DNA of 37,649 bases from Bdellovibrionales bacterium (GTDB lineage Bacteria > Bdellovibrionota > Bdellovibrionia > Bdellovibrionales > UBA1609): positions 1-37,649 of the forward strand of contig JAGRAE010000006.1 of assembly GCA_020435005.1 (NCBI GenBank), in the 5' to 3' direction. Shown here one piece after another: positions 1 to 37,649 of this stretch. Both the position numbers and the translations under genes were made by a program. The notes beneath the pieces were generated by a model. That model made no database searches. It was not told the origin of the DNA and was given only the letters and a program-made list of their open reading frames with translations. The stretch's first letter is position 1. The number at the start of each line of letters is the position of its first letter.

Positions 1-520
1 AGCTTACAGATGGTTCTATTCCAACATTTAATTTATGCAATTTTTCAATTTTCTTTAATAGAAAATATGGAACACCTTCTTTAGTCTTCGGCAGGCTTGG
101 ATCCGCAGCTTGACCACCAGAAATGGTTAAAATATTTGCTTTATTCAAATCATTAACCGTTTGATCAACATAACCTTTATATCCATCAATTTGTTGACTT
201 TGATATTCTGGCAGTGCCTCTTTCAAATTATTTAGTTTTTCTTTTTCATTTTTTTGTCTTTCAATTTCAGCTTGAATTCTCTTTTCTTTAAGGATTTCTT
301 CATTTGATTTTGGTGTTACTCCTTTAAGCCAAGTGCTAACAGAATTTTTAACTTCATTCCATTTTTCTATAGCTTTCTTAGTAATTGAATCCTCTGCATT
401 AGTCGGAGAAGACTCAACTTTTCCCCTTTTGGGAAGTAGTCCCTCTAATAAACGAGCTTCAACAGTAACTGTTAAACTCATCAATAATATAAACGTTAGA
501 ATTATTCGTAGTATTGACAC
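1..520 (-). CDS. Secreted protein of unknown function, C-terminus cut by window edge
   Basis: An open minus-strand frame runs from a GTG at 518-520 off the left edge without a stop (at least 173 residues). AAGGAG lies 7 nt upstream of the GTG. The first 22 or so residues form a signal peptide (hydrophobic ILRIILTFILLMSLTV, then VEA|R), so the product is probably periplasmic or exported. The following part is hydrophilic, with a Lys/Glu-rich helical stretch around residues 70-105 that could form a coiled coil. I do not recognise the family. It follows the GltH-like gene by 11 bp on the same strand, so it is probably the last or a late gene of the gliding operon. It might encode another Glt/Cgl component, but that is only an inference from position. 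Confidence 0.75.
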   Translation of the reverse strand, partial: MSILRIILTFILLMSLTVTVEARLLEGLLPKRGKVESSPTNAEDSITKKAIEKWNEVKNSVSTWLKGVTPKSNEEILKEKRIQAEIERQKNEKEKLNNLKEALPEYQSQQIDGYKGYVDQTVNDLNKANILTISGGQAADPSLPKTKEGVPYFLLKKIEKLHKLNVGIEPSVS

Positions 521-531
521 GACAATTCTCC

Positions 532-1326
532 TTAAAAGTGGTAAGTTACACCTAGTGAAAAGATAGTAGTGTTATTTGTCCGTGTATTTCTTGGTGTAGC
601 ATCTTTGGAGTAAATAACATTTTCTTTAAACCAGAAATTTTTCAAATCGGCTCTAATCGCCCAGTGCTTGTTTAAAAAGAAATATTGAGTGACGTCTAAC
701 CCATAAGTAAATGCAGAATCTGTTTTATTGCCAACATCACTCATCTTGTCATAATTAATCATTCCTATATTAGGAGAAAAAGCCATATCAAAATATATAA
801 TTTTTTGTCCTAACAAACTCATTTTTGCATATACTGGAACCCAAATATAATTAATGCCGTAGTAACTTGTCATGCGCCCCCAGTCAGGAACAGCACCAGC
901 TTTTCCACCACCCACTTGATATCTAAATTCTTCAATTACTTTTGTATCCCCTAAATTTGAGTGAATATAAGTAGCCCCGAACCCATGACGTTCTGATGTA
1001 AAGTAGTTTGCTGTTAAGCTATAATTAAATCCAGAATTGTAAACATCACTAACTACAGGACCGGCTTGTAGCGAAAGAGAAAATCGATTAGCTTTAGTAT
1101 AGGCTCGACTTTGTACAACACTAAAATCTGTATCTTTAGGCGCCCAATATTTCTTTTCAATATCAGAAATATCAACTTTGTATTCTTGCTTGTCTGAAGT
1201 TTTTGTTTTGTCATCTTTCTTATTGGTGACATTTTTTTGAGGTCTCTGATATTGAGTACTTTGTCCCCAAGAAAATATAGTGAATAATAACAAGCTAGCT
1301 GTTATCATGATGTTTAAAGTTTGCAT
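532..1326 (-). CDS. Outer-membrane beta-barrel protein, GltH/CglE-like gliding component
   Basis: A 264-residue protein with an N-terminal signal peptide (about residues 1-21, ending near FSWGQ), a Lys/Thr/Asp-rich hydrophilic segment, then alternating aromatic and polar strands (NRFSLSLQAGP, NYSLTANYF, YFFLNKHWAIRAD) ending in SLGVTYHF. A terminal Phe preceded by such a strand is the usual signal for outer-membrane barrel assembly. The longest frame starts 10 codons earlier, but the ATG at 1324-1326 has an AGGGGGGAG ribosome site 6 nt upstream and begins exactly at the signal peptide. It sits directly after the GltG-like gene, the position of gltH (cglE) in Myxococcus xanthus. Assignment rests on barrel features plus synteny; sequence similarity to CglE could not be tested here. 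Expected role: outer-membrane part of the trans-envelope gliding complex. Confidence 0.7.
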   Translation of the reverse strand: MQTLNIMITASLLLFTIFSWGQSTQYQRPQKNVTNKKDDKTKTSDKQEYKVDISDIEKKYWAPKDTDFSVVQSRAYTKANRFSLSLQAGPVVSDVYNSGFNYSLTANYFTSERHGFGATYIHSNLGDTKVIEEFRYQVGGGKAGAVPDWGRMTSYYGINYIWVPVYAKMSLLGQKIIYFDMAFSPNIGMINYDKMSDVGNKTDSAFTYGLDVTQYFFLNKHWAIRADLKNFWFKENVIYSKDATPRNTRTNNTTIFSLGVTYHF

Positions 1327-1362
1327 TTTGGCTCCCCCCTTTAGGGACCATTCCATTAAGTA

Positions 1363-2883
1363 CTAATTAGTACTTTTAAATAGAAATGGGTAAGTGACCC
1401 GGACTTGTGTTCCCCCTTTTGGAGTTGGAAACTTCCACCCGGATACACGCCGCAAAATACATCCTTCGACCATGGCGCTTTTTAAAGTTGTTAATCCAAT
1501 ATTTTGTGCCGATACAGTTCCTGTACCGTTAATTGTAAATTTCACCAGAACTTTTCCATACAGTTCTGGATTTGCACTTAGTTGTCTCTCATAACAATAT
1601 CTGATTTGACCTAAGTTCTTTTCAATGACTCTTGCAATAACATCTTTGTCCAATCCACCCTCTATATCAGTTTCTTCTTCAACAACTCCTACAGAAGCTG
1701 AACCCACATTACCTAGGGCCAAGCCGCCGACATTTTTATATGAATTTGAGCCGCCCGCTTTGCCATCCGTTTTTACAGCTCCTACTCTATAGCTTTGTCC
1801 TGTTTTTGCTAGATTCTTACTAGAAACATTACCTACAGTAGCTAAACTTCTACCTGAAGCTTTATTATCTGCACTCACACCTACAGCTTTTATAAATCTT
1901 GCATTTGTAGCTGCTCTTTTAGAAATTTTTCCTATTAATTGACTTAAGCCTGCTGCCTTTATTTTCGTTGCTACCTTAGAAGGAGTTTTTGTTGAATCGC
2001 TTTTTGCAACTTTAAGTGTATTCGAAGGTTGAGGGGCAGCAATGTTAGGGCTTTTATTAGCAATAGATTTTCTAACTTTTTTAGATTCAGTACGTTTTTT
2101 TCTTATTGCTTTTGCATCATAAATCATTCGTGTATATCTGTTTTCTTTTTGAGGTTTTAGCTCTTCTAATTCAGCATCTGGATCTGTTGGAGATAAAACA
2201 AATAAACTTGTCAACAATAGTATTAACACAACTGCGACAGTCAAAGGTCCCTTTAAATTAGGATCCCAAATAGAGGTAACTTTCTCCAATTGTGTTTCCT
2301 CTAAAACTTTAGATTCAACAATTCGCTGTTGAACTTGGACGTCACCAAACTGTTGGCTTTGCCACTTTTTGCTTTTGGGAGCTGAAAGAACATGTTTTTC
2401 AGATCCATGACAATAAATAAAATTCTGATTTGGTGTTAATAACCTTGAACCCACAACGAAGGAATTCTTTTTAATAATGACTTGGTGAAATGAGCTGGTT
2501 GAACCAGTCATTTTAATTTTTTCTTTGTTATTTGAATCTGAAAATTCGCTGTCTTCCGAAAACAAATGACTCTCAATTACCTTTGGATACAACTTCAATT
2601 CATGTTGACCAATACGAACACTTGTTGGCCCATTGATTGGTAAATTTACTACAGGTTTTTTCTTTACCCAAGTGCCCTGTTCACTTCCTAAGTCAGAAAT
2701 TGACCACTGGTTATTATGATAATCAATTACGGCATGAAGATTTGATACACCTTCACCAAGAAGTCTTAGTCCACAATCTTTTGTTTGGCCTATAACTGTC
2801 ATTTTATCACTAGGTAACAGTCTCTTGCGACCCATAAATCTTTTATTGAAATAATGTTCAACTTCGACTTCTACTCGTCTCAT
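1363..2883 (-). CDS. gltG: FHA-TM-AgmX/PglI C-terminal domain protein, GltG-like gliding component
   Basis: 506 residues. Residues about 20-95 form an FHA-like phosphothreonine-recognition fold (IGQ at 31-33, VSNLH at 46-50, DLGSEQGT at 64-71). One transmembrane helix spans about 213-231, and a long Lys/Ser/Gly/Ala-rich linker covers about 240-400. Residues 406-504 match the AgmX/PglI TonB-like C-terminal domain, with the two conserved cysteines at 430 (RYCYER) and 475 (EGCILRR) and the WKFPTPKGG signature. The implied topology is FHA in the cytoplasm and TonB-like domain in the periplasm, as for GltG (PglI) of M. xanthus. GltG joins the inner-membrane motor to periplasmic and outer-membrane parts. 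The FHA site is atypical: the usual Arg after the first Gly is Gln33 and the Asn of NGT is Gln69. The start is supported by TGAGGT 5 nt upstream; the gene begins 2 nt after the preceding stop, so it is probably translationally coupled. Confidence 0.85.
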   Translation of the reverse strand: MRRVEVEVEHYFNKRFMGRKRLLPSDKMTVIGQTKDCGLRLLGEGVSNLHAVIDYHNNQWSISDLGSEQGTWVKKKPVVNLPINGPTSVRIGQHELKLYPKVIESHLFSEDSEFSDSNNKEKIKMTGSTSSFHQVIIKKNSFVVGSRLLTPNQNFIYCHGSEKHVLSAPKSKKWQSQQFGDVQVQQRIVESKVLEETQLEKVTSIWDPNLKGPLTVAVVLILLLTSLFVLSPTDPDAELEELKPQKENRYTRMIYDAKAIRKKRTESKKVRKSIANKSPNIAAPQPSNTLKVAKSDSTKTPSKVATKIKAAGLSQLIGKISKRAATNARFIKAVGVSADNKASGRSLATVGNVSSKNLAKTGQSYRVGAVKTDGKAGGSNSYKNVGGLALGNVGSASVGVVEEETDIEGGLDKDVIARVIEKNLGQIRYCYERQLSANPELYGKVLVKFTINGTGTVSAQNIGLTTLKSAMVEGCILRRVSGWKFPTPKGGTQVRVTYPFLFKSTN

Positions 2884-2885
2884 AA

Positions 2886-3143
2886 CTACCTCAAATACTC
2901 CACTGATTCTTGAATGCTTTTGTCAAAGTTTTTACGAACTTTATAAAGTGGTAAAAACTTAACTCCCCTTTTTTGATGTAGATAAGATCCATCTGGAGAC
3001 CTAACTTCACCATCAATATTAGCTTCATCAAAATTAACATCTTGAGTTTTTCTATAAACAACCTTCTTTTTTGCATAAGTCATTTCAACCATTGCAAACG
3101 TTATCATTAACGATGTAATTAATAGTTTTATTAGTAATTTCAT
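2886..3143 (-). CDS. Small secreted protein, GltF/CglF-like
   Basis: 85 residues with a signal peptide (hydrophobic LLIKLLITSLMITFAMVEM, cleavage near TYA|KKK) followed by a basic, Lys/Arg-rich mature chain of about 60 residues. Its ATG overlaps the stop of the GltE-like gene in an ATGA, and the GltG-like start lies 2 nt after its stop, so it is embedded in a translationally coupled operon. In M. xanthus the small protein between gltE and gltG is GltF (CglF), a periplasmic gliding component of unknown biochemical activity. The position and size fit; there is no diagnostic motif that I can see. A second short frame inside it (2891-3076) is only a shadow. Confidence 0.7.
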   Translation of the reverse strand: MKLLIKLLITSLMITFAMVEMTYAKKKVVYRKTQDVNFDEANIDGEVRSPDGSYLHQKRGVKFLPLYKVRKNFDKSIQESVEYLR

Positions 3144-3949
3144 TGCCCATCTCCATTTGACTTAATGTCACCATTAGCCGGTTCTCTTGATGAAGCTTTT
3201 GCTAAAAATTTTGTTAGTTCTTTATTTACCCATTTATTTTTAGGATTCACTTGCTGTGCCTTCTCTAAATACTTTTGTTCATTTTGTGGATCACCTTGAA
3301 TTTTATAAAGCTTCGCTAATCCAATAAGCGCTTCAGATGTTCTCGAATCAATGGCCAAGGCTTTTTCATAATGCATTTTTGCCATTTTAAGTTCTTGATC
3401 TCTAAAGTAGATTTGAGCTAAAAACATGTGTGGCTCGACAATGCCAATATTTAAATCAATAGATTTTTCAAAATTTTCAACACTCAGACCGTATTCTTTA
3501 TTTTTCCAATGTAGACGCCCTTTTTGATAATATAAGATGGCCATTTGTGGAGATTTTTTTAAACTTAATTCAATCAACCAAAAAGCTCTATCCATTTGAC
3601 CATTTACCTCTGCAACTATACTTAAATAGTAGGCTCCCCATGGTGAGAAGCTTGTGTCTTCTGTTAGTTTTCGTCCAATTGTTTCAACCATTTTCCATTG
3701 TTTACGGCTAACGCAAGCATTGGCATAATCTAAAAGTAAAGTCCATTTTTTGTCTTTTAATGTTTTTATATCGGTTGGACATACTAGTTGATTGAAAGAG
3801 CGTCTATTATCAGAGTTGACATATTCAATCTGCTTTGTATATTTCTTAGATAGTTTTATAGCATCCTGATTTGTCTGAGGTGTTTTTTTAGGCACTCCAC
3901 CACAAGCATTTAAAATAAATATAGCTAAAATTATTAAAAGGTTTTTCAT
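3140..3949 (-). CDS. gltE: TPR lipoprotein, GltE (AglT)-like gliding component
   Basis: 269 residues with a lipoprotein signal: hydrophobic core then lipobox LNAC with Cys16, so it is predicted to be lipid-anchored. Gly17-Gly18 follow the Cys; there is no Asp at +2, so export to the outer membrane is plausible. From about residue 105 to 240 there are several tetratricopeptide repeats (for example AILYYQKGRLHWKNKEYGL, then PHMFLAQIYFRDQ, and SEALIGLAKLYKIQGD). GltE/AglT of M. xanthus is a TPR lipoprotein needed for gliding and encoded between gltD and gltF, the same place as here. Its start overlaps the upstream stop (ATGA) and its stop overlaps the downstream start, indicating coupled translation. 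Confidence 0.8.
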   Translation of the reverse strand: MKNLLIILAIFILNACGGVPKKTPQTNQDAIKLSKKYTKQIEYVNSDNRRSFNQLVCPTDIKTLKDKKWTLLLDYANACVSRKQWKMVETIGRKLTEDTSFSPWGAYYLSIVAEVNGQMDRAFWLIELSLKKSPQMAILYYQKGRLHWKNKEYGLSVENFEKSIDLNIGIVEPHMFLAQIYFRDQELKMAKMHYEKALAIDSRTSEALIGLAKLYKIQGDPQNEQKYLEKAQQVNPKNKWVNKELTKFLAKASSREPANGDIKSNGDGQ

Positions 3950-6909
3950 GACCCCACCACCTTTTGTTTATACTGAGGCACAACTATATCAGGAGTACTT
4001 ATTTCAATTACCTCATTAGAAACAGGCTTCATATTTAACTTATCGAGTTCTTTCTGAACTCTTGCTATAGTGCCATCTCTCATTTTTAGTTTTTTTGCTG
4101 TATTTAATGCTTCGACCATAGTATCAACACCCTTTTCCTCCATAGGAAGTGCTAATTTTTCCATTTCTGCTTGAAATGCTGGTACTTCTGCTTCTGCTAA
4201 ACCTGTCGGTGCTGGCATAGTTTTTAACATGTTAACATACTTACCATAAAGTTGAGATAACCTAACCAATGCTTCCACAGCGATTTGGGGGTCTCCATAT
4301 CTGATAGCCGCTTGATAAGCACTTTGGGCTTTTTCTAGTTTTTCTGTTTTTATTGCAAATACAGTTGTAAATCGATCCAATTGAGACTTTATACTTTGCC
4401 TATCGAATTCATCTTCTAAAATTTGTGCTTGTATAAATCTGGCTTTAGATTTTGCATAATTTGAAGTATCACCCTTCATATTAAGTACATTTTTTGCTTC
4501 TATAAAAGCTTGAGAGTAGTTTTTTTCAGTAAAGATTTTCTCTACAAAATAAAGTTTAGCTAAACTTGCTTGCGGTTGTATATTTTCATTAATAATTTGT
4601 TGCAACAAAGATTCATGAGCCTTTGTTTTACTATTGTTTTGAATTTTTTCTAGTTGCACTAAAGCATGATGCTTATACTTTACATCATTACATTTTAAAA
4701 TTTGATTGTATACATATTCAGCTGCTGGAATTCTTGCCTGTAATACTAAAAAGTCAGCAGCCAAGGTCTTCCACTTCCAAGTATTCTCTTTATCTAAGTC
4801 ACTTAATTTGAACAATACTTCAGAAGCTTTCTTAAGATGACCCATACTTTCGTAAGCCTGCGCTGCTTTTAGTAGTGCTTGGATTGTATTTTTAGAGTCT
4901 GGAAATTTTTTTGCAAAAACATGAGCTGCATCAGCTCCACCTTTTAAATCAAGAATTTTAAAATAGAGTTGAACTACATTCCAACCCGCCTTTTCAGCAA
5001 GTTCAGATTTAGGATTTTCCACAACAAACTTTTTATATCTAGCTATAGCTTCTTTAATCTTACCAGCTTCCTCTTTTGTTTGAACTTCTAAAAAGTAAGA
5101 CTGCTCATACAGATTTTGAAGTTTATTTTTTCGATCTTCATCCAACTTTCCTGCTTGGATAAGCTGTTTTGAGTATGCTTGAAGCTGTATATAATCTTTT
5201 TTATGATTGAGGATGTCTAAGTAAAGGTCTTGTGATTTTGTTCCCTTCTCTGATTTAGCAAACTTCGAACCTAAACTGTAAAAAATCGGAGCTGCTAAAT
5301 CATATTTTGACTTTTCATAGTAAATCAAACCCAACTTAAATTCGACATCTTGGCGAAACTTACCGTCTTCATGATTTGTTGTATAGTGTTTAACTAACTT
5401 TGCAAATCTAGCCTCATCTTTATCATCCCACTTTCCAGTTCCAACAGCCTTTTCTTGAGCTAAAATTGCACCATATCTAGATTCGTGTCCTAACTCTTTA
5501 TCTTTTGTAGATAAGCCAACAAGCTCATAATTCTCGGAAGACTTTCTAAATTTATTTCTTTTAAACTGTAACTGAGCAAGTGAAAATCTTGCTTTTTCGC
5601 TATTTAATAGATCTTTATTTCCCTCTAAAAAGAGTGTATATGCTTCTTCAGATACGTCAGCAAAGTAAGTATGTGTAGGATTTTTTTCCCAGGTGTTTAG
5701 CCATTTTTGAGCTAACTTGATTGATGAGTTCCTAAATGTTTTGTCACAATCATTAATTTCATTTATTTTTTTCTCATTATTTCTTTGCACAGACCATCTG
5801 CTTGTTGGTAGACAAAGAGCAGAAAAATCTTTTAACTGAGCAACAACCTTGGTTCGCTCTTTCATACTTTCATAATTCCAGACCAATTGGTCATATATCT
5901 GTGGCACTATAATATTTTGTGGATTTTCTTTCACATAATCTCTTAGAATTATATCTTTATTCTCATACAAACTATGTCTTTCATAAATTCTAGCTAATTT
6001 TAATATGAGTTCACCCACCTCATCTAATTTTGCTTGCTTTTTAAAATAGTTATAAGCATTTTTTGCGGCGTATATTTCACTATAAAATAAAGTCATATCT
6101 GAAAGGGCTTCTTTTCTTAAGTCCAATCTTGCATCTAGACCTTCTTTTTCAACCATCTTGCCATATTCTACTACTTGTTCAAGTGCACTCATGGCTTCGT
6201 CTGTTTTACGTAAATTGTAAAGTGTCCATGCTCCTTTATAAAGACCATAAGGATAAACTCGTGAATCAGGGTATTTTTTAATTGCATTAAAGTGGTCTAA
6301 AGCATGAGCAAATCTCTTTTGACGAAATGCCATTTCCCCTATAGCTAGATGACAATCAGGAACAAGAAAAGAATAAGAGTACTTATGAATTACTCTCCAG
6401 TATTTTTCTTCAGCAGTTTTTATTTGGCCAACTTGTTGTCTTGCAAAAGCATTATTAAAAACAACCTGGTCAATTTTATCATATTGTGGATATTTTTTTT
6501 CTATATAATCATAGATTTGGATCGCACTTGCTACCATTTTTTTAGAAGAAGCCTTTTGTACTTTTTTAGGTGCCAGATTAACAATAACATCTGATTCACG
6601 GTTTAATTCAAAAAACCTCTCAGTTTTAGCCCTTCTCATATAAAGTTCTGCTAAACGTAATTGTAAATCTGCTTCTACTACCATACCTTTATATTTTTTA
6701 ATTAGTTTCTTAACCTGGCTGATAGCAAGCTCCTCGCTTCGACTAATTAGAACCTCTGTCTGTAGGGCTCTAACATCGTTTTTCTGTTCTTCACCAGCTT
6801 TAAACTTCAATTTATCCAGTACTGCAGGCTTTTTCTTTTTAGTGTCTGCATAGCTCTGCACCAGGGATAATGAAATTAAACTTGCTATCACTAAGTTAAA
6901 AAACTTCAT
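3946..6909 (-). CDS. gltD: Large periplasmic TPR protein, GltD (AgmU)-like
   Basis: 987 residues with a signal peptide (LVIASLISLSLVQSYA, predicted cut after Ala21), then Lys-rich sequence and an almost entirely alpha-helical chain with many TPR-like repeats across residues about 100-900 (for example EEKYWRVIHKYSYSFLVPD, ALDHFNAIKKYPDSRVYP, KYDLAAPIFYSLGSKF). A C-terminal segment of about 60 residues lacks obvious repeats. It lies 13 bp after the AglS-like gene and overlaps the GltE-like gene by 4 nt. Size, export signal, repeats and order match GltD/AgmU of M. xanthus, a periplasmic TPR protein of the gliding complex. The ribosome site is weak (GAGTAGAG about 8 nt before ATG), so re-initiation after aglS is likely. 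Confidence 0.75.
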   Translation of the reverse strand: MKFFNLVIASLISLSLVQSYADTKKKKPAVLDKLKFKAGEEQKNDVRALQTEVLISRSEELAISQVKKLIKKYKGMVVEADLQLRLAELYMRRAKTERFFELNRESDVIVNLAPKKVQKASSKKMVASAIQIYDYIEKKYPQYDKIDQVVFNNAFARQQVGQIKTAEEKYWRVIHKYSYSFLVPDCHLAIGEMAFRQKRFAHALDHFNAIKKYPDSRVYPYGLYKGAWTLYNLRKTDEAMSALEQVVEYGKMVEKEGLDARLDLRKEALSDMTLFYSEIYAAKNAYNYFKKQAKLDEVGELILKLARIYERHSLYENKDIILRDYVKENPQNIIVPQIYDQLVWNYESMKERTKVVAQLKDFSALCLPTSRWSVQRNNEKKINEINDCDKTFRNSSIKLAQKWLNTWEKNPTHTYFADVSEEAYTLFLEGNKDLLNSEKARFSLAQLQFKRNKFRKSSENYELVGLSTKDKELGHESRYGAILAQEKAVGTGKWDDKDEARFAKLVKHYTTNHEDGKFRQDVEFKLGLIYYEKSKYDLAAPIFYSLGSKFAKSEKGTKSQDLYLDILNHKKDYIQLQAYSKQLIQAGKLDEDRKNKLQNLYEQSYFLEVQTKEEAGKIKEAIARYKKFVVENPKSELAEKAGWNVVQLYFKILDLKGGADAAHVFAKKFPDSKNTIQALLKAAQAYESMGHLKKASEVLFKLSDLDKENTWKWKTLAADFLVLQARIPAAEYVYNQILKCNDVKYKHHALVQLEKIQNNSKTKAHESLLQQIINENIQPQASLAKLYFVEKIFTEKNYSQAFIEAKNVLNMKGDTSNYAKSKARFIQAQILEDEFDRQSIKSQLDRFTTVFAIKTEKLEKAQSAYQAAIRYGDPQIAVEALVRLSQLYGKYVNMLKTMPAPTGLAEAEVPAFQAEMEKLALPMEEKGVDTMVEALNTAKKLKMRDGTIARVQKELDKLNMKPVSNEVIEISTPDIVVPQYKQKVVGS

Positions 6910-6922
6910 ATTTTTACTCTAC

Positions 6923-7435
6923 TCACTCAAATGCCATTGTAGCCAACTTCATATCCGCATAACCGGCTAATGAAGCTGTATACATAACTTTTTTTAATTC
7001 ACTATAATCAAGTCGTGAATCAGCTTGCATAACAATTTTTCCTTCAAAATGTACATCTTCATTTTTGTCAGCAATATCTTTTGATTTCTTTGCTTGTTTA
7101 TCTAACTCTTCATAAAGAGCTCTTACAAAATCTTGATCATTGTTATCCAGTTGATTTACTGGGATGTGACCATCTTTAACTTCAACTATCATCTTGTCAT
7201 CGACATATATTCCATCTAAAGCCACTACTAATTTTAAAGCTTCAATAGGCTGTTCATAGGCTGTTGAATTTGGAAGCTTTAATCCTTTATGTGGATTTAT
7301 TGTAACTGAGCTAGTTGAAAAACTTTTTAATAAAAATACAATAAGAATGGTAAACATATCAACCATAGCTGTCAGCTGCAGCACAAATGTTGACTTCTTA
7401 TTGTTTGCTAAAAGCTTGTCTACGGCCCTTCTCAT
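6923..7435 (-). CDS. aglS: ExbD/TolR-family proton channel subunit, AglS-like
   Basis: 170 residues. A short basic N-terminus is followed by one transmembrane helix (about residues 19-40) with the motif LTAMVDMFTILIVF, whose Asp26 is at the proton-carrying position of TolR/ExbD/MotB proteins. The rest is periplasmic. No OmpA-like peptidoglycan-binding domain follows, as in AglQ and AglS of M. xanthus. It is the second of two tandem ExbD-type genes after a TolQ-type gene, the arrangement of aglRQS. A strong ribosome site (GGAGGGATA) precedes the ATG, which overlaps the upstream stop by one base (TAATG). Which of the two genes corresponds to AglQ and which to AglS is assigned by order only. Confidence 0.85.
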   Translation of the reverse strand: MRRAVDKLLANNKKSTFVLQLTAMVDMFTILIVFLLKSFSTSSVTINPHKGLKLPNSTAYEQPIEALKLVVALDGIYVDDKMIVEVKDGHIPVNQLDNNDQDFVRALYEELDKQAKKSKDIADKNEDVHFEGKIVMQADSRLDYSELKKVMYTASLAGYADMKLATMAFE

Positions 7436-7995
7436 TATCCCTCCGCCACATTTGCAAAATTAATATCTGGAAATAAAATATCCGTCTCAGCCTGTTGAGA
7501 TGTTTTACTATCAATAATTAAAGCTTTTTTATCACCAGGTTTAATTGTTCTCAGCTCATCCATTACTTTAACAATATCATCATATTTAACATCACTATCA
7601 GGCTTTAAATCTAACTTAAAAACTTTTGGATGTTCCATTTTTGCTTGATGGGCAATAGAATATAATTGCTTTAAATTCCATTGGTTATTTAGTTTTGGTA
7701 TTCTTTCTGTCTTTTGTGATCGGCCATCTATTAAAACTTGTAATTTAAAACCTTGGCTTGTCATATCTAAAATAATATTTACTTCACGCTCTTTTTTATT
7801 TTTGTCTTGTTCTATTGCGTTTTGAACGACTTGGGGAAGAGGCGTTTCAATTAAAGTTATGCGTACAAACACTGTAGACAACAGCATTATAGGAATTAAT
7901 GTAACCATCAATGCGAGCATAGGTGCTAAATCTATTTCGAAATTAGCATCTTCACTATTGCTTGACTCTATTGTAATGTTTCTTCGCTTTTTCAT
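7435..7995 (-). CDS. aglQ: ExbD/TolR-family proton channel subunit, AglQ-like
   Basis: 186 residues with one transmembrane helix (about 24-46). The motif FEIDLAPMLALMVTLIPIM places Asp22 at the conserved proton-binding position. The region after the helix is periplasmic and has an ExbD-like fold but no peptidoglycan-binding domain. The gene follows the AglR-like gene by 24 bp and has AGAGGA about 6 nt before its ATG. Together with AglR and AglS it should form the proton-motive-force-driven stator that powers the gliding machine. The alternative, a generic Tol or Exb energiser, is less likely because Glt structural genes follow directly and no tolA, tolB or pal is nearby. Confidence 0.85.
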   Translation of the reverse strand: MKKRRNITIESSNSEDANFEIDLAPMLALMVTLIPIMLLSTVFVRITLIETPLPQVVQNAIEQDKNKKEREVNIILDMTSQGFKLQVLIDGRSQKTERIPKLNNQWNLKQLYSIAHQAKMEHPKVFKLDLKPDSDVKYDDIVKVMDELRTIKPGDKKALIIDSKTSQQAETDILFPDINFANVAEG

Positions 7996-8019
7996 AAACG
8001 TCCTCTACGTCCAAAACTT

Positions 8020-8739
8020 TTATACCGATTTTATACTAGGAGCAGGTGGTTGAATCTCATTCATTTTGCTTTCAGACAAATTCTTAGGAAAGGCTTTTGC
8101 CGCAGAAAATGGTTGATAGTGTCTTGTAGTTAACAAGTCTACAACTTTTGCTGAATGCTCAGATACTTCTTCTAGAATTTTATTTTGTCTTGTATGCAAA
8201 AAGGAATATAAAACCATAACTGGAATAGCTACTGACAAACCAAGTGCGGTTGTGTTCATCGCCATCGATATACCTTGAGCTAAAACAACTTGCTTCTGCG
8301 AAGGATCAGCAAAACTAACTGCTTGGAAGGCCATAATTAAACCTGTAATTGTACCTAACAAACCCATCAGCGTAGCAACGTTTGCAATCATAGATAAGTA
8401 GCCTAGTCTTTTACCTAAATTAGGTATAATTTCAGCAAGTGATATGTCTAAGCCTTGATTAATTGATTCCTCATCTCTATCAGACCTTTCAAGAACACCC
8501 TTAACTACATGAGCCAATGGAGCTTTACTATTTGCGCTACAAAACGTGATGGCATCATCTATTTGATCATTCATAATTAAATTTTTAACTTGAGTCATAA
8601 ACTCTTGAGTCTTTATTGAATAATCAAAATACAGAACTTTAATTCTTTCGAAAATCAAAGCCAATGCTACGATTCCCATGGCAACTATTAAATAGGCCGG
8701 AATACCACCATCTACTATCATTTTTACTAAATTTTCCAT
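8020..8739 (-). CDS. aglR: MotA/TolQ/ExbB-family motor subunit, AglR-like
   Basis: 239 residues with three transmembrane helices (about 12-32, 114-140 and 158-182) separated by a cytoplasmic segment, the TolQ/ExbB layout. The second helix carries the family signature GLLGTITGL (126-134) and the third SMAMNTTALGLSVAIPV. It is the first gene of the motor-glt operon. The leader has a G6-containing ribosome site (AAGGGGGGCGA) just upstream of the ATG and a promoter-like pair of hexamers 48-77 bp upstream. In M. xanthus AglR assembles with AglQ and AglS and couples proton flow to movement of the Glt complex. TolQ proper is excluded mainly by context. Confidence 0.88.
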   Translation of the reverse strand: MENLVKMIVDGGIPAYLIVAMGIVALALIFERIKVLYFDYSIKTQEFMTQVKNLIMNDQIDDAITFCSANSKAPLAHVVKGVLERSDRDEESINQGLDISLAEIIPNLGKRLGYLSMIANVATLMGLLGTITGLIMAFQAVSFADPSQKQVVLAQGISMAMNTTALGLSVAIPVMVLYSFLHTRQNKILEEVSEHSAKVVDLLTTRHYQPFSAAKAFPKNLSESKMNEIQPPAPSIKSV

Positions 8740-8786
8740 TCGCCCCCCTTGCTAAGGCTATATTAACTAAAATATTAAGGAAGTAT

Positions 8787-8816
8787 TGTATATACTCCTA
8801 AACTTTTCTTGCTCAA
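8787..8816 (-). promoter_or_regulatory. Candidate sigma70-type promoter for the aglR-glt operon
   Basis: On the minus strand TTGAGC (8811-8816) and TATACA (8787-8792) are separated by 18 bp and lie about 50 bp before the aglR start, in the only non-coding gap upstream of the cluster. Both hexamers match the consensus at four positions. In AT-rich DNA such matches occur by chance, so this is a moderate prediction. Confidence 0.35.
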
Positions 8817-8871
8817 CGGAGTACATACAGCTGAATAGAGCTATTAGATTTAATTTTTATACAGCAACTAA

Positions 8872-9756
8872 TTATGCTGCATTTTTTGCTTGTTGATGCT
8901 GAGTAAACTTTTGTAAATACTCTTGAGTGTTGCCACTTAAGTTAGTAAATTTTACTCCATAACATATAGGTGCTTTTTTTTCTTTAACACCATTAACAAA
9001 CTTTTTACTTACAACTTCACAAATCGCATTAAAAGCCGGTAATTCATCGTTAGCCTTAAAATGCATATATAGTTTTTGACCAGGCACAACTAATGAGTTT
9101 TCCATTATTAGACCAGCGCCACCTTCACTTAATTCAATTGCCTGTCCTTTCCAAACATTATTATTATCATGTACTAAAATATTACCAGCAAATGGTACTC
9201 GAGGATGCTTTCGTCTAAAGAAAACATTTTTTATTTCAGGCATTAAGCTTTCCTGAAGTTTCTTAACATGTTGTGGACAAAACTCCTGAATCTCTGCAAT
9301 TCTCACCCAAGATTCCATGCCTTTTTGCCATGCAAAATCAAATTCAAAAACAACTTTCTCTTGCAACATCTTGATTAATTCTGTGTATTGGAATGGTCCA
9401 AACTTATTCTCGCCCTTTAAAACATACCATTCAGAAAGCATAGGGTTATTTGGCAATTCTGAGAAGTTTGTAGATTTTATACCAGAAGTGTTTGTACCCG
9501 TATTATTGTTGTTTTTACTATCTAAATTTTCATTTTCTTCAGTTTTACTTGGCTTCTTTAGTGGCTTTGCTTGAGCCTTTAACTCTGTCATTATCTCTTC
9601 ATTCTCAATAATCATCTGCCAATCATTAGTTGCATTACAATAAACGTAATCTGTTGGTGATAATTCATGTCTAGACATTAAAGATAGAACTTCTTGTAAA
9701 CTAAGGTTCTGTTTTTCATTACCGTCAATTGAAACGTTAAATTTTTGTTCAGACAT
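8872..9756 (-). CDS. GYF-domain and PilZ-domain protein (candidate c-di-GMP receptor)
   Basis: 294 residues from the ATG at 9754-9756, which has AAGTGAGAG upstream; an in-frame ATG five codons earlier has no ribosome site. Residues about 5-60 look like a degenerate GYF_2 module. Residues 62-100 are a Lys/Asn/Ser-rich linker. Residues 109-158 form a clear GYF_2 module (EWYVLKGENKFGPF then W150). Residues about 179-285 are a PilZ domain with R182xxxR186 (RKHPR) and E208LS210EGG213 in place of the usual (D/N)xSxxG. PilZ domains bind c-di-GMP; the Asp-to-Glu change leaves binding uncertain. There is no signal peptide or membrane helix, so it is cytoplasmic. It is the same-strand gene immediately upstream of the gliding cluster (132 bp), which suggests a role in controlling motility, but this is inference. 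Confidence 0.85.
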   Translation of the reverse strand: MSEQKFNVSIDGNEKQNLSLQEVLSLMSRHELSPTDYVYCNATNDWQMIIENEEIMTELKAQAKPLKKPSKTEENENLDSKNNNNTGTNTSGIKSTNFSELPNNPMLSEWYVLKGENKFGPFQYTELIKMLQEKVVFEFDFAWQKGMESWVRIAEIQEFCPQHVKKLQESLMPEIKNVFFRRKHPRVPFAGNILVHDNNNVWKGQAIELSEGGAGLIMENSLVVPGQKLYMHFKANDELPAFNAICEVVSKKFVNGVKEKKAPICYGVKFTNLSGNTQEYLQKFTQHQQAKNAA

Positions 9757-9803
9757 AACTCTCACTTTCATATTATATTAAATAAGTAGTTTTATACCTT
9801 GAT

Positions 9804-9932
9804 CTAGTCTTCGGCACCTTCGTCTAGAAGCTTAAGCCCTAATGGATTAATTTTCTTGATCTTTTTTAATTGCTGTTTCAATTTGATTATCTCAATTTGA
9901 GATGTTATTTTTTTTGTTGAAATTGTTATCAA
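9804..9932 (-). CDS. Possible small Lys-rich protein (42 codons)
   Basis: A minus-strand frame from a TTG at 9930-9932 to a TAG at 9804-9806 gives a Lys/Ile-rich helical peptide ending NPLGLKLLDEGAED. It occupies most of the gap before the GYF-PilZ gene. The composition of the last 30 codons looks protein-like, but no Shine-Dalgarno precedes the TTG and there is no ATG in this frame, so it may be a chance frame, a gene with an unusual start, or a broken one. No family recognised. Confidence 0.25.
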   Translation of the reverse strand: MITISTKKITSQIEIIKLKQQLKKIKKINPLGLKLLDEGAED

Positions 9933-10002
9933 TGTTTTTGCGACTGTTTTTAGAAAAGTCTAAAATTTCGTCAAAAAATAAAACTTTATAAAAGGTTAAA
10001 TT

Positions 10003-10734
10003 GTGTCAAAGTATGATGAATTATTGCACAAAATTATCGAAGATGTTTCTTCAAATTCTAAATTTAATAAATCAACTCATTGTATTTTTGATTTAGATTC
10101 TACACTGTTTAATGTAACTTCAAGAACTGAGAAAATTCTTTCAGAACTAATTGATGATAAATATTTTATAAATAATTTTCCTTCTGAAATTAAAAAGTTA
10201 AGAAAACCTTTAGTAAATCATGATGATTGGGGCATTAAAGAAGCATTAATTAGATCTGGAATTGAATGTCCTAAGTTTTATGAAAAAGCTAAGAAGTATT
10301 GGGCCAAACGGTTTTTTTCAAATGAATACCTAAAATTTGATATACCCTATGCCGGAGCTTCAGAGTTTGTAAATGAACTCTACAGTTTAGGTGCCCATAT
10401 CACTTACCTAACTGGTAGGGATCAAATCCGTATGCTCGTAGGCACCGTGGAGAGCTTGAAGCAGTGGAATTTTCCTGTTGATCTAAAACATACGAGTTTA
10501 GCATTAAAGCCAAAATCATCTGATGAAGACACTGAGTTCAAAACAAATTATATAAACAAGTTAATAAATCAATATGAGAGTCTTTATTTTTTTGAAAATG
10601 AACCCATAATAATTCATCAAGTTGAAAGGCTTATTCCTAAAATTAAAATAATATTTATGGATTCTGTACATTCTGGTCGTGCCGACCCACTTGATCATTG
10701 GCCTAAAATTAATATGAGATTTAGCCGCAATTGA
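10003..10734 (+). CDS. HAD-superfamily hydrolase
   Basis: 243 residues from a GTG start. Motif I is FDLDSTLFNV with nucleophile Asp30 and general acid Asp32. Motif II is YLTGRD with Thr137. A Lys at 170 or 180 could serve as motif III. Motif IV is probably FFENEP (196-201), with acidic Glu in place of the usual Asp pair. A helical cap lies between motifs I and II. There is no signal peptide, so it is a cytoplasmic phosphatase-like enzyme; the substrate cannot be told. Its 3' end faces the Nudix gene with only 8 bp between the stops, leaving no room for a terminator. AAAGG lies 8 nt before the GTG. Confidence 0.8.
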   Translation: MSKYDELLHKIIEDVSSNSKFNKSTHCIFDLDSTLFNVTSRTEKILSELIDDKYFINNFPSEIKKLRKPLVNHDDWGIKEALIRSGIECPKFYEKAKKYWAKRFFSNEYLKFDIPYAGASEFVNELYSLGAHITYLTGRDQIRMLVGTVESLKQWNFPVDLKHTSLALKPKSSDEDTEFKTNYINKLINQYESLYFFENEPIIIHQVERLIPKIKIIFMDSVHSGRADPLDHWPKINMRFSRN

Positions 10735-10742
10735 AAGAAAAA

Positions 10743-11288
10743 TTAAAGGGCATCAAAACACCTAACTAAAGAGGCGGCTATAAGAGAATGTTCAATTTGC
10801 CCGCCAATCAACATATCTCGCACTTGTTTTTTTTCAAACAAAACAACCTCAATATCTTCAAACTCGTCGAGTTGCTGACCCCCTTTTAATTCACAATCTA
10901 AAGCCAGGTAAGTATGCATTTTATTGCTTTGTAGTGCAGGGTTTGGAAAATGATACCCCATATATTTCCATTTTTTAGCTTGATACCCAGTTTCTTCAAA
11001 CAACTCTCTTTTAGCTGCTTGAAGAGGGTCTTCATTTTGGCTGGGATGAGTTGTTCCTCCAGGAACTTCAAAATAATAGTCACCTCCCGCATGTCTATAC
11101 TGCTTAATAAGTATAACTTTGTTCTCTTTAGTGATGGGGACGATATTTACCCAATCTGAAAACTCAAATATGTAGTAATTGGGCATAATTCTCTTATCAG
11201 GCAGTTCACATTTATCGACCCTTAATTTGAAAAAACCCTTTTTAATTAGATTTTGACTACTTAAAACTTTCCACTTTTGCGAAGACAT
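10743..11288 (-). CDS. Nudix hydrolase, ADP-ribose pyrophosphatase-like
   Basis: 181 residues. The Nudix box lies at about 78-102 (GTTHPSQNEDPLQ then REL-FEETGY), giving the metal-binding REUxEExGU helix with Glu95, Glu98 and Glu99. The Gly-to-Glu spacing is seven residues rather than the canonical five. Upstream elements (NVILIKQYRHA-like VILIKQYRHAGGDYYFEVPGG) resemble ADP-ribose/NDP-sugar pyrophosphatases that hydrolyse ADP-ribose to AMP and ribose-5-phosphate, but substrate is not proven. It is cytoplasmic. It is divergent from the methylase gene with only 14 bp between the start codons; no Shine-Dalgarno precedes its ATG, so it may be translated from a leaderless or very short-leader mRNA. 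Confidence 0.85.
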   Translation of the reverse strand: MSSQKWKVLSSQNLIKKGFFKLRVDKCELPDKRIMPNYYIFEFSDWVNIVPITKENKVILIKQYRHAGGDYYFEVPGGTTHPSQNEDPLQAAKRELFEETGYQAKKWKYMGYHFPNPALQSNKMHTYLALDCELKGGQQLDEFEDIEVVLFEKKQVRDMLIGGQIEHSLIAASLVRCFDAL

Positions 11289-11307
11289 GGTAGCAAATTA
11301 CCATGTC
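11284..11307. repeat. Perfect 9-bp inverted repeat across divergent start codons
   Basis: GACATGGTA (11284-11292) and TACCATGTC (11299-11307) flank GCAAAT. Both ATG codons of the Nudix and RsmI-like genes lie inside the arms. Six of the 18 arm bases are symmetric simply because two divergent ATGs face each other, so part of the symmetry is automatic. It could be an operator or a chance result. Confidence 0.6.
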
Positions 11308-11956
11308 ATTAAGTGTAATCGCAACTCCCATAGGTAATTTGGGTGATATTTCTTTAAGAGCTATTGAAACCCTTAAGCAAGCTGACCTAATTATTGGTGA
11401 AGAAAGAAAGGTGGTGTCAAAGCTTATAAAGCTACTAGAACTTGGCAGGAAAGAAATTGAACTCTTAAATGAGCACTCCGACCAAAAGGATATTGAATTT
11501 CTTACCCTACAATGTCTTGAAAAAAATGTAGCCCTTGTTTCAGATTGTGGCACTCCAGGTTTTTGTGACCCAGGCGCCTTATTAGTTAAATCATGTCGTA
11601 ATAAATCAATAAAAGTTCATATTCTACCTGGAGCATCCAGTCTTATGGCCTTTTTGAGTGGGAGTGGTAAAGACTTTAAAAACTTTTACTTTAGAGGTTT
11701 TTTGCCAGCCAAAAATGAAGATAGAATTTCTGAACTTAAATTATTGAGTAAAATTAAAGAGCCTATGATTATCATGGACACCCCCTATAGATTAACTAAA
11801 ACCCTCGAAGATCTCGTAAATTTTTTTCCCACAAGAAAAGTAATTATAGCTACATCTTTAACAAAGGATGGCGAACAGTTTCTAGATGGTTCACCACAAA
11901 GAATTTTAGATCAATTAAAAGGTCAAAAATTAGAATTTATATTAGCTTTATATTAA
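11303..11956 (+). CDS. Short RsmI-family (tetrapyrrole methylase fold) SAM-dependent methyltransferase
   Basis: 217 residues. The N-terminal ATPIGNLGDISLRA (7-20) and SDCGTPGFCDPG (80-91) are hallmark motifs of RsmI, which 2'-O-methylates C1402 of 16S rRNA using SAM, followed by LPGASSLMAFLSGSG (108-122). Two things differ from typical RsmI: the segment usually reading AEDTR is GEERK (32-36), and the protein is about 60-70 residues shorter than the roughly 280-residue family norm, lacking the C-terminal domain. It may therefore be a reduced RsmI or a paralogue with another target. The ATG is fixed by family alignment yet has no Shine-Dalgarno, consistent with leaderless translation. The 3' end overlaps the opposing membrane-protein gene by 9 bp. 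Confidence 0.8.
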   Translation: MSLSVIATPIGNLGDISLRAIETLKQADLIIGEERKVVSKLIKLLELGRKEIELLNEHSDQKDIEFLTLQCLEKNVALVSDCGTPGFCDPGALLVKSCRNKSIKVHILPGASSLMAFLSGSGKDFKNFYFRGFLPAKNEDRISELKLLSKIKEPMIIMDTPYRLTKTLEDLVNFFPTRKVIIATSLTKDGEQFLDGSPQRILDQLKGQKLEFILALY

Positions 11957-12418
11957 TTTGTTTTTTCTAATCCAATTTATCCATTTTTTCTCAGTTGGAA
12001 AATTGAATAAAAAGCCAACAATTGCAATAAAAGAGAAGTAAAATATGCTTCCATTTTTTTGAATAATACTTAATACGAAACCAAAAATAGCAATACTTTC
12101 CAACATTACAAGACGGAGAATAAAGGGTACAAAAAGTATTTGGTTTAAGCTTGTATGATCATCTTTAATTTTGAAACGTTTGAGTGTCTGTTTGATTAAA
12201 AAATTTGGCAATACATAACTTGATACCAAAACTAAAAAAGCAATTGCTGTAATTGGCGTTGTCATTTCATGACTAAAATCAATACTAAAATTAATATTAT
12301 CTAAACCATGGACTGTTGATATTATTATAAAATTATAAATAAAAACAGTGAACAACATTGCAATCCATAAAATGGTTGGTACGAAAAAAATATTATGTGA
12401 TGTAGTGTTTACTTTCAT
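11948..12418 (-). CDS. Integral membrane protein of unknown function
   Basis: 156 residues with four predicted transmembrane helices at about 10-32, 53-75, 92-118 and 126-142, and basic ends (KKWINWIRKNK at the C-terminus). There are no conserved polar residues or motifs that I recognise inside the helices. The ATG overlaps the stop of the YhaM-like gene by one base (TAATG), so it is probably co-transcribed and coupled with it. Its 3' end overlaps the convergent RsmI-like gene by 9 bp. No function is proposed. Confidence 0.75.
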   Translation of the reverse strand: MKVNTTSHNIFFVPTILWIAMLFTVFIYNFIIISTVHGLDNINFSIDFSHEMTTPITAIAFLVLVSSYVLPNFLIKQTLKRFKIKDDHTSLNQILFVPFILRLVMLESIAIFGFVLSIIQKNGSIFYFSFIAIVGFLFNFPTEKKWINWIRKNKLI

Positions 12419-13389
12419 TAGTTACCTTCCAACTTTTTTCTAAGTATTTCCAAATAAAAATATCGATCATATTGTTGACTATAACTTGTCCACTCCTGAT
12501 TATTAGACAATTCTGTAGACATGATATTTTCCAAAGAATTTATACGGCTGTCTAATTCATCAATCATTGATACAACTAAAGCCTCTAAAAACTTGGGTCT
12601 TTTTGGCGATCCATATTCAAGTCTTCCATGGTGACTTAAAACAATGTGCTTTAAGATACTTTTAAGTTCTAAATCTTCAATTTTTAATTCCACAAATTTC
12701 TTATCAATCATTTCAAGAGCGATTCCCATGTGACCAACAAGGCGCCCTTCTGTACTGTATTGAATACCCTGCTCCAAGTTTAATTCTCTAATTTTTCCAA
12801 TATCGTGATAAATAGCACCAAAAAATAACAAATCCCTATTTAAAAAAGGGTACTGATCGGCTAAAAATGCCATAATTCTACAAATAGAAAGTATATGATC
12901 TAATAAACCACCAACATAGGCGTGATGAATGGTCTTGGCTGCAGGAGCTTTTAATAAATTTGGTTTCCATTCTTCTTCATTTAAAGTAGATTCAAGAAGG
13001 TTTTTGATGTCCTGGTTTTTAATTTGTCCAACAAATTCAAGAATCTTTTGAAGAGTTTCCTCAGGTGGATTGATACTGGCTGCAATAAAATCCTTTATAT
13101 CTACAGTCTCTGGCTCAACCTTTTTAACATCATGTACTACTATTTGCTTTTTATTTTGATAGAATTGAACATGACCTTTAACTTCTACAAAATCACCCGT
13201 GTCAAATAGATGTGCCACGGAATCTACTTTATCCCACATGCGCGCATTTAATATGCCGCTTTTATCAGAGAGGTTCATATTTAAGTAATTCTTACCTTTT
13301 TTATCTGTTAAAAGCTGTTTATCACCAACTAAAAAAATAGATTTTATATTATCCTTATCGGCTAAATCTTTTATAAACTGTTTAGACAT
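12418..13389 (-). CDS. OB-fold plus HD-domain protein, YhaM-like 3'-5' exoribonuclease
   Basis: 323 residues from the ATG at 13387-13389, preceded by TGAGGTG; the longer frame adds 16 residues that read through the upstream spacer and has no ribosome site. Residues about 14-90 form an OB fold (KGKNYLNMNLSDKSGILNARMW, then DFVEVKGHVQFYQNKKQI). Residues about 150-300 form an HD domain with HHAYVGGLLDH (155-165), the His-Asp pair of IYHDIGKI (195-196), H220 and SHHGRLEYG, all metal-ligand candidates. This architecture is that of YhaM/CBF1-type 3'-5' exoribonucleases. It is cytoplasmic. It lies between a lipoprotein gene and a membrane-protein gene in one operon. An alternative is a cyclic-nucleotide phosphohydrolase, but the OB domain favours RNA or DNA. 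Confidence 0.85.
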   Translation of the reverse strand: MSKQFIKDLADKDNIKSIFLVGDKQLLTDKKGKNYLNMNLSDKSGILNARMWDKVDSVAHLFDTGDFVEVKGHVQFYQNKKQIVVHDVKKVEPETVDIKDFIAASINPPEETLQKILEFVGQIKNQDIKNLLESTLNEEEWKPNLLKAPAAKTIHHAYVGGLLDHILSICRIMAFLADQYPFLNRDLLFFGAIYHDIGKIRELNLEQGIQYSTEGRLVGHMGIALEMIDKKFVELKIEDLELKSILKHIVLSHHGRLEYGSPKRPKFLEALVVSMIDELDSRINSLENIMSTELSNNQEWTSYSQQYDRYFYLEILRKKLEGN

Positions 13390-13396
13390 GAACACC

Positions 13397-14110
13397 TCAA
13401 ATTCGACATAATAAATCTTTATAACGACTATCTTCAAATGTCGCAGTAGCCATGTATAAATCCCCTGCTTTTAATAAAACAAAATAAAAAGTTCCGGCTA
13501 AAGTACTTAAATACCTTTGATCAGTAGCGTTCAAAAGTAAACCTTTTTTCATTATTTTTTCTTTAAAAAAATGAGTTATTTCATAGAACTTATTACAGCC
13601 ACCACCCCAATTCTTACCGTTTAACAATCTTCTTTTTGAATTGCTCATAAAGTAAACTTTTAACAAATCTAAATCTGAACTTTCAAGTCCCATTTCCTTC
13701 CAATTAAATATCATATTTAAATAGAAACTTCCTTTCTCCCCTTCCACTATTGGTGCTAAATCTATGTAGCCCCCTCCGCGCGGAAAAGGAATATGGTGTG
13801 ACTCTAAAAATGCCAAGTGGCTTTCTTTTGGTTGAAGATAAACATCGAAACCAAGGTATTTTCTTGGAACTGTTACTAACAGTTTTGCATCAGAAATATC
13901 ACTTTCCGGTTTCACCTGCCTGTAATGTTTAAGAAATAGTTCTTCAATTTCATAAATTAATTTTTCTGGGGCTTTAACATCTTTATCCGAACGCGTAGGG
14001 GGTTCTACCTTATATGAAATATTATGCTCCGGATTAAATTCTTTCTCACAAGATAATGCAAATAATGAAAGTAAAATTAAAACAATTAATTTATCGCTTT
14101 TTTGAATCAT
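13397..14110 (-). CDS. Lipoprotein of unknown function
   Basis: 237 residues from the ATG at 14108-14110, which overlaps the 3' end of the GYF-TPR gene by 20 bp; GGAGA lies about 10 nt upstream. The longer frame (24 extra residues) would bury the signal peptide and is rejected. The signal ends in a lipobox FALSC with Cys21; Glu at +2. The mature chain has no recognised domain. It contains a Gly/Pro-rich loop (PFPRGGGYIDLAP), an WGGGCNKFYEI segment and a C-terminal TFYFVLLKAGDLYMATATF stretch that looks like a beta-sheet core. It is sandwiched between a membrane-anchored TPR protein and a nuclease, 7 bp before the latter's start. Confidence 0.8.
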   Translation of the reverse strand: MIQKSDKLIVLILLSLFALSCEKEFNPEHNISYKVEPPTRSDKDVKAPEKLIYEIEELFLKHYRQVKPESDISDAKLLVTVPRKYLGFDVYLQPKESHLAFLESHHIPFPRGGGYIDLAPIVEGEKGSFYLNMIFNWKEMGLESSDLDLLKVYFMSNSKRRLLNGKNWGGGCNKFYEITHFFKEKIMKKGLLLNATDQRYLSTLAGTFYFVLLKAGDLYMATATFEDSRYKDLLCRI

Positions 14111-15884
14111 ACAAAAATGTCTCCGCATATTTTGCAGGGGCATAGTTAGGTGAAATAGATTTTGCATCTTGTGCCATGGCATCCATACCCTTATAATTTC
14201 CTTTTTTAGTATTCAAAATAACTATATTTGACTTGGCTTGAATGCTATTTCTATCGCGACTTAATAACTCTTGCCATTTTTCTATAGCACATTCAATATC
14301 ACCTATCTCCTGACAGGTTTGTGCTTCTAAAATAATTGGCAAATTATATTTTTTTCTCTTTTTGTTCTCATCTACTGCTTTACCCAATGTAATGGCTGCA
14401 GCACTTTCTCTCTCCATATTTTGTAAATAAAAGGCTTGATGAGCCAGAAGCAAAGGGTTTTTGGTTCTCATATTAACCAATTCTGTGAATCTATTTTCAG
14501 CAATATCTAACTTATCAGCTCTTAGGGAGCAATAACCACTCATTGTTACCACTGAAGCTTCCTGATTATGTCTTTGATAAATTTCTTCACACATATTAAA
14601 TAAAGCTCGCCAAGATATTCCGTCATGGTAAACATTTAAATCGTGAGCATGATCTTCAGTAAGCTTAGGATCAGTATCTAACATTCTTTCCAGTGAATCA
14701 AAAAAGGCTTCACCTCTATTTAATTGACTGTAAATATAAGACAACAAAAACAGTCCTTCTTGTCTGTAGTCAAACTTTTGATCAACAATGGTAAGTAAAT
14801 TATTTTTTGCTTCGTTTAAAAATTTAACATTGCCACTTTTTTTCCATTTTGAGATTAAAGCCTTTGATAAATAAATATGTGCTGAATTATCTATTCTATC
14901 TGCACCTTTAATAATTGCTGAGCCATAGTGCTTAATGGCTTGTTCGTAATCTCCTTTTCTTTCAGCCAGCCATCCTAAATTTATTAATGATGATGTATTA
15001 TTAGGATCAATGTTTAGAGCCTCTTGAAAGTTTTTTTCAGCAAATGTATAGTCCTTATCAATAAGATTAGCTAATCCAATACCTGTTAAAACATAAATTT
15101 TATTTGCAGGATCAAGATTTAGTGATTCTTTTAAAATTCTTTTACCTTCGACTGTTTCCCTGTCAATGGCAATAAGTAAGGTACCATATCGCACATATGG
15201 CTCTTTATTATCAGTATTAACACTGTATGCTCTTTTATAGAATTTTAGAGCATCCTTATACTTTCCATTAGTGTAAAAACCATTAGCTATAGTTAAAGCA
15301 TTTTGATTTTTATTCTTTGTATTAGAAGGTTTTATTATCAAATAATTTGCAGAAATTAGAGCTATCACTATTGCTAAAGTTACAAAAGTGAATTTCCAAA
15401 TATAACCTGAAAATGATTTAATATTCTTTTTAGCTTCAGCTTGAGTTCCAAAGCGTTTTGCATTTCCTCCAGACTCAACAACACCAGTCGCTGAAACATC
15501 TCTCGCCATTTCTTGTTGTAATACTTTAATAGGAATATCCTGAGTGAGCTCATCGTTAACTGGCTCAACATCTCCAGTTAACTCATCGTTAAACTCGCTC
15601 TGCAAGGCTTCTGTCACACTGGCTGTCATATCGTCAAATTGAGCACCCATAGTCTCAGTATGGTCACTTGCATCTTTAATCTGTTGTATTCTAATTTCTT
15701 CTATAACTCGTGAAAATTCTTTATGATCTCTGATGTATTGCCATCTTTTTCGAGGAAGGCAGACTTCATCAAGAGGAACAACTTCTTTTGTTCTTAATAA
15801 CTCGCTGACTTTTCTTTTAGAATAAGGCCCAAGTATTCTTCCACCACTTTTTACAAGCCATAGTGCTTCTTCACGTTGAGACAC
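14091..15884 (-). CDS. GYF-TM-TPR inner-membrane protein
   Basis: 597 residues from a GTG at 15882-15884, chosen because AAAGGGA lies 6 nt upstream; a TTG six codons earlier has no such site. Residues about 7-60 form a GYF_2-like module (LWLVKSGGRILGPYSK, then W48). Residues 62-160 are hydrophilic and acidic, with a near repeat NDELTGD/NDELTQD. One transmembrane helix spans about 162-184. Residues about 195-590 are tetratricopeptide repeats (SLINLGWLAERKGDYEQA and similar). With a cytoplasmic GYF module and periplasmic TPRs, the topology resembles the Glt inner-membrane proteins, and GltJ/AgmX also carries a GYF domain; whether this protein joins that machine is unknown. It is the first gene of a four-gene operon that runs to 11948. 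Confidence 0.85.
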   Translation of the reverse strand: MSQREEALWLVKSGGRILGPYSKRKVSELLRTKEVVPLDEVCLPRKRWQYIRDHKEFSRVIEEIRIQQIKDASDHTETMGAQFDDMTASVTEALQSEFNDELTGDVEPVNDELTQDIPIKVLQQEMARDVSATGVVESGGNAKRFGTQAEAKKNIKSFSGYIWKFTFVTLAIVIALISANYLIIKPSNTKNKNQNALTIANGFYTNGKYKDALKFYKRAYSVNTDNKEPYVRYGTLLIAIDRETVEGKRILKESLNLDPANKIYVLTGIGLANLIDKDYTFAEKNFQEALNIDPNNTSSLINLGWLAERKGDYEQAIKHYGSAIIKGADRIDNSAHIYLSKALISKWKKSGNVKFLNEAKNNLLTIVDQKFDYRQEGLFLLSYIYSQLNRGEAFFDSLERMLDTDPKLTEDHAHDLNVYHDGISWRALFNMCEEIYQRHNQEASVVTMSGYCSLRADKLDIAENRFTELVNMRTKNPLLLAHQAFYLQNMERESAAAITLGKAVDENKKRKKYNLPIILEAQTCQEIGDIECAIEKWQELLSRDRNSIQAKSNIVILNTKKGNYKGMDAMAQDAKSISPNYAPAKYAETFLYDSKKR

Positions 15885-16218
15885 AGTTGATCCCTTTGCC
15901 AAAATTACTTTGCTTAAAATGATATTATCTCAATGTTTATGGCTATTTACAACTAGCATACAAACCTTTAAGGACTGGCTAAAAGTCTAAAACTCTAGAC
16001 TTTGGAAGTAAGTTATTGGGTTTAAATTAACAATAATTTAGTTTGACCGACTTGTGAAATCATTCTGAATTTAAACCCTTTATTGGAAATAATTCATATA
16101 TGTCGAATATTTTAACTTTATCTTTTATTTAAATTAAAAATATCTAGTGAATGCAGGCACTCATCTTGCTAAAGGCTATAAAGTATCTATTTTAATCTAA
16201 TAATTTAGGGAGACACTT
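15885..16218. other. Divergent intergenic region with two inverted repeats
   Basis: About 334 bp between the divergent GYF-TPR and lipoprotein genes, very AT-rich, with no coding frame that I can support. It holds an 8-bp inverted repeat with a 6-nt spacer (AAAGTCTA at 15982-15989, TAGACTTT at 15996-16003) and an 11-bp perfect inverted repeat GGGTTTAAATT/AATTTAAACCC (16018-16028 and 16068-16078) with a 39-nt spacer. Neither is followed by a T-tract. A weak plus-strand promoter candidate is TTGCTA (16166-16171) with TATTTT (16188-16193). GGGAG precedes the GTG at 16219. Confidence 0.6.
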
Positions 16219-16884
16219 GTGTTTAAAAAATGTTTTTCAACTTTATTCGTAATCTTTCTTTCTGGATGTTCAGTAAACTACTCGGTTAGCAAACATTCTT
16301 CATCTTACAATTTTGATGAGGCTATTAGCTCGATGTATATAAATCAAGTACAAGTTAAGATTAACAATGATCAAGATAATTACAATGAGTTTATTGCACA
16401 AATGCCTGAACAAAGGATTGCAATTAATCCTTTGCAGTCAAAAATAGATAAAGATACTTCTGTTTTACTAACTTTACATGTGGCCAGTAATGAACCATTA
16501 ACTGAAAAAGAAATATTAGAAATTACAGTTCAAGCAGCAAAATATGATGGAACTAAAGTTTTATATAATTCTCATAATTCACTTTTGAATATATGCAAAA
16601 GTAAGTCTTTGGGATTCAGTGATATTTCAGAGACAACTAACGGTGTACATTCTAATAAGAGGTTAATTAATATTTCATCTCCAAATGATAAATATAATTC
16701 TCCTTGTTTATTCTTAGTTGAAATCCAACCAAATTTAAATAGCTCAATAGATTTAAGTATTAATGGCCAATTATTGCTTAGTAAAAAGATGAATAAAAAA
16801 GAAAAATTTGACCAACTCTACCAAAAATTTAGGGATCAAACTATTAATGGTGGCATAGGCATTTACCCGTCATCAATTAATTAG
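16219..16884 (+). CDS. Lipoprotein of unknown function
   Basis: 221 residues from a GTG with GGGAG 7 nt upstream. The signal peptide ends in FLSGC with Cys17, a good lipobox, and Ser at +2 suggests the outer membrane. The mature part is Asn/Ser/Ile-rich with no recognised domain. The region around LTLHVASNEPLTEKEILEITVQ and a later VEIQPNLNSSIDLSINGQLLL suggest beta-sandwich strands, and two further cysteines occur in the second half. A small secreted-protein gene follows 15 bp downstream, probably in the same transcript. Confidence 0.8.
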   Translation: MFKKCFSTLFVIFLSGCSVNYSVSKHSSSYNFDEAISSMYINQVQVKINNDQDNYNEFIAQMPEQRIAINPLQSKIDKDTSVLLTLHVASNEPLTEKEILEITVQAAKYDGTKVLYNSHNSLLNICKSKSLGFSDISETTNGVHSNKRLINISSPNDKYNSPCLFLVEIQPNLNSSIDLSINGQLLLSKKMNKKEKFDQLYQKFRDQTINGGIGIYPSSIN

Positions 16885-16899
16885 AGAAAGGAAGGAACT

Positions 16900-17174
16900 A
16901 TGAAAAGAAATTTAACCTGTGGAGTACTGATTTTGTTGTTGTCTCAATTTTCGCGGCTGCTTCAAATTCAAATTCTCACTTATGCAATGAAGAGGAATAT
17001 AGAAAAGCTCGACAACAGCTAGATAAAGAAATTGAAAATAAAATGTTAGATTTAGAATTTGAAGAGGACAGAGCACGAAGAGATTATATTGCAATGCAAT
17101 TACTCAAGCTCCAAGGTAATCGAAGTGATTTAGTTAGTGATAACATCGCTTGCTATAGTAATATTTCTCTGTAA
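16900..17174 (+). pseudogene. Small secreted protein gene interrupted by a frameshift
   Basis: An ATG at 16900-16902 with a strong AAGGAAGGAAC ribosome site starts a typical signal peptide (MKRNLTCGVLILLLSQFS). In that frame translation soon runs to a TAG after 39 codons. From about 16940 the third frame takes over with SIFAAASNSNSHLC and continues as a Glu/Arg/Lys-rich helical chain to TAA at 17172-17174, with no start codon of its own before the signal region. Joining the two frames gives about 90 residues: signal peptide cut near AAA|S, then a mature domain with two Cys. One missing base within about 16935-16955 explains it. It may be a true mutation, a sequencing error or, less likely, programmed frameshifting. 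No family recognised. Confidence 0.65.
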
Positions 17175-17278
17175 CAGATTACTTTTAAATTAAAAATTCA
17201 TTCATATTCTAATTTTTTGTATTATTTATCCATTTTTACGCACGAGTTCGCAAAAAAAGATGCTGGAACCTTTTTATT

Positions 17279-18811
17279 TTAATGTTTAAAGTGGCGGGTG
17301 CCTGTTAGCACCATTCCCATTTTATGGTTTTCAACGGCTTTGATGACATCATCATCTTTTATTGAGCCACCTGGTTGAATAACCCACTTAATTCCCGCTG
17401 CTGCCGCTTTCTCAATAGAGTCGGGAAATGGAAAAAAAGCATCACTAGCTAATACAATTTCTTTTGCTTGTGAGTGAAACTGCTTAGCACGCAAAATAGA
17501 TTGTTGAACAGCATCCACTCGATTGACTTGGCCCATACCCAAACCCAAGGTTTGTCCATGACTGGTTAAGGCAATTGCATTACTCTTTAGTGAGGCACAA
17601 ACTTTCATTGCAAAAAGCATTTCACTTTTTATCTCATCACTGGGATTTTTACCAACTATCTTCCAGTCAGCTGAAAATTCTTGCTCAACTTGGTCAGTGT
17701 CTTGAACCAAGAAACCGCCCATAACTCTTCGAAAATCAAATTTTGTCTTCCACTGACTTAAATCTCCAGCTTTTAGTAGTCGCAAATTCTTTTTAGTTGC
17801 TAATATCCTTTGGGCCTCTCCGGTAAAGTCTGGAGCAACAATACACTCTAAAAATATATTGGATAGCTCTTTTGCCATACTGTCATTAACGATACCATTT
17901 ATTGCAACAATACCACCAAATACACTCACAGGATCTGCAGCCAACCCCTTGCTTACAGCTGTTTCGTAGTTACCTGCTGTAGCTACGCCACAAGGATTGT
18001 TGTGCTTTACAGCGACACAAGTGGGTTCGCTAAATTGCAATAGAGTATTTAATGCAGCATCTAGATCTAATAGATTATTATAAGACAAGGCTTTGCCCTG
18101 TAAAATTTCTGCCTCATGCAAACCCTTTTCTCCAAAAGCACGATACCAGTTAGATGTTTGCTGAGGGTTTTCTCCATATCGCAATGATTGCACTAACTCC
18201 CCACCTAATGAGAAAAACTTTTGTTCTTCATTAAATTTATTATTCTCTTCTGAACTTAAAGCTCGTGCGACCATAGAGTCATAGGCCGAAACATGATAGA
18301 AAACTTTTGAAGCTAAAGCTTTTCGTTTTTCTATTCCAATCTCATTTAAACTTATAATTTCTTGATAATCCTTGGGGTCACAAACTGTAGTTATTCGAGA
18401 AAAACTTTTTGCCGCCGCTCTCAAAAAAGAAGGTCCACCGATATCAATAAACTCCTGTAAATCTTGATCATTGAGCCCCTTTGCCAAGGCCTGTTCAAAG
18501 GCATATAAGTTTCCAACAACCAAATCAAATGGTTGTAAATCTATTTTATCTAATGTTGCCATATCTTCTTTTACGTAATCACGTGCCAGCAAAGCCATAT
18601 GCACTCTCGGATGTAAAGTTTTGACTCTGCCATCCATAACTTCTTCAAAACCTGTTTGTTCTGAAACTTTCACTACATTAATTCCCGCTTCTTTGAGAAG
18701 TTTGGCTGTTCCTCCAGTTGAAACCACTCTCATGCCTTTTTCAGCAAGAGGTTTAATAAATTCTACCAAGCCTTCTTTATTAGCTACACTGACTAATGCA
18801 TTCTTAAACAC
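17279..18811 (-). CDS. purH: Bifunctional AICAR transformylase/IMP cyclohydrolase PurH
   Basis: 510 residues, the normal length for PurH, which carries out the last two steps of purine synthesis (AICAR to FAICAR with 10-formyl-THF, then FAICAR to IMP). The N-terminal cyclohydrolase domain shows RVVSTGGTAKLL and GRVKTLHPRVH. The C-terminal transformylase domain has CVAVKHNNPCG with the catalytic Lys-His, and VLASDAFFPFPD. The start is the GTG at 18809-18811 with GGAGG 5 nt upstream, matching the family N-terminus (FKNALVSVANKEGL); the longer ATG frame is rejected. It is cytoplasmic. It faces the frameshifted gene across 104 bp with no convincing hairpin terminator. Confidence 0.97.
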   Translation of the reverse strand: MFKNALVSVANKEGLVEFIKPLAEKGMRVVSTGGTAKLLKEAGINVVKVSEQTGFEEVMDGRVKTLHPRVHMALLARDYVKEDMATLDKIDLQPFDLVVGNLYAFEQALAKGLNDQDLQEFIDIGGPSFLRAAAKSFSRITTVCDPKDYQEIISLNEIGIEKRKALASKVFYHVSAYDSMVARALSSEENNKFNEEQKFFSLGGELVQSLRYGENPQQTSNWYRAFGEKGLHEAEILQGKALSYNNLLDLDAALNTLLQFSEPTCVAVKHNNPCGVATAGNYETAVSKGLAADPVSVFGGIVAINGIVNDSMAKELSNIFLECIVAPDFTGEAQRILATKKNLRLLKAGDLSQWKTKFDFRRVMGGFLVQDTDQVEQEFSADWKIVGKNPSDEIKSEMLFAMKVCASLKSNAIALTSHGQTLGLGMGQVNRVDAVQQSILRAKQFHSQAKEIVLASDAFFPFPDSIEKAAAAGIKWVIQPGGSIKDDDVIKAVENHKMGMVLTGTRHFKH

Positions 18812-18932
18812 AATTTGCCTCCATTGTGTTGAGTGAATCATTTAAATGTAATGACATTCAAGTTCGTGTTTTTAATATCACTCTTTATAGGTGGGTGCAA
18901 TAAATTGACACGATCCAGACAGCCCTCAGCTA

Positions 18933-19487
18933 TCATTTAACATCATACTTCATGTCTATACCATCTATGTAGGTACCATCTATGTTCTTCACATAATTTC
19001 TATGAAGACCTTCTTTAACAAACCCAATCTTTTTATACAAATGAATGGCCCGAGGATTAGAGCTCAATACACCTAAATTAACAATTTCTATATCTTTGTG
19101 ATTTCTAGCCCATTTAAGCAATTCTTCTAATAAAGCTTTACCCACACCTTGATTCCTATAGTCTTTGTGAACAGACATGCCAAAGGCTCCCTTATGCCTC
19201 ATCCGAATAGGACGATTTTGATGAAAATCGAGAAAGCCAATGATTTTTTCTTGATAGATTGCAACTAGTCCTAAATCACCACTATATTCAATTATACTTT
19301 TTAACCATTCTTCTTCTTGCTTAACTGTCATATGAAACTCATCGACAGTCCTAATATTAAACTCTGGTTCAAAGCCATTAAGCTTTATGTAGTTCAATAA
19401 ATCTTGTGCATCAGTAACCTGTGCAGACCTAATAGTCACTTTTTTATTATTTTTCATTATATAGGAAGAGCTATCAATAATTGCCAT
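18933..19487 (-). CDS. GNAT-family N-acetyltransferase
   Basis: 184 residues. The GNAT fold is shown by the N-terminal IRSAQVTDAQDLLNYI, the core strand LGLVAIYQEKIIGFLDF, the acetyl-CoA pyrophosphate-binding loop DYRNQGVGKALL (R/Q-x-x-G-x-G/A) and the C-terminal NPRAIHLYKKIGFVKEG. It resembles RimI-like or small-molecule acetyltransferases; the substrate cannot be assigned. It starts 26 bp after mlaD on the same strand, so it could be the tail of the alr-mla operon. The start codon is uncertain: the first ATG has only AAGAG upstream, and a second ATG (11 codons on) has no ribosome site. Confidence 0.88.
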   Translation of the reverse strand: MAIIDSSSYIMKNNKKVTIRSAQVTDAQDLLNYIKLNGFEPEFNIRTVDEFHMTVKQEEEWLKSIIEYSGDLGLVAIYQEKIIGFLDFHQNRPIRMRHKGAFGMSVHKDYRNQGVGKALLEELLKWARNHKDIEIVNLGVLSSNPRAIHLYKKIGFVKEGLHRNYVKNIDGTYIDGIDMKYDVK

Positions 19488-19513
19488 TATAAAACTCTTA
19501 TTTTTAATATAAA

Positions 19514-20875
19514 TTATAGACTTATCTTGGAAGCAAAAGTTTTTAAATCTTCGTTAGTGATAAACACACCTGCGCCAATAAATGAGGAACGTAAATCCTC
19601 ATCAGCCAAATCATCACCGCCACCGATAAGATAAATACCTTTGAGTACTTGATAGCGTACAAAAGCGCGAATATTAACATCTTCGAAGTCAAGTGCTTCC
19701 AAAGAAAAGCGTAATCTATGGTTTAACAAATGGTAATCAAATCCCACTCCACCAGCGCTTTCCATGATTCCACCCTTAACTGTAAAATCCCAAAAGTTTT
19801 TGGCGAATAAAACATTAAACTTAATTTTACTTTTATCTATGGTTGTAGTTGTAGACGTAGCTCCTCCATTTACAGAAGTATCTACAACTTTTGTTACTCC
19901 CCGTGGATCATCAACAATACCAACAATATAATAACGATCTAAACCTGGTTGAATTTTAATATTTAAATAAGATTTAGATTTATCAACTTCTGTTAAAAAT
20001 TCAGAGTGAAAATCTATGCTCGTCTCCATAGCTCCTGCGCCACCAAGAAACTCATTTACGTTATCAATAGCTGTATTCACCTTATCAACTGTTTCTTCGT
20101 CATTAACTAAGCGGCCAATAGTTCCTTTGCCACTATTAATTTTATCTGTAATTTCTTCAGCATTTTCTAGAGCTTTATCTAAATGCTTTAAACTGTCTAC
20201 GGCATTTGACCAAGCCGCCTTAAAGCCCTCTGGAGAATCATCGTTAATTAAGTTGTCTAAAGTTTTTGTTATTCGATCCACCTGATCAACGATATCCTTA
20301 ATTTGTTTTTTATTTTCACCAGTTACTTGCGCGAGATCTTCGGTCAGTCGTTCAATATTGTTTATTATTCTTCCCAAAGAAGTATCACGATTTCCTTCCT
20401 TCGCGGCCTGTTCAATTACTTTTGAGACTTCTTTAAGTGAAGAAGCAATGTCACCGACTTGCTCCATGACTTTATCTAATGAGGCTTGATTAACATCGGC
20501 ATTGATTTGTCCCTGTTCCATTTTAGGATCAGATAATTTTCCTGGAACAAGCTCAACGTGACGATCACCTAATATTCCGTCAGCTCTCAGTTGGGCCTTG
20601 GTTGAAGTAGTCATTGGAACTTCATCTTCAATAACGATATGTACGCGGGCTTTACCATCGGCTAGTTTAATGTCATCAATGATACCCACTTTTATGCCAG
20701 CCATTTTTACAGCGGAATTTTTAACTAAGCCGCCAGCGTCTTCTACTTCAAACCAAAACTTTTTATTGCCAGCTAATACACCTGGGCCTTCTGCAACTTT
20801 AAGTGACATACCCCCAATGAGGGCTGACACAACTACTACTAATACTCCTACTTTAAATTCTGGTGTCGTAAACAT
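19514..20875 (-). CDS. mlaD: MCE-family lipid-binding protein MlaD
   Basis: 453 residues. A single N-terminal transmembrane helix (about 8-23) follows the typical PEFKVGVLV start, and an MCE domain covers about 37-115 (KNSAVKMAGIKVG, LRADGILGDRHVELVPG). A long helical coiled region (about 130-280) and a beta-rich C-terminal extension (about 285-453) follow; the protein is far longer than E. coli MlaD (about 183 residues), as in long-form MCE proteins. It is anchored in the inner membrane with the MCE ring in the periplasm and should carry phospholipid between membranes with MlaE and MlaF. Its ATG overlaps the mlaF stop by one base. Confidence 0.92.
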   Translation of the reverse strand: MFTTPEFKVGVLVVVVSALIGGMSLKVAEGPGVLAGNKKFWFEVEDAGGLVKNSAVKMAGIKVGIIDDIKLADGKARVHIVIEDEVPMTTSTKAQLRADGILGDRHVELVPGKLSDPKMEQGQINADVNQASLDKVMEQVGDIASSLKEVSKVIEQAAKEGNRDTSLGRIINNIERLTEDLAQVTGENKKQIKDIVDQVDRITKTLDNLINDDSPEGFKAAWSNAVDSLKHLDKALENAEEITDKINSGKGTIGRLVNDEETVDKVNTAIDNVNEFLGGAGAMETSIDFHSEFLTEVDKSKSYLNIKIQPGLDRYYIVGIVDDPRGVTKVVDTSVNGGATSTTTTIDKSKIKFNVLFAKNFWDFTVKGGIMESAGGVGFDYHLLNHRLRFSLEALDFEDVNIRAFVRYQVLKGIYLIGGGDDLADEDLRSSFIGAGVFITNEDLKTFASKISL

Positions 20876-21639
20876 TAGTGTTTTTTCAATCCCTTATCTA
20901 CAAATTTACGTACTAGCTCCAAATCAGAGTTTAAAAAGTCGTCTGGAGTCCCCTGCAATAAAACTTTGCCCTTATCTAACATAACTACATTTTCACCAAT
21001 GCGAAAAGCTGCCATTAAATCATGTGAAACCACAATTGTAGTGGACCCTGTATGCTTTTTATGGGTTTCTTGTATCAAATTATCCACCATTTCTGTTAAA
21101 ATGGGATCTAATCCCGTTGTTGGTTCATCATATAACAAAATATCTGGATCAAGGGCTAGTGCTCTTGCTAAACCTGCTCTTTTTCTCATACCTCCAGATA
21201 ACTCTCCAGGTAATTTATTAAAATGCTTAGAATCTAAGCCAGACATGTGTAACTTTTTCTCTGCCATTTCGATAACTTCACGAGTCGGTAAATAACGCCT
21301 ATGTTCATGTATGGGAAAAGCCACATTCTCAAGAACAGTTAAATCATCAAATAATGCAGCATGCTGAAAAAGTACACCAAAGCTACATCGTAATTTAACG
21401 AGTTCATCCTCGGAAAGTTGCCAAATATTTTTACCTAAAACATTCACTTCACCAGATGTTGGCTTTAGGAGCCCTAACATATGTTTCAAAAGAACACTTT
21501 TTCCTGTTCCCGAGTAACCAATAATAACTGTTAAACTTCCTCTGGGAATTTGAAGATCAATACCGTTAAGTACAAACTCATGACCACCATCAAATGACTT
21601 TTTAAGATCTTTTATTTCGATGGCCATTTCTTTTTTCAT
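20875..21639 (-). CDS. mlaF: ABC transporter ATP-binding protein MlaF
   Basis: 254 residues with a complete nucleotide-binding domain: Walker A GYSGTGKS (41-48), Q-loop FQHAALFDD (91-99), signature LSGGMRKR (147-154), Walker B ILLYDE (167-172), D-loop TGLDP and switch VVSHD near 205. It is most like the MlaF/Ttg2A subgroup (spacing LLKPTSGEV and GGMRKRAGLARAL). It energises the MlaE permease in the cytoplasm. It lies 4 bp after mlaE and overlaps mlaD by one base. The ATP-binding sites appear intact. Confidence 0.95.
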   Translation of the reverse strand: MKKEMAIEIKDLKKSFDGGHEFVLNGIDLQIPRGSLTVIIGYSGTGKSVLLKHMLGLLKPTSGEVNVLGKNIWQLSEDELVKLRCSFGVLFQHAALFDDLTVLENVAFPIHEHRRYLPTREVIEMAEKKLHMSGLDSKHFNKLPGELSGGMRKRAGLARALALDPDILLYDEPTTGLDPILTEMVDNLIQETHKKHTGSTTIVVSHDLMAAFRIGENVVMLDKGKVLLQGTPDDFLNSDLELVRKFVDKGLKKH

Positions 21640-21643
21640 TCAA

Positions 21644-22483
21644 TTAAATTCCCGTTAAAGTGTAATAAAAACGAATAAGATTGGTCATTATAAAATTTAA
21701 AATGATTATTAATACCATACTGTTTACAACACCTGTATTTGTTGCTTCACCAACCCCCTTAGCTCCACCTTTAGTAAAATATCCTGCGTGAGTACAGATA
21801 GTGGCGAAAGTTAATCCAAAAACAGCTGATTTAATAAGCCCTTCATTGATATCTTTTGGGTTTATCCATAAAGCAATTTTGTCCCAAAAAATGGCTTCGT
21901 CTAATCCTAAAACTTGAATGCACAAAACATGAGAACCTAACATCGCAACGAAATCAAAAATTCCACAAAGTAAAGGCATTGTAATTATAGCGGCCACAAG
22001 ACGAGGCATAACTAAATATTGTTTAGGATCCACCCCCATAACTTCTAAAGCATCTATTTGTTCACTCACTCTCATGGTACCTAATCGAGCCGCCATAGCT
22101 CCACCTGCTCGAGCTGATACAATTAATCCTGTTAAGACGGGTCCTAGCTCACGAGTTATGCCTAAGGCAACAGTCGGACCCACTAAATTTGTAGCATTAA
22201 CTAACTGAAACCCCAAAAATATTTGGTAAGACAACGCCATACCCGTAAAACTACCTGTTAGTAAAATAATCATTACAGATTTGTTACCAATAAACTCCAT
22301 ATGACGGATAATCTCATCTGTTCTTTTTGGCTGGCTACCAATTAACCTTAGAGAGTCATATAAAAAGATAGTTACTCGACCGCACTCAATAAAGAAATCA
22401 TAGAATACTTTCCACAACTTTAAGGCAATGTTATCCAATGCCTTATTAAACTTCTCTCTTTTTTCTAAATAATTATTCAACAT
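21644..22483 (-). CDS. mlaE: Phospholipid ABC transporter permease MlaE
   Basis: 279 residues, inner membrane, with five or so transmembrane segments. Family motifs include GLIVSARAGGAMAARLGTMRVSEQIDALEVMGVDP, the conserved coupling region of MlaE/YrbE permeases, and a C-terminal VGEATNTGVVNSMVLIIILNF. It is the membrane subunit of the Mla system for moving phospholipids between the outer and inner membranes. The N-terminal 60 or so residues form an amphipathic helix, as usual. Its ATG lies inside alr, overlapping by 11 bp, so translation should be coupled to alanine racemase. Confidence 0.93.
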   Translation of the reverse strand: MLNNYLEKREKFNKALDNIALKLWKVFYDFFIECGRVTIFLYDSLRLIGSQPKRTDEIIRHMEFIGNKSVMIILLTGSFTGMALSYQIFLGFQLVNATNLVGPTVALGITRELGPVLTGLIVSARAGGAMAARLGTMRVSEQIDALEVMGVDPKQYLVMPRLVAAIITMPLLCGIFDFVAMLGSHVLCIQVLGLDEAIFWDKIALWINPKDINEGLIKSAVFGLTFATICTHAGYFTKGGAKGVGEATNTGVVNSMVLIIILNFIMTNLIRFYYTLTGI

Positions 22484-23612
22484 AATTTCGTGGAACTCTT
22501 TTGCCTATACCCGTTAATAATTCATAAGAAATAGTTGAAGCTAACTTAGCAATTTCCTCAACTGCTAAAAACTGCCCTTCCATTTCACCAAACAAAACCA
22601 CCTCTTCTTGCCACTTTCCTGCCGATCCCTGTAAAGCATCAGTAAGGTCTACCATAGTATAATCCATGCATACAGTTCCAACTACAGGAACACGTTTTCC
22701 CCGGTACAATATAACACCCTTTTGTGAAAACAACCTATGATAACCGTCACCATAACCAATGGGAATTACTCCTATAATCGAATTGCGCGGCGCAATCCAA
22801 TGCCCCCCATAGGAAACTTTTTCACCTTTAGAGATGTTATGATACGCAATTACTTCAGACTTAAGGGTCATTACAGGTTTTAAATTAATAGATTCCCATT
22901 GTTGACTTTGGTTTTCATTTAAAGATTTTAAATGAGGTTTAACTCCATACAAGGAAATACCTGGACGGGAACCAAAAGGAAATCGATTGTCTATTGAATT
23001 TGCAATTAACCCTGAACTGTTAAACAAATGAATATTTTTAATATCTATATTTAATATTTTTATAAATTTCTCGAACTTTTGAATTTGCATTTGTGTGAAT
23101 GAACTTTCTTTAAAAAAATCCTCTGCCTCTGCTAAATGAGAACAAAGCCCAAGCACTTTTATTTGTTGATTTTGATTCAATAAATCAATTAGCTCACTCA
23201 GATGAACCTCATCTAAACCTAAACGATTCATACCTGTATTTAGCTTTAGATGTATAGGCATGGGTGTCTGACTTTTTACTATTGTTAGCAATTGTTCCCA
23301 AACACTTACCACTGGTATCAACTTATATTCATTCACATAAGATATTGCTTCTTGATTAAAAGGGCCAAATACCAATATTGGTTCTATAATACCTGACTCT
23401 CTTAACATTATGGCTTCTTCCATCAAAGCAACACCGAATACATTAGCTCCTTCTTTAATCAGCGAACGTGCAACTTGAACATCACCATGACCATAGGCTG
23501 AAGACTTAATCATAGGACAGAAAAATGTATTGTTTGGTGCAAGAGCTCTTAAAGTTTTAAAATTGTGCCTTAGATTCGATAAATTAATTTCTGCAAAAGT
23601 ATTTCTTATCAT
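22473..23612 (-). CDS. alr: Alanine racemase
   Basis: 379 residues, PLP enzyme converting L- to D-alanine for peptidoglycan. Lys36 in MIKSSAYGHGD is the PLP-binding lysine (usual form VKANAYGHG). HLKLNTGMNRLG is the family's substrate-binding loop, FPFGSRPGISLYGV the phosphate-binding part, GEKVSYGG carries the second catalytic Tyr, and VCMDYTMVDL is the C-terminal domain signature. Starting codon and length match the family. It directly abuts the preceding GGDEF gene (stop and start in TAAATG), and overlaps mlaE by 11 bp, so it is inside a signalling-to-envelope operon instead of being a lone gene. Confidence 0.95.
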   Translation of the reverse strand: MIRNTFAEINLSNLRHNFKTLRALAPNNTFFCPMIKSSAYGHGDVQVARSLIKEGANVFGVALMEEAIMLRESGIIEPILVFGPFNQEAISYVNEYKLIPVVSVWEQLLTIVKSQTPMPIHLKLNTGMNRLGLDEVHLSELIDLLNQNQQIKVLGLCSHLAEAEDFFKESSFTQMQIQKFEKFIKILNIDIKNIHLFNSSGLIANSIDNRFPFGSRPGISLYGVKPHLKSLNENQSQQWESINLKPVMTLKSEVIAYHNISKGEKVSYGGHWIAPRNSIIGVIPIGYGDGYHRLFSQKGVILYRGKRVPVVGTVCMDYTMVDLTDALQGSAGKWQEEVVLFGEMEGQFLAVEEIAKLASTISYELLTGIGKRVPRNYVE

Positions 23613-25082
23613 TTATAGTTTTGAGCCATCTAATATAAAATCAGGAATGAAACCATCTGGAGCAGATGCTAAACATACCTTATTACTTCCCGTTTTTTTA
23701 ACCTCAAAAATTGCTTCATCAGCCGTTTTTAAAATGTCTTCATAACTTCTACTATGTGAAGGATACTCACTGACACCGACTGAAATTGTCAAGTTCTTAT
23801 GACTGGGAATCACTTTCGAAAAATCTGCAGACTCAAAAATCCTTCTCATTCTCTCAGCTTTAATTGCGCCACCAAGTTTACCTGTATGAGGTAATATTAT
23901 TCCAAAAGAATATCTATCTAAACGGCCAATAACGTCATTAACTCGACTATGTCGTCTTAAAATAGTGGCACACATTTTTAAAAGTAAATCTTGTTCATAT
24001 TGGTTTAGATTCTCTTGAATCAATTCATGATCATCGATAGTTAGCAATACAAGTGTTATTGGCAAAGTGATACGGCGCGACCTTGAAATCTCTCTTTTTA
24101 AAGTATCTATAAAATTGTCACGATTTAAAACTCTTGTTTTATCATCATGAATTGAAACACTATGAAGTTTTTTTATTAAGTTAATTTGACTAACTTTTAA
24201 AGATAAAGACTTTAAACATGATTTAATATAAGCCTCTTTTTCTAGTTCTTTGCCAACATTTAAAACAACAAATATTCCCTCGGGTATGCCTTGAACTATT
24301 AATGGAAAAGCAGCAAATTCTTTTACATTCAGAGCTTTATTAATTAAACGTTCAAGACCTTTTAATTTTAGAGGATCTCTTAATGAGTCAATATTAAAAC
24401 TACGCTCCTCTTTTGTTAGTTCAATTCCTAATCCTCTCACTTTTTCAATGTCTGTGACAACACTTTGAGAAGCCACTAAGGATTGATGAGAGGGAATGTA
24501 TTTAAAATAAACAATTTCTTTTTTTGATAAATATCTTGATGCCTCTGATAAGAAGCAATCTATTACTTCTTTAAGATTTCTTTTTTCGTTTAATTGACTC
24601 AACCATATATCAAATAATGATATTTCGTTCTGGCCATTTACACCTTCGCTTCTTAAGCTTCGGGACTTCAACTGCTCATTCATGTAAATGTAGTAATCAC
24701 ATTCAGCAGCTCTATCAGCAGCTCTAACTAAAAATTCTAAATTATCTTCATGATAGGCAACACAATCATAAACCCCTCGACTAATAAACTGACTAGTTGA
24801 GAACAATTCATACTGTTCGGCATAAATGATGATATGAACTTCTGGCAAAAGATTTATGAGATCATCAATAAAGGACTCTCCATAAACAATTAAAGTGTCT
24901 TGTTCGACTAAAACAATATGAGGCGGATTCGCTTTAACTTCTTCGATCAAAATTTCTGAAGAATTAAACTTGCTTGTTGAATAACCAGTTTTTTTAAACG
25001 TCTCAAAAACCTTTTCACATCGTTCATTTTGTGAATCAACGATATGGACAACAAAAGAAGGTCTATACTGTTGGATTCTCAA
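23613..25082 (-). CDS. Receiver-like/GAF-like/degenerate GGDEF protein with intact I-site
   Basis: 489 residues, cytoplasmic. Residues about 9-125 resemble a response-regulator receiver domain, but the strand that normally ends in the phospho-acceptor Asp reads HIVLVEQD, with Glu60 at or near that place. Residues about 140-310 look like a GAF-type linker domain. Residues about 313-475 are a GGDEF fold (TRVLNRDNF, LPHTGKLGGAIKAERMR, LTISVGVSEYPSH, ILKTADEAIFEVKK). The catalytic GGDEF loop is DRYSF (389-393), so diguanylate cyclase activity is not expected. The inhibitory-site RxxD (R380VND383) is present exactly five residues before it, which is the c-di-GMP-binding I-site of the family. It is best read as a c-di-GMP receptor. 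Its ATG overlaps the upstream kinase-like gene by 4 nt. Confidence 0.88.
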   Translation of the reverse strand: MRIQQYRPSFVVHIVDSQNERCEKVFETFKKTGYSTSKFNSSEILIEEVKANPPHIVLVEQDTLIVYGESFIDDLINLLPEVHIIIYAEQYELFSTSQFISRGVYDCVAYHEDNLEFLVRAADRAAECDYYIYMNEQLKSRSLRSEGVNGQNEISLFDIWLSQLNEKRNLKEVIDCFLSEASRYLSKKEIVYFKYIPSHQSLVASQSVVTDIEKVRGLGIELTKEERSFNIDSLRDPLKLKGLERLINKALNVKEFAAFPLIVQGIPEGIFVVLNVGKELEKEAYIKSCLKSLSLKVSQINLIKKLHSVSIHDDKTRVLNRDNFIDTLKREISRSRRITLPITLVLLTIDDHELIQENLNQYEQDLLLKMCATILRRHSRVNDVIGRLDRYSFGIILPHTGKLGGAIKAERMRRIFESADFSKVIPSHKNLTISVGVSEYPSHSRSYEDILKTADEAIFEVKKTGSNKVCLASAPDGFIPDFILDGSKL

Positions 25083-27370
25083 TTGTCACCCCGCAATTTG
25101 GGTTTGCGAATGGTTACCACTAAATCATCAATAGGTGTCTCTTTTTCTGCAGATAAATAATTTGTATTTTGGGGAACTTCAGGCAAGTCAATATCTTCAT
25201 CATTTAAGGGAAGCTTATCCGCTAAAGTCGCTAATGTTTCTGAGGCATAAGGTTCAACAACTATTTTTGTTTTTGAAAGATCTGAGGCTTTAGGTGGTTT
25301 AACCATTACAAAATCATCCTCATCTTGGTCTTCTTCTCGAGTTACCACTTGAGTCTCATCTTGGTCATGGTCTAAATCTATTTCCTCTTCGCCCTTGGTT
25401 AATTGAGCAGGAATATCTTGATCCTGTCTCTTAATTTGAAACAAGTCTTCTTCATCAGTTTCAAAACCGATAAAACTATCTTGGTTCATTTCATCTTGCT
25501 CTTTATGATTAAATTCAGAAATGACATCAAGATCTGTGGACTTTAGTGATTCTTGGTCTAACACTTCTGTTAGTTCATCCTTAGAAATATCTACTAGTTG
25601 TGTGTCTTGAGTGTTTTTAGAATCCAAATATTCTTGGATTTCATGCTCAGTGGCCGTAGGCAAAAACATTTCAATACATACACCTCCATCTGAGTTATCT
25701 GTAACTAATAGATTACCTTCTAAACGCTTCGTTAATATATTAGCAATTGATAGTGACATGATATCTTCAACACCATCAATTTCAGTTTTAAAGGGTTCAA
25801 TTAAATTTTTAACTTTATCAGCTGACAGATTCTCACTGTTTGAAACAATTTTTAAAGTAAGTTCATTATGGTTGTCAGTTGATGTAAAGTACAAATCTCT
25901 TTGAATTTGCTCTGAGAAATTATTAACCAAAAACTGGATAATTAAAGACAGCGCTTTTTCTAAATGGATTTGTTGGCTTTGAATATATTTCTTTGATTTT
26001 AAGTTTTTATGAATACGTATGCCTTTTTCATTAAAAGTATTAACACTCTCTCTCAATAAATCTGAGATTACATCTTCAAATAATATTGGCTTAAATATTA
26101 CATCTCCTACTTTCACAGCGGAATGTAAATCATCCAAAATACTTCGAGCCTTGCGAGTCTCTGCCTGTGCTTTATCTATACAATTATTGACAGCTTGTTG
26201 ATCTATACCCGCTTTAGCCATTTGCAAGTGCCCCAATAAAGCACTTAAGGGTTTAGCCAATACTTTTGTAAGGTTTAGGCTAAAGTTTTTATACATTTCA
26301 TACTTTTCAGTTTCATTTACTATTTTGAAAGGAACGTCCTTCTTGGTAGAATCAACTTGTTCAATTACATGATGAGACTCTTCTATTTCTTCCAATTTAT
26401 TTTGTAAAGTTTCAAAAATAGGTACCATTTGTAAAACTTCTTTCATATGCTCTTCAGGTGGAGTCAACGGTTCACCACGTATTAGTTGATTTAAAGAATT
26501 TCTAATAAAAGCCAATGATTTTTCAAGAGGAAATAAAGTAATAGTTGTGAATAAAAACATGGCTACAACCAATATAAAACCAGCCATTAATAACTCTGTC
26601 CAATTTATGTAAGCCCAGTAGTTACCAAATTTTATTTTGTGAACCACTCCCACCGTTAAATTGGTATTTTCCACAGTTTCAAAACTCATAATTAACTTAT
26701 AGCTGTTTTCGATCGTTTTTGTGTCGACTCCAGATATATGTTTACTACTCAATGCTAATTGACTTATTGGATGAGTATCAACGTTAGCCCCTAGATACTT
26801 TTTTTCTGGGTGAACTATAGCATTTACCTTATTGGCTAGAACAAAAACATTATGATCTTCAGTTTGTTTTGCATCTAATAATGAGGCCAGATCATTTAAC
26901 TTGAGAAAACCTGTTAAAATAAAACCTTTAGACTTCAAAAGAACCAGTAAATAACTTTTTGCTTTAGCTACTTTTATACTTTGAAAAGCTAATGAATCAT
27001 TTGTTTCAATTCTAGCAAAGGGTAGGTTTGATAATTCACTACTTAAGCTTTTTTCTTTGATATTTGAACTTCGACTTTGGAAGTTATCGACTATGTACTT
27101 TCCTTCTTGAAATTTTAGCTTAGCAATGGCTAAAAATGGACCCATTTCAAGAGGTCCAGAGTTTATATTTGCATGTATAAGGGCTTTTTTTATTTCATCG
27201 GTATAAAAGCCTAAACTTTGGCTGATAGCTGTGGCTTCACTTAATGTTAAATCTTCAAGTTGCTTTCCCTCCTTTTGACTGACTCCTTGAGTTAATAGCC
27301 AAAAGGACACAAGGCAGGCCAAGATTACTGTTGATACAATCGGGAATAACAGGCGGTATCTAAAATTCAC
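25079..27370 (-). CDS. Membrane sensor kinase-like protein lacking the phospho-acceptor histidine
   Basis: 763 residues from a GTG with GGAAGG upstream. Transmembrane helices at about 7-27 and 257-281 enclose a periplasmic region of about 230 residues with a Cache-like pattern. Residues 283-340 form a HAMP-like or coiled connector. Residues 361-420 resemble the histidine-kinase dimerisation helix, but the phospho-acceptor position is Lys369 (LTKVLAKPL instead of xSHELRTPL). The following region (about 425-575) resembles the HATPase_c fold (IIQFLVNNFSEQ as N-box; SLSIANILTKRLEG; CIEMFLP) but lacks the DxGxG box (NSENLS at 511-516). A highly acidic tail (about 580-763) follows. It is therefore probably a pseudokinase relaying envelope signals by conformation or partner binding, most likely to the GGDEF protein encoded next. 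Confidence 0.85.
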   Translation of the reverse strand: MNFRYRLLFPIVSTVILACLVSFWLLTQGVSQKEGKQLEDLTLSEATAISQSLGFYTDEIKKALIHANINSGPLEMGPFLAIAKLKFQEGKYIVDNFQSRSSNIKEKSLSSELSNLPFARIETNDSLAFQSIKVAKAKSYLLVLLKSKGFILTGFLKLNDLASLLDAKQTEDHNVFVLANKVNAIVHPEKKYLGANVDTHPISQLALSSKHISGVDTKTIENSYKLIMSFETVENTNLTVGVVHKIKFGNYWAYINWTELLMAGFILVVAMFLFTTITLFPLEKSLAFIRNSLNQLIRGEPLTPPEEHMKEVLQMVPIFETLQNKLEEIEESHHVIEQVDSTKKDVPFKIVNETEKYEMYKNFSLNLTKVLAKPLSALLGHLQMAKAGIDQQAVNNCIDKAQAETRKARSILDDLHSAVKVGDVIFKPILFEDVISDLLRESVNTFNEKGIRIHKNLKSKKYIQSQQIHLEKALSLIIQFLVNNFSEQIQRDLYFTSTDNHNELTLKIVSNSENLSADKVKNLIEPFKTEIDGVEDIMSLSIANILTKRLEGNLLVTDNSDGGVCIEMFLPTATEHEIQEYLDSKNTQDTQLVDISKDELTEVLDQESLKSTDLDVISEFNHKEQDEMNQDSFIGFETDEEDLFQIKRQDQDIPAQLTKGEEEIDLDHDQDETQVVTREEDQDEDDFVMVKPPKASDLSKTKIVVEPYASETLATLADKLPLNDEDIDLPEVPQNTNYLSAEKETPIDDLVVTIRKPKLRGDN

Positions 27371-27415
27371 AATTAAAACCTTCCATGGAAAGATAAATAT
27401 TAAACTCCCGAACTC

Positions 27416-27445
27416 ATTATAGTTTTATTCGACTAACCGGATCAA
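27416..27445 (-). promoter_or_regulatory. Candidate sigma70 promoter for the pseudokinase-alr-mla operon
   Basis: On the minus strand TTGATC (27440-27445) and a perfect TATAAT (27416-27421) are spaced by 18 bp, about 46 bp before the GTG start at 27368-27370. No other promoter-like gap occurs before the last mla gene, so all six genes could be transcribed from here. Confidence 0.45.
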
Positions 27446-27491
27446 GAATGGATTTCTATTTTATGCTGAAAAAGCTGATAGCTTGCCGCAT

Positions 27492-27497
27492 TATAAT
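27492..27497 (+). promoter_or_regulatory. Candidate -10 box for nadB
   Basis: A perfect plus-strand TATAAT about 59 bp before the nadB start. No good -35 hexamer at 16-18 bp spacing; the best upstream match, CTGAAA at 27466-27471, is 20 bp away. Confidence 0.25.
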
Positions 27498-27555
27498 CCT
27501 TAAGATTTAACATAAAATGTTCACTAACAGTCACTTCAACGAGTAAAAACCTTTT

Positions 27556-29145
27556 ATGCCATCTAAAACGCAAAATTGCATTATTGTTATTGGTTCGGGA
27601 ATCGCTGGTTTGTACTATTCTCTTAGAACCGCTGATAAACATCCTGTTATCCTCATCTCAAAAACTCAATTAACTAAGGGAAATTCATTAATGGCTCAAG
27701 GGGGAATAGCTGCGGCCATAGCTGAAGAAGATAGTTTCGAACGACATATAGAAGATACCTTATCTGCCGGTGCTGGTTTGTGCCATGAGGATGTAGTTAA
27801 CCAAGTTGTCCATATGGGCCCAATGCTTATCCAGGAACTAGAAAACCTCGGCGTACATTTTACTCAAAACCAAAATCAAAGGTCACTGCATAAAGAAGGC
27901 GGACATAGCACTCGACGTATATTGCATGTTGATGACATGACCGGAGCTGCTATTCATAAGAGTTTACTAAATCGAGTCATTGAACACCCAAACATAGAAG
28001 TTCTTGAAAACCATATAGCCATTGATTTAATTACTAAAACTCAAGTCACAAAAAAACCTGTTACACAAAACCAATGCTTAGGTGTTTATGTTTTAGACAT
28101 TTATGCTTCACAAGTAAAAACATTGAAATCCAATCAAGTAGTTCTAGCCACTGGTGGAGCTGGTAAAACATATTTATATACTTCAAATTGGAGTGGTGCG
28201 ACAGGTGATGGCATTGCCATGGCCTGGAGAGCTGGGTGTCGCATAGCGAATTTAGAATTCATGCAATTTCACCCTACTTGCCTTTACCATGCTAATGAAA
28301 GAAATTTTTTAATTTCTGAAGCCATACGGGGTGAAGGAGCTCAACTTATAAATCACAATGGAGATAATTTTACACAAAAGTACCACAAATTGGGCGATCT
28401 AGCTCCCCGAGATATAGTCGCAAGAGCTATTGATGCTGAGCTAAAAAAATCAGGCAAAGAATGTGTCTATTTAAATACCACTCTTTTTTCGCAAGAATTT
28501 TTACTCAAACGATTCCCCAATATCTATAAAAAATGTTTAGAATTAGGTATAAAAATCGACCAAGAACCCATACCTGTTGTTCCGGCTGCCCATTATTTAT
28601 GTGGTGGAATTTTAGCTGATTCCCATGGACAAACAGACTTAAAGGGGCTTTTTGCCCTCGGCGAAACTGCATTTACAGGTTTACATGGAGCCAATCGCTT
28701 AGCTTCAAATTCTTTACTTGAATGTTTAGCCTATTCTTACAATGCCTCACAAAAAGAAGTAGATGTTTCTACTACAACTAATTTTGACTTACCTGCATTT
28801 CCTCAAAATAAACATAAAAATGAAGACGAGCTATCTGTTATTAATCATCTTTGGGATGAAGTTCGACGAATAATGTGGAATTATGTCGGAATTGTAAGAA
28901 CTGATAAACGATTACATCGGGCAAAGTCGCGTTTAAAAAATATAATTGACGAAGCCAAAGAGTATTATCAAAATTTTCATATTCATCCAGATATTATTGA
29001 ATTAAGAAATATTACGACGGTAGCTGATTTAACTGTTGATTGCGCTCTGAGGCGCAAAGAGTCCAGAGGCATTCATTTCAATTTAGATTATCCCAACAAA
29101 CTAAATCAAGCCGAGGATACAATTTTATATTTAAACAAAACCTAA
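27556..29145 (+). CDS. nadB: L-aspartate oxidase NadB
   Basis: 529 residues, near the usual 520-540. It is an FAD flavoprotein that oxidises L-aspartate to iminoaspartate, the first step of NAD synthesis with NadA. Seen motifs: dinucleotide-binding GSGIAG (13-18), MAQGGIAAAI, GGHSTRRILHVDDMTG, EFMQFHPT, RGEGAQLI, RDIVARAID, PVVPAAHYLCGGI and GANRLASNSLLECL, all typical of the succinate dehydrogenase/aspartate oxidase family; the C-terminal helical domain (RRIMWNYVGIVR) is specific for NadB. No signal peptide, so cytoplasmic and not a fumarate reductase. It has only a weak ribosome site. The stop overlaps the convergent outer-membrane-like gene by 4 bp. nadA and nadC are not in the window. Confidence 0.95.
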   Translation: MPSKTQNCIIVIGSGIAGLYYSLRTADKHPVILISKTQLTKGNSLMAQGGIAAAIAEEDSFERHIEDTLSAGAGLCHEDVVNQVVHMGPMLIQELENLGVHFTQNQNQRSLHKEGGHSTRRILHVDDMTGAAIHKSLLNRVIEHPNIEVLENHIAIDLITKTQVTKKPVTQNQCLGVYVLDIYASQVKTLKSNQVVLATGGAGKTYLYTSNWSGATGDGIAMAWRAGCRIANLEFMQFHPTCLYHANERNFLISEAIRGEGAQLINHNGDNFTQKYHKLGDLAPRDIVARAIDAELKKSGKECVYLNTTLFSQEFLLKRFPNIYKKCLELGIKIDQEPIPVVPAAHYLCGGILADSHGQTDLKGLFALGETAFTGLHGANRLASNSLLECLAYSYNASQKEVDVSTTTNFDLPAFPQNKHKNEDELSVINHLWDEVRRIMWNYVGIVRTDKRLHRAKSRLKNIIDEAKEYYQNFHIHPDIIELRNITTVADLTVDCALRRKESRGIHFNLDYPNKLNQAEDTILYLNKT

Positions 29146-29660
29146 CTTCCTCCTGATTCACCAAAACGGAAAGTAAAACCGCCTCCAATAAATAAAGATG
29201 TCCCAGGGTTTATATTAAACTTCATATCTAAACGAAACCAAAGATCTCTCGATATAATACTTAAGACTCCACCACCAACGTGTCCCCCCCCAAACGACTT
29301 AGCCTCTTGAGTTAAGGTTTCATAATTAGTCACATCTCCGCCAATGTAGACTATACCCACTAATTCTTCTATTGCCATATCCATACGCGCACTTACGCTG
29401 AGTTGCTTCCACTTTACACCCTCTCCATTTCCAGCATTTGCAGTAAATTCGATGGTTCCAGCACCACCTATGCCAAAGCCCATTCTCAAACCCCATTGAG
29501 GTTGGATTTCTGAAGCACCTGGAACTTGGTTGGGCAAGACGTTTCCTATCTGAGCTCCAAACTCATAGCTGGCGTTGTAGGGGTCATTTTCATTGTTTTG
29601 AGCCCATAAAACTTGAGTAAAACAAAAAATATATAAAAAAATAACTAAAAAGCTTTTCAT
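29142..29660 (-). CDS. Secreted beta-strand-rich protein, probably outer membrane
   Basis: 172 residues beginning with MKSFLVIFLYIFCFTQVLWAQ, a clear signal peptide cut after WA or WAQ. The ATG at 29658-29660 was preferred because it starts at the signal peptide; an ATG four codons upstream is an alternative and neither has a good ribosome site. The mature part is Gly-rich with alternating hydrophobic strands (FGAQIGNVLPN, GLRMGFGIGGAGTIEFTAN, FRLDMKFNINPGTSLFIGGGFTFRFGESGGS), suggesting a small barrel. The last strand ends FTFRFG followed by five residues, so it lacks the usual C-terminal Phe; barrel identity is an inference. It is convergent with nadB and divergent from the lipase gene. Confidence 0.75.
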   Translation of the reverse strand: MKSFLVIFLYIFCFTQVLWAQNNENDPYNASYEFGAQIGNVLPNQVPGASEIQPQWGLRMGFGIGGAGTIEFTANAGNGEGVKWKQLSVSARMDMAIEELVGIVYIGGDVTNYETLTQEAKSFGGGHVGGGVLSIISRDLWFRLDMKFNINPGTSLFIGGGFTFRFGESGGS

Positions 29661-29722
29661 TCCAACAATCATTACATTATGTTAGATTGATTCGGTCAAC
29701 GAATTCGAGGTATATTTTAACA

Positions 29723-30589
29723 GTGAGTGAACAATACGAGTCTACATTTCATGGTTATCAACATGCAGAAATCTTCTACAACATGTGGAGAATCCCAAAT
29801 CCAGTGGCAACAATCCTTATTACACATGGCTTGGCTGAACATTCTGAATGTTACAAAGAACTCGCTGAAGATCTAAATAAATTAAATTACAATGTTATTG
29901 CCTATGATCTAAGAGGACACGGTCGAACGGAAGGTGCACGAGGGGTTATTGAAGATTTTGATATCTTTTCTCAAGATTTGTTACTTTTTATTGAGCATTG
30001 TCAAAAAAATTATCAAAACGACAAGCCATTCTTTCTTTTTGGACATTCCTTAGGCGGCTTGATTACGGCAAAAACAATTCTCCAATATAGCATAACAGAT
30101 ATAAATGCTGTTGTTTTTAGTGCACCCTGTTTTGGTTTAAAAGTGGATGTTCCGGCATGGAAAGAAAAATTAGCTAAGCTGACTTCACAATGGTTACCCA
30201 ATATGACTTTGTGGAATGAGTTAAGATATGAAGATCTTGTAAGAGACCCAGCGAAGATCAAAAGCTATGAATCAGATCCATTAAGACATGATAAAATATC
30301 TCCTCGTTTATTTTTAGGAATGCTAAACGCCATTGAATTTATTAAAAATAATGAGACGGACTTCGATCTTCCACTACTAATGCAGGTGGCTGGCAATGAT
30401 AGAATCTGCAACTCATCAACAGGCATTAGATTTTATGAAAATTGCAGTAGTACATTTAAAAAATTGCAGATTTACGATGAAAGTCTTCATGAAATATATA
30501 ATGATTTAGATCGTCAAATTGCCATTCGTGATTTACAAAGTTTTTTACTAAAGTTTATAAAGCCTAGTGAAAAGGAGAAAACTCCGTGA
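29723..30589 (+). CDS. Alpha/beta hydrolase, monoacylglycerol lipase-like
   Basis: 288 residues from a GTG; the longest frame begins with a TTG 12 codons earlier without a ribosome site, while GAGGT lies 11 nt before this GTG. The hydrolase fold shows ITHGLAEHSECY (oxyanion region), YDLRGHGRTEG, the nucleophile elbow FGHSLGG (Ser109), an acid in AGNDRIC and a catalytic His in ESLHEIYND, all in the right order. The HGxxEH, RGHGxS/T and cap-domain features match lysophospholipase/monoacylglycerol lipase (Hydrolase_4). No signal peptide, so cytoplasmic. It ends by overlapping the next gene's GTG (GTGA). Confidence 0.88.
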   Translation: MSEQYESTFHGYQHAEIFYNMWRIPNPVATILITHGLAEHSECYKELAEDLNKLNYNVIAYDLRGHGRTEGARGVIEDFDIFSQDLLLFIEHCQKNYQNDKPFFLFGHSLGGLITAKTILQYSITDINAVVFSAPCFGLKVDVPAWKEKLAKLTSQWLPNMTLWNELRYEDLVRDPAKIKSYESDPLRHDKISPRLFLGMLNAIEFIKNNETDFDLPLLMQVAGNDRICNSSTGIRFYENCSSTFKKLQIYDESLHEIYNDLDRQIAIRDLQSFLLKFIKPSEKEKTP

Positions 30590-31188
30590 AGAAATTGTTT
30601 CTTATAGTTTCACTTTTATATATTTCTATTTTTAATTTACGCTGTAGTTCTCAGCCAGTGAATGCAGATTTAGAGCAAGTTTTTAAAAAAATACCAGATG
30701 ACGAATATAAAAAGATTATGAATCAATATACACTAAACGATAAAAAGTATAGTGGATTCTATAATGAGTACGACGTATCTATAACCATGATTGGCACTGT
30801 TGTCACAGAAGCCCTACTACAACGAGAAGGTTATTTTTTGCAATGGAGCAGCGGCAAAGCCCAAAGTGAAAGAGAAAAAGCTCTTCAAAAATTATCTTCT
30901 ACCTCAGAATTTTTTATAAGTATGTTTACACCAACGGTGGCCCATAATGACCTTAATAAGGGCAACTCCATGTGGAAAGTGGTTTTAGAGGTAAATGGTC
31001 AAAGATATGAAGCAGAGATCAGTAAGTTCGATAAAAATCTTGTACAAACACAAAATCTTTTCCCGCATTATACAAGATTTAGCAAGGGATACGTAGCTCG
31101 ATTTAATGTTCCAATGACTAGTATTGAATCAGGAAAGTGCGTTATTATTTTAACTAGCTCTTTGGGCTCATCAACATTTAGATTTTAA
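30586..31188 (+). CDS. Exported protein, possible lipoprotein, of unknown function
   Basis: 200 residues from a GTG that overlaps the lipase stop by 4 nt, with AAGGAG 8-9 nt upstream. The N-terminus is hydrophobic (LIVSLLYISIFNL) and followed by RCSSQ. Cys20 could be lipidated, but Arg at -1 is not a standard lipobox, so a plain signal peptide or anchor is equally possible. The mature region contains WKVVLEVNGQRYEAEISKFD and a C-terminal GKCVIILTSSLGSSTFRF that look like beta strands. No recognised domain. Coupled to the lipase gene and possibly related to its function. The 3' end overlaps the MerC-like gene by 4 bp. Confidence 0.8.
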   Translation: MKKLFLIVSLLYISIFNLRCSSQPVNADLEQVFKKIPDDEYKKIMNQYTLNDKKYSGFYNEYDVSITMIGTVVTEALLQREGYFLQWSSGKAQSEREKALQKLSSTSEFFISMFTPTVAHNDLNKGNSMWKVVLEVNGQRYEAEISKFDKNLVQTQNLFPHYTRFSKGYVARFNVPMTSIESGKCVIILTSSLGSSTFRF

Positions 31189-31676
31189 AGACAGCAACTC
31201 GCCTTCTTCAAATTTAAGAAGTGACCTCTAATAAGTAAAAGACTACCAATAACAGCAACAATAGTTGATAACTGTAGATTAAATTGAGATGAACTCGCCA
31301 TTAAGGATGTATTATTTATTTGATGTTCATGTTGAGCGTGATGGTTATGCATAATACTATGATTTATCTCTGAGTGATTCATTTGTGAGTGATCTAATAA
31401 AATAAAATGACCTATTCCCACCAATAAGATACCAGAAACTAACCATTTTATAGGAGCCATTGAATGATGTTGTCTATATTTGTAAATAAACGCCAATAGA
31501 GCAAAAGCTATCATAAGTATGTAAAAGCCAAAATGAATCACAGGATTATGTACCATCCACGTAAGACCAATTGTTGGTAAAAAACTTAATATAAGAGGCA
31601 AAAAAATACAGTGGAAAATACATAATAAAGAGATAGTAATCCCAGAAAAATCAAAAGAATTATTATTAATTTTCAT
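31185..31676 (-). CDS. MerC-like integral membrane protein with His-rich loop
   Basis: 163 residues with four or so transmembrane helices (about 12-33, 45-64, 76-92, 135-151). The first helix holds LLCIFHCIFLP, the Cys-x-x-His-Cys pattern of the MerC family of mercury/metal membrane transporters. The third and fourth helices are joined by a His-rich stretch (residues about 95-118, for example MHNHHAQHEHQ), and the C-terminus ends with KKASCCL, so metal binding is likely. The specific metal is not known; there are no mer genes here. It overlaps addA (ATGA) and is thus the last gene of the addBA unit. Confidence 0.82.
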   Translation of the reverse strand: MKINNNSFDFSGITISLLCIFHCIFLPLILSFLPTIGLTWMVHNPVIHFGFYILMIAFALLAFIYKYRQHHSMAPIKWLVSGILLVGIGHFILLDHSQMNHSEINHSIMHNHHAQHEHQINNTSLMASSSQFNLQLSTIVAVIGSLLLIRGHFLNLKKASCCL

Positions 31677-34600
31677 TTTTGAAAGTACCTTTCATTCAAT
31701 TCAGATAAACTAAAAGCGTCTACTATAATTACTTTTTCCTCAATTGGAAAAATGACCGCTTTTTTAATATATCTACAGCCCAATTCGTACAAAGGAAAAC
31801 AATAAATGTCTAATTGCTTCATAGCTTTTTCGGTGTACTTGCTTGAACCTGACTTATAGTCAATTAACCAAGTTGTATCATTAATAGTGCCCCAAAGATC
31901 AATTTGCCCCTCAAATATAGAATTATTTTTTACCCATTGAAACCCCCACTCAACAAATCCTTCTTGCAACAAATTTAACATTGGAGGTTGATCAATTGCT
32001 TTAACCCAATTGTAAGCTTTGAGTATTTTTTCACTATCTGTTTCAGTAAAGTGAGTTAAAATGTAATCTTCGGCTTGCCAATTTTTAATATATCGTGCTT
32101 TTTCAAGCAAGTTGTGTATATCTGAACCTAACTGGGCAGTTTTTGCACCCTCATACATTGCTGAATTTTCTGTTAATTTAAATTTGTCAGAACCAGCATT
32201 AGCGTGAAGTCCATCCAAAAACCGAGTAACAGAGATTTTTTGAAGTCTTTTACTCATAGACTTTTCAATTTTTAATGGCGAAACTTCCTCCACTTGGCTC
32301 TCAGCAAACTGCCACTTCTCCAAATCATCAGAAATATCATCATTTGTATAAGAATAAACGTAACCTTTTTTCTGGTGGGTTCCTAATTGCAGAGGAAATC
32401 GACATCGTCCTAGCCAAGAATTTTCATCATATTTGCCTTCCCATGAAATGTATATATTTTTAACAGCCCGAGTAACAGCTACATAAAACAATCGATCAGA
32501 TTCTCTTAACTCTTGTTCTATAATACTTTCTATGCACATGTGATCTAAAACAGTCTTTTCCTTTTTACCGGCTTCTTGTGTTGGTACAGCAAATGACCAA
32601 AAATTATGGTTTTCATCTAAATGAATTTTATTATTCTCTTGAGCTCCATTGCTCAATTGTGGCTTTTTACCAGCTTCAATTATAAAAACATATTCAAATT
32701 GCAAACCTTTCGAAGCATGAATGGTCATCAAATTTATACAATTTGGTTCTAATGCTGCAACAGCATCGGCTTCTTCCGCTCCTTCACTCTCACTCAGATC
32801 AAGTTGAGTTTGATTTAAAAAATTGAAAATATTAAATCCTGGTTTTTTCTCTTGTTCATGCCATTGTGTAAACAACTTCCAAATATTTGATTCTCTTCTT
32901 CCAGATGCATCATGATAGTGTGAGTAAGTAATCACTCCCCAATCTTTTAGACAAATTTCTGTTGTAGTATAAACCCCCCATTTTTCACTTTTTTCAAGTA
33001 GCTCTTCCAAAATTTCAACTACAGAAGCTTTTATGTATTTTAAATGTTGCCACAATGAACAACTCCAATGTTTCCACTCTACAGTCCATTCAATAATTTT
33101 AGAGTCTTCAATAGCTAACCAGGGTGAACGCAACAAACCAACAAGATTTTCATTATCGCTTGTATTTACTAAAAAACGCACAAGAGATAATACGTCCAAA
33201 ATCTCTCTACGCTGAAAAAAGCCACCAGAGGCGTGGACATGTGTTGGAAGACTTAATGAGTTTAAAAAAAATGCCATATCCATTAATGGTTTATTTTTAC
33301 GGGATAACACACATATTTTTTCCGGCGAAATTCCTTGCTGCATTAAACCTAATACTTCTTTGGCCACAAATTTTTTGTCATTACCATTGTAAAACTTTGC
33401 CACCACTCTCTCTTCTTGAGGTTCCCCATAGCGATGACTAAAATCCATTTTCATAAAAGATTGCTCAAAATGACTAAACAAATCATTAATAAAAGACAGA
33501 AGTTCAGAGTAAGATCGGTAGTTTTTTGAAAGTCGCTCTCTCTTATTAATTAACTCTTGCTCTTTTCTGGCGAAAACTTCACTACGCGCACCTCGAAACA
33601 AATAAATACTCTGCTGAGGATCGCCAACGATATAACTCGGGCTCTTGCCTATTAACTTCTTTAATAGTGCTTCTTGCAATGGGCTTGTATCTTGATACTC
33701 ATCTATTAACCAATAATCCCACTCTTGAGCAAATGCTTCACCCAAACTAGACTCTTGGTTTAAGATTAAATGAGATATCAGCTCCAAATCTTGCATTTCT
33801 AATTTTGATAATTTCTTTTTATATTCTAAATATTTGTTTACAAATTTTTTTGCTAAAAGTTCGAATTTATTGAAAAAATTAGCTGCTCCAGCAACCTCAT
33901 CAAGTAGAAGTCCTGACTTTTCTAAATTCTTTTTAACTCTTTCATAACGAGTCTTAAAAGATTCATTAAACTCTTCATCTATATCTTTTGTTTTACTGGG
34001 CCGCCTACCAAAAGCCGACAAATAATCTAGAATATCATTTTCTGGCACCTTCAATAAGTAATCGGCCCACTTGAGCCATTTTTCATTTTGGATATGACTT
34101 ATGATTAATTCAGCCAGGCTTCTAAGTTCTTGCTGTTGTGCTTTCAAGTATTTTTTTACTAATTCTCTCAGATGTTTTTCATCTATAGCTATTGCTTCTG
34201 GGAGTCGACAACTGATTTCATAGTAATTCAAAAGTAATCCCGTTAAATCAGAATATGAGAAGTGCTCCAACCAAAACTCCCATTCTGAGTTAGAATCCAT
34301 CTCCTTAATTATAGTCTTTGCTAATATATTAGCTTCGCGTTTATTAATAATTTGAAAAGAATTATCCCATCCTAATATATGACCATAATTGCGCAAAAAT
34401 AAATTTAAAACTCCATGAATAGTTGAAATATGAATGTTGGCTCCCGAATCGACATACTCTAAAAACCCATCATTTTTCTCATCACAAGCTTTAACAATTA
34501 ATCTTTCTTTTAATTCTTGAGTTGCTTTACGGGTAAAAGTAGTAACAACAAGCCTTGGCCACTTGTCATGTGTTTTTTTATAGTTTGTGGCTATGTCATA

Positions 34601-34687
34601 TATATTTTGAGTCAACTGAGTTGTTTTACCAGCACCAGCGCCAGCACGTACAATTTTACTGTCTAGTTCAAATGTGGGGCTCGACAT
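31673..34687 (-). CDS. addA: UvrD/RecB-like helicase-nuclease, AddA subunit
   Basis: 1004 residues from the ATG at 34685-34687, which has GGAG upstream; nine residues of the longest frame are rejected. Superfamily 1 helicase motifs are complete: Walker A GAGAGKTT (16-23), TTFTRKATQELKER, WLIDEYQDTS, GDPQQSIYLFRGA, LMTIHASKGLQFEYVFI and FYVAVTRAVKN. The C-terminus has a RecB-type PD-(D/E)xK nuclease (GSDIHNLLEKA, EGQIDLWG, LIDYKSG, LDIYCF). With AddB it should process double-strand breaks to load RecA. It overlaps addB by 25 bp and the MerC-like gene by 4 bp. RecB of RecBCD is less likely because the partner is an AddB-type protein and there is no recC or recD. Confidence 0.9.
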   Translation of the reverse strand: MSSPTFELDSKIVRAGAGAGKTTQLTQNIYDIATNYKKTHDKWPRLVVTTFTRKATQELKERLIVKACDEKNDGFLEYVDSGANIHISTIHGVLNLFLRNYGHILGWDNSFQIINKREANILAKTIIKEMDSNSEWEFWLEHFSYSDLTGLLLNYYEISCRLPEAIAIDEKHLRELVKKYLKAQQQELRSLAELIISHIQNEKWLKWADYLLKVPENDILDYLSAFGRRPSKTKDIDEEFNESFKTRYERVKKNLEKSGLLLDEVAGAANFFNKFELLAKKFVNKYLEYKKKLSKLEMQDLELISHLILNQESSLGEAFAQEWDYWLIDEYQDTSPLQEALLKKLIGKSPSYIVGDPQQSIYLFRGARSEVFARKEQELINKRERLSKNYRSYSELLSFINDLFSHFEQSFMKMDFSHRYGEPQEERVVAKFYNGNDKKFVAKEVLGLMQQGISPEKICVLSRKNKPLMDMAFFLNSLSLPTHVHASGGFFQRREILDVLSLVRFLVNTSDNENLVGLLRSPWLAIEDSKIIEWTVEWKHWSCSLWQHLKYIKASVVEILEELLEKSEKWGVYTTTEICLKDWGVITYSHYHDASGRRESNIWKLFTQWHEQEKKPGFNIFNFLNQTQLDLSESEGAEEADAVAALEPNCINLMTIHASKGLQFEYVFIIEAGKKPQLSNGAQENNKIHLDENHNFWSFAVPTQEAGKKEKTVLDHMCIESIIEQELRESDRLFYVAVTRAVKNIYISWEGKYDENSWLGRCRFPLQLGTHQKKGYVYSYTNDDISDDLEKWQFAESQVEEVSPLKIEKSMSKRLQKISVTRFLDGLHANAGSDKFKLTENSAMYEGAKTAQLGSDIHNLLEKARYIKNWQAEDYILTHFTETDSEKILKAYNWVKAIDQPPMLNLLQEGFVEWGFQWVKNNSIFEGQIDLWGTINDTTWLIDYKSGSSKYTEKAMKQLDIYCFPLYELGCRYIKKAVIFPIEEKVIIVDAFSLSELNERYFQK

Positions 34688-37377
34688 ATTTTTCTCCAAT
34701 TGCATTTTCCACACTCTTTAATATCTTTAGGTAGGGGTTGAAATTCACCTTCACTAATTTTTTCTACTAATTCATAAACCCTATTTTTAACTTTTTCCCA
34801 GTAAATAGATAATTCTTGTTTTGTCATTGAATTTCTAGAGCGATTATTAATTGTAAACAATTTATTATCTGCCTCTTCACACCACAATCCCTTATTGCGT
34901 TCACAATCTTTGGCTGCAATGTAACCCATACCAAAAACTTTGAGCGGCTTTCCCAGACCTGTAAAACCTTTTTCTACAAGATAGGCATAAATGCTTAGTT
35001 GAATTTGGTCATTCTCAAGCCAATTATTATAATTACTGAGTTGATTCTTTGAACTTTTATAATCCAGAACGACTGCATAATTTTCTTCATCTACATCAAT
35101 ACGGTCAATAGATCCTCTGAAAACTATACCCTTTTCATCATTTAATTCTATAAAATCTTTTAGATTCTGGTCCCAGCAAGATTTTAATTCAACCTCCCTG
35201 CCAATTGTTTTTGTTTGTGGGTAAGTTTTTCTCCAATCAGTTTCAAAATTTATGAATTGTTTTATAATCTTTAACATCATTCTTTGAATGCGAAACCATG
35301 TTTTCTCATCAAATAATGGTAATTTAACATCTTGTTTAGATTTCTCAAAAACTTCCATCAATTCGGGATCAGTCCAGTCACCCTTGAAAGGTTCGCTAAT
35401 TGTATATTGAAAAACTTTATGCATAAACTGTCCAAAAGCCATCGGATCTAAATCTAAATCTAATATTTGAGGATCCCTCAATTTAAATAAGCTTTCTGAC
35501 ATAAACACAAAAGGACACTGACTATACTTTTCCAAACGGCTTACAGATAAAGCCGATATTTTATTCAACTTTTGTGAAGGCAAAGTCACTTTTCCCAAGT
35601 CTCTATCAATAAATTGAGCCTTCTTACTGTTGTGAATTGTAGTCAATTTTTTTTGTAGAAAGTCCCAATATGAAAGCTTTGGTAAATCTACAATATCATA
35701 CTTTTCAGTTTTTTGTTTAACTGGCTTTAGCCATATCATCGATGCTGCATCTATTTCACCTGCAAAATTGGTTTCAGAAAAGCTTGCTATAATGTTTGTA
35801 CACTGACTCTGTAAGAGCCAATCTGCATCGAATTCTAACTCTTGACTCTCTGGCAAATCGAGGACAAAGCCTAAATCGTTTTCAATAGACAATACTTCTG
35901 AAGCTTTTAAGCCCATCATCTTAACAGACTTAACTTGAGACTCACTTAAACCAAATACATACAAACATGGTGTGTTTAAGTGCCGAGCTGATCTAAGGTT
36001 TTCTACAAAAACACCTTCAAATTGCTCTTCGCATACAGAGATCTCTGTCTTTGCCGCCGCATCTTCTAAACATCTCAACCAGGAAGTTGGCTTTAACTTT
36101 ATGTTTTGCAAATTGTCTTGTAATAATGTCCTAAGAAGAGATTCTAGGGGCTGAGTGTTTTTAAATTCTCGCAAATGTCTTATTGCCCAAAGTAAAAATT
36201 GATCTAAATTGATGGGTGTTTTAGAATCCATACTAAATTTGTATCTGTGACTAACTTCTTTTAAGCGATGAATCTGATTGTCATCTAAAATCAAACTGTA
36301 TAATTTTTTGAATTCAAGATGCGATACATCTTGAATTTGATGAAAATCAGAAAAAATATCTAGCTCTATGTCTTCGCTACTTATTTTTCCAAGTTCAATT
36401 TTTAATCTTGCAAGCCAAGCCATTATTGGCAAAAAACTCTGAGCCCTAACGACCTTGCTCTTTTGAACAGGTATATTTTCAATTTCGAAATAAGCTGATA
36501 AAACTGGCCAGTAATATTCTATATCAGGTGCAGAAACTGTAATTTCACTCGGTTTAAAACCTTGCTGTATCCACTCTCTAACTTGTGCTGATAAATCTTT
36601 AACCTCACCTAAAGATGTAGTAAATCGCTTAAAAGTTACATTTTCATAACTGCTGCTTTTATCAGTTACAATCTTTTTAGAATCAAATAGTCGTGAATAG
36701 TTTCTGTCAATATTAAAAAATTCACCTTGGGAAATCTTTTTAGGTGTCATTACAGTTACATCTGTGGATTCGCTAAGTTGTCTAAATAACAAAGCTTCAG
36801 TTTGAGTTAATTGTGAGCCTAAATCTATAATTATTTTTCTATCCCAATTGATTTGGTGTAGATGATCATTAAAAAGGATGTAGGGTATCCACGTGGGTAA
36901 AATCCACCCTTGATCTAAGAATTTTTGAACATATTTTTGGGCATAGTAAAACCAGCGCCCCCAACGAAGAAGTGAGCCATTATTTTCTCTCCACCAAGCC
37001 CCCATTAATTCTTCCGAATGAGGATAAATGATGAGTGGGAATAGTTGTTTTATATACTCAAGTAATGTTTTATGAGCACCCGGCACTTTTAACCAATGCT
37101 CTTCTTCTTGCTCCAATTGTTCCGTCAAGTACACTTTGGCAAAGTTGAGTGTGATAATTTGAGTTTCTAAACCCAATCTTTTATAAATATGCAACCACAT
37201 TTCAGATGCGCGGAGATTGGCTTCTTCAGGAAGAAAGTTATACTTCTTAAAGAGCTTCTGTTGGACTTCTAGTTTTGCCTTTAAATCAGCGACTATCCAA
37301 GTGTCTGTTTGTGGATTAAAATTAGGAATGATCTTTTGCCAATCTTGTGGACTTTCTAAATGTTGGATTTCTAACAT
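34663..37377 (-). CDS. addB: AddB-like nuclease subunit with iron-sulfur cluster site
   Basis: 904 residues. The N-terminal 600 residues look like an inactive helicase-like domain without a Walker A motif, as in AddB. From about residue 612 on there is a PD-(D/E)xK nuclease: SVSRLEKYSQCPF, FGQFMHKVF, RGSIDRIDVDEE, VVLDYKSSKNQL and QIQLSIYAY. Cysteines of an AddB-type [4Fe-4S] site are present: one at about 621 and CGKCNWRKIC (889, 892, 898). The start is an ATG without a clear ribosome site, so translation start is less certain than the family. It is upstream of addA, as usual for add operons. Confidence 0.88.
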   Translation of the reverse strand: MLEIQHLESPQDWQKIIPNFNPQTDTWIVADLKAKLEVQQKLFKKYNFLPEEANLRASEMWLHIYKRLGLETQIITLNFAKVYLTEQLEQEEEHWLKVPGAHKTLLEYIKQLFPLIIYPHSEELMGAWWRENNGSLLRWGRWFYYAQKYVQKFLDQGWILPTWIPYILFNDHLHQINWDRKIIIDLGSQLTQTEALLFRQLSESTDVTVMTPKKISQGEFFNIDRNYSRLFDSKKIVTDKSSSYENVTFKRFTTSLGEVKDLSAQVREWIQQGFKPSEITVSAPDIEYYWPVLSAYFEIENIPVQKSKVVRAQSFLPIMAWLARLKIELGKISSEDIELDIFSDFHQIQDVSHLEFKKLYSLILDDNQIHRLKEVSHRYKFSMDSKTPINLDQFLLWAIRHLREFKNTQPLESLLRTLLQDNLQNIKLKPTSWLRCLEDAAAKTEISVCEEQFEGVFVENLRSARHLNTPCLYVFGLSESQVKSVKMMGLKASEVLSIENDLGFVLDLPESQELEFDADWLLQSQCTNIIASFSETNFAGEIDAASMIWLKPVKQKTEKYDIVDLPKLSYWDFLQKKLTTIHNSKKAQFIDRDLGKVTLPSQKLNKISALSVSRLEKYSQCPFVFMSESLFKLRDPQILDLDLDPMAFGQFMHKVFQYTISEPFKGDWTDPELMEVFEKSKQDVKLPLFDEKTWFRIQRMMLKIIKQFINFETDWRKTYPQTKTIGREVELKSCWDQNLKDFIELNDEKGIVFRGSIDRIDVDEENYAVVLDYKSSKNQLSNYNNWLENDQIQLSIYAYLVEKGFTGLGKPLKVFGMGYIAAKDCERNKGLWCEEADNKLFTINNRSRNSMTKQELSIYWEKVKNRVYELVEKISEGEFQPLPKDIKECGKCNWRKICRAPHLN

Positions 37378-37649
37378 ATCATTAATCTAGCCGAGATGAT
37401 TAAGATTTAGTAGTTCTGACTTAGGTGAAGCAGTGCGTGGGTTAACTGACAAGTGTTTTTTCACACAGGAGCAATGTCAACTGTCAAAATAATTTGTCTA
37501 CTTTGTTTTAAATATTTTGGAGTAGGGATAGGCTTCTCCATCAAATTGTAGGAACTTTTGCTGTAAGGGCTCTCCATTGTGTACTTTTTGTGCAGTGGTT
37601 TGATTCTAATAGTGGTTTATCTTATCCACGACCTAGCTTCTCAACGGCA
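37378..37649. other. Intergenic sequence upstream of addB, up to the window end
   Basis: 272 bp, AT-rich, no gene assigned. On the minus strand a frame of 38 codons from ATG at 37575-37577 to a TGA at 37461-37463 and an overlapping 35-codon frame look protein-like, but neither has a ribosome site. On the plus strand a 25-codon frame at 37474-37551 has a good AGGAG but is very short. The final bases could encode the end of another minus-strand gene (codons to a TAA at 37622-37624), too short to call. No clear promoter for addB was seen. Confidence 0.5.

Follow-up and report, generated by a model that had tools for sequence, protein, structure and literature searches.

How can a sensor kinase and its response regulator remain a pair when the residues for phosphotransfer are missing from both? 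The question is raised by two adjacent genes within a 37,649-nucleotide stretch of DNA from a member of the Bdellovibrionales (the window). The upstream gene encodes a 763-residue protein which, judging from its sequence and an AlphaFold model, is organized like a sensor histidine kinase, and its neighbor encodes a protein with receiver-like and GGDEF-fold domains (Table 1). A first-pass annotation had placed the kinase-like gene first in its operon with a 4-nt overlap onto the next gene. The open reading frame coordinates agree, the 3' end of the kinase frame overlapping the TTG start of its neighbor.

Table 1. Coordinates of the gene pair, its predicted domains, and the neighboring genes in the window
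Feature	Position	Strand	Remarks
Pseudo-histidine kinase gene, 763 aa	25079..27370	-	GTG start; upstream of cdgA, first in operon
First membrane helix, about aa 6-28	27287..27355	-	Hydrophobic stretch in sequence; model helix 3-69
Predicted periplasmic sensor, aa 31-250	26621..27280	-	Model; dCache_1 in intact orthologues
Second membrane helix, about aa 257-282	26525..26602	-	Model
DHp/CA-like core, aa 353-573	25652..26314	-	Catalytically dead by motif: K369 in place of His; no N-, G1-, or G2-box
Lys369 codon, phospho-acceptor His column	26264..26266	-	Alignment with intact orthologues
Acidic linker, aa 604-750	25121..25561	-	Predicted disordered, pLDDT 31-42
Conserved C-terminal peptide, aa 751-763 (VVTIRKPKLRGDN)	25082..25120	-	R755 invariant, P757 at least 90% conserved (28-sequence alignment)
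cdgA orthologue, 489 aa	23613..25082	-	Pseudo-receiver, GAF-like domain, degenerate GGDEF
Pseudo-receiver, aa 11-125	24708..25052	-	Glu60 replaces Asp and Tyr110 replaces Lys; PPH retained at 53-55
GAF-like domain, aa 150-300	24183..24635	-	Weak GAF match; model
GGDEF-fold domain, aa 313-471	23670..24146	-	DRYSF (389-393) for GGDEF; T348 for first metal Asp
Putative c-di-GMP I-site RVND (R380, D383)	23934..23945	-	I-site kept in 111/115 orthologues
alr, alanine racemase	22473..23612	-	Next gene of conserved cluster
mlaE	21644-22483	-	Conserved cluster
mlaF	20875-21639	-	Conserved cluster
mlaD	19514-20875	-	Conserved cluster
mla genes jointly	19514..22483	-	Downstream in conserved cluster

In the AlphaFold model, the N-terminal helix includes a membrane segment and is followed by an α/β sensor domain in the periplasm; after a second membrane helix comes a DHp/CA-like core. 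This bears out the earlier view that the sensing part and both membrane helices are kept. The core resembles ZraS and CpxA over ~220-235 columns, with TM-scores by target of 0.65-0.76 for the best chains. Profile searches gave matches below the Pfam cut-offs for both HisKA (14 bits, cut-off 26.9) and HATPase_c (21.5 bits, cut-off 26.4). Alignment with intact orthologues confirms that Lys369 occupies the phospho-acceptor His column, leaving the protein without the His of an active kinase. The DxGxG box is likewise absent, as annotated, the G1 box DTGxGM of intact orthologues having become SNSENL at residues 510-515; the N-box (LNLMMNAGHAM to IIQFLVNNF) and the G2 box (GTGLGLS to DIMSLS) are gone too. 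HAMP gave no Pfam match in the window kinase, whereas intact orthologues have this domain. The periplasmic sensor is probably Cache-like, because the intact orthologues L071, L072, and L202 match dCache_1 over this region, at scores below the Pfam cut-off. As modeled, the protein is a pseudo-histidine kinase, with its fold kept and its catalytic residues gone.

The partner, which had been treated as a GGDEF gene, is instead assigned to CdgA (Bd3125) of Bdellovibrio on the basis of the conserved gene order, which makes it the CdgA orthologue; its cyclase site is dead, but the I-site is kept. Its N-terminal domain, for which Response_reg gave 23.5 bits (cut-off 30.2), is an aspartate-less pseudo-receiver, that is, a receiver fold without the phospho-Asp. 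The lack of a standard Asp had been recognized, and the degeneration goes beyond it, the Lys having been lost as well. The GG[DE]EF motif and metal Asp of diguanylate cyclases are missing; with DRYSF in the GGDEF position, the window CdgA is therefore no such cyclase. A degenerate GGDEF combined with a retained I-site is what marks CdgA, and the protein is best explained as a c-di-GMP receptor, with the nucleotide presumably bound at the I-site. The first-pass annotation had overlooked the DRYSF loss and the retained I-site, as well as the conserved C-terminal peptide of the kinase.

The cluster order nadB / kinase / cdgA / alr / mlaEFD / purH is the same in all 20 genomes of an order-wide sample, so the kinase-cdgA arrangement is not due to chance. 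For finding orthologues, gene order outperformed a single-protein kinase search, which matched only 33 of 59 genomes; an alignment scan confined to Bdellovibrio yielded five named loci without extending to the window's family. Two of the Bdellovibrio genomes we take to be those of B. bacteriovorus HD100 and, for G048, strain Tiberius. In G048, the cdgA-position protein is the weakest match among four GGDEF proteins and reads GVNEL. In HD100, the corresponding gene reads RTNDVTCRTGVNEF, comprising the I-site and GVNEF, as reported for CdgA/Bd3125 (PMC3271064). HD100 CdgA binds c-di-GMP with a Kd of about 2 µM, lacks cyclase activity, localizes to the prey-facing pole, and is required for rapid invasion; its c-di-GMP binding, polar position, and prey-entry role are known for HD100 only (PMC3271064). 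The window CdgA resembles it in gene order, in having a degenerate GGDEF with an RxxD I-site, and in length and layout, but is more degenerate (DRYSF versus GVNEF). Moreover, the kinase-like gene upstream of HD100 cdgA keeps its His and ATP-site motifs, the receiver Asp being gone, whereas the window kinase has lost both. The HD100 receiver has no Pfam match, its descent being visible only through comparison. Our literature search found no paper on the kinase upstream of Bdellovibrio cdgA, and this kinase and the receiver ancestry of CdgA both appear to be unreported in the papers searched.

Whether His and DxGxG are lost in every orthologue had been left to comparison, and they are not. In families f2, f3, f4, and f7 and in the outgroup f11, the kinases have the His and the N-, G1-, and G2-boxes, and their partners have the receiver Asp and Lys together with GGEEF or GGEEY; most members of the Bdellovibrio-like family f8 also retain the His. 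Within the window's own family, the presence of the His in G025, G033, G012, G028, and G137 rules out a family-wide loss. The H columns of G134 and G008 were not counted because their ATP-site motifs are missing, and some family members keep these motifs without the His. Since relatives and outgroup keep the intact set of histidine kinase, receiver, and GGEEF, a working two-component system lost its chemistry stepwise and repeatedly. Intact-His orthologues had been expected to show whether the window copy is decaying: they exist, but the loss is confined to catalytic sites. In genomes other than the window's, dead-kinase pairs have dN/dS of 0.12-0.25 with dS mostly near saturation. Across the relatives, the kinase and cdgA genes are open, syntenic, and under purifying selection where measurable, with a non-catalytic peptide conserved. 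The window kinase does not look like a decaying gene, because its reading frame is open and dead-kinase pairs elsewhere are under purifying selection; a plain pseudogene reading is rejected on the strength of that selection and the conserved peptide.

This peptide, VTIRKPKLR, follows the disordered linker and is better conserved than any other part of the dead kinases. In the window's family, dead kinases with a receiver-bearing partner have a mean identity of 46% over the peptide, compared with 15-23% elsewhere; the kinase core, at 21-23%, is no better conserved than the remaining protein. In the AlphaFold model, pLDDT rises above 50 at residues 752-760, beyond the linker. The peptide is present in 101 of the 106 genomes whose CdgA has a receiver-like domain (the exceptions being G021, G043, G054, G087, and G089) and in none of the 14 without one, for a total of 120 scored genomes. 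It is lost where only the receiver domain has been removed (G139, G010, G012, G028, G137, and G001). Five well-supported independent contrasts, on a quick tree of linked cluster genes that contains doubtful long branches, all agree in direction (sign test p = 0.0625, the minimum for five pairs). The peptide also occurs in intact systems and is thus not specific to the dead state, and several orthologues carry it without a recognizable kinase core (G018, G031, G042, G105, and G002). Because the peptide regex matches 4.5% of unrelated ORF ends, single weak matches were distrusted. Selection acts on the protein rather than on a ribosome-binding site, as six codons are used for the peptide Arg and four for the Pro; a ribosome-binding site is also rejected as the cause because G139, G010, and G003 lack the peptide despite the same 4-nt overlap. 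Our literature search turned up no paper on a kinase with a comparable C-terminal docking peptide.

Judged by their motifs, neither protein is capable of His-Asp phosphotransfer, and since the pair has nonetheless been kept together, a phosphotransfer-free relay is most likely. This part of the first-pass annotation stands, although its claim that the relay is complete goes too far. As the peptide is missing from every scored genome whose CdgA has no receiver-like domain, the dead kinase and CdgA may signal by docking rather than by phosphate. As the intact relatives show, the pair descends from an ordinary two-component system in which a Cache-HAMP histidine kinase was partnered by a diguanylate cyclase of receiver-GAF-GGDEF layout. 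The window lineage has lost the phosphotransfer and cyclase sites but retains the gene pair and its place in the alr-mla operon. The downstream protein is now CdgA, enzymatically dead, which would act as a receptor binding c-di-GMP at its I-site, and the upstream protein is, in our reading, a dead-kinase membrane sensor. We propose that the IRKP peptide, borne on a disordered tether some 150 residues long, docks onto the pseudo-receiver and keeps CdgA at the inner membrane. Instead of by phosphate transfer, periplasmic signals could then reach CdgA through altered docking or position, to be integrated there with c-di-GMP. Our judgement is evenly balanced on whether a phosphotransfer-free membrane sensor holds CdgA through the C-terminal peptide. 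The wider proposition, that an entire two-component pathway was stripped of its chemistry yet survives as a docking relay in which the peptide of a dead kinase controls the pseudo-receiver of a c-di-GMP receptor, is a tentative one, plausible but short of probable.

The association between peptide and receiver would be explained equally well by a shared partner: the peptide might bind some other component of the polar hub, such as RomR or the TPR protein SgmX1, to which the CdgA pseudo-receiver binds as well. In that case the dead kinase would serve the hub as a membrane scaffold, and peptide and receiver would vanish together once the hub link was lost. Two-hybrid tests have shown CdgA binding to both RomR and Bd2492/SgmX1 (PMC3983030), and the pseudo-receiver of Myxococcus FrzS binds SgmX (reviewed in PMC12632262). 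Direct contact is nevertheless the simplest reading of the strict gene pairing and of the peptide loss upon removal of the receiver alone, and we regard the hub partner as unlikely. It is decidedly unlikely that the dead kinase has ceased to act on CdgA and is retained for something else, for instance a membrane function linked to alr or Mla, with CdgA working alone as a c-di-GMP receptor. In G003, G140, and G025, the kinase-like gene still adjoins alr although cdgA is gone; the G003/G140 pair has a dN/dS of 0.115 (dS about 3), and the G025 gene even retains the His and ATP-site motifs. However, all three lack the peptide, which is the best-conserved region where CdgA has its receiver, pointing to a CdgA-linked role.

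There is a slim chance that the degenerate core itself binds a phosphorylated receiver or dimerizes with an active kinase, with the phosphate coming from elsewhere, as for DivL, a pseudo-kinase that senses DivK~P although it has no kinase activity (PMC4211667). The DHp/CA fold kept in the model and the ATP-site motifs found without His in some family members are consistent with such a role, but the window kinase has none of the N-, G1-, and G2-box motifs, its core is poorly conserved, and the peptide persists in orthologues without a recognizable core. That the window kinase is functionless and decaying is very improbable: intact-His orthologues exist and the purifying-selection figures come from other pairs, but a frame of 763 codons has stayed open and coupled to cdgA, the membrane helices, sensor fold, and peptide are kept, and comparable dead-kinase pairs are under purifying selection.

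CdgA is among the few known regulators of Bdellovibrio prey invasion. To our knowledge, no sensor input to it is known, and the gene pair supplies a periplasmic sensor as a candidate. If the docking relay is real, the Bdellovibrio prey-invasion hub would have a so far unstudied membrane sensor upstream of it, and there would be a direct switching mechanism for a bacterial pseudo-receiver. How such proteins are switched on and off was still called a mystery in a 2025 review (PMC12632262); the kinase-CdgA pair is a specific, testable candidate, with living relatives that grade from intact to dead.

The closest parallels each differ in some respect. Like DivL of Caulobacter, the window kinase has a kinase fold without the phospho-acceptor His and would signal through contact with a response regulator; however, DivL keeps its docking core and reads DivK~P, whereas in window-type kinases the core erodes freely, the peptide is kept, and the regulator lacks a phosphorylation site (PMC4211667). 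The chemoreceptor C-terminal pentapeptide NWETF, which tethers CheB and CheR, is likewise a short peptide at the end of a membrane sensor and serves to recruit a response regulator, but the window peptide is different, derives from a sensor kinase, and would bind a pseudo-receiver (PMC8609364). The PleD and WspR types of receiver-GGDEF diguanylate cyclases share the receiver and GGDEF folds, and the intact orthologues are of this type, although a GAF-like domain is interposed and the window copy lacks both cyclase motif and phosphorylation site. FrzS of Myxococcus, unlike the window CdgA, is not known to have a GGDEF domain or a paired dead kinase. It is alike in being a polarity and pilus protein with a pseudo-receiver, and FrzS binds SgmX (PMC12632262), as Bdellovibrio CdgA binds SgmX1.

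The kinase-like gene shares 4 nt with its downstream neighbour and heads a minus-strand series that continues with the GGDEF-like gene, alr, mlaE, mlaF, mlaD, an acetyltransferase gene and purH, with nadB divergent on its other side. The order from the kinase-like gene to mlaD is present in 20/20 genomes fetched across the order, nadB and purH being scored only where the fetched stretch extended to them. At one locus (L079) an extra ORF separates alr from the GGDEF protein gene, and the stretch at another (L067) gave no nadB match.

Features of the cluster and other genes observed in the window
Feature	Position	Strand	Remark
Kinase-like protein	25079-27370	-	open ORF of 763 codons
Receiver-GAF-GGDEF-like protein	23613-25082	-	downstream of kinase-like gene
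alr, mlaEFD	17279-23612	-	conserved cluster behind the pair; purH nearby
Small protein	29142-29672		signal-peptide-like start; no Pfam match; homologues near nadB in many genomes
GYF-PilZ protein	8872-9771		likely second c-di-GMP receptor
UvrD-like helicase, adjoining PD-(D/E)XK nuclease	31673-37377		AddAB/RecBCD-like pair by arrangement

The first-pass annotation had held that the kinase-like protein lacks both the phospho-acceptor His and the ATPase G-box, and orthologue comparison bears this out: Lys369 aligns with the His of intact orthologues, and none of the N-, G1- and G2-boxes remains. Profiles of HisKA and HATPase_c, the check it had proposed, match only below the Pfam cut-offs. An AlphaFold model nevertheless keeps the sensor-kinase layout with a core like those of ZraS and CpxA, although domain packing is unsure given a pTM of 0.42 and a mean pLDDT of 72. 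In the partner, whose lack of a standard phospho-Asp had been noted, Glu60 stands in place of that Asp and Tyr110 in place of the Lys. The partner had also been taken for a GGDEF protein; its motif in fact reads DRYSF, with Thr348 in place of the first metal Asp, a loss of the cyclase motif that had gone unremarked. It is catalytically dead by motif, and the retained I-site (R380/D383) makes it a c-di-GMP receptor rather than an enzyme. The I-site is kept in 111/115 partner orthologues, GG[DE]E[FY] in 8/104 scored on the tree.

The partner is CdgA. The same cluster occurs in a relative's genome that we take to be Bdellovibrio bacteriovorus HD100, where its GGDEF protein reads RTNDVTCRTGVNEF, and in a second, presumably strain Tiberius, where the cluster copy is the weakest match among four GGDEF proteins and reads GVNEL. 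This count agrees with the reported absence of DgcD from Tiberius (PMC3271064). Hobley et al. counted five GGDEF proteins in HD100, of which only Bd3125/CdgA is degenerate: it reads GVNEF, preceded at a distance of five residues by an RxxD I-site. They found that it shows no cyclase activity, binds c-di-GMP (Kd about 2 uM), localises to the prey-facing pole and contributes to rapid prey entry (PMC3271064). Known binding partners of CdgA are RomR and the TPR protein Bd2492/SgmX1 (PMC3983030; PMC11025332). A polar c-di-GMP receptor gene shares a cluster with alanine racemase and lipid transporter genes. Pfam finds no receiver domain in HD100 CdgA, and its descent from a response regulator becomes visible only when intact orthologues are compared. 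Our literature search found no paper on the kinase-like gene upstream of cdgA.

Whether His and G-box are lost in all orthologues had been left to be checked, and they are not. In four families (f2, f3, f4, f7) and an outgroup of three genomes from another order, kinase (GIAHEVKNPL, N-box, DTGxG, GLGL), receiver (DDE, Asp, Lys) and cyclase motif (GGEEF or GGEEY) are all intact; within the window's family, persistence of His together with ATP-site motifs is limited to G025, G033 and the G012/G028/G137 group. Judged from these motif states, the dead pair arose by decay from an intact system. Most Bdellovibrio-like genomes have a dead receiver and retain the kinase motifs, and His without the receiver Asp/Lys pair occurs in 37 genomes, the reverse in only 2, which suggests that in most cases receiver loss came first. 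On the tree, His and the ATP-site motifs each changed at least 13 times. Dead-kinase pairs within genera have dN/dS of 0.12-0.25 (dS mostly near saturation), and close pairs that retain the kinase motifs about 0.04; because these pairs come from other genera, it is by analogy that the window gene appears to be under purifying selection and not simply decaying.

Beyond a linker predicted to be disordered (residues 604-751), the protein ends in VVTIRKPKLRGDN, with pLDDT >50 at residues 752-760. A hydrophobic-R-x-P pattern ends nearly all kinase orthologues adjoining a receiver-bearing CdgA, intact or dead. In an alignment of 28 sequences only two residues, one of them R755, are invariant. Within the window's family, receiver-bearing members show a mean identity of 46% across the peptide vs 15-23% in all other regions; the DHp region of intact systems reaches 82%. 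Since its R is encoded by all six codons and its P by all four, selection acts on the peptide itself, as protein.

Peptide and receiver also travel together. Both ends could be read in 120 genomes, of which 101 have receiver and peptide (95 by the strict pattern, six by relaxed calls judged by eye), 14 neither, five (G021, G043, G054, G087, G089) a receiver-like domain alone and none the peptide alone (Fisher p = 2e-14, ignoring relatedness). The tree, a quick one computed under LG+G4 from linked genes, includes some doubtful long branches; on it the receiver changed at least 7 times, and five well-supported independent pairs agree in direction in almost every pairing and never oppose it (sign test 0.0625, the lowest value attainable with five pairs). 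Genus g4 offers a plausible order of events: both features are present in G026 and G138, whereas their sister group includes G139, where the receiver is lost and the peptide eroded to IQMPQAKVRGDD, as well as G003 and G140, from which cdgA is gone entirely. Where cdgA is absent (G025, G003, G140; loci L204, L205, L227), the kinase-like gene directly adjoins alr and lacks the peptide; that of G025 retains His and ATP-site motifs. Two Bdellovibrio-like genomes of one genus (G089, G087; L231, L232) have a CdgA shortened to about 318 aa that begins like a receiver and does not keep the I-site (GD, KN), beside a kinase without the peptide, an exception to an explanation by the receiver only.

Most likely, the dead kinase acts as a membrane sensor whose C-terminal peptide holds CdgA by the pseudo-receiver; the loss of phosphate transfer would have spared a tether already in intact systems, letting CdgA integrate periplasmic input with c-di-GMP. 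The latter is probably made by the organism, whose genome encodes additional GGDEF proteins in which GG[DE]EF is intact (L083, L088, L094, L098). Of the unusual phosphotransfer-free relay proposed in the first-pass annotation, the catalytic losses stand; orthology to CdgA, peptide conservation and co-occurrence of peptide and receiver are likewise established, and contact, membrane recruitment and signal are what we infer. The conserved peptide is a candidate means by which dead kinase and CdgA still communicate. Its nearest working analogue is found in chemoreceptors, whose NWETF peptide recruits the response regulator CheB (PMC8609364), and the nearest pseudo-kinase is DivL (PMC4211667).
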